Under the pieces are notes generated by a model. The model had not been told where the DNA came from. It made no database searches and was given only the letters and a program-made list of their open reading frames with translations. From assembly GCA_030549775.1 (NCBI GenBank), contig CM060174.1, positions 19,186,193-19,250,192 of the forward strand: a DNA stretch of 64,000 nucleotides, written 5' to 3'. This document shows, piece by piece, positions 1 to 64,000 of the stretch. The DNA comes from Tamarix chinensis (lineage: Eukaryota > Streptophyta > Magnoliopsida > Caryophyllales > Tamaricaceae). The first letter of the stretch is position 1; each line of letters starts with the position of its first letter. The position numbers and the translations under genes are program-made.

Positions 1-3000
1 GTGAATTTTAATAAGTATGGAGGAGAAAAAATAAATGATGGATACCTCAGAGGAAGAGGTGAATTCGATAACTATATTCATAGAAATAGCTAATCAATGG
101 TTGATGGTTTATTTCTTTTAGTATAATCTAATCCTGAACATCTATTTCCCTAATCTAATAGTAATAAAATGTTCTCAGTTCTCATTTGATCTTACACACA
201 CACACACACACACACACATACAAACACACACACAACTTTATCTCATTTTATTTTTACTTTTCAAAACAAAAGTATAGAGTGAACAAGGCAGGAACTAATG
301 ATGTTGACAACATCTCCACTCATTTTTCTATACATAATCATCTCCATTAACCGACGTACACCCACCCTTACAACCTCTATCCACAACACTTCCATCCAAC
401 TTGAAAATTTTCCACTCAAGTTAAAAGTGACTTTAACAATAACGAATTGCCACTTCTCCAGTGTTATCAGTTTATTCACTCCCAACTCCCTTTTTTTATT
501 TTTCTTTTTCAACCCCTAATATCTCTAAGAGTCTAAACTAATGATAGATATGCTAAGTTTATTCCTTTAATCATTTTTTCTTCATGGCATATCGGTCATA
601 TTGGTCTTCTTGGTAGCTATGTTCAATGAGTTCTTGTTGTTCTATAGTCCCCTCACTTACTAAACAATGAAATTGCACACCATTGAGTTAGTTTTTTGTA
701 GTTTGGATCATAAAACAATGTTATGTGAAACTTAATATAGATATTAGAAGCATGCTACCAAACCTTTGCTAGCAAAGCACCAATAATATTAAAGATTTGT
801 GTTTTAAAATAAATTATCAAAAGAACTTTACCTAGTTTGTTATTCAAAGTGGAAGAATGTTAGGATTCAAGGTAATGTAAGGATGACTATGGATGACCTA
901 GAATGGTGGAAAACAAAAAGAAGTGTATTAAAAGGTTAATTTAGGTGGGGAGTATCAAGAAACACATCCATGTTGACGAGTATTGAAGACAAATCAACAA
1001 CGTACTATTAGAGAGTAACAATTGGAGACCCATATTGATCATCACACCAACATGGGTGGGTTGCGTTGATAATGACATAAAGGACATGTATCGATGCTAT
1101 TATTGATGGGTCTAAGTCTGTCTCATTTTTTTTTAAACTTAATTTGAACCATATCTTTTGGAGATGTCGATGATGCCTATATTTTATATCTTTTAGTTGG
1201 TTCTATGATGTTGCTAACCCATATAAATGATGGTGCTAACCCAACTCTTGTGGTATATGAGGGCATAGAAGAGAACAAAAAGCTTAATGAAGAGGATTTC
1301 AACTTGGGACCCTACCAAGGGTGTGAGGATTAAAACTACAGGGAGAGTGTAAGGATTTAGGTCTAGAGTTTATATTTAGGAAGTCTCTTATAGATAAATC
1401 TCTTTGAGAATTTCTTACTGCTCTAGATTTTGGGGTTAGATATTGGGAAATCTCAATTAGAAATGATGATTCTTTAATTGAGTGGATTAATCGGGATGGT
1501 TTCTCTTGATAATCTTGAATAAAAAATGGACAGGTTGATTGTTTCATGATTCTTTGTAATTAATTGAGATGATAGTAATAAAAGTATGAAGTTTTGACAT
1601 ACTTGTTTTGGTTCTTACTATTACATTATTCTTCGATGTTTTGGTTTTAGGGTTCATGGTTTTCTATCAAGAAGGTTCCCTATATGGAGTAGGGATAGAC
1701 ATGGATGTCACAACACTAGAGTAATAATTTTTTTTATAATCCTATAGATAATATTAAGCACTTCCATAGATAGACAAAAGTGGTGTATGTCCTGATAGTC
1801 ATAGGGTAGTAGGAATGGAATTGGGTTTTGGGGATAAGAACTAGTTTTGAAGATTGGAGTGGTTAACGGGGATCAAAGATAGTTTATAGGGCACTAGAGA
1901 ATAGATTGAGAATTAGGACAGAGATAGGCATTTGATCCTTTTGGAGAGTAGGGTGATGGTTCCTCAATAAGAAAAAAAAATGGAAGAATCTAGGTGAACT
2001 TAGGACTTAATTTGCTTTTATTGGGGTTCAAGATTATGATGGGATCTTCATCTCTCCCCATTATCATCCTTATTCACCAACACCTCCATCACCATCATAA
2101 CTATAGTTGGAAATTGTTCGGGTTGGGTCACTATCGATTATATGATGATCATGTCATTGTAGATAATACTAAATCATTTTGTCGGATTGGGATGGGTTTT
2201 ATTCGGAACAACTTAAGGTAGGATAATCTTGGGCATTCTAAATTTCCATATTAGTTTGAGTTGAGATTAGATAAATTCATATTTGATTAAAATAAGGTTG
2301 TTCTATTATTGGTTCTCATTCAAGTTGGGCTTAGGCAAGTTAGATTATTACATTTTTAGGTCAAGTTAGGATTGATTTTGGGTCATTTCATATTTGAGTC
2401 TTAATTGCTTCATTTTTTATTTATTCTTAGACAACATTAAAAGATAATTATTTTTGAGATCTCTTGTTTTAATTTATCTTATTCTTATATATTCATTGTT
2501 TTAGGCACTTATAATATTATTTTTTTTATTATTCCATCTTTAGAGGTGTATTGGGCATTTCAAAATTAAAACATTTTTGAGTCAAATCACTTTCCTCTTT
2601 ATGTTAAGGTATAAATTATAATTCATACTCATTATAAGATAAGTTATATCATGTTTGAGTATTATTTTAGTTATTATATATAAGGTATAGACACTAACAT
2701 TCAGTACCTAAGGCTAAAAAATTTAGTTGATGTGCTTTTGTAATAAAATTGATAAATATATCCCCCTATTTGATTAGATTTTTTTTTATGATGCAATCTC
2801 CCATTTTTTTTATATATACATATACATAATTGTTCCATATATTTTAAATATTAGATTTAGTATTCTAATCAATAATAACAAATATATTTTGAATAACTAA
2901 ATAAACAAAGATTATATAATATTAATTTTAAGCTATAGAGATAATTGGTTCATATCATAGCCGATGTTTGAGATTGAGTTTCTAGATCGTGGGCTTGAAG

Positions 3001-5756
3001 ACTTGGTCAAAACTTTTGATTGACTTGATTAATTAAAATGTGTTGGATATCACTTTTGGCCCAAGGGCATGTTTTATAGTCACCAAGCATAAAATTGTAA
3101 TAATTATTTTTTCAACCCAAACATCATATTATATTATTAACTAGTTGGGCTAATCAATAACTTGACCTTATCTTTTAGGTTAATGTATTGAGTTGGTTTC
3201 AATTGTTTAGTTGGGTTATGTAGTGCATCGTGCCTCATAAGCTATAATGCTCCTTATCAATTTTTATTACATACGATTAAAACTATGTATTTTGTATTTT
3301 GGTATTTGGTTTAGCCTAGGGTTGGGATAAATTATATGCATATATTTTTTCTTATTATGTCATTTAGAATTGGCATAGTTGTACACTCAATTTAGTGAAT
3401 GAATGTTATGGGCCATTAATTTTTCTTCTCTCTTTTCTTTGCCTCCTTGTGAGAAATTTTTTGTTGGAGAAATAATGTCAAAGGTGCTTGAAAATAATAT
3501 CTCACTTTAATCTTAGTCCATATCTTGAGTTTAGAAAGGTTTATTGATAGGCACGAATTATGTCAATCATATAGACTTTAACATGAAGATTTAGTGTGAT
3601 TATATGATGACTTCTTTTTATAATTTAGTTGAATTGTTCTTGTTTACTACTATTGATCAAATTTTGTATGCATTTCAAGAAAATGGGATCAAAAAGACCT
3701 AAAATGTAATAGCTACAACAAAATGGAAGTACACACAAGTGCTCAAAGTATAAAAAGGAAAAAAGACTTGAAAATCCAACCATGATTAAATTTGAATTTG
3801 GAAAATTTTTGAACATGAAAGTTATATAATTTTTTTTCATTTTTCCAAATCATCAAATATTTTCTCAATAAGAGTTCAAATGAAGAAGTAGTGGCCTAAA
3901 TACATCACTTGGGGAAAGCTAATGTAGAGCTCGTTGACACGGCCCTACCATGTTGATTTAAACAGCTATGTCGAGGGGCGATCACGTATTGATAAGCCTT
4001 TTTTTCATTCAAATTGGGAGAAGATATGGATAGGAAAAAAAGACAAAAATTTTAGAAGCACTAAATATAGACCTAGGGTTCTTTATTTAGCATCACTTAA
4101 TCTAATATCACCACCAATTTATCCACAATCTTCCATCTATTAATCTCAATTTTTTTCCCCGTTCGGACGAATAGAATAGTAAATTCCTCATCTTGAATGA
4201 AGTAGGTATTGTGTTTTTAATTTGGATTTTATTATTTTTTAATTGATACAATTATCTATGTTTAAGATGTTTAGCTTAATTAAATTCATGATTGGCTAAT
4301 TGATCTATGCCTAGATGAAGGGAAATCCCCTAATCTGGATGTGTTGAGAACTTGAACTTTACCCAATCTAATTCCTTGTCATATTTGTTGTGCTAATTAT
4401 TTAATTGTTATAATGGAAAATTTGATTACTTTTCTATTATTATTTAGAAAAACCTGATAAGATTCAAGAGATGAGTTAGAGTGAGCTCCATTAGCCACAA
4501 AGTCAAGAGATGTTAGTTCTCCTCTACAACTAAAAAAAGAGAGAATATGATACATAATAATGCATTACCTATATTTAATTTATACTGTAGATAGATTAAT
4601 CTTAATAGAAAATTAGGGATAGTGGCTCAAGAGATCATTACACTACATACTTTGGTTGGCATTCTTGACAATGTGTTTTGATTTGGGATTTGGGGTTAAT
4701 ATTCTGTCACATTGGGGTTAAGGGGATTGTCCGAAACCTTAGCATTTTCTCTAACTGAATTTCACATATTCTTATATTATATTTGGATTTCATTTGTACA
4801 TTTTCTTTTCATTTAGAGTTGCATATCATCTACCCCCTATCGTTAGTCTAGACATAACATATCTTTTCACCATCCTATTGCTCATTTTCTAGTACCTATG
4901 GGATAGACCTTGAATGCTACTTCAACACCGTGAACTTGTGATTAAAATTCATCATTTATGGTGGAAGCTATTTTTTCTCTTTACCCCCAACTCTTTAATG
5001 TTCTTCCAACTCACTTTGGTAGTGAGTTGAATTTGATTAATATTTTCCATATTCATGAGTTTTCCTTCAGGGATCCTCATTATTACAAGCATATTCACAA
5101 TAGTTACATCACATAAATATCATTACAAGTATGTAATAATATTTGATAAAATGGGTTATGTTGATAGAAGATAATAGGACATCACTTTAGTTGGTGATCT
5201 AATGTTATTCATTCATGTTTAATAAGAAGGTATACGGGAGTGTAGCTAGTGAGAAACAATATTGATATTGAGAATTAAGAATTAACATTTTCATAAAAAG
5301 CTATGATAGTTTCATAAAACTATTATATTAGTTTCATAAACTAAAATAAGTGGTCTCCTTAGAAATATTAAGTGGGTTAATAAGCGGATGCTAGTATTTT
5401 CATTAGAAATTTAGAGTAACTTCATAAGCTATAATTTTTTTTTGTAAGAGTAAAATATTATATCCAAGGCTATAGAATTGATCTACTTGACCTAAAAAAC
5501 CCCTAAACTTAGCACTCTTTGTAGAGTTATTACATATAGATGACATAACGAATGAAATTTAAGTAGCTATCCTTTTTAGATCCCACCTTACATTTGTGAA
5601 AATACATGCATTTCTAGCTTTCCACACCTCATAAATACTAATAGATCATAAATATATAGTGAGAAACAATATATTCATAAGCTATAATTATTAGTTTCAT
5701 AAGATGAAGTAATATCATTAGAAACATAGAGTGGTATTATTAGAATATTAGAGTCT
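1..5756. other. AT-rich intergenic DNA without a recognised gene
   Basis: I see no convincing coding region, RNA gene or intact transposon here. Short open frames (around 261-512, 1299-1547, 1994-2221, 3625-3840 and 3934-4143) lack recognisable motifs and are what AT-rich DNA yields by chance. There is a CA-dinucleotide microsatellite at 194-218 followed by impure CA repeats to about 235. Between 5260 and 5750 the phrase TTTCATAAACTA/TTCATAAGCTATAA recurs several times, a weak degenerate repeat. Between 2170 and 2460 there are loose repeats of a GGGTCATTT-like phrase that also appears near 10.6 kb and, inverted, near 25.7 and 29.7 kb; this may be an old dispersed repeat. Confidence 0.6.
194..218. 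repeat. (AC)n dinucleotide microsatellite
   Basis: About twelve uninterrupted AC units, followed by CATACAAACACACACACA. A simple repeat, expected to be length-polymorphic. Confidence 0.9.
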
Positions 5757-6500
5757 TGATGTAGGAGCATCCATAGATGATCCTTAATATGAAAGTGATT
5801 TGTCATACTTGATTATGGAATCAATCACATTATATGTCTTTGATAATAATAATATGAATAACCTTGATGATGTTATTTTAAGTCATTCTTGCAGGTATGT
5901 AACATATTTGCAGGAAGAAGATCAAACCATTTAAGAGGTAACGATACATAATATTTTCAAGTGTTACTAGCTATTACAAAGGAAGATATTATGCATGAAA
6001 GTCAACTCTACAAGTCAAGAAGTCTTAAGCAACATTTCAAGTCAACATTATTGTTTTGATTAGGATTCTTGTTAGTTATTTTCATGTAGTAATTGGCTTA
6101 CTTTGTTTGTAATAGTCTTTGTTGATTCATATATTATATAGGATATAATTGCATTATGAATACTAGTATATGTGCTCGTTATCCATTTATGTGTCATGTG
6201 GCTAACTTAGTGTGCTAGTTAGCAATATAAAGCTCCTTTATATAAGGTATGTTGCCGACACTTTTAACATGTTGATGGTTGAGTATATTAAAATATAATA
6301 TGAGAAAATCACTTATTTAATTCTCTCTTTGTGATTGAATAGTTCTTTCTAAGAATACTTGGAGTAATATTAGATGGGTGACATTAAGTTCTTGCTAAGT
6401 CCTTTGAGTTCTTTCTTAATTATTTATAACTTCTTGCTTGAATATCTTCATTCCTTCTCCTAATTTGGGCAGCACTTAATCCTAAATATTCTTCAATCAC
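5757..6500 (+). mobile_element. Decayed solo-like LTR related to element A
   Basis: The segment begins TGATGTAGGAGCATC, the same first 15 bases as the 3' LTR of element A at 21431. At about 5883-5935 it matches the A LTR again, around a stretch that translates as SCRYVTYLQEED and then stops; the A 3' LTR encodes SCKYVTYLQGED at the equivalent place. A TATA-like TTTATATAAGG lies near 6236. The remainder has diverged beyond alignment by eye. No internal retrotransposon domains flank it, so it is either a solo LTR or a truncated end. The 3' boundary is uncertain (candidates near 6500-6515, after ATTCTTCAATCACA), and I could not find a target duplication of the left flank AGTCT. Confidence 0.55.
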
Positions 6501-6605
6501 ATAATTCTTCAACATACTTTGAAGACTTGTGTCAAGTATAGTTTGAATTGGTTTAGTTGTATAATTTTTATTTTCTTATTAGAGCTACCAACATTTGTTG
6601 TTATT

Positions 6606-6709
6606 ATTTCAATTACTACTACTACTACTAATACGACTACTACTACTACTAATGTTATTATTATTATTGCTATTGAGGGCCAAAGTCCTAATATGTTTAT
6701 TTCAATTAT

Positions 6710-6783
<74 letters not shown>

Positions 6784-6842
6784 ATGTTATTATTATTATT
6801 GCTATTGAGGGCCAAAGTCCTAATATGTTTTTATTTCGATTA

Positions 6843-6884
<42 letters not shown>

Positions 6885-7012
6885 CATCCTTATTATTAGT
6901 AGTATTAGTATTATTATTATTTCAAAGTAGGGTTGAAACCCTACTTTACATAATTTTCAATTTATACTATTATTATTGTTGTTGTTGTTGTTATTTCGTA
7001 CTACTATTATCG

Positions 7013-7088
<76 letters not shown>

Positions 7089-7225
7089 TATTATTATGAT
7101 TATTATTATTAATAGTATTATTATTATTTCAAAGTAGGGTCGAAACCCTACTTTACATTATTTTCAATTTATACTATTATTATTATTATTGTTATTGTTA
7201 TTTCGTATTACTATTATCGTATTTA

Positions 7226-7265
<40 letters not shown>

Positions 7266-7430
7266 AATTAGTAGTATTAATATTAGTATTAATTTAGGTG
7301 AAGAGTCGAAGACCTTATTTCACCATTTATTTCAAATTATATTATTATTATTATTATTTGTATTATTATTATTATTATTATCATCATCATCATCATTATT
7401 ATTACTTTTAGTATTAATATTATTATTAGG
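6606..7430. repeat. Compound (ACT)n / (TTA)n / (CAT)n microsatellite with internal duplications
   Basis: An (ACT)n run of about 24 units lies at roughly 6710-6783, TTA/ATT runs at 6842-6884, 7015-7060 and 7230-7264, and a CAT run at 7060-7086. The phrase GCTATTGAGGGCCAAAGTCC occurs twice (about 6669 and 6802), showing a local duplication of about 133 bp. A second block containing a perfect 10-bp hairpin occurs at 6924-6947 and again at 7131-7154, a duplication of about 207 bp. All of this lies inside LTR copy a. Confidence 0.85.
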
Positions 7431-7974
7431 GTAAAACCTTCAAACCTTATATTATCATCTTTTAAAATATTACTATTATTACTTTTATCTTTAGAAAAAT
7501 TAGTATGTAGTTAGTGTTATTATTATATTATTATTATATCTACAACCCTAATATTAGCATAAAGTTGGAAATAATGGTATTTTGGTAGGAGGGAATCTAA
7601 TCTTTAGTTTTTCCCTCTTATAGGAAAGACTAGTCAAAATCCTAAGAAGGTGTAGGAGCGTACTCCAAGACCGGTATCGTATTAGGTAAGGGTGTAGCTA
7701 AGGCCTTATGTATGTAATGTTTTTTGTATGCCATGTGCTATGTTATGTGATGTATCTCATGTGTATTGTTATAACTATTTTATGTGTAGTGTGGCTTGGA
7801 GTTGAGTTATATTCATGTGTTACTTTATAGCATGTGTATAATATGTATAAGATGTGGTTATGATGTGATATGATGTGACCCTTTAAGACATGCATGCTAG
7901 GTTATGTAATATGATGATATGGAGTGAAATGATGTGGAGTTGACCTAAATGTTGCATGACCATGAGTGGAAGAA

Positions 7975-8200
7975 TCTAGGGTTTTGCATGGAGAATTCTA
8001 GGGTTATGTATGGAAGAATCAAGGGTTTTGTATAGAAGAATCTAGGGTTTTGCATAGAGGGATCTAGGGTTTTGTATGGATGGATCTGGGGTTTGCATGG
8101 GAGATTCTAAGTACGTAGGGAAGAATTTAGGGTTCACATGGGTGAAACTAGGGTTTCACATGGGAGTTTTAGGGTTTGCATGAAAAAGTTTGAAGGGTTG
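7975..8200 (+). repeat. AGGGTTT-type minisatellite inside LTR copy a
   Basis: About nine degenerate units of roughly 20-27 bp with the core TCTAGGGTTTTGCATGGA. The core contains the plant telo-box-like AGGGTTT. An equivalent but diverged array lies on the minus strand in copy b (35580-35970), and a short one in copy d (53330-53410). Confidence 0.7.
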
Positions 8201-8789
8201 CATGGGATGTGTAGAGTCTGCATGGGGGTTAATTTTACATATGAAAATTTGATTTGGGATGTAAGGAAGGTAATGGAAGTGTTGTTTGGGTTTTTGAACA
8301 CTTTAGATGAAAAATAGTATGTGGGATGGTATAAGGGTGCATAGGAGACCAGCTAGGGTTTGGTGTGGCTACTTAGGGTTTCGTGGTCACTCATGTACTT
8401 GGTGAGTGAAGTGTGATGATGAGGGTGAAATCTATGGGTTGTGATGTGTGGAGTGTTATAATGATTTGGGTTGTGTGAGGTGGAGTAGGATAGGCCACTT
8501 AGGCCTAAATTAGGGTTTCGGAATAAAACTCTAGAGTGCGACGATGAGTGGACTTGGAAGTGCAAGGTAGTGTGCCTTGACCCACATACATGGGAAATGG
8601 GCTCTAGTGTGAGTTAGGGTAAGGAGGCAAGGATGTCGGGTCCTTTTGGTAAATAAGTGTAGAGGGAGTTAGTTATGCATGTCTAGGGTTAAAATTCTGA
8701 ATAAGCCACTTAAGACATTAATCATGTAAAGTAAAAGATTATTGAGCCGGGACCAAGCCGATCCACTTATTAGGAATAATGGTTAGGGT

Positions 8790-9105
8790 GTTCCACCCTA
8801 TAAGTGTCCGATCCACCGGCTATAATAGTGGTCAGAAGCTTTATGCCCTGTGTGTTTCCAGCTCACCGGTTATAATAGTGGGGGATCCCGAGTTCAATAA
8901 ACCAAACCTGAGTTTGCCAAGACACATAAAAGACACTAAGTACTTACAGTCGAACACCATGCGAGAAGGAGTCAAACCAATCCACCAGTAAGGAATAGTG
9001 GTTAGGGCATCCCGCCCTATATGTTACCGATCCACCTACTATAATAGTGGTTAGGTGCATGTTGCCCTATATGTTACCGGTCCACCGGCTATAATAGTAG
9101 GGTTC
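8790..9105 (+). repeat. TCCACCGG-CTATAATAGTGG repeat block, copy a
   Basis: Four or five degenerate copies of a unit of about 60 bp built around (GG)TCCACCGGCTATAATAGTGG, followed by a phrase such as GTTAGGGCATCCCGCCCTATATGTTACC. The same block is found at 46040-46205, 53985-54310 and, inverted, 62770-63230. Each unit can fold with CCAC pairing to GTGG. Confidence 0.8.
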
Positions 9106-12103
9106 TCGTACTCGTATAGATTGATAAATGGTAGTGTGAAACGGGTTTTAATAAGAGATTAATTAATATATTAATCCAGACTATAAATGGACTTTTGTAT
9201 ATTTACTTGAATGATCGTATGCTATTATATTATCATGTTAGACTATATGTTGTTGTATGTTAATCTTAGTGCACGTTTACCTTACGTAGCATACTGATAA
9301 CCCTTTTTATGGGTACTACTCATTCCCACGAGTAGATGGCCCTTCTGACTTTGTGTAGGTGGGTGATGTCTATTTTGCTGCCTTTGATGTTCATGAGGCA
9401 TCAGGTGAGGCCGAGTGTTGATCATGTATTTGGCTCATGGGCCCTCATTATATTTTTCTATGTCTTTATGTTATTCATATTTGTATTGGGTTTTCCCAAG
9501 CTTAATTCTTAACGTTTGTAGACTTATTTTCTTTTTAGGAACTCCGACTTTGTGCTCTGGATTATGATTAGTTTTCATGCACTCTAATTTCTATTTTACA
9601 GTCGTTTAAAACCTATTTGAAGTCTTGATTAGATTTGATTTATATTAATTATTAAATTCATTTTAACCTTAGCACTTGGTACCAGAACCGTCGAAGTGAA
9701 CCGATCTGGTACTAAGTATGGCGGTGACATCCCCGAAATTCACAGGTTTTAATTTAATTGCTTCCATTTTAATAAAAAAAATAGTGAATTTTGGAGTGTT
9801 ACACTACTAATATGTGATTAGCCAACTACTTCTTTGATCTTCTAGGAAGATAAAAGTCTCAATTGTCTAGTACTTAGATAATAAGGTTATCAACTTGTGG
9901 TAAACCCAAGCTTTTGATTATTTTATGCATGCCTAGTAAATTAAGTGTTTGAGGTGTGTCTTTTGAAATATTTATATGATTCCTTTTGAGGTTTGTATAT
10001 TTCTATCTTGAGTTAGATTTATTTGCATTATTGTTATCTTATTGTGAATTTTGAGGTTTGCATATTTATGTCTTGGGTTATAGGTGTTGGAAGTACATAT
10101 ACAGTGCTTCTTGAGGCTTGTATAGTTATGTTTTGAGTTACAAATGCCGAATGTGTACATTTTGAGACTTTTTGAGTGCTTATATATTACCGTTTGGTGT
10201 TTGTATATTTGTATCTTGAAAGGGAACTAATATTTACATTATTATTATTTTATGGTACTAGATGACATGGAACTAATATTTAGATGATGTAGTATAGTTT
10301 GACTCTTTTTTTCCCTCTACCTTTCATCATATACATTAGTGTTGTTATCAATTGATAATGTATATACATTAAAAAAAAAACAATATACACCTCAAAAAAG
10401 TATATTGTTTCTAGATTTTGATATAAATATCGGGTTATATTAGTTATATATATGTATAATCTTTCACATTTGTGAGGTTTTGAAAATTTTGAATAATTTT
10501 AGTTATGGATTAATATTAATTTTTTGGTAGGTACAAAATTGAATGTTTTTAGATTTATTATTTTGTGGGTTGTATCATATTTCAGACAAATAACGGATCG
10601 TGTTGGGTCATTTTAGATTTGTAGATTTTTTATGTTATATTGAGTTTCGGATAAGTAATGAATCGAGTCTATTTCAAACATATGAATTATTGACTTATAT
10701 AAGACATCACATATGTAATGGGATTGGGTCATATATATTTTGACCTCTTTAGAGAAGAATGTTGGATTGGATTTCAAAAGAATTTTGGTTCAACTCTTAT
10801 CAACTATAACTACAATTACTATCATTATTATTGTTACCATTATTTGTAGTAGAATTATCATTAGTTTATAATGGTAGTGGTGTGTCTTAATTATGAAAAT
10901 ATTTTTAAAAATTGGAAATTAATTTCGAAAAAGATTTGTACTTACAAAAAAAAAAGACTTGTTTTATTTTTAAAAAACTGAAAAGAAAAAAAATTATCAA
11001 AATACCATGATGGGCCCATAGTCGTTGTTCGAGCTGCTTTTGCAACCGGCTCGACAATTATTTGTTTGAATTATCTTAGGTATTTGTGCAATTTATAATT
11101 CAATTATTTTAAGCAATAATTTAGAATACTTTGTTAAATTATTGAATAATATTCTAGTGCTATCTAGCCTTTATGGACGTCAACTGGCCTACTGTTTTCG
11201 GTTGCTACAATAAATATACACGACCCATAATCTAATATTTGTTGACCAAATGGTGACATACTATTAAAGATTATTAAAATAAATAAAAGATAAGCCATAA
11301 AAGAAGAAGAAAAGCAATAATAATAGTAGACTTATTTACACATCCAAAATCATACAAGAATGACCTGTAACTGACGCAATCTCCTATTACGTTAATTATG
11401 CCAGAAACTCGGTTGTACTCTATGTGATATGTGCATGGTTCTTAATATTTCAATTATAAAATTAAATAAAATTTAAAAATATAATGCTATAAAATTATGA
11501 TATTATGATATATTATTAAAATAATGAATAAAATATTAAATATTTTATTAGATAAGATAATTTAACAAAAAATCAAATCAAATATTCTAAACAATGGATC
11601 AAAATTTTTAGATATCAAATAGAATTTTGGAATTTTAATTTCTTTACAAATCTCAAAACACAAATTGGAGGATACTTCATACGCTTTTTAACTTCTCGTT
11701 GTGCTCCTGTTGTTGATATTAATCATTAACGGTTGCGATTACCGGTAAATTATAATTGTTGAATGCAGCTATTGTAGTCATAAAATATAACTATTGTAAT
11801 TGAATTTGAATATAACAATATCGTCCACTATATATTACCATTACCATAATCCTTATGTATAAAAAGATACACGCGCGATACATAATCATTTATATATACT
11901 GTTGTAACAATCAGTATATATTGTTTTGTACAAATACACCTTATTTATCAAAATCTGAATTTATTTACTTATCACTTTATAACACGTTACGTTTCATTAA
12001 ATATATTCACCTGTATTTTTCTTATTAGGCGGCCCCCCGTAATGTCACCGCACCCTAAGAGAATCATTCTTTTGTGACATAGGCCCGTAGTGCAACTTCT
12101 GGG

Positions 12104-12326
12104 CACGTGACGTACCCGTGTGGAACATGTCTTTGATTAGTTAATTAATATGATTAACTACTTCATGTGCATGATGTAAGATCATCTAGACTAAGCACTT
12201 GCATGATTCATCCATTGTGACTAAGAGAGGATTTGATTATTTAATTAATATACATATCAGGGGATATTCAGTGCAGGCGGCAGAGGCCGTGATGATGCAG
12301 GACTAATCTTCTCTGCGTTATATAAG
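12104..12326 (+). promoter_or_regulatory. Orphan promoter-like segment (G-box and TATA)
   Basis: CACGTG (12104-12109) overlaps TGACGT (12108-12113), a G-box/ACGT-type element as found in many plant promoters. About 210 bp further on is TATATAAG (12319-12326). The segment from 12030 is visibly richer in G+C than its surroundings. I find no open reading frame in the next kilobase, so if it is active it would drive a non-coding or spliced transcript with small exons. It may equally be chance. Confidence 0.2.
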
Positions 12327-13187
12327 TGGTTTGGTTGAAATATTGATACATTTAAATAAATATGTTTCAATTCTTTGTCTGTTTGCTAATATTCAGAAAA
12401 TAATTAGTAATAAATTATATAACTTGAATCAACATACTAATTTATCAGCATCCTAATTATTTGTGTTCTAGGAGCATAATTTTGTGGTACAGATATGAAT
12501 ATATTAGTTGACGTTTCAATGGTTATACTCTGAATTATTCAAGTGCAAGACCAATTGTAGCCCCAAAAAAGAAAAGAATAGTAGAATAATGTCTAGTTTT
12601 CATACCATTATTTTTTTCTATTTTACAATCTCGCATAATAGACAATATTCGATTAACAAGTGTAGCTCCTATGTTTCATAGTAGTAAAGTAATATTATAA
12701 TACTATTGTTATTACATTTAGAAACTTTTTATCTATCAAAGAAATCAATAACAAAACAATACTATACAATATATATTGACAAAGCATCTACTATTTGAAT
12801 TATTGGTCGCTTGTCGATATAGTTATAAAATTTACTGCCTAAATGTTGTGAATATTTTATAGAAATCTATAGTTTTAAAAGATAAAACATAGAGAGAAAT
12901 ATGATAACTAATTTAAAGAGTATCTAATTACAAGAAAATTGTAAACTCCTATAAATTTGTACTATACAAAACTTAATATGATTTTTTTATTGTAAATGTA
13001 CTAAATAAGAAATGTTTTTTTTTTTAAAGAGAGAAATTAAAACAAACATTATCATGTAAAGAAGCATCATTATCCACAAATGTTTAAATATTAACCATGG
13101 TAGGGAACATAAAGACACAAAGAACAATATATGTTATATACAAAAAGGATATTGGAGATAAAAACAAATGAGTTTGATGTATATAAT

Positions 13188-13212
13188 AATAAATAAATAA
13201 ATAAATAAATAA
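13188..13212. repeat. (AAAT)n microsatellite
   Basis: Six or so uninterrupted AAAT units. Confidence 0.85.
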
Positions 13213-13869
13213 TTTAAACTTTCTACATATGAGAAGTGTTTTTTTAGCTATAGGGAGAAAATTTCTAATGAATGTGTTTTATGAGTGCATCTGAAAAATA
13301 TTAAGAAGCACATATTGTACCTAATTGAGTAAACTAATTATTTTATAAGAAAAATACAATAAATATAAAGTATGGTAGATTATGAATTATGGATGTCATT
13401 TGGTATATATAATATGACTTACTAAGGGAATTAAACTTCCAAGAATTTTTTTTTTTTTTGGAAGTATGTGGTTGAGGATATTATGTATATGTGTTTGATT
13501 TGCTAAAGGAAATAAGAGAGAAAGTTATACTGATTTTTTTTAGTTATGTGTGAAAGAAAAATGAAATAGAGAGATAAACTATTATTACTAAGGTAGCCCT
13601 TTGTAAATATTTACTTTATAAAAGGCATAGGAGGAGCATAAAAATAAGGTCCAACTTACTTTTGACATTTTCAGGTACTGTGTACCAAATAACATTAAAA
13701 TCCATACTTTGTGGAAAGCTCAACTTCCTCATCCTAATTCCCTTGTACCAAACAAGGCATACCATATCAACAGAGGAGGAATATCCAATGCAAATCACCT
13801 TTTGGTGAGAACTTGTAAACTTTTAATTTGAATTGTTAGATCAAAGGTAAATGGTTGAGATAACAAAAA

Positions 13870-14265
13870 TAACGCTATAGTTGATAAAGTACTCACAGTA
13901 GGTGAAAAAAACTACCATTAATGAATAAAAAAAACTATTGTAAGTAGCTTAAAAAACTATAATATTAGAGTGTCAAAAAAGTATTATAATTTTTCCATGA
14001 ATATTGTGTATTTATGTTTCTAGTTAGGAAACTATCCTTATTCGATGGAGGGAACTAACTTCAATGGGTAAAGAAGACTACTATAAATTGTATAGAAAAC
14101 TATAATATTTGAGTATCATAAGAAGAAGAAGAAAGACGGAGATATTTATTATAAATATTATAAGTTTATATTTTATGTTAGGAAACTACCTTTAGTGGGT
14201 AGAGAAAACTACCATTGTTGGATGGATGAAACTATTATAAGTAGCTAAAAAAAACCTAGAGTTGA
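13870..14265. repeat. Degenerate tandem repeat, about 145-bp period
   Basis: Three diverged units share the phrases GGAAACTACC, GGGTAGAGAAAACTACCATT, GAAACTATTATAAGTAGCTAAAAAA and AAACTATAATATTNGAGT in the same order. Units start near 13880, 14030 and 14180. Copies are old and differ by small indels. No coding potential. Confidence 0.45.
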
Positions 14266-15173
14266 TTCTCAATTTTCACTATGTGGATAATTTTCACTAG
14301 ATATGTCCCTACCAATAGATATATTATCTATCATCAATGACAGATATTATTTAATAGAAACATCACTTATTCATTAAGCTATGAAGTCATTTATCCCTTG
14401 TTAGTTCTATTGTGGAATTAGCGTGGATTTAGAGAGATCCCAACAAACTTGGAATTAAAAAGAATATGAACAATTGAGAATTCAAATACAAAACAGAACA
14501 ATTGAAGAAAAAGTAGAGATCTTTATTCGTACTTTTGTGTAATTATATAATGATTAAACTAATTAATCAATCAACTACACAAATCTACAATTCTCTTTGA
14601 ATAGAGAATTCTATGGAGAAGAAGAAGAAGTTGGGACACACGAATATCAATGACTAGCGTTTCAACATGTCTCCTTTTATAGAAGAAAAAAACCTTATGG
14701 GGCAAAACAACGTGTTTTAAAAATAAGGAAAAATATGGTACGTGTTTAGGAAACACGAGACCCCCAAATTTATTGTCTTACTTTTAACTTTTTTCCAAAA
14801 CACATCAAAAGTTTATCTTAGAAACATAATGAATTAAATGTAGAATTTCTCATTGGTTGTGTTCTTCAGCTTGCACACTTTACAAATTGCGATTGAGACG
14901 AAAGATAGATTGATGAAGAGGAGAAAATTCATTAGCACGACCTTCTTTAAAGTTAGGCACATCAGTACTAAGCATACTAGAATAGCCACCTGGCTCAAGT
15001 TAGAGAGTAGGTATAATATCATCTTCTCTAGAATCATAACTAAACACATATTTATCACCATGTGAGTCCTCTGCAAAATCACTAATATCATAGTATTAGT
15101 TTCTACTGTTTCCAATAGTGGTGAGATGAGGATACGGAAGAGAGAAGAGTTGATGCCCTTGAAGATAGAGAAC

Positions 15174-15376
15174 TTAGCCAGGATCTTTGGAGCAACCAAT
15201 TTTGATATGGATACAAGAGGCAAGATCAAGTTTAGGGATAGTCTCTAGAGGTTGTAACTCATCGAGAATGGTAGAAAACCCCAAATGGATATCAAGTGTA
15301 GTGATGTATCTGCCAATCATTATTTTTCCTACTTTGGTATTGCTGACTCTAAACATATGATTAAGTAAGAAAGAAC
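15174..15376 (-). pseudogene. 3' part of an open reading frame split by element A
   Basis: Read on the minus strand, an open frame enters from the element A target site (15377-15381) and runs to a stop at 15174. It contains the phrases NTKVGKIMIGRYITTL and STILDELQPLETIPKLD. The other half lies beyond the element at 22271-22443. With element A and one 5-bp duplication left out, the two halves are in the same frame with no stop. The style resembles plant transposon-associated proteins in which a KREL..LL segment precedes a G..I..YI motif, but I cannot name a family firmly. No intact start is visible, so I treat it as the relic of a transposon or degraded gene that element A interrupted. Confidence 0.4.
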
Positions 15377-15381
15377 ATATA
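15377..15381. repeat. Target site duplication of element A, left copy
   Basis: ATATA immediately before the 5' LTR; the identical five bases follow the 3' LTR at 22266-22270. Five bp is the usual duplication for Ty3/gypsy integration. Confidence 0.85.
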
Positions 15382-16183
15382 TGATGCAGGAGCAGCTAAT
15401 GATTCTCATATTCCTATTGATTCTCAAGGTAAGGAAGAATTAGCTTTCTTAATATTGGAGCCAATCATATTAAATGTTCTTGATAATATGTTTATGCTTG
15501 GTATTGCAAACAATTCGAGATATTCTTGCAAGTATGTTACATAGTTGCAAGGAGAAGATATTAACACACCTTAAGTGTATAAGCATTCAAAGCATGCAAG
15601 ACTATGGCATAAATGGGATGACACTTTACAATAAGAATATATGGTGATGATTATCATTAGTTATATTAAACTTGTTGTAAACCCTAAGTGTATTTCATGT
15701 AAGCTAGGGTTTGATGTGATTTCATATATGTATCATAGTTGGTTGTATGGCTTTGTAATGTTAGTCATTACATCTATTTGTACACATCTAATGCATAAAG
15801 GAATAACAAAATTTTTTGAACTTAGAATCTAACCAGCTTGGCATGTGTGTATTCTCTCTTCTAAGTCTCATTCGATCAAGGCAAAACCTGGGGTTTAACC
15901 TTCATCATTAGAGCCTTTGCATGATTGGTATCATTCTAGCTTGGCCTATATGTATTCTCTCTTCCAAGTCTCATTTGATCAAGGAAAAACCTAGGGTTTA
16001 ACCTTCATCATTCGAGCCTTTGAATTATTGGTATCATTCAAAGTATCATGTGACATACTTTACAACTTATAACCGAGTAGAACCTGCACCAAAAACCAGT
16101 TTTCTTCTTTGAGTTTCAACAGGCTGGAGTCATAACTCATGGAATAATTGATCTAAAACTTCCCTCCCCTTTGATTCACATCA
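15382..16183 (+). repeat. 5' LTR of element A (802 bp)
   Basis: Aligned by eye with the 3' LTR it is clearly homologous along its length. Two structural differences stand out: about 138 bp present in the 3' LTR (about 21820-21957, including the TATATATATA run) is missing after 15770, and a 103-bp segment is tandemly duplicated (15835-15937 and 15938-16040). The missing part contains the likely promoter TATA box, so this LTR probably cannot start transcription. Confidence 0.9.
15835..16040 (+). repeat. 103-bp tandem duplication within the 5' LTR of element A
   Basis: Two adjacent units beginning AGCTTGGC at 15835 and 15938. Both contain GTATTCTCTCTTC, TCAAGG.AAAACCT.GGGTTT and TTGGTATCATTC. 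The 3' LTR has one unit only, so the duplication arose after insertion or was not passed on by reverse transcription. Confidence 0.85.
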
Positions 16184-16188
16184 AATTT

Positions 16189-16200
16189 TAGTATCAAAGC
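16189..16200 (+). other. Primer-binding site of element A
   Basis: TAGTATCAAAGC lies five bases after the 5' LTR and matches the common plant initiator-tRNA-Met site TGGTATCAGAGC at 10 of 12 positions; element C has the perfect form at 37566. Confidence 0.75.
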
Positions 16201-17072
16201 TCAACATTCCCTTGTCTCCAGCACATGAAATAACAAGTTCTTCATGAATTCAACCATCAGCTGCATCATTTGAGTTTTGCAAGAAACCCCCCGAGAAGGG
16301 GCGTGTTCTTTCCCCATTTATTGCATCTATAAACTCGTTCTTAAATCTTCAAGGTCAATCTTGATTGAAGATATTGAATTCTTGCAACAATCTTGTTGCA
16401 ATCTCTTGCAACCATACAGCAAAAATCATCACACCTTCTACCAGCATTTGCCTTCAATCTGCCAAAGTCCACCTGTATGTTTGCTTGGTTCACTTCGAGG
16501 CTTTGATTCTACTTCCACCATCCCTTTCTCTTTGTTTTCTCTACCCATTTTTCCATTTTCTCAGCCTTTTATCCATCCATTTCCATTACCTTTTCTTGCA
16601 TACCAACTCTGGTAGGAAAACCTTGAGCCCCTGGTAACATATAGTCCAGTTCGCAGGTTGAGAAATTTTTGTGTCTTCCTCGACTTGGTCCAGTATATTT
16701 CCTCTCCAATTCCAATCCATAATCTTCTTATTTTTCTTCTTCACATATTCTATGGTGCACAGCACTCGAATCTTCAACTTGAGGATCTCCATGTGTTGAA
16801 GAAAAAACCAACAGCATCATTATCTTATATGGCTAATTTTTGAGCCACACAAGAAGAATAGCTTCCAACCGTTGGTTCCTACATGCATGCTGTGATTGTT
16901 TGTGGCTACATTTCCCTCATTTGTGCATGATCAAGACAGCAGGTATTGCTCTTCAAATTGTTTGTGAATCAGCAAAATATTTGTGTCTTGTTTGGTTGTA
17001 GGAAAATTCCAGCACATACACACTTTGTGGAATTCTTTTGTACAAAGAAAGAGTTGTGGGTTACCCTTCACT

Positions 17073-18200
17073 ATGGCAAGTGAAGAAGTTCGTGCCTTGG
17101 TAGAGTCTATCAAGAGTCTAACCACACAAATGGATGCTCAACTACATAATCAAACCACACTTCAACACCAACTACAAAGTGTGGAAACAAAACTAGCCGA
17201 TCAAGAGGCGCATTGACCATGGTCAAATCGCATGGAGACCACACACAATAGTGTGGAAGGAAAGATGAAGCCTATCTTCCATGCAAAAGGTGGGAGTGGA
17301 TATTCAAACATGCATCACAATGAAGATGGAGAAGATGAGATGAGTTCCTTTGGCTCAAGCAACCAAAGATGACCACATACATTCCAAGTAAGACATGCTT
17401 AACATGAAGATCAAGGTATTAAAATTGACCTTCCTTAATTTTATGGTGATTTGAATATGGAATTATTCTTTGAGTGGTGCATGAAATTGAATATATATTT
17501 GAATTTAGAGAGTATAATGATGAGAGAAAATGCTAGCTACTCTTAAGTTCAAAAAATTTGCTAGAATTTGGTATGATAATTTAAAAAGAACAAGAGAAAG
17601 ACAAGAGAAGTCAAAGATAAAATCTTGGAAAAAACTTAAGAAACACCTAAGAAAAAAATTTATGCCTAGAGAGTATTAATAAGATATGTATGAGAAAATG
17701 ACAACTCTAAGGCAAGGCTTATGTAGTGTAGAAGAATACACTAGAGAATTTGAAAAACTAGCCCTTATTTGTGATTTTCAGGAAAGAAAGGAACAAAAGT
17801 GTGCTAAATACTTAGGTGGATTGAATAACTTGAAAGAGATAAATTTGACATGTATTCTTATGATTCTCTTTATAACTTAATTAAGTTGGCCTTAAAATTT
17901 GAAAGACAAACTAAATAAACTAAAGCCTATGTTAAGTCTAATGTTTCAACTTCAACTAAACCCTATTCTAACACCTTTACACCTAAATCGACATCTTCAT
18001 ATGATAAAAAGAATAATCGAGATGATAAAGGTAAAAATAAGGTAGTTGAAATGGAAAATAAACAATGTTTTAAATGTAAAGGATATGGACACTTTGCTAG
18101 AGATTGTCCTAACCAAAGAGCCTTAACCTTGCATGAAATAGAAAACATGGAACCATGTAGTGATGATGAGAATTTAGAAATTGAATCTCCTAATTAAATC
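17073..18200 (+). pseudogene. gag of element A (broken)
   Basis: The Gag polyprotein forms the particle that packages element RNA. The likely start is the ATG at 17073 (MASEEVRALVESIK), a coiled-coil-like start. This frame stops at 17214-17216, and homologous coding continues in other frames: a Gag core with an acidic/aromatic style near 17440-17880, including a segment at 17686-17880, then a CCHC zinc knuckle CFKCKGYGHFARDC at 18066-18107 followed by an acidic tail. Stops and frameshifts (17216, around 17520, 17878, 18196) make it non-functional. A leader of about 890 bp separates it from the LTR. Confidence 0.75.
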
Positions 18201-18299
18201 TTAACCATAGATGAAAAAGAAGGAGATCCATGTTTTATAATTCAAAGAATTCTACAAATCCAACCTACTACGACACCTACTCAAAGAGAGAATTTTTAA

Positions 18300-20200
18300 G
18301 ACTAAGTGTAAAATAAGTGATATGGTTTGTAGACTCATTATTGATAGTGGTTCATATACGAATGTTGCTAGTGAAGCAATTGTTAAGAAACTTGGTTTAG
18401 AGACTACTGATCATCGTAAACCCTATTCTTTACAATGGCTAGATAAAGACAAAGGAAGTAAACAAAAGAACCTTAATCACATTTTCCATTAGAAATTACC
18501 ATGAAGAAGTTCTATGTGATGTTTTGTCTATGGATACTTGAGGATTACTTTTAGGAAGACCATGGCAATATGATAGAAAGGAAACTCATGATGGGATAAC
18601 TAATAAATATATAGTGAAAAAAGAAAAACAATTGTATAGAATGACACCTTCTTTATGTGATCATATGCATTTAAGTGATGACAAAAAGAGATTATTTTTA
18701 CATGAAAAAGCTATGGAAAAATGCATAGAAGAAGAAGGAATTTGTTATGCTTTAGTTTCTAAATATTATAACCCTAAGAAGCAAAAAATTGAAAATCCTA
18801 ATTTAGTTAAGTTGCTTGATGAATATAATGATGTATTTCCTAATGATTTACCTCCTAGATTACCACCTAAAAGAGGTGTAGAACATGCCATTGATCTTGT
18901 TCCTGGTATATCTATTCCAAATAAACCAGCTTATAGATGTAACCCAGAGGAAGCTAAGGAATTACAGAAACAAATCCAAGAGCTTATAGATAAAGGATTT
19001 GTGAGAGAAACTATGAGTCCTTGTAGTATTCCTACTTCACTAGTGCCTAAAAAATATGGTACTTGGCGTATGTGTATAGATTCTAGGGCCATGAATAACA
19101 TTACTATCAAATATCATTTTCCTATGCCTAGGTTAGATGATATGCTTGATGAACTTTATGGTGCACCAGTATTTTCCAAAATTGATTTGAGAAGTGGGTA
19201 TCATCAATTAAGGATTAGAGATGGAGATGAATGGAAAACTGCTTTTAAAAGTAAATATGGTATCTATGAGTGGATGGTTATGCCTTTTGGGTTATGTAAT
19301 GCACCTAGCTCATTTATGAGACTTATGAATGAAGTTCTCCGACCTTTCCTTGGTGATTTCATTATTCTATATTTGGATGATATTCTTGTGTATAGCAAAA
19401 ATGGTTATGATCACCTAGTGCATTTGAGGAAATTGTTTGATAAGCTAAGGAAAGCTAAATTATATGGAAAACTTGAGAAATGTGATTTTATGCATCCAAG
19501 TGTAGTTTTCCTAGGCTATATTATTAGTGGAGAAGGTATAAAAGTAGATCCTAATAAGATTAAAGCTATCAAAGAATGGCTTATCCCTAAAAATGTTTAT
19601 GATGTTAGAAGTTTTTATGGATTAGCTAGTTTCTATAGAAGATTCATTAAAGATTTTTCTAGTATAGCTACACCTATTACTCAACTCATGAAAAAGGGTG
19701 AATTTTACTGGAGACAAGAAGCTACTCAAGCCTTTAAAACCCTCAAAACTAAACTTTGTAATACCCCTATTCTATCCTTACCCAACTTTAATCTTCTTTT
19801 TGAAGTAACTTGTGATGCTAGTGGAGTTGGAATAGGAGGAGTACTTTCCCAAAAAAAGAAACCTATAGCATTATTCTCTAAAAAGTTGAATGGAGCCAAA
19901 CTTAACTATTCAACTTATGACAAGGAATTCTTTGCCATCATACGGAGTCTAGAGACATGGAGTCATTATCTGAGACCAAAACCCTTTGTATTACATTCGG
20001 ATCATGAAAGTTTGAAATACTTACATAGTCAAAAGAAAGTTAATCTGAAACATGCAAAGTGGGTAAGTTTCTTACAATACTTTATGTTCTCTGTCAAACA
20101 TTTAGATGAAAAAGAAAATTGTAGTAGCTGATGCTCTTTCTCGTAGATCTACATTACTTGTTATGATGTATGCAAAAATCTTAGGTTTTGAAATGTTAAA
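18300..20200 (+). pseudogene. pol of element A: protease, reverse transcriptase and RNase H
   Basis: The aspartic protease motif (IIDSGS) lies at about 18336-18353. The frame at 18614-20131 (505 residues, first residue is not necessarily a true start) holds the Ty3/gypsy reverse transcriptase: PKKYGTWRMCIDSRAMN, the F/Y-rich MPFGLCNAPSSFM block and the catalytic YLDD at 19370-19381 (residues 253-256). RNase H follows, with TCDASGVGIGG and the Asp of HSDHESLKY. The end of RNase H is frameshifted: the frame closes at 20131, while the continuation (ADALSRRS) is in another frame at about 20120-20150. A stop also interrupts the protease-to-reverse-transcriptase linker near 18540. Reverse transcription needs these parts as one polyprotein, so the copy is defective. 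Confidence 0.93.
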
Positions 20201-20299
20201 AGACTTATATCCTAAAGATGAAGATTTTAAAGGCATAATTTAATGCATGTAAAGAAAGTGGATACCATGGAAATTATGTCATACAAGATGGATTTTTTT

Positions 20300-21623
20300 T
20301 TAGACTAAATAAACTTTGTATTCCTAGATCTAGTATTCAAGACTTGCTAATCAAAGAAATACATGAAGGTAGCATTGCAGGACATTTTGGTTTACATAAG
20401 ACTATGGAACTATTGCAAGAAAATTTCTATTGGCCACGAATGGTTAAACATGTACAAGCCATGATAGTTAGATGTTCTACATGTTAAAAATGTAAGAGTT
20501 ACTTTCATAAAGGCTTATACACACCTTTACCCGATCCTGATAAACCATGGGAAGAAGTTAGTATGGACTTTATCCTAGGGTTACCAAGAACACAACGTGA
20601 TAAAGATTCTATTCCTGTGGTGGTAGATAGATTTTCTAAAATGGCTCATTTTATTCCATGTAATAGAACCGATGATGCCACGCATGTTGCTGACTTGTAT
20701 TTTAGAGAGATTGTTAAACTTCATGGTGTGCCTAGAAGCATAGTTTGAGATCGGGATGTCAAATTTATGAGTTATTTTTGGAAAACTATATGGCATATGC
20801 TTGGTACTAAATTGTTATTTAGCACTTCGCATCATCCACAAACCGACAGTCAAACTGAGGTAACTAATAGAACTCTTGGTACATTATTAAGAGGTTTAGT
20901 TAATAAAAGTACTAAAAATTGGGATGTTAAGTTAGCTCATGCAGTGCTTGCTTATAATCGTAGTCCATCTAGTACTACTCAAACTAGTCCGTTTGAGGTG
21001 GTGTATGGAGTGAATCCACACATGCCTATTAATATGATTCCTTTGAAAAAAGGTGAGTTACAAAATTATGAAGCCGAAGATAGAGTAAAAATTTTTCAAC
21101 GGCTTCATGAGAAAATCAAAAATAACATTGAAAAAGCTAATGCCAAGTATAAAGCTCAAGCAAATAATCATAGAAACCCTCATGTATTTTCTCATGGTGA
21201 CTTAGTTTGGTTACATTTGCGTAAAGAAAGATTGCCTAATTTACGTAAAAATAAACCAATGCCAAGAGCTGATGACCATTTAAAATACTAAGAAAGTTTG
21301 GGGATAATACTTATGAACTTGAACTTCCAGACCATTATGGTGGAATTTCAAGAACTTTTAATGTTAGTGATTTGTCTTCTTATTATACTAATGAAAATTT
21401 GAGGGCAAATTCTTCTCAACTTGGGGAGAATGATGTAGGAGCATCTAATGATTCTTATATTCCTATTGATTCTCAAGGTAAGGAAGAATTAGCTTTCTTA
21501 ATATCGGAGCCAATCATATTAAATGTTCTTGATAATATGTCTATGCTTGGTATTGAAAAAAATTCGAGATATTCTTGCAAGTATGTTACATATTTGCAAG
21601 GAGAAGATGTTAACACATCTTAA
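20300..21623 (+). pseudogene. Integrase of element A, running into the 3' LTR
   Basis: Integrase inserts the cDNA into the genome. The HHCC zinc-binding part lies near 20360-20500; its second CxxC is followed by a stop codon at about 20485. The catalytic core starts with MDFILGLP (first Asp, about 20563) and continues through DRDVKF (second Asp, about 20752) preceded by a TGA stop. The Glu of TEVTNRT lies at about 20857. The C-terminal part (21010-21290) includes [13 protein letters not shown] and a basic helix. After a frameshift near 21290 the last frame (21372-21623) passes the LTR start at 21431 and ends 193 bases inside the LTR with CKYVTYLQGEDVNTS. At least three disabling lesions are visible. 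Confidence 0.9.
21418..21430 (+). other. Polypurine tract of element A
   Basis: A purine-rich run (TTGGGGAGAA) directly abuts the 3' LTR, as required for plus-strand priming. The related element B has AAGAAGAGAA at the same place. Confidence 0.7.
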
Positions 21624-22265
21624 GTGTACAAGCATTCAAAGCATGCAAGACTATGCCATACATGGGATGACACTTTACAATAAGAATATATGGTGATGAT
21701 TATCATTATTTATATTAAACTTGTTGTAAACCCTAAGTGTATTTTATGTAAGCTAGGGTTTGATGTAATTTCATGTATGTATCATAGTTGATTGTATGGC
21801 TTTGTAATGTTAGTCATTAGTATCATTTAGATGATGATATTATGATTAAGCTTAGATGTTATATGGGCTTAGTTGAATTTAGTTAATAGTCTTGAATTAA
21901 GAGGGAACTCGGCTGGTTAAGACTTGTATTCAACGAGCCTCCCTCCCCTATATATATATCTATTTGTACACATCTAATGCATAAAGGAATAATAGAATTA
22001 TTTGAACTTAGAATCTAACCAGCTTGGCCTGTGTGTATTCTCTCTTCCAAGTCTCATTCGATCAAGGCAAAACCTAGGGTTTAACCTTCATCATTTGAGC
22101 CTTTGAATGATTGGTATCATTCAAAGTATCCTCGACATACTTTGCAACTTATAACCGAGTAGAACCTGCACTAAAAACCAGTTTTCTTCTTCGAGTTTCA
22201 ACCGGATAGATCTATAACTCATGGAATAATCGATCCAACACTTCCCTCCCCTTTGATTCACATCA
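21431..22265 (+). repeat. 3' LTR of element A (835 bp)
   Basis: Starts TGATGTAGGAGC and ends GATTCACATCA. It retains the promoter-like pyrimidine run followed by TATATATATA at about 21949-21959, which the 5' LTR has lost. The first 193 bases are coding for the tail of pol. Confidence 0.92.
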
Positions 22266-22270
22266 ATATA
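22266..22270. repeat. Target site duplication of element A, right copy
   Basis: ATATA, identical to 15377-15381. Confidence 0.85.
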
Positions 22271-22443
22271 TTTAACAAAACCTTATGAACGATATCGAAA
22301 AGGAGAAATAACTCTCTTTTATTAGCCGCACTCTCACTCTCTACTCTACTAAAAATTATATTGCACATGAAATGATGGATGTAACTATATCTAGGATTGC
22401 AAATGGAAAATGCTTTGGTTGAAAAATCTTGATAACTAGGCAC
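22271..22443 (-). pseudogene. 5' part of the open reading frame split by element A
   Basis: A minus-strand frame from about 22443 to the element A junction, containing ESAANKRELFLLFDIVHKVL. There is an in-frame stop six codons upstream of 22443 and no convincing ATG, so the preserved part is internal. Across the target site it is in frame with 15376-15174. The combination of a KREL helix, a short loop and a Gly-rich YI segment in the other half resembles domains of plant transposon-related proteins of unknown function; this is recognition by style only. Confidence 0.4.
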
Positions 22444-23719
22444 TCCACTTATGCTCTCCTAGAATTGGGATGCATGAAAATTAAATGAAAATGTTTTGGC
22501 TCTACCATGAGGTAAATGAATGTATTCATTCAATTAGATGAATTTTTTTTTATATAAATACTAATAAAAAAGGAAGAAATTTACACATTCCACATTCAGA
22601 GAGAATTTAAATGAGATTACACATTCCTCTAGTTGAACAAATTCAGCCCATTTAATCCAACCAAACAAGTAATCCATGTCATCTAATAAACTAAGATGCT
22701 CAAAAAAAATTACCAAAATAGTGGGAAATCAAAATTCCGTACTTATATAGTACATTATAGCTAGATTGTTGAGATTCAGTAGAAAATTAAATTTCATGTT
22801 CTACCTTATGGTATAGGATGGTAGGGGTAGCTCAAGCTCATCCAAAGGACGAAACACATGTCTTTTTATGTTTTCGAACCATGATTCCAATGAATCCAAA
22901 TTACAAAGATATGACTGTATCCATTAAGGGCATTAAGAAATTAGGACAAACAACCAATCAAAAATACTTAATTAAGCATACAAATTATCAATAGAATAAA
23001 ATAATTTCATAATTGAATATGATTAAAAATATGAAATATTAGGTTTCTTGAGGATATAGGGATTCAATTCCAAAAAAAATATAGATTAAGAATTATACTC
23101 TTTAATTGAACTTTGCAATGACTTAACAAAGTAGAGATGAAGAGTAAAAGATGAAATAAAGAACCAATTATGGGGTTGAGTTTTCTGGTTTGGTTCATTG
23201 GATTAGATGGAGAAGGTTGAGTGGTGTTGCATTGGGTCATTATATAGTGGTTGGTGGTTGAATGGTGAGGGATTGGTGGTCAAGAAAGATAGTGGACAAG
23301 TAATGTTTCAGAATGATGGACGATAGAAGTATTGGTTTTCGTTTCTCTACGACATCGAATGGTACAAGAGGGAACAATGGAGGTGGTATAAGCTAGATTG
23401 GAAAGGGGATATGTGTTGGGTGGAGTATTGGTGTATGATATTGTTGAACAATGGTGGTGATGGTTGGGTGGCATGGTGGTGAAGCAAGGAAGAAGGTTGT
23501 TGTGGTGAGTATTGGTGAGGCAGGGAATGTCGTGGTGGGGGTGGAGGTTAAAGATGATAAAGGTCGTCTAGAAGCTTTGTGTGTGTGTGTGTGTGGTTTT
23601 TTTTTTTTTTTGAAGCATGAAATTGAAAATACAGTGGAAAAAAACACACCCATGGTGTGTTCTTCTCAGATAGTTGTATATTTCAAAAATGCAAGTGTAA
23701 TTAATAACACTACTTGGTA
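22444..23719. other. Intergenic DNA without a recognised gene
   Basis: AT-rich. Between 23150 and 23560 a GGTGG/TTGGTGG-rich stretch gives low-complexity open frames on both strands (His/Thr-rich or Val/Gly-rich), which I do not regard as genes. A short GT microsatellite followed by a T run lies at about 23578-23611. Confidence 0.5.
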
Positions 23720-24756
23720 AGGTACTATGCTTCTTTCATGTGTCACTATAACTAAGGTACTTTAGTGTTCTTGGGTTGATAGTCGGTTAGATATTGTGTT
23801 GTCTTTGTCTCTTAGTATGCCCAGAGAGTTAATATGTTCTCCCCTTGAGCAAATAAAATAGAAGTAATTATTTTTGGTTTGAGATTATGTTGGATTGGTG
23901 GTACGTAGTTACCTTCGTGCCCTATATGTGGTTTGATAGTAGCCTTTATGCCTACCTGTGGTTGATAGTTTTCTTTGTGCCCTACCTATGGTGTTATGAA
24001 ATTTATTGTTATGGATTTTGGGGTTTTAGTTATCAATGGTGTGGCAATTCGATTGATTTTGGTTCTAGATATCTTTACTTTAGAAAGCATCTCTTGAATG
24101 CTTAGTTGATAAGTTTCATTTATAATTTAAATGAATTTGTATAAGGAGTATGTGGTATTAGTGATATTTTTTATTTTACATGGTTAATGTATTTTAGTTA
24201 ATGAATGTGCATTTCAATATTTTATACCATATTCTTCTGTGATACCTTCTATGTGCTCAACGTGATCTGTTAATATTAGTTTTGTATAGTAGATTACTTA
24301 GTACCATTATACTAATAGCTTATATTTTATGTTTCCTTACTTATTCAATGGACATTGATGATTTTTAGGTTAGCTTGTGATATTAGCTCGTAGGCCAATA
24401 TTTTGAAGTTGAGAGTTAGGACTATCCGATGTCCTTTTCAGTATCTTTTGATTTGAATATTTCTAGACTCTTATGTCCTTCTCCACTTCTTTTCTTTTGG
24501 TTTTTATAACCAACAACTAGTTTTGTATTATCTGAATGATGTTAATCTATTTTGTAATCTCTATTTTGTTTCTTATAATTGTGTTATTAATTTAAGATGA
24601 GTAATATTTTATCCTTAACATTTAGTATAAGAATGGTAGAAGAAATCAGACTTGTACCAATTGTGGCAATAAAACCCTACATTTTAAATTATTTTAGCTT
24701 ATGCAATTGACTTTTTTTAAAATGAAAATTTGAAGTACTAAAAATGAAGGTGCTAT
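23720..24756 (+). mobile_element. Decayed family-1 LTR fragment, copy f
   Basis: The start matches the phrase seen in copies c and e: GGTACTATGC, CATGTGTCA, AAGGTACTTTAGTGTTCTTGGGTTGATAGTCGG. The end matches the stem-loop zone in degraded form (CCTTAACATTTAGTATAAGAATGGTAGAAG at 24613 and TTGTACCAATTGTGGCAATAA) and then AAAATGAAGGTGCTATA, the decayed form of the GGGGGTGTTACA terminus. This is the oldest looking of the six copies. Confidence 0.6.
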
Positions 24757-25298
24757 AATTGGGCTAATTTTGGACTCATTTTAGTAATTAAAATTTTCAT
24801 TGGCCCCAGCCCATTTTTTATCCCCTCCCCCTTCTTAATGTTGACCTATCATTTGCTTAAATTTTAAAACAATAATAAAATAATAGTCAACAAGCAAGGA
24901 AAGGAAGTAAAATCAACGGAAAAGAGAAATCGACCAACAATCGATGAGTATCATCAGACGATGAAGATAGGGATGACAAGTAAGGAAACTTAGAGATTGA
25001 TGGAGGAAGCTAACTTAGGCACAAATGAAAATTGTTGTTGGATCTCTACACAAAAAAAAAACTATACTCTCAAGTATAGTTCCTTTTTGGGGGGTTGTGA
25101 AAGGTTTTTAGTGTTGTTTGATAGTTTTAGACTCTAGTCCATGTTTCTAAAATGTTTTGGAAACACAAAATGACATTGTCCCACTATTTTTATGCAATGA
25201 TGGGAGTATCATTCCCCCTTTTCTTATTTTAGCTTCCACAACCTTTTATGAAAGTAAAATTTTATAATTGAAAAAAATGAGGGTGTTGCATGATGTTC
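24757..25298. other. Intergenic DNA, nothing recognised
   Basis: AT-rich with a purine-rich stretch at about 24890-24960. No coding or repeat signal that I can support. Confidence 0.4.
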
Positions 25299-25510
25299 CT
25301 TCATAGCATATGATGCTTGAGACAAATATATCTTCTTGGCAGCTCTATCTAACACTATATCCATGCTTAGGATTCTTCTAACTATCCCAAGTATTTCATG
25401 TCAAACTCTTTGCTAAGTTGCGCCTTTACCTTCCGACCTATTAACATGTCATTGACAATATATCCAACCAAATCAGCCAAACCATAAGTAGTGGCTTCTA
25501 ACTGAGTTCC
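25299..25510 (-). pseudogene. Ty1/copia reverse transcriptase relic
   Basis: On the minus strand a frame carries NDMLIG (a decayed YVDDMLI catalytic motif, about 25435-25462) and KAQLSKEFDMKYLG, the typical copia segment after the catalytic site. After a frameshift/stop at about 25384 the homology continues as RRILSMDIVLDRAAKKIYLSQ, to about 25299. Only about 70 residues remain. No LTRs are visible around it, so it is a short orphan fragment. Copia-type elements use the YVDD motif followed by this FDMKDLG block; here the first Asp is replaced by Asn. Confidence 0.75.
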
Positions 25511-28500
25511 AATGGATATATTTTGGGTACATACAAAAATATAAACAACTCTTATAAAGACACATGAATTGTAGACATACTTCTCAGCAAATCTGATATG
25601 TCCAAAAGAATACCACATATTAATACTAGTATGGTCCATCGCACCAATCCTAATAAGTCTTGCATAGACCTAGCAAAGCTAATCCAACCTGACAAACCTA
25701 ACTCAAATAACCCAACCTAAAACCCGATCTAGATTAAAAAAATTAAACCCAATCTCAACCCAAAAACTTGAAATAACTCAAATTAGTCCAAACCCGATAG
25801 TGACTCGTATCTAAAATGACCCAAACCTAAACAACCTAGCTTAAAAAAACCCAACACATAGCCGGATAGAAAACCGATAATGACCAAAGCCACACTTACC
25901 CAACCAAAAATTACCCAAATCGAACTCAACCAATACTTGGACATAATTTCAAACTTAAACCAAACTAAATTCAAAGTTTATCTACAAAGGAAATATTTTA
26001 TCTTATATAAATTGATACATAAATATCAATAAACTATCTTATTAATAATTTTTTATGTAAATAAAAATATGCAACCCATATAACAACAAATGAAATAAAA
26101 CTAGTAACACTATGTTCTTCTCACTTTATTATAATATCATAATAGAATTAATCAGATTACATCATAAAGATTTCTATTATTATTATTGTAAAACTCCTAT
26201 TTTCAAAACATACAATACTTAGAAAAAAAATGCAGAAGCTAAATATAAATAAGTGTATTACTGCTACATCTAGTGCAAGTAAATAGTATTATTTCTCTTA
26301 CACTAGATGATAAGGCTAAAACTTAAAATAAAAACCAAAGCAAAACTTCCATATAATAGGACACCATAATAAGTTCAAATAACAACACTGAAAGTAGTTG
26401 AAGACATATTAATAAAGTAAATAACTCTACTCTATTTAAAACCCATTGAAATTGAAACATCATCAAAAGATAGAACTTCAGAAGCCAAACTACTCTCTCA
26501 ACTAGTCTCACAAGCATGCCTCCATCATCAAGTATGGTCACAATTTACCTACTTACGACTATCTTCTCACTATGTATATCATGGATCAATTAAAACAAAA
26601 ACAAGTTAGTTAGGGGAATAAGTAACCCATTATTTAGAAGGAAAATATTATAATTTATAGAATCACTATAATACATCAAACACAACAACATATGAGTCAA
26701 ATGATAAGACAAATATTAAGTCACCATTTATAAAAAGCCTCTTAAATTAGTAACTACATAAACACACAATCTAAATTTATTTATTGAGTGGGCAAAATAC
26801 AACCAGGAGGGTTACTTGGCAAATAAGTTTGAAGACATTTAATAAAAACCAAAACCAACCACAGGAGATCCACCTCTTGGGTAATCCTAGTGGTCCTAGC
26901 ACCAAAGGGTAAAATCCAACATTGGTTATCCTATCCTTAAGTGTGCATACTCTCTAAGATGTCTAAAGATCCTAATATAGTAGATATGAAGCCTTATTGG
27001 CTCTTGTCTAGGCAAATAAACTAAGTAACTACACATCACTACAATCCAAGAAAAGACTATTACCGATCCCCAACTTCAGGAGGTCAACCCTAAAAGACTC
27101 AATCTCACTCTCATCTTTTACTTTAAATTTTAGTGTCTAATTCAAAGTGAATATATAAAAAATCCAAAACACATATCCATATCCATTCCTTAATTATCCA
27201 CCTTTCTAAATCTGGGTACCTTCTATATTTGGTCCCATAAATAATACGTTTATAAATAACATTTTTATTAAATAAGGCTTTCGACATTACCACTTCCCAA
27301 TTTGAACAATTTCCATGAATAATTGACCCCTTGGGTTAGAATCTAATAAACTATCATTGTGATTTGATGCCAATTAGGAAAACAAAGATCATATATTCAT
27401 AATAATATCATATGACTACATGTACCATAAATTTCAAATGATCACCAATAATATATAAAATCACATAAGCACCCTATATACGTTCCGAATAAATTAGCAA
27501 AAGAAATTTATAAGAATATGTATGAATAAACTTACATTGATAAAACTCATATTATTAGATAAAATTAAACTAAGTTGACAAAACACAAAGGTTTGCAAAT
27601 TAAGGACTGCATCATATATAAAATTTAAAGCACCTTAAATCATATATTATAAAAATAGTATCATATATATCAAAATATAGTTTGCAATTTACCTATGAGT
27701 AACTAAAAAAGTAAGTGAGTTATCGAAAATGTGATTTAATCACCGAAGGCTTACTAGTCAACTAATCCTAAAGTTAACCGTAATGTATTATTAATGCTAG
27801 ATGAAATATATTAAATAAATGTGTTATAATTATCTTAGGCTCAACTCATCAAAATCGTTAAATTTAATAAACTTTGAGTCTATTACCTAATATTTATATA
27901 TAATCCATTAATTCTAGAATAATTAAAGGGGCATGGAATTACTCTAATAAATAAAGTACTAAGTGATCATTTACCTAATTGTTTGCCTCGAAATAAAACT
28001 TATGAATATAAACTTGGTACAAAAAGAGAACTAAATTTTTGCTACTTAGTCGTACCTACTTTTCGGAATTTAAAATTGATATGATAGCATCGTTGGAGGC
28101 TATTATTACATAAAACAATCAAATTGAAATTCTCAAAACTGAATCCAAAGGCCGGTACTTCATTTTCATAATTGTCTACTACTATGCGACATTATTGCAA
28201 TTGTTTTTATATAAATTTATCTATTTCTCTTTATAAAGGACTTCTACTATCTGCTACTCTTACTAATGACATACGACATAGTTGGATGAGTAGAAATTAT
28301 GACTTGCTAACTTAAGACTATGAATTAAAGATGCAAACACTACTTAGGAAATAAAAAAAGGAGAGGTGTGGTGCACAACACCATATGATTTCACCCATCT
28401 TTTATTTTATTCCTATAAATATTATAAAGGTATTATTAATTGTATCTAAGAAAGGTATCTGACTAACTACAAATCTAGTTCACTAATAAGGGACAACATC

Positions 28501-29053
28501 ATATGTTCATGTATAGTAATTTTATATTAAAATAATAAAAAAGGATTGTATGATATAAGCAAATATGTTTTAAAGTATCGATTAAATACCTATAAATATC
28601 GTATGGCATTATAATTCTTACATAGTAAATCCTCTTCTTTGATCCAATTACAATGGTGTTGACTCTTATATTTTATTTTTCTTGGGATATGTAGCTATTA
28701 TGCTAAATATGGAGATTTAGTATGCTATTTATAATAGCTAAATGTGGTAGGATTATGGTAAATAAGAATTAGTAAAGGATAATTTTTAAAACTTACTTAT
28801 TTATCAGAAGCTAATTGTTTACTAAATATAATTTGAAATGGTCAAGTCTCTATTCATTGTTAAATTTCATTAATAACATAAATTATTTGATAACTATTTA
28901 TTTCATCCATATCTTTCTCTAGTTAGATTACGATTCTCATTTTATTTATCACTTTCATAATTTGTAAAGTGTGAGAATTCTTTCGTAATCACATGCAACT
29001 GATTAGTTGTATAATTAAATAAATAAACATGTGTGTAGACCCTTATCATCATC
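25511..29053. other. AT-rich intergenic DNA without a recognised gene
   Basis: No gene found. Between 25640 and 25930 AACCCAACC/GACCCAAA-like phrases recur many times; the same style recurs at 29580-29830. These look like remnants of a dispersed repeat rich in (A)CCCGA/TGACCCAA motifs. The rest (26000-29050) has no recognisable features; short open frames such as 26323-26541 lack motifs. Confidence 0.5.
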
Positions 29054-29054
29054 A

Positions 29055-29109
<55 letters not shown>

Positions 29110-29110
29110 G
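29054..29110. repeat. (ATT)n microsatellite
   Basis: Close to twenty uninterrupted ATT units followed to about 29480 by very AT-rich, TAATAAT-rich sequence. Confidence 0.9.
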
Positions 29111-30386
29111 AGTATTAATTATTATAAACATAAAAATTATAATTGTAAATATAATAATTATAATATATAATATTATAATAACAATAGTAAAATTTATATA
29201 TGTATTTCTACTAATAATAATGATTATTATATTTCTAAAGATGACAACAACAACAACAACAATAACAATAATTATTATAATTAACATGATAATTATAATT
29301 ATTATAACAATCATTATTACATAATAATATTTATAATTGTATTTATAACAATAATCGTAATATTAATACTAATAATGATAATAATTTTTTATTATTATTA
29401 CATAATTTATGATAATAATTTGTTATATCATTATATAAACTATGATAAAAATTACTTCGAAAATCATAAAAATAATAATAAATTACAAAATTTAATTTAT
29501 TAATTATATTCAATTGATAACAATCAATATCAATACAAATTCTAAATTGAATTAACTTGGTCCAAACCCAATACAACACAGAGTTTATAGACTTAAATCT
29601 ACCCGATTCAACCCGAAGTTTGTACACTCAAATCGATCTCGAAGAAACCGGATAGGTTAGATCCGGAATCGACCTAATATTCTCTTAATTCAAAATGACC
29701 TAATCCAATACAGATCTGACCCAATTAACAATTACTTGAATTAGACCAAAATCTGAAAAACACCCAAACCTGACCTGATTACATAGTAACCCGATCCAAA
29801 ATGACCTAACCCAAACCCGATCAATATGACTTGTTTGCCACCTCTTGGCTGGCACCACATGTTTAAGAAAGGTCTGACTTAGTTCTCCTATTTCTCTACA
29901 CATTTCAGACTTTTGCTTTTGTTCATAACTTTTTCACTCGTTTCTTCACCCTACCTAACGAAAATTATATCGTTTGTTGGGTTGTGCTATCTTATAGACC
30001 TTATGGAAACAGATGAGCAAGGTTGTGTTTAATAATTACAGAATGGATATTGAATCAATCAGATAAGCTGCTCACCACTACTGCCAGCACCGACCCATCG
30101 ATGGCTTCGTAGAGGAGCTGGAATTTATTCCACCAAAATTCTAATTGTCCAAATGCATCAGAGAATGTCAATTGGATCCCGCCCAGAGCACCGCATGTCA
30201 AGATAGTAACAACTCGTAGAGATTGGACCGGATTTGTAATTGGAACAGATCGTTTTAGTGCTGGGCCGGATAACGAATGATAAAACGAAATAGAAACCGG
30301 AAATGAAATCCATTTCCCTCCGCAATACTTTAGAAGCCGGATCCATCTACGAGTTTCTGGAACAATTTCACCAAACGTGCAAATGT
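29111..30386. other. Intergenic DNA upstream of the BAG gene
   Basis: 29111-29480 is AT-rich low complexity. 29570-29850 repeats phrases such as ACCCGATCC, AAATGACCTAA and GACCTGA, again a probable dispersed-repeat relic. 30000-30386 is less AT-rich and unique looking; it may be the distal promoter of the BAG gene, split from the proximal part by the MITE. It holds a two-unit heat-shock element TTCTGGAA at 30355-30362. Confidence 0.45.
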
Positions 30387-30394
30387 CCCAAAAC
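30387..30394. repeat. Target site duplication of the hAT MITE, left copy
   Basis: CCCAAAAC, repeated exactly at 31122-31129. Eight bp is the hallmark length of hAT transposition. Confidence 0.9.
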
Positions 30395-31121
30395 TAGGGC
30401 CGTTCACGGTTCAAATATCCGATATTTCGGATATTTGATTGTCGGATATTTGAAATTTCGGATATCTAAAAATGATATTTGATATTTGATTTGAAACTTC
30501 GGATATCCGGAAGATCGGATATTTGAATTTTCGGATCGGATATCATCGGATATCAAATATATCCGATATTATTCGAATACAATTTCAAATATAAAAAAAA
30601 TTACCAAATGACAAATATATTTTATATTATCCGATTTGTTGAGCGAATGCTGAGCAAATATCCGATTCGCTTAGCAAATATCCGACTTACTCAACAAATA
30701 TCCAATGTTAAAAATAAAATAAGAAAGGAGTGGATGGAGTATATCGGTATGCAGAGTATTTTTATTTTTATTTTTATAAATATCTAAAAAAGAATTATAT
30801 TAAAAATATAATTTTAATTAAATTAAATTTTGTCTCAAATAATAAATAAAATAAGTAAAAATTATACACAGACACATCTAAATTTATTTATATACAATTA
30901 TATATAAAATAAAAAATTATAAAAAATATATAAATATTTTTTCTTCGGATCGGATATTATTTGTATTTGTCGGATTGGATATTTGATTTGTTTGACTTTT
31001 CGTTGACCGGATCGGATATTTGATTTGAAAAAAAAATCGGATCGAATATTTGTTTTTTCGGATCGGATCGCTTCGGATATCGGATCGGATAAGCAGATAT
31101 CGGATAACATGAACAGCCCTA
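30395..31121. mobile_element. Non-autonomous hAT element (MITE) in the BAG promoter
   Basis: 727 bp bounded by imperfect terminal inverted repeats (TAGGGCCGTTCACG at the left, and at the right a sequence whose complement is TAGGGCTGTTCATG; 12 of 14 positions agree) and a perfect 8-bp duplication. The interior is AT-rich, and both arms are packed with at least a dozen copies of CGGATAT/ATATCCG, often as TCGGATATTTGATTTG. Such subterminal repeats are typical transposase-binding sites of hAT elements. There is no transposase frame, so it must be mobilised in trans. It lies about 240 bp upstream of the BAG start codon and next to the proximal promoter. Confidence 0.93.
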
Positions 31122-31129
31122 CCCAAAAC
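31122..31129. repeat. Target site duplication of the hAT MITE, right copy
   Basis: CCCAAAAC, identical to 30387-30394. Confidence 0.9.
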
Positions 31130-31131
31130 CA

Positions 31132-31139
31132 TTCCGGAA
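31132..31139 (+). promoter_or_regulatory. Two-unit heat-shock element
   Basis: TTCCGGAA, a perfect TTCnnGAA palindrome, lies two bases after the MITE target duplication and about 230 bp before the BAG start codon. Heat-shock factors bind inverted nGAAn units; two units alone are weak, but a stronger site follows at 31212. Confidence 0.5.
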
Positions 31140-31211
31140 AATGAAAATAAAAAGTAATAATAAATAAATAAATCCTCTCTGGACAGTTGACAATGACACC
31201 CGATTCATCCT

Positions 31212-31224
31212 GAATCTTCTGGAA
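31212..31224 (+). promoter_or_regulatory. Three-unit heat-shock element of the BAG gene
   Basis: GAATCTTCTGGAA reads GAA-nn-TTC-nn-GAA, a perfect trimeric heat-shock element, 50 bp upstream of the TATA box. Arabidopsis BAG6 is known as a strongly heat-induced gene under heat-shock factor control, so this site fits the gene. That the present gene is heat induced is an inference from the site. Confidence 0.75.
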
Positions 31225-31274
31225 CATAATCATCTCCTTGTTTCTCTGCCTACAGCATCCCGCCACCTCCTACT

Positions 31275-31282
31275 TATAAATA
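31275..31282 (+). promoter_or_regulatory. TATA box of the BAG gene
   Basis: TATAAATA, 83 bp before the ATG at 31365, which predicts transcription starting near 31305-31315 and a short leader of about 55 bases. Confidence 0.75.
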
Positions 31283-31364
31283 CTCTTCCTCTACTGATCC
31301 CCTGCATTAGACAATTATATAGTCTTCCTAATAAACTGCAAATTTGACGCACAGAAGAGCTATC

Positions 31365-32603
31365 ATGGTTGATCCGTTCTCCCGAATGCACTGGTCTGAT
31401 TACCCTAGGACTTCCTTCTCTCGCCTCCCTCCCCGCTACTCGCCAGCCGTTAAATCGGTTCCCGTGAACATCCAACACCAGCCACCCTCCGATCGAGCCT
31501 CCATCGTCAAGAACATCCCCGTCAACGTTGAAGAAAATCCGTCGCCACAGCCCGCGTCAACCGTCAAAAGAGAGATTCCGGCTGAGTCTCCGCTGTCGAA
31601 ATCCAACGTCGTGCCAATCCCGATACGCTTCGTAGAATCGAAAACCTCCGGCTTGAAATGCAAACCGAAAGCCGAAGCCGTCGTGGCCATACAGAAGGCA
31701 TGGAGGGGATATAGGGTGAGAAAACCCGTGAAGAAGATAGCAGAAATCAAGAGAGAAGTGGACGAGGTCGGCAAGAAGGTTCGAGAAAGAGAGACTGTGG
31801 AGTTGGTTAAGAGAGATAAGAAAGAGAGATTGAAGGTTAATGAGACGCTTATGGCGTTGTTGTTGAAGTTGGATTCCGTTCGCGCATTTGACGAGGGGGT
31901 TAGGAGCTGCAGGAAGGCGGTTATTCGTCAAGCTATCTTGCTTCAGGAGAGAATCGATCAAATAGCCGCGGATCAATTTGAAGAGAGCGCTGATACAACT
32001 AAAGGAACCACTGATGTAGCACCATTGGAAGAGGACATATCAAATGAAATTGCAGAGGACGCTGACGTTTCTTCTATAACCAACGCTCCAATTAACGAGG
32101 ATGATGGAGCAGCATTGGAAGAAAATCTAGATATTGAACCTCCGATTGAGTCAACTGAACGTGAATCAAAGTCAATCGAAGGTCCGATTGTGCAACCTGT
32201 TGAATCTGATATCTATTCGGACTCACCCTCTGCTCATCCCGAACCTAATGTGGAAATAAAACCTTCAGAGTCCCAAAAAGTGGAGGAAAATTTAACGGGG
32301 CAAAGATGGGATGATCAAAATAAGGAACCTACGAAAGACGAGTTTGGCGATGGTCGAGGACAGGAGGACGGAACGGAGCCGTTGTTGCCGGCGTCGAGAC
32401 AGGATGAGACAAGGAACAATGATTTGCTAGAGAAGGTGGCGGCCGGAAACGAGAGGATGATGGTGTTGGTAACAGAATTATTTGAAAGAAATAAGATACA
32501 GACTCAGATTTTGAGTAATTTGACGCAAAGAGTTGAACAGTTGGAGAAAGCTTTGGCACCGACGAGGAATAAGAAGCGACGGAAGAAGAACAGTGAGAGA
32601 TAG
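31365..32603 (+). CDS. BAG-family co-chaperone with IQ motif (BAG6/BAG5-like)
   Basis: An intact, intronless frame of 412 residues from the ATG at 31365 (MVDPFSRMHW). An upstream in-frame TTG at 31344 is not a plausible plant start. BAG proteins bind the ATPase domain of Hsp70 and act as nucleotide exchange partners; plant members with an IQ motif also bind calmodulin. Residues 1-100 are Pro/Ser-rich. The IQ motif (AIQKAWRGYRVRK) lies at about 108-120 and is followed at once by the BAG helical bundle at about 123-203 (KREVDEVGKKVRERE, SVRAFDEGVRSCRKAVIRQ, LQERID). Residues 205-360 are acidic and Ser/Thr/Glu-rich, then a predicted coiled coil at about 370-400 and a basic end (RNKKRRKKNSER) that could be a nuclear signal. 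It is much shorter than Arabidopsis BAG6 (over 1000 residues) and longer than BAG5, so the subfamily name is uncertain. A perfect heat-shock element and TATA box precede it. Confidence 0.93.
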   Translation: MVDPFSRMHWSDYPRTSFSRLPPRYSPAVKSVPVNIQHQPPSDRASIVKNIPVNVEENPSPQPASTVKREIPAESPLSKSNVVPIPIRFVESKTSGLKCKPKAEAVVAIQKAWRGYRVRKPVKKIAEIKREVDEVGKKVRERETVELVKRDKKERLKVNETLMALLLKLDSVRAFDEGVRSCRKAVIRQAILLQERIDQIAADQFEESADTTKGTTDVAPLEEDISNEIAEDADVSSITNAPINEDDGAALEENLDIEPPIESTERESKSIEGPIVQPVESDIYSDSPSAHPEPNVEIKPSESQKVEENLTGQRWDDQNKEPTKDEFGDGRGQEDGTEPLLPASRQDETRNNDLLEKVAAGNERMMVLVTELFERNKIQTQILSNLTQRVEQLEKALAPTRNKKRRKKNSER

Positions 32604-32645
32604 TTATATCATCTTTTGGTGAAATAATAATTTTGGTAAAATAAT

Positions 32646-32651
32646 AATAAA
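32646..32651 (+). terminator. Poly(A) signal of the BAG gene
   Basis: AATAAA 43 bases after the stop codon, in a TAATAATTTTGG/AATAATAA-rich stretch typical of plant 3' ends. Confidence 0.55.
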
Positions 32652-33058
32652 GTAGCACAGTACTTTGATATCATCGGTCTTTTTCAGGACTCCCTTCGTG
32701 TGACATGGAAAATGGACGGCTTGTATATATGTTCAAATTTTAATCTGCAAATGTGAGAAGATATTTCTTTTAAAATATAACGCGCGCGTGTGTATTCGTA
32801 AGTATATATTTTATGAAGTACAGCCTCCAGTGCACTATGGACGATTAGCCATCTGATGCACTTAGTACAAGTAAGCTGGACAATAACATGTATCGTGTGT
32901 TCCCTTCCTTTCGAATATGGAACATCATCTGTTTAGTGATGTGAAAATTTATCATCAAACAATCTTCTATAATTAAAACCTTTGTTTTGGAATTATAAGT
33001 TATAAATATTCCTCAAACTATTGAATTTTTCAACTTGAACATGATAATACTCGACGGT
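32652..33058. other. Intergenic DNA between the BAG gene and element B
   Basis: About 400 bp with no recognised feature apart from a short CGCGCG/TGTG run near 32782-32795. It may include the BAG 3' untranslated region. Confidence 0.4.
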
Positions 33059-33703
33059 TGTTACAGGGTGATGATGATCTATTTTAAGATCAAATGTCTT
33101 CTGATAAAAAATATTTCATTTTTTAATAGAACATTCTTAATACTCTTCAATACATTTAATTGAAGAAGAAGAATAATAATACTCTTTCTTTTGTGTATTT
33201 CTCTTTCAATTTGAATGAATTTGATTTATGTTATGTTGTCTCTCGAAATCAATGTATACAAGGGTTTCTATATACATGCATTCATACAAGTCTTTTTCAT
33301 TAAAACCCTACTAATTGGCCCTTATTAATGAAATCAACCGGTACACACATATTTAAGGAATTATAATGATAATTTACAAGTATTATAAAGTATACAATAA
33401 AATAAAAAAGCTACACAATTTTAATAATGTAATACATAAATGTAATTATATATAATCCAACTTTGTGTCTTGTAGCTTTTTTCTTCCTTGTAATTCTATT
33501 ATCATTATTTTGTACATTAAAGATTTTCAATAGCATGAACTTCTTACAAACATGTACAATACCTAAAATAATTACTTGAAAAAACATTAGAAGCATAAGA
33601 ATTTTCAATCACAATGGATTCTATCTTCAAGTATGCTAATTCTTCTTATTCTTCATCATTTGAGGAATAAGATTGAGAGTGATATAGAGATGTTCCTGCA
33701 TCA
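33059..33703 (-). repeat. 3' LTR of element B
   Basis: On the minus strand the LTR starts TGATGCAGGAACATC at 33703, directly after the purine tract, matching the start of the element A LTRs. Its end is inferred at CCTGTAACA (33059 on the plus strand), giving about 645 bp, but an end at 33069 is equally possible. Confidence 0.55.
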
Positions 33704-33936
33704 TTCTCTTCTTGAAAAGAAGAATTTGCTTTCAAATTAGTATCACTGTAATAAGGAGATAAGTCACTAATGTTGAAAGTCCTAGATATTCTTTCATAAT
33801 GTTCGGACAATTCAAGTTCATATGCGTTATTTTCAAATTTTCTTAATATTTGGAATGGTCCATACGTTCTTGGAATTAGTTTATTATTTCTTAAGTTTGA
33901 AAAAAAAATCACAAATGCAATCATACCAAATCTCAT
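33646..33936 (-). pseudogene. Integrase C-terminus of element B, entering the LTR
   Basis: A 96-codon frame with YGPFQILRKFENNAYEL (GPY/F-type module), then FNISDLSPYY, which crosses the LTR start at 33703 and stops 58 bases inside it. Element A shows the same overlap of pol with the LTR, so it is a shared property of this family. A frameshift separates it from the next upstream integrase fragment at 33992. Confidence 0.8.
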
Positions 33937-33991
33937 GGTTTAAATACTTGTTGAATTATATTTTTATTTGTTTAAGCTTGGTATTTAACAT

Positions 33992-34234
33992 TCACTTTTT
34001 CAATGTTATATTTAATTTGTTGATGAATTTTTTAAATAATTTGATTCTTTCCTTAATATCATAATTCTTTATATCTCCTATTTTAAATGATAACATATCA
34101 ATAGGTAAATAAGGATTAAACCCATAGACCGTCTCAAAGGGACTTAATTGAATTGTACTAGAAGGACTTTTATTGTATACAAACTCAACATGCATGAGCT
34201 TTATATCTCGATCTTTGGTACTCTTATTCACCAA
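33992..34234 (-). pseudogene. Integrase core end of element B
   Basis: 81-codon fragment with YNKSPSSTIQLSPFETVYG and the basic helix after it, homologous to element A 20890-21130. The frame opens after a stop at 34237. Confidence 0.8.
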
Positions 34235-34490
34235 CCTGTGTAGTAAAAGTACTTAGAGTTCTATTAGTCACTTTAATTTGACCATCCATTTGTGGATGAT
34301 GAGAAGTACTAAACAACAATTTAGTACCTAATACGTGCTAAAGTGTCTTCCAAAAGTAATTTAAGAATTTAACATCTCTATCAAATACTATGCTTTTAGG
34401 AACTCTGTGTAACCTTACTATTTTTTAGAAATATAAGTCTGGTACATGTGTTGCATTATTAGTCTTATTGTACGGTATAAAATGTGCCAT
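34234..34490 (-). pseudogene. Integrase core middle of element B, out of frame
   Basis: The minus-strand DNA still shows the core between the two open fragments: a CATCCACAAATGG-like segment of the HHPQ block at about 34286-34300 and the DR-V-KF segment around 34370-34385, but with stops and indels. Confidence 0.55.
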
Positions 34491-34727
34491 TTAAAAAAAT
34501 CTATCTACTACCATAAAAATAAAATATTTATCCCTTTGCATTCTTGGTAATCCCAAAATAAAATCCATGCTAACATTTTTCCAAGGTTGATCAAGTATTG
34601 GTAAAGGAGTATACAAATCCTTATGGAAGAAACTTTTACTTTTTTGACAAGTTACGCATCTTCCTATAATAATTTGTACTAGTTTTATCATATGTGGCCA
34701 ACGTAGTTTTTCTTGTAGTATCTCCAT
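34491..34727 (-). pseudogene. Integrase zinc-binding part and core start of element B
   Basis: 78 codons containing CVTCQKSKSFFHK (second half of the HHCC zinc module) and [14 protein letters not shown] with the first catalytic Asp, closely matching element A 20470-20610. Confidence 0.85.
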
Positions 34728-35013
34728 GGTCTTATGAACTCTAAAATGACAAACTATACCCCCTTATGTACTTCTTTAACTAGTAAATCATGTTCACTAG
34801 ACCAAGATATAAACTACTTATTAAGTTTGAAGAGATAATCATCTTGTAGTAAATAATTACCACAAATACCATTCTTTTTTAACGTATTATAGGCATCAAA
34901 AAGTCTTCATCCTTATCATATATTTCCTTTAACATCTCAGACGAACCTTCTTTTTCCCTTACAAATATTTCAAACTCTCACGGTCCGAATGTAAAACAAA
35001 TTGTTTAGGCCTT

Positions 35014-36673
35014 TGGAACATCCCAAATATTATTATTATTTTAAACGGCATCATTTAAATTAAAACCTGTGAATTCTGGGGATGTTACCTCCACACTTAG
35101 TACTAGACAGGTTCTCTCCAACCGTTCCAGTACCAAGTGTTAAGGCTAAAAAGATTATTTTCAAACTTAAACTGAGAGTTCATAAAAGAACTAGAAAAAT
35201 CATAATATCAAAAATCAGAGTACGCATAAAAATTTATAATCAATAATAAGATAGAAATCTAAGTGCGAAATCAAAATTCCTCAGAGGGAATAATCTTACA
35301 ATCGATAAAAGGTTTATTTAAAATACTCAATACAAGTAATGAATCAAAAAGGATAAATCTGATACAAAAGAAATAACACCCGAACATAAATCGCATAAAG
35401 AATGAATACGACCACGACACTCCCGAATTTTTGAGCCAACCACAAGCTCAATATTCAGCCCCACCGGATGTCTCGCCCACCTGCACAAAGTCAAAAGGAC
35501 TTACTACTCATGGGAATAAGCAACACCCATAAAAAGGGTGATCAGTGTACTACGTACTGAGTAAGGTAACCATGCACTAAATTCTAAGTCCATCCATACA
35601 AAACCCTAAATTCTTTCATGCAAAACCCAAAATTCCTTCATACAAAACCCTAAATTCAATCCACACAAAATCCAAGGTTTCTCCATACAAAACCATAAAT
35701 TCAATATACAAACCATAGATTAGATTCTCCTATATTACACCATAGATTAAATTATCCTATGTTACACCATAGATTAAATTCTCCTATATAAAACTACAAA
35801 TTATATACTCCCATATAAAACCATAAATTTGATTCTTCCATACAAAACCATAGATTAGATTCTCCCATATAAAACCATAAATTAGATTTTCCCACATAAA
35901 ACCATAAATTAGATTCTCCCATGCAAATCTATAAATTATATTCTCCCACACGAAACCCTAAAATTCCCCATTTTGTTCTTCCACTCATGGATCATTAAAA
36001 TACTTAGATCAACTCACATCCCTTAGTCAACTTATTTTCCCATTATCTTTTTTCATCCTTTCTCCCACACAAACTGTATTAACATCCTCACATACATGTC
36101 TTATAGGGTCACAACACATATAATCACATACCACAGTATTTCATCACATATACATGATACACATGCCATGTAAACACACCAAAACATACTTCAACTCCAC
36201 ATCATACCACATATGAAATAATTAATAATGATAAACATAGAATACATAGCATACGAATCATACAATGCACATAAACACATAAAAGGCCTTAGTAACACCC
36301 TTACCTAAAACGACACCGGTCTTAGAACATGCTCCTATGCCTCCTTAGGGCTTTGACTAGTCTCACCTATATGAGGAAAAAACTAAAATTAGACTCCCTC
36401 CTATCAAAAATACTATTAAATACGAACTTATTCTAAGACTAGGTTTTTGATAAAATAATAAAATATTAATAATAATAACCATTAACAAAATACTAAATTT
36501 GGCTAAAAATATAAGAATTAATAGTAATATCATAAAAGTTGATAATATAAATTTTGAAAACTTTAGCCTAATAATAATAGCAAAGATACTAAAAATAATA
36601 AGAATGATAATATTAATAAGAATAATAATAATAGTAACAATAATCATACTAAAAATACTAATAATAATAATAT
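35014..36673 (-). mobile_element. Family-1 long LTR, copy b (truncated)
   Basis: Read on the minus strand, the LTR end lies at 35014 (decayed TGGAACATCCCAAATA for the usual TGTAACACCCCCAAAATT), preceded by the conserved stem-loop at 35094-35139. Further in come CACCGGATG and TGGGTGTTGCTTATTCCCATGAG (about 35500-35540), an AGGGTTT-derived minisatellite (35580-35970), GGAGGCATAGGAGCATGTTCTAAG (about 36325) and AT-rich TAATAA sequence (36430-36673). This order equals copies a and d. At 36673 it is cut off by the 5' LTR of element C. Confidence 0.8.
35580..35970 (-). repeat. Minisatellite in LTR copy b
   Basis: About fourteen degenerate units of 26-32 bp with the minus-strand core GGTTTTATATGGGAGAATCTAAT. 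The units nearest 35600 still read AGGGTTTTGTATG, linking this array to the AGGGTTT minisatellite of copy a. Confidence 0.75.
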
Positions 36674-37563
36674 TGATGTGTATCTCAACAATTTTTATTC
36701 AGATAATTTTGTTGGTTGTTGTGATATATATTGTACATATAATTATTTATCTTATTCTGTGAATAATTAGGAAAACTTAGGTAATGGAAATGGAGCATGT
36801 TGTTAGCTACTGTGAGTGATTGTTACTGGTTGTTGTTGTTGCTAATATGGAACTGCTGAATAAATTGGTTTTGACTTTTATTAATACCAGTGAAGGAAAT
36901 TGTTGTATTCCCATATGATGCAATCGCCGGCAATCATAGCTAGTGGAATTAAGTAGGCCACATGGTCAGCCACCCGACCCGTAATTGGGTTAGAAGGATT
37001 GCAGACTATGCAACCCTTAATTCTCACAATTAGCTAAATAATCTTGCTGGTGGAAGATTGATTGTTATCTATCACTTAATTTGGGAATAATTGTAATCTT
37101 TGTAATTAGGCTGAATAGTTAAGTCAGCACCAATAATTGTTATGTTGTGAATTGTGATGGGCTATTGGTGTGGGATTTGGTTTGGCTAGACCATTGTCTT
37201 GTATTTGTATGTGTATATGTATACGGTATATATATATAGGGTTACAGAACTTTTGTAGAAAATTTTGACGAATAATACATTTGGCTGAGGCTATTTTCTC
37301 TCGAACTCTCTCTCGAAGCTCTCTCTATCTCTCGACTCTCTCTCTCTCTCTCGCTGTCTCTCGACTCTTCTATTCTTTATTCTCTCTTGCTTGAATCATC
37401 TTCTCTATGATAATCACTCAGTTGCCTTTGATTTCAAGTGTGCTCTGAATTTCTTTGATCTTCCTTCGGTTTAATCCGTAGGCTGATCTATTTCTGAAAT
37501 AGTCGAACACATCGCTCGACTTGTGGTCCGGTGTTTTCTTCGAAACCTAACAAGGTTTCATCA
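36674..37563 (+). repeat. 5' LTR of element C (about 890 bp)
   Basis: The 3' end is fixed by the primer-binding site: TTTCATCA, two bases, then TGGTATCAGAGC. The start at TGATGTGTATCTC is inferred from the point where copy b ends. TATATATATA at 37227-37238 is a likely promoter, followed by a CT-rich stretch at 37298-37372. No second LTR is available for confirmation. Confidence 0.65.
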
Positions 37564-37565
37564 TT

Positions 37566-37577
37566 TGGTATCAGAGC
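37566..37577 (+). other. Primer-binding site of element C
   Basis: TGGTATCAGAGC, the standard plant retrotransposon site complementary to the 3' end of initiator tRNA-Met, two bases after the LTR. Confidence 0.92.
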
Positions 37578-38335
37578 TCAGATAATTGAGTGCTTGTGGT
37601 TTAAAGTTCATTTGTTGTTGCTTTTGTTGATTTCTTTCTAATTCTTGGTTTCGCTGACTCTCGATTTGGTAAGTTGGCCTACTAGGGTTTGTGTCTGATA
37701 AGAATCGAATGATTCTTGTTATGATAATTGTGAATGGCGGGTTTATAATTCCGACGAGATCTTAACAGCCTGAAGGGACGATAGTGATTGCTGGAAAAGC
37801 CAGTTTGAGCTGTTTGGCTTTGATTTTTTCTGTTAGGGTTTGGTCGAAATCTTGATTTCTTTCGATAACTGTTAATAATTTCTACATTCGGTAAACTCTA
37901 TCCTTGTATTTCTCTCATTCAATCTTATATTTTGTGATTATGATTCAGTCATTCAGTATTACTAAATAATGTTACACTAAGATCTCGGCTGAGTGTGTAG
38001 GTATAAACTCAATACCGACGATTTTTATAAGAAAGGGGTAAAGTGCTCCAAGAAGATGGGCCAAATCTTGTTTTGTCAGCTTTAACCGCCAACAATTATT
38101 GGCGTGGTACACTCGTTCCTTTCTGAGAAAACTTATCTATTGTGTTCTATTATTGTTCTATCTTTGAAGTTTGATTATCTTAAACAGCTGATTGTATTGT
38201 GATTATTCTTCTTTATATTGTGATAAGTGATTGCTGCCATTATTAATCTGTTAGATTCGAGTGTGTTGTGATTGTGGATTAATTGGGTGTTCTATATCTA
38301 ATAATAAGTCATTTAGGATAAATACAGAATCCACT

Positions 38336-39480
38336 ATGTCTAATAATGGTCAATCTGTAAATCAATCTGTGTCTATGTCCAATAATGATCTCCTAGAGAC
38401 ACTTAGGACTTTTCATAAACAAATGACTGCTCAATTGGCTACATTATCTACTAATTTAGAACAAAGAATAGAGAACAAGAAATTAGAATTAATAATTTAT
38501 AAAATAATAGGGTAAATGAACAACATGCTGGGGTATTAGGTAGAGCTCCTATGGAGCTTAGAAATAGGATTCCTCCCTTAACTAATTTAGAAGAATTAGA
38601 GGATCAAATATCTAATAGTAGTGATAGACGTCCTAGATGGTTTAATAGGCAGGAAAGGGATTTAGATCCAATTGATAGAAATATAGGTAATATTAAATTT
38701 AACATACCTAGGTTTAATGGAAGAAATGATCCTGATTATTATTTTGAATGGGAAAGGAAGATAGAATTCGTTTTTGAGTGTCATAATTATTCAGATGAAA
38801 AGAAGATTAAGGTAGAAGTAGTTGAGTTTATAGACTATACTTCTTCTTGGTGTTACAACCTTGTGTTAACTAGACATAGGGGTGGAGAACCACCTATTCA
38901 AACTTGGGATGAGTTTAAGACTTTAATGAGGAAGAGATTTGTTCCAAATTATTATTATAGAGAGATATATAAGAAGCTGCATATCTTAAATTAGGGCAAT
39001 AGGATTGTTGATGAATAATTTAAGGAATTAGAAATGTTATTGATTAAAGCAGGGGTTGTTGAAGATGAGGATGCCACTATGGCTAGGTTTTTGAGTGAAT
39101 TGAACTCTAAGATTGCTGATAAGGTAGAATTATATCCATATGGAACCCTAGAAGAGATGGTTAACATAGTACCTAAGATAGAAGGTCAAATAAGGAAAAC
39201 TAGATAGAATAAACCACTGGACTTGGGTTTAGGAACAATGCAAAAAGGAAGTTTAGTGGAAGTAGTTTGGAAATTGGAAGAATAGTGGGAAATTTGATTT
39301 TAAGGGCAAAAGTAATGAAGCTAGAGTTGGAAGCAGAATTGATGAAGGTAAAACTAATGTGGCTAACCCTACTAGTGGTCCAACCAGGGCTAGAGATATA
39401 AAGTGTTTTAAATGTGGAGGACTAGGGCATATAGCTTTTGAATGTCCTAATAGGAGAAATATTCTGATTAGAGAATCTGG
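38336..39480 (+). pseudogene. gag of element C (broken)
   Basis: Likely start ATG 38336 (MSNNGQSVNQ). The frame ends at 38515 after LELIIYK, then coding resumes at 38551-38994 with the Gag core: IPRFNGRNDPDYYFEWERK, MRKRFVPNYYYREIYKKL. It then continues in another frame after a stop at 38992 (NRIVDE..FKELEML). The CCHC zinc knuckle CFKCGGLGHIAFEC is at 39404-39445. A leader of about 770 bp precedes it and contains a small perfect hairpin CGCCAA/TTGGCG at 38087-38104. Confidence 0.8.
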
Positions 39481-40690
39481 GGATATAGATTCCGAATCTG
39501 AAGGTGAAGAATTAGAAATCAACACAGTGATGAGTGATATTAGTGAATCAGAAGAAGAGGTAGAACTTCCAGTGAGTAGAGATCTTTTTGTGGTACGAAG
39601 GGCTTTGAATAGTAATAAATTACCTGACCTAAACGTAGTACAAAGAGAAAATAAATTTCATACCAGATGTTTAATTAATGACAAGTGTTTTAATATGGCA
39701 ATTGATAGTGGAAGTTGTATCAATGCTGCTAGTATTCTATTAGTATCCAAATTAGGGTTACCAACCCCTAAACATCCAAAACCTTATAGGCTTCAGTGGT
39801 TGAATGAATTGGGAGATGTTAAGGTTAGTCGAAAGGTTTTAGTAAATCTAAAGTTAGGAAAATATGAGGACTCTGTTTTATGTGACATAGTACCCATGCA
39901 TGTTGCTATCTTTTGTTGGGAAGATCATGGCAGTATGATAGGAGAGTAACCCATGATGGCTATAAAAATAGGTATACAGTGTATAAGGATGATAGGAAAA
40001 TTATTTTAGCACCTATGACTCCAAAGGAAATCTATGATGATCAAGTCAAAATAAAGTCTGATTATAAAGAGTTAACTAAGCAAAATGTAGATGCTGGAAC
40101 TTGCTCAAATGGGCTTAAGAAATCATCTGGATTTTATACTAAGAAGAGTGAGGTTGAAAGAGCTATTAGTCAAAGTGAAAATGTGTATCTAATGGTGGTA
40201 TAAGGAGTGTTATTAGTGTCATGCAGACTTAATTAAGACTGTACCTAATAATGTTAAGGAATTATTAGAGGGATATATTAAATTGTTTCCTGAAGAAAAT
40301 CCCCATGGATTACCTCTATTAAGGGGCATAGAACATCAAATAGATTTTATACCAGGGGTTGTCATTCCCAATAGACCTACTTATAGGGCTAATCCAGAGG
40401 AAGTAAAGGAGTTAAAGAAGTAGGTTTCTAAGTTATTAAGTAAAGGTTATATTAGGGAATCAATGAGTCCTTGTGTTGTACCAGTTCTTTTAGTTCCAAA
40501 AAAAGGATGGAAGTTGGAGAATGTGTATAGATAGTAAGGTTGTAAATAAAATAACAATTAAATATAGGTATCCTATACCTAGATTAGATGAGATGTTAGA
40601 TATTTTACATGGGGCTGTAGTATTTTCTAAAATAGACTTGAAGAGTGGATATCATCAAATTAGGATGAAACCAAGAGATGAGTGGAAAAC
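39480..40690 (+). pseudogene. pol of element C, first part: protease and start of reverse transcriptase
   Basis: An aspartic protease motif (AIDSGSC) lies at about 39700-39720, in the frame 39359-39949 that also holds the zinc knuckle. A frameshift occurs near 39930; the next frame (39913-40203) has SWQYDRRVTHDGYKNRY, the usual end of the protease region. A stop follows at 40201. Reverse transcriptase starts near 40360 (IPNRPTYRANPEE), has a stop at about 40421 and a frameshift near 40510, and continues in frame 40521-40690 ([16 protein letters not shown]) up to the insertion point. Confidence 0.85.
40686..40690. repeat. Target site duplication of the gag-only element, left copy
   Basis: AAAAC, repeated at 46886-46890. 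Removing the insertion and one copy leaves the reverse transcriptase frame of element C continuous. Confidence 0.93.
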
Positions 40691-41244
40691 TGTAATCCCC
40701 CAAAAATTTCGAAAACCTATATTTTAATAAATAACTTTTATTTAACATAATAGTTTCTTTTTTTAAATTATTTATTTTAATCATTTATGGATTTTAGAGT
40801 ACGTAAATTCGGGTAAGAGTATTTAATAAATTTAAAATAAATATTTTGTTATTTACCATATTATTTTATTTAAATAATTTTCCAAACCAACATTTTACTA
40901 ACCTTATCCTTCTTAAATTAATATATTAGATTATAATGAATTAAATTATTAAATTAAATAATTTATCAAGAATATTACATTTATGATTTTATATATTAAT
41001 TTATTTTATTTTTCCTATTTTCTCATTTCCCTTTTTGCCCCTTTTCCCTCTTTCCTCTTTCTTCCCTTCTTTTTCTTTTTTTTTTTCTTTCTCCCCTCGG
41101 GCCGCCACACCCAGGCCGGCCCTTTCCCCCGCACAGTGGGCCTCGGCCCACCGCCCCCTCTCTTCTTCCCCCCTCTCTCCCGCGTGCTTGACCCGGCCAG
41201 TCTCCCCGTTTCTTTTTTTTTTCTTTTCCCCCTGGACCGACTGG
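40691..41244 (+). repeat. Truncated 5' LTR of the gag-only element
   Basis: Matches 42297-42852 nearly base for base, ends abruptly after CCCCCTGGACCGACTGG, and is followed at once by gag sequence. About 4 kb of LTR, the primer-binding site and the first part of gag are missing. A 17-bp direct repeat (GTACGAGATTTCGATAG at 41248 and 41269) marks the junction. Confidence 0.9.
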
Positions 41245-41245
41245 C

Positions 41246-42138
41246 GTGTACGAGATTTCGATAGTTGGGTACGAGATTTCGATAGGACTTTCGAGGCACT
41301 TAACTGTCCTGAGGAACGAAGGACAAACATCACGGCGTATTTCCTTCGAGGACCAGCCGATACTTGGTGGGAAGATCTTTGAACTCAAGGAGGATGACCG
41401 GCATCATGGGAAGACTTCAAGACCGCCATCCGTACGCGTTTCTACACGGAAAGTCTCAAGAGGGCCAAACTCAAGGAATTTATGGAGCTGACACAAGGAA
41501 ACCTATCAGTTCGAGAGTACTACGCACGATTTACGGAGTTGCTGAGGTTCGCCCCCGGAATAGCAGCTAGCAAGGCAACGAAAATCTTTCAATTCGAGCA
41601 AGGACTCCGATTCCACATCCGAAGTATGATGGGCGCTGACATTTTCCACGACCTGAGTACGCTGTACGAGCGGGCATGTAACGTCGATGCCTTGATCCAA
41701 GAACAAGCCTCCATCCTGGGTAAGAGAAAGAACGAAGAGACTGAGACCGAAGCAAGGAGCCATCGCCCCAATAGCAAAGTGTTACGGGACCATCCTCAAC
41801 TCCGAACTAAAGCTCAGCGTAAGAAGAATCAAAGTACTTCCAAGGCAAAGTCCATCAAGAGATCGGACCGACACTACCACTGCCGACGTTGCAAAAGAGA
41901 TCATCCAGGCAAGGATTGCAGGGGAAAGCTTATTCAGTGCCATGACTGTGGACAACTTGGGCATAGAAGTTTCGAATGCTACAGTGCGCCCCGTGAAAGA
42001 ATCCAGAGGCTAGGGCAAACATTGGATCGACAGAATCAAGCACTTGGAGTAATCCGTTCAGCCTCGTTAACCGAAGAAGATGAGCAAGTATTTGATCATG
42101 GTGTAACCTCTTCCAGTTGTCTGTCGGGTTCCACGTGA
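41246..42138 (+). pseudogene. gag of the nested element, 5'-truncated
   Basis: The longest clean frame is 41482-42138 (218 codons, stop at 42136-42138). Upstream, homologous Gag sequence (PADTWWEDL, the typical Trp-rich Gag core) occurs in another frame at 41246-41382, so a frameshift lies near 41383. The core continues with GNLSVREYYARFTELLRFAP and QFEQGLRFHIRSMM. Near the end are two zinc-finger-like motifs: CRRCKRDHPGKDC (41881-41919, one residue short of the standard spacing) and a standard CCHC knuckle CHDCGQLGHRSFEC (41938-41979). The end is followed directly by the untranslated 3' part. A normal autonomous relative would continue into protease and reverse transcriptase. Confidence 0.85.
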
Positions 42139-42280
42139 TTATTTGTATTATTAGCTATGTGTGTAGTTGTTTTCCTTAGTTAAGTAAGTTTTTCTTTAAG
42201 GGGGTAGTTACCCCAAGTAACTTAGGATCCCTTCATGTAACCCTAGAGCTAAGGCCCAAACTTCGGGGACGAATTTTCTC

Positions 42281-42296
42281 TTTAAGGGGGTAGTGA
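42281..42296 (+). other. Polypurine tract of the gag-only element
   Basis: TTTAAGGGGGTAGTGA abuts the 3' LTR. A near copy (CTTTAAGGGGGTAGTTA) lies about 90 bp upstream at 42195-42211, a possible second tract or duplication. Confidence 0.85.
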
Positions 42297-44249
42297 TGTA
42301 ATCCCCCAAAAATTTTGAAAACCTATATTTTAATAAATAACTTTTATTTAACATAATAGTTGCTTTTTTTAAATTATTTATTTTAATTATTTATGGATTT
42401 TAGAGTACGCAAATTCGGGTAAGAGTATTTAATAAATTTAAAATAAATATTTTGCTATTTACCATATTATTTTATTTAAATAATTTTACAAACCAACATT
42501 TTACTAACCTTATCCTTCTTAAATTAATATATTAGATTATAATGAGTTAAATTATTAAATTAAATAATTTATCAAGAATATTACATTTATGATTTATAAA
42601 TTAATTTATTTTATTTTTCCTATTTTCTCATTTCCCTTTTTGCCCCTTTTCCCTCTTTCCTCTTTCTTCCCTTCTTTTTCTTTTTTTTTTCTTTCTCCCC
42701 TCGGGTCGCCACACCCAGGCCGGCCCTTTCCCCCGCACAGTGGGCCTCGGCCCACCGCCCCCTCTCTTCTTCCCCCCCTCTCCCGCGTGCTTGACCCGGC
42801 CGGTCTCCCCGTTTCTTTTTTTTTTCCTTTTCCCCCTGGACCGACCGGCCAACTTTTTTCCCTCCTTTCCCCCGACCGGCCGCCACAGCCTCCTTTCTTC
42901 TTTCTTCTTCCCCCAGGCGTCGACAGCAGCTGTCGCCCGACCACCTGCGACTGCCGCCGCCTGCCGCCGCACCTACCCCTGCTACTCCCTCTCTCTACCC
43001 CGTCCTCTTCTCCCCTATTTCGAGCCAATCTACCCCTGCACCCTATCCATGCCTGCCATTCTCTCCTCCCCGTCGCCACCCTCTCCCTGCCACCCTACCG
43101 CCTCCCTGCCACCCTATGCACTGCCATCTGCCCCCTTACCCTTCCTCTTCTTTTCATTCCCCCATTCGTCCACCTTCCTGCCCCATTTTCGAGCCATCTT
43201 CCCACCCCCGAGCTCCCTCCTCTCTCCTTCCTTCTTTCCATTTTTTTTTCTGTTTTTCTCTGCCCCGCCGCCGTCCGCCGCTCCGACCGCCACACCCAAC
43301 CCTTGCGCCGACTCCTGCCACCACCCCCTACTACCCTGCACCCCCACGCCGCCCCCTTGAGCCCTACACTTCCTCCCTTCTCCACCCCTTCTTTCTTTTC
43401 TCCCCATTTTCCCCTTATCGCCAGCCATCTTCGCCGCCTTACCGCCGCCGTCTTTGCCGCCTTCAGCCGCCGCGAAACCATCCTTGGCCACCACCAACAC
43501 CCCCTCTTCACTCCTACATCCTTACCTTGCCTCCAAACCTCCCCCAACCACCCTCTTCTCTAGCCCAAAGACCTCTACCCGAACATGGCTCATTTTTCTT
43601 CCTTCACCCCTCTTCGAGCCTTTTCCTCTCCCATTTATGCATGACACTCACGCTGCTCATGCAGGGTGAGGTTTCCCCTTGTGTTGGAAATTTTTTGGAA
43701 AATTTTTGAGGTATAATGATAATTATTTAAAGTGTTTTATTAAATAAATTTCTTTTATAAAGTCTTATCCTTTTTATTTCTTATTTCTAACACAATAGTG
43801 ATGGATGTTATTTTAGGTGTTGAATTGTTAATTATGCTTGGTAAGGTTTGATATTTTGCGGGATTAAGGTAATCGTTAAACCCCACTTAAACACATGATA
43901 AACGTATGTTTACACATTAGGAATTTTTATATGTTATTATGGTTGATACATGGTTGTTAATATAAATTATATGGTTGCTTGTATTCTCTAATAAAAAGGA
44001 AAGTATGCTCTTTTATGTAATATGTGTGGAGATATTTCCTAAGGGAAGAATTTGACTATTAATGAGAGTGTTAATCAATTATCCATGTCATTTTATGTGA
44101 TTGTGACCCCTTTATGCATGAATAATATTGTTGTGAACCCGAGGGGCATTTTTGTAATTTTTCTTAGGTTAGGTTACGGCCTAATATGTGTAGGTGCTAA
44201 TATGTATCATGTCAAATGTAATGGTTGGTGGAGTTGAACATTGTTAAGG

Positions 44250-45390
44250 GAGCACTAATATTGTTATTTCATGTGGAAATGTTAAATTAATAGAAGTGGT
44301 ATAATAATGGGGGTAAAGTGGTAATTTCGAGGGAAAAGGGCAATATGGTAATATTTGGAGGTAGAAGGGAGAAATAGTAATTTTATAAGTAAGTGGTGAA
44401 AATAGTAATTTCATAAGTAAGTGGTAATATGATAAATTTTATAAGTGAATGGCGACACGGTAATTTTGTAAGTGAGGGGTATTATGGTAATTTTGTGAGT
44501 AAAAGGTTAATATGGTAATTTTGGAAAAGAAGGGCAAAATGGTAATTTGGTAATGAAAGATAAAAATGATAATTTTGGATGTAAAAGGGTAAGATAGTAA
44601 TTTGAAAAGAAAAAGGGGTGTTATGGTAATTTTACAAGTAAAAGGGGTATGGTGGTAATTTTCATAAATAAAAGGAGTATTATGGTAATTTATAAGCAAA
44701 AGGGTAATACGGTAAAATTGGATGTAAGGGGTAAAATGGTAATTTCGTAAATAAAAGGATATGAAGAAGGGTATTATGGTAATTTTAATAATGGAGAAGG
44801 GTAACATAGTAATTATGGATATGGATAAGGGATATGGATAAGGGTAAATTAATAAACATGATTATGAAGAAGGATAACTTAATATTGGTAATTATGAAGA
44901 AGGGTAATTTGTGAGTTATAATAATTAAAAAGGGTAAATGGCAATTAAAAATAATTGAGAAGGGTAGGATGGTAATTATGATAAAAGAGAAGGGCAATTC
45001 GGTAAATTATCCAACTAAAGGGACAACTTGGTGACTTAGCCAATTAAAGGATAAAGTGATAATTACTTAACCAACTAAAGGGGCAAATTAGCAATCATGA
45101 TAAGGAAGAGGGGTAAGTGAGTAATTTATCCAACTCAAGGGCAATTTAGTAATTACAACAAAGGAGAAGGGCGATTTGGTAATTTAACCAACCAAATGGG
45201 AAATATGATAAGTGTAGCAATTATGAGGAATGAATGGTGATCTAAAAAGCGTAGGAGGTAACTTGATAACCTAAATCGGATAAGGGGTAATTCAGGAATT
45301 ATGTAACCTAAAGGGTAGCAGGGTAATTTGTTAATGAGGAATGGATGACTTGGCGATTACATAAGTAAGGGGTAAATAAGTGATTTGTAC
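44250..45390 (+). repeat. GGTAATTTT degenerate tandem array in LTR copy c
   Basis: More than 25 degenerate units of about 28-36 bp of the type AAAGGGGTATTATGGTAATTTTGTAAGTA over 1.1 kb. The minus strand at the very end of the window (about 63925-64000, in copy e) shows the start of the equivalent array. Confidence 0.85.
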
Positions 45391-46039
45391 CTAATTTGTT
45401 GTGATTGTGGAACCTGATAATGTGATTTAAATAAGGCTGATTAGCCAAGTAAGAGTATTTGATAATTGGTATGGCCTTGATGATTTCTCTGTGACATCCT
45501 GATAATCCTCTGAATAAGAAACGATTAATGATATCGAAACGATCAAAAGTGAATAAGTATCGGATTATCGTGCTTTTCGTGATCACCCTAATTAAGACAC
45601 TATTACTTAAAGTGAAAGACCTCGAGATCGAGAATGGTGACTCCTTAGGGGTCGCTACCCTAAGGACGTGGTTTAGTCCACGATTATTCTGGTATTTGCT
45701 GGTGTATCTTTGTGCCCCAGTCAGGCCCTATATCTTACTCTTTCTAGCTCTACGGACCTAGTTAGGGGGTATGCATACTTATGGATTAGGTGTCCTTGTC
45801 AGTAGGGTACTGAGTTAGCTTTATGCACCAGTACGACCAGGGTACCCTTGTGTCCTTGGGTTCGTGGTTGAAAGGGTACTGAGTAGCGGATATGCACCGG
45901 TACGACCGGTGTACCTTTGTGTCCCGGGTTATCGATCTCCCGTTCGAGGCAGATAAATATGATTGATGTGATGATTAAAGAAAGGAAAGATACTATATTT
46001 GAAAGTGGAATATTAATGAGTCGGGCCTAGTGATTTATG

Positions 46040-46205
46040 ATATTGAGTACCGGTCCACCGGTTATAATAGTGGCCAGGAGCGTTGTGCCCTGGGTGATGA
46101 TTCTTTATAAATCCCGGTCCACCGGTTATAATAGTGTCCAGGAGCGTTGTGCCCTGGATGATGAGTTTATGTATATTCCGGTCCACCGGCAATAATAGTG
46201 GGGGT
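46040..46205 (+). repeat. TCCACCGG-CTATAATAGTGG repeat block, copy c
   Basis: Three units with GGTCCACCGGTTATAATAGTG at 46050, 46116 and a diverged third near 46179, spaced about 65 bp, separated by CCAGGAGCGTTGTGCCCTGG, which is itself palindromic. Confidence 0.88.
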
Positions 46206-46739
46206 CCCGAGCTCAATAAAACCAGTTATGTATGTGAATAAAATTATGGGCAAGTACTAAACACTTATAGTGGAACAAGGGCTTAAGGCCTAATTGTTTT
46301 GAGTTTGCGTTATGATATGGCTTAAGACCGTAAGTACCGATTGTTCGTAACGATATAATGATATGTTATGTGAATGTTAATTATGTGAATGTTGTATATG
46401 TTTGTAGCTTGTTTCGTGTGTTGCTTTGCGGGCCTGCTTTTAAGTGGGACTTTAAAGGGTTACTCAGTACCGTAGTACTGAAGGGTTCCATTCGTGGGGG
46501 CCCTGCCTATTCAATGGGCAGTGTTCCTTGCAGGTCTTTTCAGGTGCTACTCAAGTGGGCAACGGGGAAGAGAGTAAGGTCTCATCCAGAACTACTAGGG
46601 TTTTTCTCTCTCTCTCTTTGAAATTTCTGGTTTTAAATGTATATGTGGATACTGTAACCATGTAAACGTTTGATATGCTACTCTGATTTAAGTATGTTGA
46701 AATTCTTGCGAATCGTATTTCATTTTCCTTTAGCCTTAG

Positions 46740-46785
46740 CACTTAGTACTGGAACGGTATGAGTGAACCGGTCTGGTACTGAGTG
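46740..46785 (+). other. Conserved stem-loop near the LTR 3' end, copy c
   Basis: CACTTAGTACTGGAACGGT, an 8-base loop, then ACCGGTCTGGTACTGAGTG; 15 of 19 positions pair. Equivalent stems lie at 9673-9719, 35094-35139 (minus), 54873-54918 and 62210-62255 (minus), with a decayed one at about 24619-24664. See the finding for a discussion. Confidence 0.75.
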
Positions 46786-46885
46786 CGGCGGTAATACTCC
46801 CAAAATTTACGGTTTATTAATTTGTTTCCGCTAGTTTCCTTTTAATTAACGAAATTTTTCAGTAGTGAATTTTGGGGGTGTTACA

Positions 46886-46890
46886 AAAAC
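46886..46890. repeat. Target site duplication of the gag-only element, right copy
   Basis: AAAAC, identical to 40686-40690. Confidence 0.93.
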
Positions 46891-48859
46891 GGCCTTTAAG
46901 ACAATTTTTGGGTTATATGAGTGGTTAGTTATGCCATTTGGATTATCTAATGCTCCAAGTACTTTCATGCGACTTATGAACCATGTGTTTAGAAATTTTA
47001 TTAGGAAGTTTGTAGCTGTATATTTTGATGACATACGCATTTATAATAAATCTATGGAAGAACACTTGAAACATTTGAGGATCATTTTGGATGTGTTTAA
47101 GGAAGAGAAATTGTATGCTAATTTGGCTAAGTCAAGGTTTTTCTTATAAAGTGTAGTATTCTTGGGATTTGTAATTAGTAAGGATGGAATATCTGTTGAT
47201 AAGGATAAGGTTAAGGTAATATAAGAATGGCCTATACCTAGATTAGTGAGTGAAGTTAGAAGTTTACATGGATTGTGTTCTTTTTATCGTAGGTTTGTTA
47301 AGAATTTTAGTAGCTAAGCAGAACCTTTAACTGCAATTACAAAAAAAGAAAGTGGATTTAAATGGGAGTTAGAACAACAGAAAGCTTTTGAATCTCTTAA
47401 GGCAAAATTAATACAAGCTCCTGTATTAGTTCTTCCAAATTTTGAAAAGATGTTTGAATTGGATTGTGATGCTTCAGGTTTGGGAATTGGGGTTTTTCTT
47501 TCTCAAGAGGATAGACCCATAGATTATTTTAGTGAAAAGTTAAGTGGCAGTACTTTGAATTATTCTACTTATGAGAAAGAATTATTTGCTTTAGTAAGGG
47601 CTTTGGAAGTGTGGCAGCATTATTTGTGGCCTAAAGAATTTGTTATTAATACTGATCAAGAAGCTATAAAATATCTGAAAAATCAATCAAAGTTCAATAG
47701 AAGGCAGGGTAGATGGATAGAATTTATTGAGAGTTTCCCTTATGTGATTAAATATAAGAAAGGAGGTGATAATGTAGTTGCTGATGCATTATCTAGAAGA
47801 TATTTTTTATTGAATACAGTAGATCCAAATTTATTGGGGCTTTCTCATATTAAGACTTTATATGCTGAGGATCATGACTTTAAGGAATTATATAAAAATT
47901 GTGAAACTGCTGCCCAATGGAAATATTACCTTTTTGATGGATATTTGTTTAGGGAAAGTAGGCTTTGTGTACCTAATTGTTCATACAGAGGGTTATTAAT
48001 CCAAGAGGCACATAATGGTGGTTTAATGGCACATTTGGATTTTCAAAAGGCTTTAGATGTATTAATTGATTGTTTTTATTGGCCTCATATGAAAAAGGAT
48101 GTGTTAAAGTATTGTGTGAATTGTGTGGCTTGTAAACATGCTAAGTCCACTTCTCAACCATTTGGGTTGTATACACCATTACCAATTCCAACCCAGCCAT
48201 GGGCTGACATTTCTTTAGACTTTGTTTTATGATTACCTAGGACCAATAGGGCTAAGGATTCTATCATGGTTGTTGTAGATAGATTTAGTAAAATGGCACA
48301 TTTTATACCTTGTAATAAGACTAATGATGTTGTGACTATAGCAAACTAATTCTTTTCACATATAGTCAAATTATATGGGGTACTACGGATCATAGTATCT
48401 GATAGGGATGTTAAGTTTTTAAGTCATTTTTGGAAAGTATTATGGGATAAATTAGGGACTAAGATTTTATTTTTGACTACCTGTCATCCTCAAACTGATG
48501 GAAAAATAGAAGTAGTAAATAGGACTTTAGGTAACATGCTGAGAGCTGTAATTGAGAAAAATCTTAGACAATGGGAGGCTATATTACCACAGGTAGAATT
48601 TGCTTATAATAGGACTATAAATTCTACAAATAAGAAGAATCCTTTTGAAATTATGTATGGTTTTAATCCACTAACTCCTCTTGATTTGGTTCCTTTACCT
48701 AGTTCTGAGTTACATAATTTGGATGCTGAGTCTCGTGCAGAAAAGATGAAGAAATTACATGAATCTGTAAGTCAACAAATTAATAAAAGAGTTCAACAAA
48801 TGGCTGAGGTTGCCAATAAAAGAAGAAGGAAAACTGTTTTTCAACCTAGGGATTTAGGC
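46891..48859 (+). pseudogene. pol of element C, second part: reverse transcriptase end, RNase H and integrase
   Basis: Continues the reverse transcriptase exactly where 40690 left off: [19 protein letters not shown] and the catalytic YFDD at 47021-47032. Stops occur at about 47147, 47221 and 47315. RNase H is in the open frame 47450-48232 ([33 protein letters not shown]), which also contains the integrase HHCC zinc module ([12 protein letters not shown] near 48120) and the start of the core (DISLDFVL). A TGA at 48230 and a stop at about 48348 break the core. The second Asp (DRDVKF, about 48406) and the Glu (about 48508) are in the frame reading 48473-48907. That frame leaves element C homology at about 48859 (FQPRDL). 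Confidence 0.9.
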
Positions 48860-49450
48860 CCTTCTAAGGGTTTCGCCAACCAAGGAAGTGATGTGTTTTG
48901 GTTGTAAGAGCAAGCTTAGCCCAAGATTCATTGGGTCATAAGAGCTTTTGGATTGAGTTGGATAGGTTTCTTATTATCTTGCTTTGCAGGTGCAGCTTTT
49001 GCCCGTGCATAATGCTTTCCACATTTCTTAGTTGAGGAGGTATGTGTCGGATCCATCACACATCATTCAGTCAGAGACGATTGAGCTCGATGAGATGTTG
49101 ACTTACGAGGAGTGTCCGCTGAGGATTCTGGATTCTAAGAATCGGGAGACATGTTCAAAGATCATTCCACTCGTGAAGGTGTTGTGGTCACGCCATGGGG
49201 TAGAGGAGGCCACTTGGGAGTCCTAGGAGGAGATCAAGATGATGTATCTAAAGTTGTTCGCTTAGGTGTGTTGCACGGGTAACACCGCCTCTTTCAAGGA
49301 GGTAGTAGGTAGTACCCTTTTTCTTGTGTATTAACCCTTAGTTATTGTAATCTTTTGTTGGATCGCTTAGCATTACTTATGTTTTAAACTTACAATAATG
49401 TATTTCTTTTGTGGACTTCGAGGATGAAGTCTCTTTTAAGGGGGTAGTGT
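48860..49450 (+). mobile_element. 3' end of a Del/Tekay-like gypsy element, fused to element C
   Basis: After a join in the middle of the integrase C-terminus, the sequence changes to a different element. 48988-49260 encodes the last integrase part and a chromodomain: LRRYVSDPSH, LTYEECPLRILDSKNRE, IPLVKVLWSRHGVEEATWES, with stops at about 49030 (before LRRY) and at 49224. Del/Tekay elements end with just this block. It is followed by an untranslated stretch with GGACTTCGAGGATGAAGT, a polypurine tract (49433-49450) and an LTR start at 49451. The part 48860-48987 is not recognised. Confidence 0.8.
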
Positions 49451-51777
49451 TGTAATATTTCATCCTAAAATTCTTCAAATTGTATTTAGAATTATGCTGA
49501 TATAAAAGAAAAGAGTTTTGGTTTTGAAATGGGCATAAAATTCTACTAAAAATATGAATTTTAGGCATACTGATTAGCTGGTGTGCTGGGGAAATTTATA
49601 TTCTTGTCCTTAACAAACCAGTTGACTAGTTTACCCAAACTGATCGATCGGTTTGCCTACAATTTCATATCCATTTCTAATTTTGATTCATAATTTTCTC
49701 TAAGGATTATGACAACTTCCAATTTGAGTTCAATCATACTAATAAGCATGTTTTAGTGCTCTCGTATTAGTTTCACATTAATTAGATCATTATATGATTT
49801 TAATTAGCAAAATTTTCCCAAAAAGCTACTTTTGGAGGCAAGCCTCCATTTTTCCTTCTCCCTCACCTCTTTCTCTCTCTCCTAGCAGATGGGGCTGCAA
49901 TTTTTGACTTTGTGCACCCTTCCTTGACTTTTCAACCCACTATCATGCTCATATCTTACTACACTCAACCCCCACCACTCCATCAAATCAACCCTCACTT
50001 CTTAGCTTGCCCACACTCAACCTCACCAGTCTCATCCCTCCTTTTCCTAAGAATGTCAACCAGCCTGCTCCTGTACTTCTCATTTTTTGATCCATTGTCA
50101 TTTTCTGAAATACCCCAAAAATCCTAGTTTAGGAATTATGGCAAAATAATGATTTATTAGGAAAATTTAGAAAATAAATTATTTTATTAAATAAAGAGGA
50201 AATTAATTGAGAAAAGTAAAGAGAAAATAATAAATAAATTCTTTAAAAAATTTGGACATTTTACTAATTAAAATGGAAGTTAAGAAAAATTTATCCAAAA
50301 TAGCCCAATTAATCTAAAAATAAATTTAACTATTATACTTAAAATAATTATTATTAAAATTAAATATCTAACTTAAATATACAAAAAAATACCAAAATAC
50401 CCAACCCACATATTTTCCCTTTCTTTTTTCTTTTCTTTTCTTTCTTCTTCTTTCTCTTTTTTTTTCTTTTTCCTCCCCCGACCTGGGCCAACCCGTTGCG
50501 CGGCCCAGCTCCCCTGTGCAGCCCAGGCCCGCGCCGCTCCCCCCTTTCTTTTTTCTTCCTTCCCGGCCGGTCCGGTTCTCTTTTTCTTTTCTTCTTTTTC
50601 TCCCTGAGATGCCCAATCCCGATATCTTCTTCTTCCCTGAGGCGTGGCGGCGACCGAGGAGCTGCAACCCAGCACTCCGCCGGCCACCGTCCTCCCTTTC
50701 CTCTCCCGTCGTTTTCTTTCACTAGTTCAGCCCCATCCGACCCTTTTCCCCTCTCCCAAGCACCCTTCCCTTTCCCTTTCCCTCTTCCCTCGAGCTTGCT
50801 ATCCTGGCATGGCAATGCCGCCTCGACTACCACCACAGGCGGCATGCCTGGCATCTGCACCCCCTTGTCTTCATCTCCTTATCTTTGCCCAGCCAATCGA
50901 TCTATATATATACCCCATAGCTTGCCTTAATTCGAATTTTGATTTCGAAACCCCAGAATCAACCATTCTCGCCGCCGCCCCATTAGACGAGCCGTCCACC
51001 ACCGTCGCCTATCGTCGACGGCCAAAACACCCCCAAAACCACTCCTTGCACCACCCTCTACCTAACCAAACCCTCCTCGTCCCTCGATTTTCCCTGCACG
51101 AGCGATCCCGGCCGTGCAAAACTGCCAACCCAATCAACATATTTTCACCTCTCGCCGCCCCTCGCGCCGCCTTCTGCCGCCACCGTCGCCGCAACCAGCA
51201 CCTTCTCCACCCTCCAAAACACCCAGGGAACCTTCCCCTACCTTCCCATACCATCATCTCCCCCTGCCTCCCTCTCCTTTTCCTCCCCCATCTTCCACTA
51301 CCTTTGGCTGCCACACCAACCACCGTGCGCCGCCACTCCCAGCTGCACCACCACCTTCATTCCACCCCTCTTCACCTATTGCACCTTCCTCCACCTCAAA
51401 CACCCCTTCACTCCCTCTCTCTTAGCCTACATACCCATTTTTCCCCTCTTTTCCTCCTCCACCGCCGCCGCCGTCGCCGCCACGCGCCGCCGCCGGTTCC
51501 ACCACTAACCTTAGGTGGTGCTCCAACTTCCCCAGCCCCTAAACTATTTTCTATAAGTGTTAATAATTTTATTTAATATTAATGGTATTATCCTTAATAT
51601 TACTATTATTATTCTTATTATTATTATTAGTTTGTATTATCATTGTTAATATTATTATTATTATTACCATTTTAATATCATTATGTATCACCCTTATTTC
51701 CTAACCTAATTTCAGAAAATACTTATAACTAGGGTATGTTATCTAAAAAGGCTACAACTTTAACATTAAAATGGTTA

Positions 51778-51780
51778 TCC

Positions 51781-51838
<58 letters not shown>

Positions 51839-51877
51839 CATTATTATTATCATTATTATTATTATTATTATTAACGC

Positions 51878-51922
<45 letters not shown>

Positions 51923-52170
51923 CACTACTTAACCCTAACTTTTTATTTTTATTATTATTATTGGTATTATTACTATTGATATTACCATTATCATTATCAT
52001 TATTTCCTTGCTAGTATGGTTAATACTAACCTTGTCCATTATCACTCTTATTTATTAATATAAATATTTGGACCTTTGTATTACTATTATCATTATGGTT
52101 ACTATTATCATTGTTATTGTTATTATTATTGTACTTAACATTCTTATCATCATCATCATCATCATCATCA

Positions 52171-52223
<53 letters not shown>

Positions 52224-52225
52224 TA
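51778..52225. repeat. (TTA)n/(CAT)n microsatellites in LTR copy d
   Basis: Long TTA runs at about 51781-51838 and 51890-51920, and a CAT run followed by a TTA run at 52147-52222. They lie at the same LTR position as the microsatellites of copy a. Confidence 0.9.
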
Positions 52226-53984
52226 GACCAAAGTTGGAGTATTATCATTTTGTCGTTAAAAAGGAAGAATACCTAAGCCTTAGTATTTTACTGCTTAATA
52301 TTAGAATATCATTAATATATTATTCCTAATGCCTTTAGCACTAACATTGTTAATATGGTATCATTATTAGTTATTACTATTATTATTGTTATTATTTTAT
52401 TACTATTATTGTGACAAAAACATTTGAACCCTTATATTATCATTATTCAAAATACAACTTTTATCATTATTATTTTTAGGAATAATTGTACTTCGTTGGT
52501 ATCGTAATTATTATATTATTATTTTAATCCTAATACTATTATTAGACTTAGCCTTAAAAATGCCAGGGTTTCTATCACTATAAGCATTAGCATCACTATT
52601 ATTATTATTATTGTCATTATTTTGCTATAACTAGTATTAGTACTATTATTATAAGAATAAAGCTATTAGGTTTAATACTATAAGTATGGCATTAAATATT
52701 TAAAATAAGCATATTTTGGCTAGTAATATCTAGTGGGCTAACTTGAAGATAAAAACCCTAGTTTTCACGTATAATACTCCCTTTAATAATAACAATCCTA
52801 ATCTTAGACTAAAATAAGGAGTAATGGTACTTTTGGTAGGAGAGAAACTAATCCTTAGTACTTTCCTTTTATAGGTGAATCAAACCAAAATCCTAAGGAG
52901 TTGTAGGAGCGTGCTCCAAGCCCGACGTCACTTTAGGTAAGGACGTAACTAAGGCTGCCTGTGTGTTATGTGTTTTACTTGCCTTGGATTCCTTGTATGA
53001 TTTATATGTTCTATATGTTATCTGGTTTTATTGTGTAGCGCAGCTTGGAACCGAGGTATGTTCTCGTGCTCTTATCTAGTATGTGTTAATATGGATATGC
53101 TGCAAATATGATGTGATGGGATGTGACCCTTAGAACATGCATGCTAGGTTATTTGATGAGGTGTTGTGGAATGGGGACATGAAAGAGGAAAATGAGAAAT
53201 TAAGATAACCAAGGGGAAGTAAGTTGGCTAACGTAGGTAAGGATGACCTAGGTAATCTGTGATCCATGATTGGACAAGAAAAGGGAATTTAAATAAAATG
53301 GAAGAGTGGGAGAAACTAAGGTTACATGGGAGGAACTAGGGTTTGCATGGAAATAATAGGGTTTGGCATGGTAGAGATCAAGGGGTTTGCATGGGGAGGT
53401 TAAGGTCTGCATGGGGGCGAACCTTACGTATGGAAAGTTACTTTGGGATGTGGGGAAGGCAATGAAAGGTCTGTTTGGGAGTATGGAGGCTCGAGGTGAA
53501 AAATAGTATGTAGGATAATATAAGGGTACCTAGGGATCGACCAAGGTTTGGGGAGGAAACCCTAAATTGAGAATGTGGAAAAAGAAAAAGAAAATAATAA
53601 AAATAAACGAGGAGGAGCGAGATATGAGGGAAGAGTTGAGTGTGAGGGAGGCGTTATAGTATTGTGGGTTGTGGGAGGCAGGAAAGGAAGGGCCACATAG
53701 GCCCAGATTAGGGTTTCTGGTGAAAACCCTAGGGTAAGGTGGTGAGTAGACCTTGGGGTATAAGGTGGTGGGCCCTGACCCACACACTTAGAAGTTGGGT
53801 TCCCGGTGTGGGAAAGTGGGTTATGGGAAGGATGTCGAAGCAAGTTAGGAGGTTCAAAATATGGGGGAGGCCCTCCTAGGAGGATAAGTGCTGGTATAGC
53901 TAGCCATGCATGTCAAGGGTGAAAATCTTTTGAATAAGATATGTTAAGACACTAATCACTTACAGAGAAAGATGTTGAGCCGGA

Positions 53985-54310
53985 CCCAGACCGGTCCACC
54001 GGCAAATAATAGTGGCAGGGTATGTTACCCTCGTGACCAGTCCACCGGCTAAAATAGTGGCAGGGTATGGCCCTCGTGACCGTTCCACCGGCTATAATAG
54101 TGGGGGATTCCGTGTTCAACAAACCAATCATAATAATGATAAGACATGGGAAAGATACGAATATTTACAGTGAAACACCTTGTGAGTCGGGGCCAAACCG
54201 GTCCACCGGCAAATAATCGTGGCAGGGTATGTTACCCTCGTGACCGGTCCACCGGCTAAAATAGTGCCAGGGCATGGCCCTCGTGACCGTTCCACCGGCT
54301 ACAATAGTGG
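53985..54310 (+). repeat. TCCACCGG-CTATAATAGTGG repeat block, copy d
   Basis: Six units in two groups of three, separated by about 100 bp. Each unit carries GGTCCACCGG or GTTCCACCGG, A/T-rich TAATAGTGG, and GGCAGGGTATG..CCCTCGTGACC. The two groups are near copies, a higher-order duplication of about 200 bp. Confidence 0.85.
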
Positions 54311-55296
54311 GGTTCCCGTACTCACATGGATTGATAAAGACTATGATGTGGATTGATTATAATTATCAGAGATCTAATGAAAAAGTTATCTGGTTCATAA
54401 TCGGTATTGTTTATCTGTGTTATTGCATGCTATCTACGTAATCATGCCATATCTGCTATGTCATGTATCTCTGTGTATGTTGGCCTTAGTGCATCTGTTA
54501 CCTTACTCAGTACGTAGCGTACTGATCACCCATTTCATGGGTGCTGCTCATTCGCACGAGCAGAAGACCCATCTGAGCTTGTGTAGGTAGGGGATGATAT
54601 CTTCAATGCCTACGACACTTATGAGGCATCTGGTGGGGCTGAGTGTTGAGCCTAAACCTGACTTGGGGATCGAGAGTGACTCGGCCGGACTCTCTTTCTT
54701 TTAATGGACCTTGTATTATCATAATTTAGTTGTGTCTTCGTACTATGCTTTATGTTTTGAAAAACTCTAGTCACGTACTCTTTGGTTTGTAATCCTAAAT
54801 CGCACTCTGATTTCTGTATGACTTGTGTTTTATTAATGATTCGTGTTTAATGATAACTTTATTTAGCCTTAGCACTTAGTACTGGAACTGTAGGAGTGAA
54901 CCGATCTAGTACTAAGTGTGGCGGTAATGCCCCCGAGTTTACGGTTTTATCCTTTAGCTTCTCTAAACCCTTTTAATTAAAAGAAATTTTTCAGTAGTAA
55001 ATTTGGGGGTGTTACATATTCTTACTCTCTTCTCCCTTCTCCTTGTAAAAATTTCACTAAGTGTTGAGCACCCTTCTATTTTCCTCTCTTCTTTCTTCTA
55101 CTAAGAAAAATAGAGGTTCTATCTAATTTTATCCTTTAAATTGTGCAAGAATTATGTTCATTTCTCTTCTTCTAATATTAGGTTTAGTTCTCTCTTGCTT
55201 TCCTTAAGGAAAGAAGAATTAAGGTTGAGAAAAGTTGGAGATTGCAGCTTCTTTTTTAACACCCTATTTTGAGATAAAGGTGATGTTTTTTGTTTC

Positions 55297-55320
55297 TTCT
55301 TCTTCTTCTTCTTCTTCTTC

Positions 55321-55373
<53 letters not shown>
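55297..55373. repeat. (TTC)n(TTA)n compound microsatellite
   Basis: About eight TTC units followed by about seventeen TTA units within the Del/Tekay-like LTR; the open frames across it are not genes. Confidence 0.9.
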
Positions 55374-57849
55374 TTCTTGGTTTTAATGAAGTTTGGAAAG
55401 AGCATTTTAATGGTTTTCACTTTGATTCTCTTAGGAATCGAAGTTCTGCTCGATAAGCCATCCAATAGGAGTTTTGTGCTAGAAGAATTGCTTCAAGGTA
55501 AGACATTCTTATCTTTAACATAATTAGGTTCTTGTGGTATGTTAGGGCTTCATATGTTAGTGCTTATATGAGTATGATCTAATTGTGTTCCATGTTATCA
55601 GCATGTGTTTTAATCCTTCTCAAGTAAGTGTTGTTGAGATTTTCTTATTTTAAGCATAAAAAGGATTGTTGAGCATGAGTTGTTTAAGTGTGTACACAAC
55701 CTTGTATCCATGTGATTCTATGAGGGAACATGTATTTTTATGTGTGTTTTGATATAATAGCATGCCAGGATTAATATGGTAAAGTGTGGTAAATTTTGGT
55801 GTGTGTTTCACAAGTTTGGGTTGTGTTTTATCCAAACTAGTCCAATGGTTTGAGCTTTTGATCGATTAGTCACGAGATCAATCAATTGGTTTAGTAAACC
55901 AGTCAACTAGTTTCGATGAACGATCGATCAGTTGGTCAAACCTATTGATTGGTGTCCCTGCAAACAACCGGTTAGACCAAACCGGTTAACTGGTTACTAT
56001 GACCAGTCGATTGGTTAGTCAAAAACATCGATTGTTTTTTCTGTAGGCCAAAATAGGTTGGTCTCTACTTAGACCCTTTGACCGGTTAGGCCAAACCAAT
56101 CGATCGGTTAATATTAAAAGTTGATCGATGAGGTAAACTGGTCAACTAGTACTTTAGTTTTATTTTTATTTAAGGTTTGGTACGACTAGACCAATTGAAA
56201 GGTTTGAAGGATCAATCAACTAGTTGAGCTGAAAACCAACTAATTTGTTATAATTTGTTATGTATCTCTTGGGCATTTCGTGTTGATTCTTCCATGTATT
56301 TGGAACATTTTAATTATCATTTCAACTCTAATTAACCTAGTTTAATATGAACCACTATGATGGTATTTGAGGCTTGATTTTTGGTTAAGTTTGGTGTTAT
56401 CTCCAACCACCCAATTGGTGGCTTTTATGCTTTATGTTGAGTTTGGTATCTTCAGTAAACACCTAATTAGCAGCTTTAATGTCTTGTGATGTGTTCAATG
56501 TTATCACTTGGAAGCACCCAATTTGGTTATGCGTGTACTTTGTTGTGATTTGTGACATCACTTATACATAAATTAATGGTTTAAGATATCGTTCGAGCCT
56601 TTTTCTCTGGCTCTCAGGGTAGTTGTCGAGAGTTAATAGGCTAGTTGCCCTTGGTTTAGATTCTTTCACTCGGTATCTATTTCCTTCTCCACCGGGTTGT
56701 AGTCAGTAGGGCGTATGCATATATCTTTGAGATATAGAATTATACTATGGCAAGCTGACATGGCATCAATGTCTAGTACGGGTGGGTGAGGTATCCTAGT
56801 ACAAGCCCCTTGGAACTTCATATTATCCATTTCTTAGGCAGGTGTGGTATCCCTAGCGGCGAAGACATTCAAGGTCTGGTGGGTGAGGTATCTTAGTACA
56901 AGCCCCGATGGTGTGCTTTGACCATGGGTGTGGTATTTCAATTTATGGCAGGTACACTCAATGTGTGGTGGGTGTGGTATCGCCGAAGAAAGCCTCTTCA
57001 ATGTATCCTAACCTTATGTTACGGGTTTGGTATCCCATTATGGTTATCTTGTGCTGCCATGACTTTTGTTCATGGTGGAGAACTTGGTTTAGTCGAACAA
57101 ACTATCTTACTCACCAGAACTTGTGTGGTCACTAAAGGAAGAATTCTAATATGGTTTACATTTTATGCATCGCATATATTACTGTATTTCTATACATTCG
57201 TGATTTCCATGCAAGTATGATCTTTTTTACCTGAGTTGAATTGATATAATATCATCATGCTATTATGTGACTTCAATGTGTTGTATGAACCTTACCATGT
57301 TTTAGGTAGTATATTTTATCAATATTTCACTATACTAATACTACACTTGTGTGGTCACTATGATGATCCTAATTATAGTTCATGGAGCAAAGGAAGATTT
57401 ATAGGGTTATAACTCTCGATTAGAGTATGTTGAGGGTGATGATATAGGTAATTAGTGGGTTATTGCTTGGGGTTTGAGGTTTAAGATTGTTCCTAAGAGT
57501 TAGGCTAACTAGTTATTAGTATTTTACCCACTATATTAGGATGTTTTTGTATTTTCAATTATTTAAACTCTTATTTCAGATTCTTGTATTTGATTTTTTT
57601 TAAAACTATCATGTTCATCCCATCTATGATATGGTTCCGGTCTTTACTTCCTTGTATTATCACATTATTATTATGATCATGCATTCTTTGTTCCTTGTTC
57701 CATTTTGTCTTACATTAGGCATAGGTTAGGTGATTATCACACCTCTCTCATGGTTGATGTGATGGTAACATTCCCCGGTTTTATTTTTCAATCACTTTTA
57801 CATTGTCTTAAAAGTGAACTTTTTTTATTCAAAAATTAGGGTTGTTATA

Positions 57850-60800
57850 GTTGTGCCCTTTTCCTTATTCACAAATGATATAGGTCAATTATCCAGTCAA
57901 TACTCCATTCATAACCAATTAGTCATTTCGACCATTGGTCAAGTATATAAACCAACTTTTATTCTATTTGGTCATTCATGCCATTACTTCAGTCCTTATT
58001 CAATTATTAACTATTCACTTGGTCATCATTCATATTTTATCAACCAATTACTTATCATCCTTATTTTATTATCATCGAGCAATGGACTATGCACCACCCT
58101 ATGGTCTCTTATACCATGAAATCCTATCTAAATAAGGGACATAAAGTCCATGTAGAAGCCAATCACTAGAATGGACATAAGTCCAGGCCGAAGTCAACCA
58201 CCTAGATAACCAAACCCTTTAGTATCAATACCACCTAGTATATCATCAGTGTTTAGAGTGGGTAAGGCATTGAAACCTCATAGGATCCCATCTGAAGGCA
58301 CCCAAAATGCCCGAAGTTAGACTTACCCTTGGTAGCTAATAGAGGATTGGGTAACCTGGACCCATACTCAACTCGGTTGTCTTTTTCTTTACGTGATTAG
58401 TATATTATTCATAAGGATAAGTGATCACACAAGGCCCATATAAAAGTAAGCAAGGAAATTTCCATATTTATTCTATATCAATCATTTTCTTTCCATCTTC
58501 CCAACTATGTGGATTTCCAGTTATCTTTGTACCATATTGTTCAACTCCATCTTATCATTTTGTTCAAACATATGTTGAGTTTCATTACACTTTTTCAATA
58601 TCGTCACTTATCATAAGTAAAATACTCATTTAGAATTTACATTACTCGTAGAGTACATCATAAACTATGATCCATTTAATTCTTTCATTAGGCCAATAAT
58701 ATATGATAAAATATTTTTTTACCCCATTAATAATCTTGGTATAGTCCCAAATATAGCCTCAAAGAATAACCAAACCGAAAGAAAACAAACCATGTAAACC
58801 AGCCGAACTAGTCGATCAGTCTGGCCCAACCGGTCGATCAGTTTGGGTGACCAGTCAAAAGGTTTGACTCAACCAAGTCATTCTTTTCCTCAAATTGGTC
58901 AATTAGTTTGGGAAACCAGTCAACTATTCATGGACTAGTCGATCAATTCTACCCAACTAGTTAATTTGTTGGGTCAATCAATCGATTGTTTTAGGAACTA
59001 ATTGATCAGTTTGATTTAGCAGTCGATCGGTTTTCCCTAACACAGAACCAAACCATAAATTTCATGTGTAATCTTACATATAAATTATCGTTAACCACAT
59101 TAAAACATGCATCAACATAGTCTAGCACATTTCCAACTGAATTAACTTACATTTCTCAACATGGAATCAAAATATCCTATTTTTTCCACTTTTCATGCTT
59201 TTTACTCAAATTATGTCATCTATCCAATCAAATCACTTATGCAGGCTATAGACACTTATGCCAACATGTAGAAATCAACTTAAATGAACACAAAACATGT
59301 AGGAATACTTATTAACCATTTTAGAAGCAATAATCACTTACTTAATGTAGGTAAAATCCCCTTTTAAACCAAAAGTTCCAATTGTGAAATTCTTAGCTTT
59401 TGAAACCTTAAAACCCCAATCTCAAACTCAAAAATTTACACCAAAGCCTTATTAAATTTTCAAACTTAAATTAGAAGAAAAGAATAACATACCAACTTTA
59501 GGCTAAATAGAGAAATGCTCAATTGAACCACTCAAACTTTTTCCTAAAATCTAACTCTTCCTTACATAACAATTGAAACAAGAGAGAGCTAGAGATAGGA
59601 CCATAAGAGTGTAAGAAAATTGGTTGGCAAGGCTTAAAGTGTAGAAAGCAAATAGTGAATACCAAACTTAGAGATTTTAATGGCTAAAATAAATGGTGCA
59701 TACAAGAGATGATTGGGGTTATTTATAGCCAACTAATTTAGTAAAATCATAGAGGAATTAGGAATCAACTTGAAACCCTACAAATTACCGTTTGAATTCG
59801 AGATAAATGGATAGATTTCATCCAAGATATGTTGACCTATTCTCTAGAGCTCAAATGGTATTTCTAGAGAATGTAGGTTAATTAGGCCAAAATTAGCATG
59901 CACAGGAGAAGAAATGGAAGGTCGACATGGAATGAATCTTCCAGCTACTCAGAGTCATGCCTGAGATAGAAGCATTGATCCCAAAAATGTGCTGAGGAGA
60001 AAGGTGAAAGAAGTCAGGGCCGAGGTCATCCCCCCTAATTATCCCAATTGACCTCTAGATTGATTCGAGGCAATATTTCAGGCGAAATGCATAATGAAAA
60101 TGGTTAGGAATATCTTAAGGAAAATTTGACATGAATTGGTTCGGTCTAAGAGATTTAGAAAAAAAAAATAAACTCAAAAAATATGCCTTGCTTGACCAAC
60201 CAGTCCATGGGTTTGGTCTTATCAGTCGAATATTCTATAAACTAGTCGATCGGTTTAGTTAAGAAAATCCAATTTGTTGAAACAATAAACTAGTCATTTG
60301 GTTTGCTTAAAAAACTTAATAAACTCTATTTTTCAGCATGATTTTAAATCAAACTTTGCCTCAAACCAAATCATAACATTAAATCAAAATCAAGGGTCTA
60401 AAAATTAGCAACATTCTCAATCAACCATTTTACAAAAATGTGAGGTATTATAAAAAGTTAGGATTTAGTATCCAATTATGTAAGAAATGGTACATGTATT
60501 TGAAAATAATGAAAATAAATAAATAATTTTTAATTCATTTTAACTCAAAAAACACCAAAATATAATAATCCTCTAAGTTTCAAAAAATATTAGGTAACTA
60601 AAAATGTTTTTTCAATACGTAAAACATGATAAAAACTTAACTAAAACAAAATTGGTGTTTTTTATTGTTGAAACCTCCATTAACATTTTGAAAATGATTA
60701 CAAAACTTTAAAAAATCCAAATAATTCAAATATTATCAATTTTAAATAATTTAAAAGAAGTTATATGGGCAAAAGTGGCTAATAAAGTCTCACAAAATAA

Positions 60801-60951
60801 AATTGTGAGTCAAGATGTAAATAATGGAACAAAACATTTTGAATCGTAATCATGGTTTTAGTTTTTCTTAGAGATGTAATAAGTCTTTTAATTAACATAA
60901 TTTTCCCCATATATAATATTAAATATATTTTTAAAAAGTGAGGTCTTACAC
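57850..60951 (-). mobile_element. Probable diverged LTR on the minus strand
   Basis: On the minus strand LTR-like starts occur at 60951 (TGTAAGACCTCACTTTTT) and 60449 (TATAATACCTCACATTTTTG), both similar in style to TGTAATATTTCATCC at 49451. Downstream come CGATCG/GACTAGTTT phrases (60180-60300, 58790-59045) like those of the 49451 LTR and, near 58150-58340, GGTGGTATTG..GGTAAG phrases comparable to its GGTATC repeats. No terminal boundary at the far side and no coding domain could be identified. It may be a relative of the 49451 LTR inserted in the opposite direction. Confidence 0.35.
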
Positions 60952-61959
60952 TCATTAGAAAAAAAATGGAGATTCATACTTCAACTTTTTGTGCAGTATG
61001 ACTTCATCCAACTACTATCATCCAAGGACCAAATAATAGATCATCTTATTTTTAGGTCTCTAGAGCCTCTACTGTACCCACAACTTGAATTGGATGTGGG
61101 GAATCAAGCATCTTCAAAGTAATGGAATATTGAGTTTGTATACACATTTTTCGAACGTAGTTGATGCACCCACAATTGAAACATAACATATGTAGATAAG
61201 CCCTAATTTACAACATAACTATAACTTGATATTTTATATGAATATAATAATAGAAATTATAGGTGGATAATATGTATTAGATGTGTTAATTATGTGTGGT
61301 TGGGTTGGGGTGGAAGATGAATAAGGTTAACTAGATAAAAATGGAAGATTAGGATTTTTGGTGCCAGCCAATTGAATAGGGGTTTAAAGCTAAACTATTA
61401 GGTGTTGAGGTAGGAACATTTAGTATGAGGGGATTGGGCAAACAACCAACAACCAACTAAGCGTTGACTAGAGTTATTTTTTTTGCAATTTTTTTTATAT
61501 TTTTTGGGTCATTCCTTCATCCTTGTAGGACTTCCTTTGACCTTCCCTCACCATAAAATTAGATCATTGTTTGTTCCCTTGCCTTTTCCTAAGATTTTGG
61601 CGATAATCACTTAAATTCACCTCTCACCCACTCCCTTACATCTTGTACTTTAACCTTTTACTCATGTGTTGAGAAAACAAACCTGGGTTAACTTCTCTTT
61701 ATTCCCTTGTTAATTTTTTAACCATCTCACCCTTCCTTATTCCCTTTGTGCTTTGTTTTCCTCATTTATTCAACCCTTGTTACATTTTTTTCTCTTCTCT
61801 TTCAAAGTCTTTTGCAAATTTCTACTTTAAGGTCTAAGTATATAGCCTCATTCATTCCCCTAGAAGATATATGGCCCTCAGTTTGATTTGGATTTCGATG
61901 GGTGTCTAAGTATGTTAATTAGGTCATATATCTTCTCTACCTAGTTATTTATGCTTCTT
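60952..61959. other. Intergenic DNA without a recognised gene
   Basis: AT-rich, with a pyrimidine-rich part between 61500 and 61860. No coding or RNA signal that I can support. Confidence 0.4.
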
Positions 61960-62109
61960 ATAAGAGATACATACTTATGGATTAGGTGTCCTTATTGTTA
62001 AGGTATCGTGCTTCCTTCATGTGTCAATGCAACTAGAGTACCTTAGTGTCCTTAGATTGATAGTCAATAGGATATTATGCTACCTTTTCAAGCCGGTATG
62101 ATTAGAGTA
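61960..62109 (+). mobile_element. Decayed family-1 LTR fragment (plus strand)
   Basis: ATACTTATGGATTAGGTGTCCTTA, then AAGGTATCGTGC, TACCTTAGTGTCC and CCGGTATGATTAGAGTA match the 45770-45930 part of LTR copy c in degraded form. It ends where copy e begins on the other strand, so copy e appears to have inserted into an older family-1 LTR. Confidence 0.55.
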
Positions 62110-64000
62110 TGTAACACCCCCAAAATTCACTACTGAAAAATTTCGTTTTATTTAAAAGAGTTAGCAGAAGCATAATACAAGACTGTGAATTCTGGAGATA
62201 TTACCACCACACTTAGTACTAGGCTGGTTCACTCCTACTGTTCCAGTACCAAGTGCTAAGGCTAAAAGTGTAAAACACAATTTACAACCCATTTTTAAAT
62301 CATAGTAGCATAACCAAACTATTTACAAGAATAAAATCCACTGGTGGTGGTTACAATAATAACAATAACATTAAAAACAAGAATTTAAAAGAGAAAGAGA
62401 AAAACCCTAACAGTTCCAGATAATTCATTACTCTCTTTTCCGTTTCCCACTTGAATAACACCTAAAAATGACCTACAAGGGACACTGCCCATTGAATAGG
62501 CAGGGGCCCCACAAATGAAACCCTTCAGTACTATGGTACTGAGTAATCCTTTAAAAACACACTTACAAGTAGGCCCACAATGCAACACATAAAACAAAGC
62601 TATATACTTATATAAATAGAAATGCATGCATCACAATCACATACTTAACATTCACACCCTTAACGAGTCCATCAATGTTAATGAGTCATAATGCAAAATC
62701 AATACTTTCGGGCCTTAAGCCATTAGTCCATCATGATTCAATCATCTCTCAGATTTTATATCCATGTGAGTGCGGGAACCCCACAATTATAGCCGGTGGA
62801 CCGGTCATGCAGGGCAACATGCTCCTGGCCACTATTATTCGCCAGTGGACCGGTCATGCGGGGTAAAATGCTCCTGGCCACTATTATTCACCAGTGGACC
62901 ATTCTAGCCCCGACTTACATGGTGTTCCACTATAAGTGATTAGTATTTTTCCATAACTTTATCTACATCCATGACTGATTTCATTGAGCTCGGGACCCCA
63001 ACTATTATTGCTAGTGGATCGGAATATATATCAACATCATCCAAGGCAACACGCTCCTGGGCTACTATTATATCTGGTGGATCGGTACTCATAATCATCT
63101 ACCAGGGCATCACGCTCTTGGGCCACTATTTTATTCGGTGGATCAGTACTCATAATCATCTACCAGGGCAACATGCTCCTAGACCACTTTTATATTTGGT
63201 GGGTCGGTACTCATATCATAATTTAACCGGACCCAGCTCATTAATCTTTCACTTCCATGATTAGTGTTTTTCCCTTTTTAATCAGCACAACAATTCCATT
63301 TATTTGCCTTAGACGGAAGATCAAGAACCCGGGACACAAAGGTACACCGATCGTACTGGTGCATACATGCTACTTGATACCCTTCAACCATCAACCCAGG
63401 GACGCAAAGGTACCCTAGTCGTACTAGTGCATAAAGCTACTCAGTACCTTACCGACAAGGACACCTAATCCATAAGTATGCATACCCCCTAAATAGGTCC
63501 GTAGAGCTAGATAGAGTAAGATATAGGGCCTGGATAGGGCACAAAGGCACACCAACAAATACCAGAATAATCATGGGCTAAACCACGTCTTTAGGGTAGT
63601 GACCCCTAAAGAGCCACCATTTCTGATCTCGAGGTCTTTCACTTTAAGTATTAGTGTCTTAATTAAGGTAATCACGAAAAGCACAACAATTAGATACTTA
63701 TTCACTTTAGATCGTTCTGGTATCATTAGGTATTTCTTATTCAAACAGTTATCTAAGATAACATAGAGGAATCATTAAGGCCATCATAACCTCATCCAAT
63801 TCTGATTTAGGATTCGTTCTCGTAATACTTACTAATCATCAGATACTCTTACCTTACTATTTAGTGTTACTTGAGTCTTATTACGAACCTCCAGTGTCCC
63901 ATCAACATGTTAGCTATGAATTACTGATTTACCCCTTACTTGTATAGTTATTAAGACATCCCTTCCTTACTTGCCAATTTACCATATCACCCTTTAGGTT
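62110..64000 (-). mobile_element. Family-1 long LTR, copy e (runs off the window)
   Basis: The minus-strand LTR end lies at 62110 (TGTAACACCCCCAAAATTCACTACTGAAAAATTTCG on plus, broken here at words), followed inward by the stem-loop (62210-62255), GGGCAGTGTCCCTTG-type sequence (about 62480), TCCACCGG-like blocks (62770-63230), the GGTACACCGATCGTACTGG / CTACTCAGTACC segment (63340-63470), and the start of the GGTAATTTT array at the window end. The order equals copy c, with the same phrases. A partner LTR and any internal region would lie beyond 64000. Confidence 0.85.

Follow-up and report, generated by a model that had tools for sequence, protein, structure and literature searches.

Does a retrotransposon that encodes Gag alone between very long terminal repeats (LTRs) represent the design of a family, or an autonomous element that has lost its pol? 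This question is raised by an element at 40691-46885 of the window (i.e. the whole 64,000-nucleotide stretch of Tamarix chinensis DNA that was analysed).

The element in the window

The element has the termini TGTAATCC...GGTGTTACA and is bracketed by an exact 5-bp target-site duplication, AAAAC, read in the sequence at 40686-40690 and 46886-46890; both features had been reported in a preliminary description of this DNA. The proposed nesting was also borne out, as the flanks read by eye as a gypsy reverse transcriptase split in two (40400-40685 upstream and 46891-47149 downstream, plus strand), indicating probable insertion into an older gypsy element. The 3' LTR, delimited by LTR comparison, occupies 42297-46885 (plus strand, 4589 bp) and contains a diverged minisatellite with a unit of about 27-30 bp (44311-44758, plus strand) and a 64-bp tandem repeat (46050-46201, plus strand). 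It is adjoined by the polypurine tract (PPT) TTTAAGGGGGTAGTGA (42281-42296, plus strand), which is preceded by a 3' untranslated stretch (42139-42280, plus strand) carrying the PPT-like word TTTAAGGGGGTAGT at 42195. No pol lies between gag and the PPT and 3' LTR, as described before. The segment 42260-42295 matches 49415-49449, where the outer element ends.

The 5' part of this copy is damaged. The 5' LTR (40691-41245, plus strand) corresponds to LTR positions 1-553, at 97.3% to the 3' LTR (K2P 0.020 over 552 sites); it keeps about 553 bp, after which the sequence switches directly to gag near residue 63-64. The primer-binding site (PBS), the leader and the first ~62 gag residues are absent, and everything between LTR position ~553 and gag residue ~62 has probably been lost. 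The gag remnant (41246-42138, plus strand; 86% to residues 63-325 of P0001) retains a match to the CA-like Pfam domain Retrotrans_gag (PF03732, E 4.1e-6) and two zinc knuckles (by eye), as expected of the gag frame described previously; it also lacks its start and has in-frame TGA codons at 41380-41382 and 41395-41397 in addition to the natural stop TGA at 42136-42138. As this copy is truncated, a gag-only family design cannot be inferred from it alone, which corrects the earlier argument from copy to family.

Other LTR-related places in the window are located at 9662-9803, 35057-35150 (minus strand), 54862-55016 (where a related LTR that begins near 50106 ends) and 62110-63784 (minus strand). 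The count of further copies or fragments is therefore four and not at least five, five being reached only if the element's own 5' piece is included. Small matches to the LTR start were dropped since they look like low-complexity pieces. With these corrections, the observation made in the window is confirmed, and the element is not a product of chance because LTR copies of this length, with 5-bp duplications of their own, recur genome-wide.

Gag-only architecture across the genome

Copies elsewhere in the genome were examined by three routes. Among the best 40 of 1500 candidates for a gag-through-PPT query (window included), 39 run unbroken to the LTR edge and the remaining match ends 12 bp before it. 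For a gag-alone query, the best 40 of 1044 loose candidates were scored, again including the window: 22 were already among the former 40, 14 further matches have the order gag-3' stretch-LTR, one reaches the PPT and is followed by no LTR match, and three break into other sequence, in which reading 600 bp revealed no pol. Elements were also reconstructed by pairing exact motifs of the 5' and 3' junctions. Half of the 46 five-prime sites found a partner, and all 23 resulting elements are short inside, with 948-2024 bp between their LTRs (1624-1829 bp in 21 of them); the other 23 sites lack an exact 3' partner, two of these adjoining gag copies already counted. The preliminary description had proposed asking whether most full-length copies carry pol. 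Among the copies covered this was not so: the 23 junction-paired elements, from 46 five-prime sites, all have the short internal regions given above, and pol was seen in the downstream DNA read of none of the 40 best gag matches (of 1044).

Three copies (i.e. C9, L051 and L053) have PBS, leader and full gag, and in each of them TGGTATCAGAG, which we take to be the initiator tRNA-Met primer site, sits 3 bp behind the LTR end. Exact LTR-PBS junctions number 115 genome-wide, and exact sites combining PPT and LTR start number 277 as compared to none in the control. Two LTRs of about 4947 and 4825 bp are present in copy C11, with an exact TATTT duplication on both sides, so that the known duplications of internal-bearing copies differ (AAAAC in the window). 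The family design thus shown consists of an LTR, a PBS 3 bp behind it, a leader of about 467 nt, a 355-codon gag frame ending in a stop of its own, a short stretch with a duplicated PPT-like word, the PPT and the second LTR. Usually 1.6-1.8 kb separates the two LTRs; the architecture occurs in many independent copies, and target-site duplications are present. Reverse transcriptase is absent from this family. In two pairs of loci, the 231-bp 3' ends are identical although the members lie on different chromosomes. The long LTR (mostly 4.3-4.9 kb) is likewise a family feature, and the combination of gag-only design and long LTR therefore holds as a family trait.

Protein searches with gag returned one and four proteins. 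One candidate, c12b, was considered as the 5' LTR of a downstream gag and rejected, as this LTR has its own GCCAT duplication and the gag appears to belong to a separate fossil element. Capture of a gene or an RNA by the long LTR was also rejected: four LTR frames contained no Pfam family and an Rfam scan of the long LTR gave nothing at gathering score.

Solo LTRs and candidate enzyme donors

Exact LTR ends number 8,079 genome-wide, of which 115 lead into an exact PBS. Solo LTRs therefore probably dominate, by a ratio that exaggerates their excess because exact motifs undercount old copies with internal regions, there are 1044 loose gag candidates and sister families may be counted along with this one by the LTR-end 20-mer. 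A list of 38 other LTR-start places was sampled by inspecting both ends of ten and the upstream side of 20. All ten LTRs, which were the top-scoring matches and not a random sample, are flanked by 5-bp duplications (one within an AT repeat), and a PPT lies upstream of one of the 20 further LTR starts. A large excess of solo LTRs is supported but not proven.

A Del/Tekay-like partner had also been suggested. Among 20 loci chosen for sharing the PPT/LTR start, four are preceded by what reads by eye as the tail of a Ty3 integrase with a chromodomain-like end, which lends such a partner indirect support, but their LTR bodies differ: the LTR starts of the sampled pol-bearing loci give weak matches, and no pol-bearing copy sharing this family's LTR body was found, so that the donor is not pinned down. 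Locus L101 contains SH3_Tf2-1 (PF24626) with no Pfam chromodomain match in the piece scanned, and its integrase pieces match L102-L104 at 48-66%. The family's LTR-end and PBS motif was found within 20 kb of none of the four pol-bearing loci, and elements whose LTR ends differ consequently escape the pairing test. Five of the 20 loci (L081, L085, L092, L094 and L100) fit no class, and extending the reading of two such loci by ~500 bp on the upstream side revealed no long frame. In L095 a gag-type tail is fused to the LTR end and in L090 the LTR end is fused to another tail; both were counted with neither the nine nor the four of the classed loci. The four pol-bearing loci are plausible enzyme donors, and the findings suggest that a borrowed integrase may need end motifs rather than LTR bodies.

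Competing explanations

The window element very probably belongs, as a damaged copy, to a Ty3-type family that is non-autonomous and gag-only (TR-GAG type) and would borrow its enzymes. Its genomic RNA would be packaged in particles of its own or a related Gag, and reverse transcription and integration would be performed by the enzymes of a pol-bearing, Del/Tekay-like chromovirus recognising the LTR end, PBS and PPT that both have in common. The closely spaced long LTRs may then recombine, yielding solo LTRs at a high rate. The large 5'-side deletion could instead indicate a simple internal deletion, in which an autonomous element lost its pol after insertion. This explanation is extremely improbable, being largely contradicted by the same gag-PPT-LTR order in copies on many chromosomes and by the short interior of every junction-paired element.

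The role of gag separates the remaining explanations. Stop codons interrupt three of four compared gags (two in the window, one in C9 and two in L051), and the LTR length resembles that of LARDs, as if the family were a passenger moving by its cis ends alone with gag as a useless, decaying relic. However, the fourth gag is open across all 355 codons, dN/dS is 0.29-0.47 in all six pairs of the four gags (pairs that are not independent and are without a neutral control), and a much older fossil copy, whose gag has 46% identity, has the gag-PPT-LTR order too (by eye). Such a passenger is therefore unlikely, and constraint on gag appears supported by these comparisons, short of proof. The conserved look of this gag and the existence of pol-bearing relatives that share the family's PPT/LTR start would also fit a family that supplies Gag to those relatives, with mutual dependence in place of host and parasite. 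This is quite improbable, as nothing marks the relatives' gag, itself not in view, as defective; if they do lack a working Gag, both partners would be mutually dependent. A fuller version of the borrowed-enzyme reading, with an old self-sustaining gag-only lineage, a selected Gag, several chromovirus donors engaged via the PPT/LTR start and LTRs long enough for near-universal collapse to solo LTRs, is unlikely to hold as a whole.

LARDs have LTRs near 4.5 kb and no pol, both of which are shared by this family; the difference is that the internal region, non-coding in LARDs, here encodes Gag in 355 codons. TR-GAGs, for which the founding paper is reportedly that of Chaparro et al. 2015, are a closer match. 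As defined in the parts of PMC6022998 and PMC5818461 consulted, they have LTRs and a single gag frame without pol, in agreement with the earlier statement that such elements are known in plants, and a passage of PMC8704663 describes the transposition of one such element in Arabidopsis ddm1. The family shares this definition, with two LTRs and a duplication (C11), PBS and PPT beside the LTRs and a Gag-only internal region. It differs, in a comparison with TR-GAG by definition only, in that an LTR is about 2.5-3 times as long as the internal region and in the great excess of exact LTR ends over exact LTR-PBS junctions. This natural set in one genome (115 junctions and 8,079 ends) lets one ask why some non-autonomous elements retain gag and how the LTR-to-internal length ratio drives solo-LTR formation.

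In rice, Spip and Squiq (with RIRE3 and RIRE8) and Dasheng (with RIRE2) are presented in the relevant part of PMC1940013 as LARDs with autonomous counterparts and highly identical LTRs; the LTRs of RIRE3 and RIRE8 are about 3 kb according to a passage of PMC3485330. On these excerpts, the present family is similarly non-autonomous with pol-bearing counterparts, but in its sampled pol-bearing relatives the PPT and LTR start are shared and little of the LTR body is. Rice Retrosat2, described in PMC3485330, also has very long LTRs (over 3.2 kb) but encodes gag-pol and ORF0, in contrast to gag only. Non-autonomous plant elements with gag only (TR-GAG) or with long LTRs (Spip, Squiq and Dasheng) are thus already known, and this family adds a TR-GAG-type example to them and defines no new kind of element.

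A damaged copy in the window

The preliminary description had placed a gag-only long terminal repeat (LTR) retrotransposon at 40691–46885, and this element proved genuine. AAAAC is present at both flanks, and the insertion interrupts an older gypsy element within its reverse transcriptase. The element starts with TGTAATCC and ends with GGTGTTACA; the 3' LTR (42297–46885) measures 4589 bp while 555 bp remain of the 5' LTR (40691–41245), equivalent to LTR positions 1–553 with 97.3% identity. Sequence passes straight from the end of this remnant at 41245 into gag, which begins at approximately residue 63–64 of the related gag protein P0001, matches Pfam Retrotrans_gag (E = 4.1e-6) and contains TGA codons at 41380 and 41395. 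The window copy is defective and, being truncated and damaged, its absence of pol could itself be part of the damage. An insertion age of ~0.8–1.4 My was estimated from the LTR piece (K2P 0.020, 552 sites) using two substitution rates. A polypurine tract (PPT)-like word, TTTAAGGGGGTAGT, is present twice, at 42195 and 42281 (i.e. a spacing of 86 bp), and a comparable doubling was observed in gag-type 3' ends at sampled PPT loci.

Other related sequences were detected in the window. A related LTR of ~4.9 kb at 50106–55016 (+ strand; TGAAATACCCC...GGGTGTTACA) is apparently solo, is flanked by TTTTC and TATTC (4 of 5 bases alike) and exhibits 82–83% identity to the element's LTR over the final 157–159 bp. 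Pieces of related long LTRs lie at 62110–63784 (- strand), 9662–9803 (+ strand) and 35057–35150 (- strand). Weak Ty3 integrase matches at 20512–20892 (+ strand) and 34254–34616 (- strand) represent further decayed gypsy elements.

Gag-only structure across the family

The proposal that the gag-only design is a family trait was upheld by three tests, which agree within their reach. In a genome search using gag through the PPT to the final base ahead of the LTR, the best 40 of 1500 candidates (90–100% identity), including the window, were scored; 39 reached the query end unbroken and one ended 12 bp early. As this ranking prefers unbroken copies, gag alone was searched and the best 40 of 1044 candidates, again including the window, were scored. 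Twenty-two were already in the former list and the remaining 18 were read for 600 bp downstream. Fourteen continue via the 3' stretch into the LTR, and another (L063) extends as far as the PPT, beyond which no LTR was matched; in three (L058, L061 and L062) gag is broken off into other sequence, with no pol visible by eye in these 600 bp.

The third test was independent of the gag query. Exact sites of LTR end plus primer binding site (PBS) numbered 115 genome-wide and those of PPT plus LTR start 277 (control, 0 for both). Sites ≤20 kb apart were paired from contig C1 to part of C4, covering 46 five-prime and 100 three-prime sites among the matches listed. All 23 resulting pairs, several of which overlap with the gag match lists, had inter-LTR distances of 948–2024 bp (median 1741 bp; 21 at 1624–1829 bp), a pairing that is blind to elements with a different LTR end. 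Two of the 23 listed five-prime sites without a partner adjoin gag copies already counted. Within the sets examined, full-length copies with pol were not in the majority: every paired element was short and the 40 gag matches had no visible pol in the DNA read.

In better-preserved copies (C9, L051 and L053), 3 bp separate the LTR end from TGGTATCAGAG, which corresponds to an initiator tRNA-Met PBS. Next come a leader (~467 nt) and gag, whose frame closes at codon 356; the internal length is 1692–1693 bp. Gag is open throughout in L053 and contains one stop codon in C9 and two in L051. Most of the 5' LTR is missing from L051 and most of the 3' LTR from L053, and neither LTR of C9 is complete within the stretch read. 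The C11 copy has both LTRs (3' LTR, 4825 bp; 5' LTR, ~4947 bp with its 3' boundary placed from other copies) and TATTT at either side. Outer ends were sampled in four copies, with both found in C11, one each in C7 and C10 and none in C6.

All ten LTRs inspected at both ends, being top matches and hence a non-random sample, were solo with 5-bp duplications, one within an AT repeat; eight measured 3.9–4.9 kb and two (5.4 and 8.8 kb) contain inserts. A PPT was present upstream of 1 of 20 additional LTR starts. The terminal 20 LTR bases occur exactly 8,079 times genome-wide with an exact PBS following in 115, a ratio overstating the true solo excess because PBS sites accumulate mutations with age and the 20-mer may also occur in sister families.

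Candidate partners and apparent gag constraint

A subset of 20, drawn from the 100 PPT sites among the matches listed, was read for 200 bp upstream; it was picked to cover all four motif variants, such that rare variants are enriched. A gag-type 3' stretch was found at nine (seven distinct sequences, with two identical pairs) and a pol end in its place at four (L082, L084, L088 and L089); the rest comprised one fusion of a gag-type tail and LTR end, one LTR end with another tail and five unclassified sites. Longer reads of the pol-end loci (L104, L103, L102 and L101) exhibited integrase-tail and chromodomain-like ends by eye. L101 contains SH3_Tf2-1 (PF24626, E = 2e-23), and five other pieces of L101 matched no Pfam family. 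Pieces of L101 match L102–L104 at 48–66% (L103 through the chromodomain-like piece only) and the outer gypsy element of the window at 34–55%. The 16-base PPT and LTR bases 1–15 (one free) are common to the four relatives and the gag-only family. Their LTR bodies differ from the family, the best match being L102 to the sister LTR at 50106 (71.5% over 390 columns). These reads show that enzymes that match the family's PPT and LTR end are present in the genome; the four relatives are a candidate enzyme source by which the gag-only family could possibly be moved.

Identical 231-bp gag-only 3' ends occur on different chromosomes in L087/L093 and in L096/L098, suggesting recent copies or duplicated segments. 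In L092/L106 and L100/L105 the PPT and LTR start are as in the family and the upstream 700 bp are AT-rich with no visible gag or pol frame, perhaps representing a third, non-coding class.

Gag dN/dS was 0.29–0.47 in six of six pairs from four gags; as these pairs are mutually dependent, include post-insertion decay and lack a neutral control, the values are support, not proof, for a gag that is apparently under constraint. A much older gag near locus c12b (46% identity to P0001, many stops) is followed, by eye, by a doubled PPT-like stretch and an LTR start in the same order as in the family, so that the design, judged from this fossil, looks old.

Comparison with known elements

The gag-only family has the structure by which TR-GAG elements are defined (PMC6022998, PMC5818461), and its membership of this already known kind is well supported. 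No gag-only family with comparably long LTRs was found in the titles and opening lines of abstracts of the literature searched, and no priority is claimed. LTRs of >3 kb are described as not frequent (PMC3485330). TR-GAG elements are reported to be able to transpose in Arabidopsis ddm1 (PMC8704663), and the rice non-autonomous families Spip, Squiq and Dasheng have pol-bearing counterparts (PMC1940013). The notable attributes of the Tamarix family are LTR length, an apparently constrained gag and an excess of solo LTRs.
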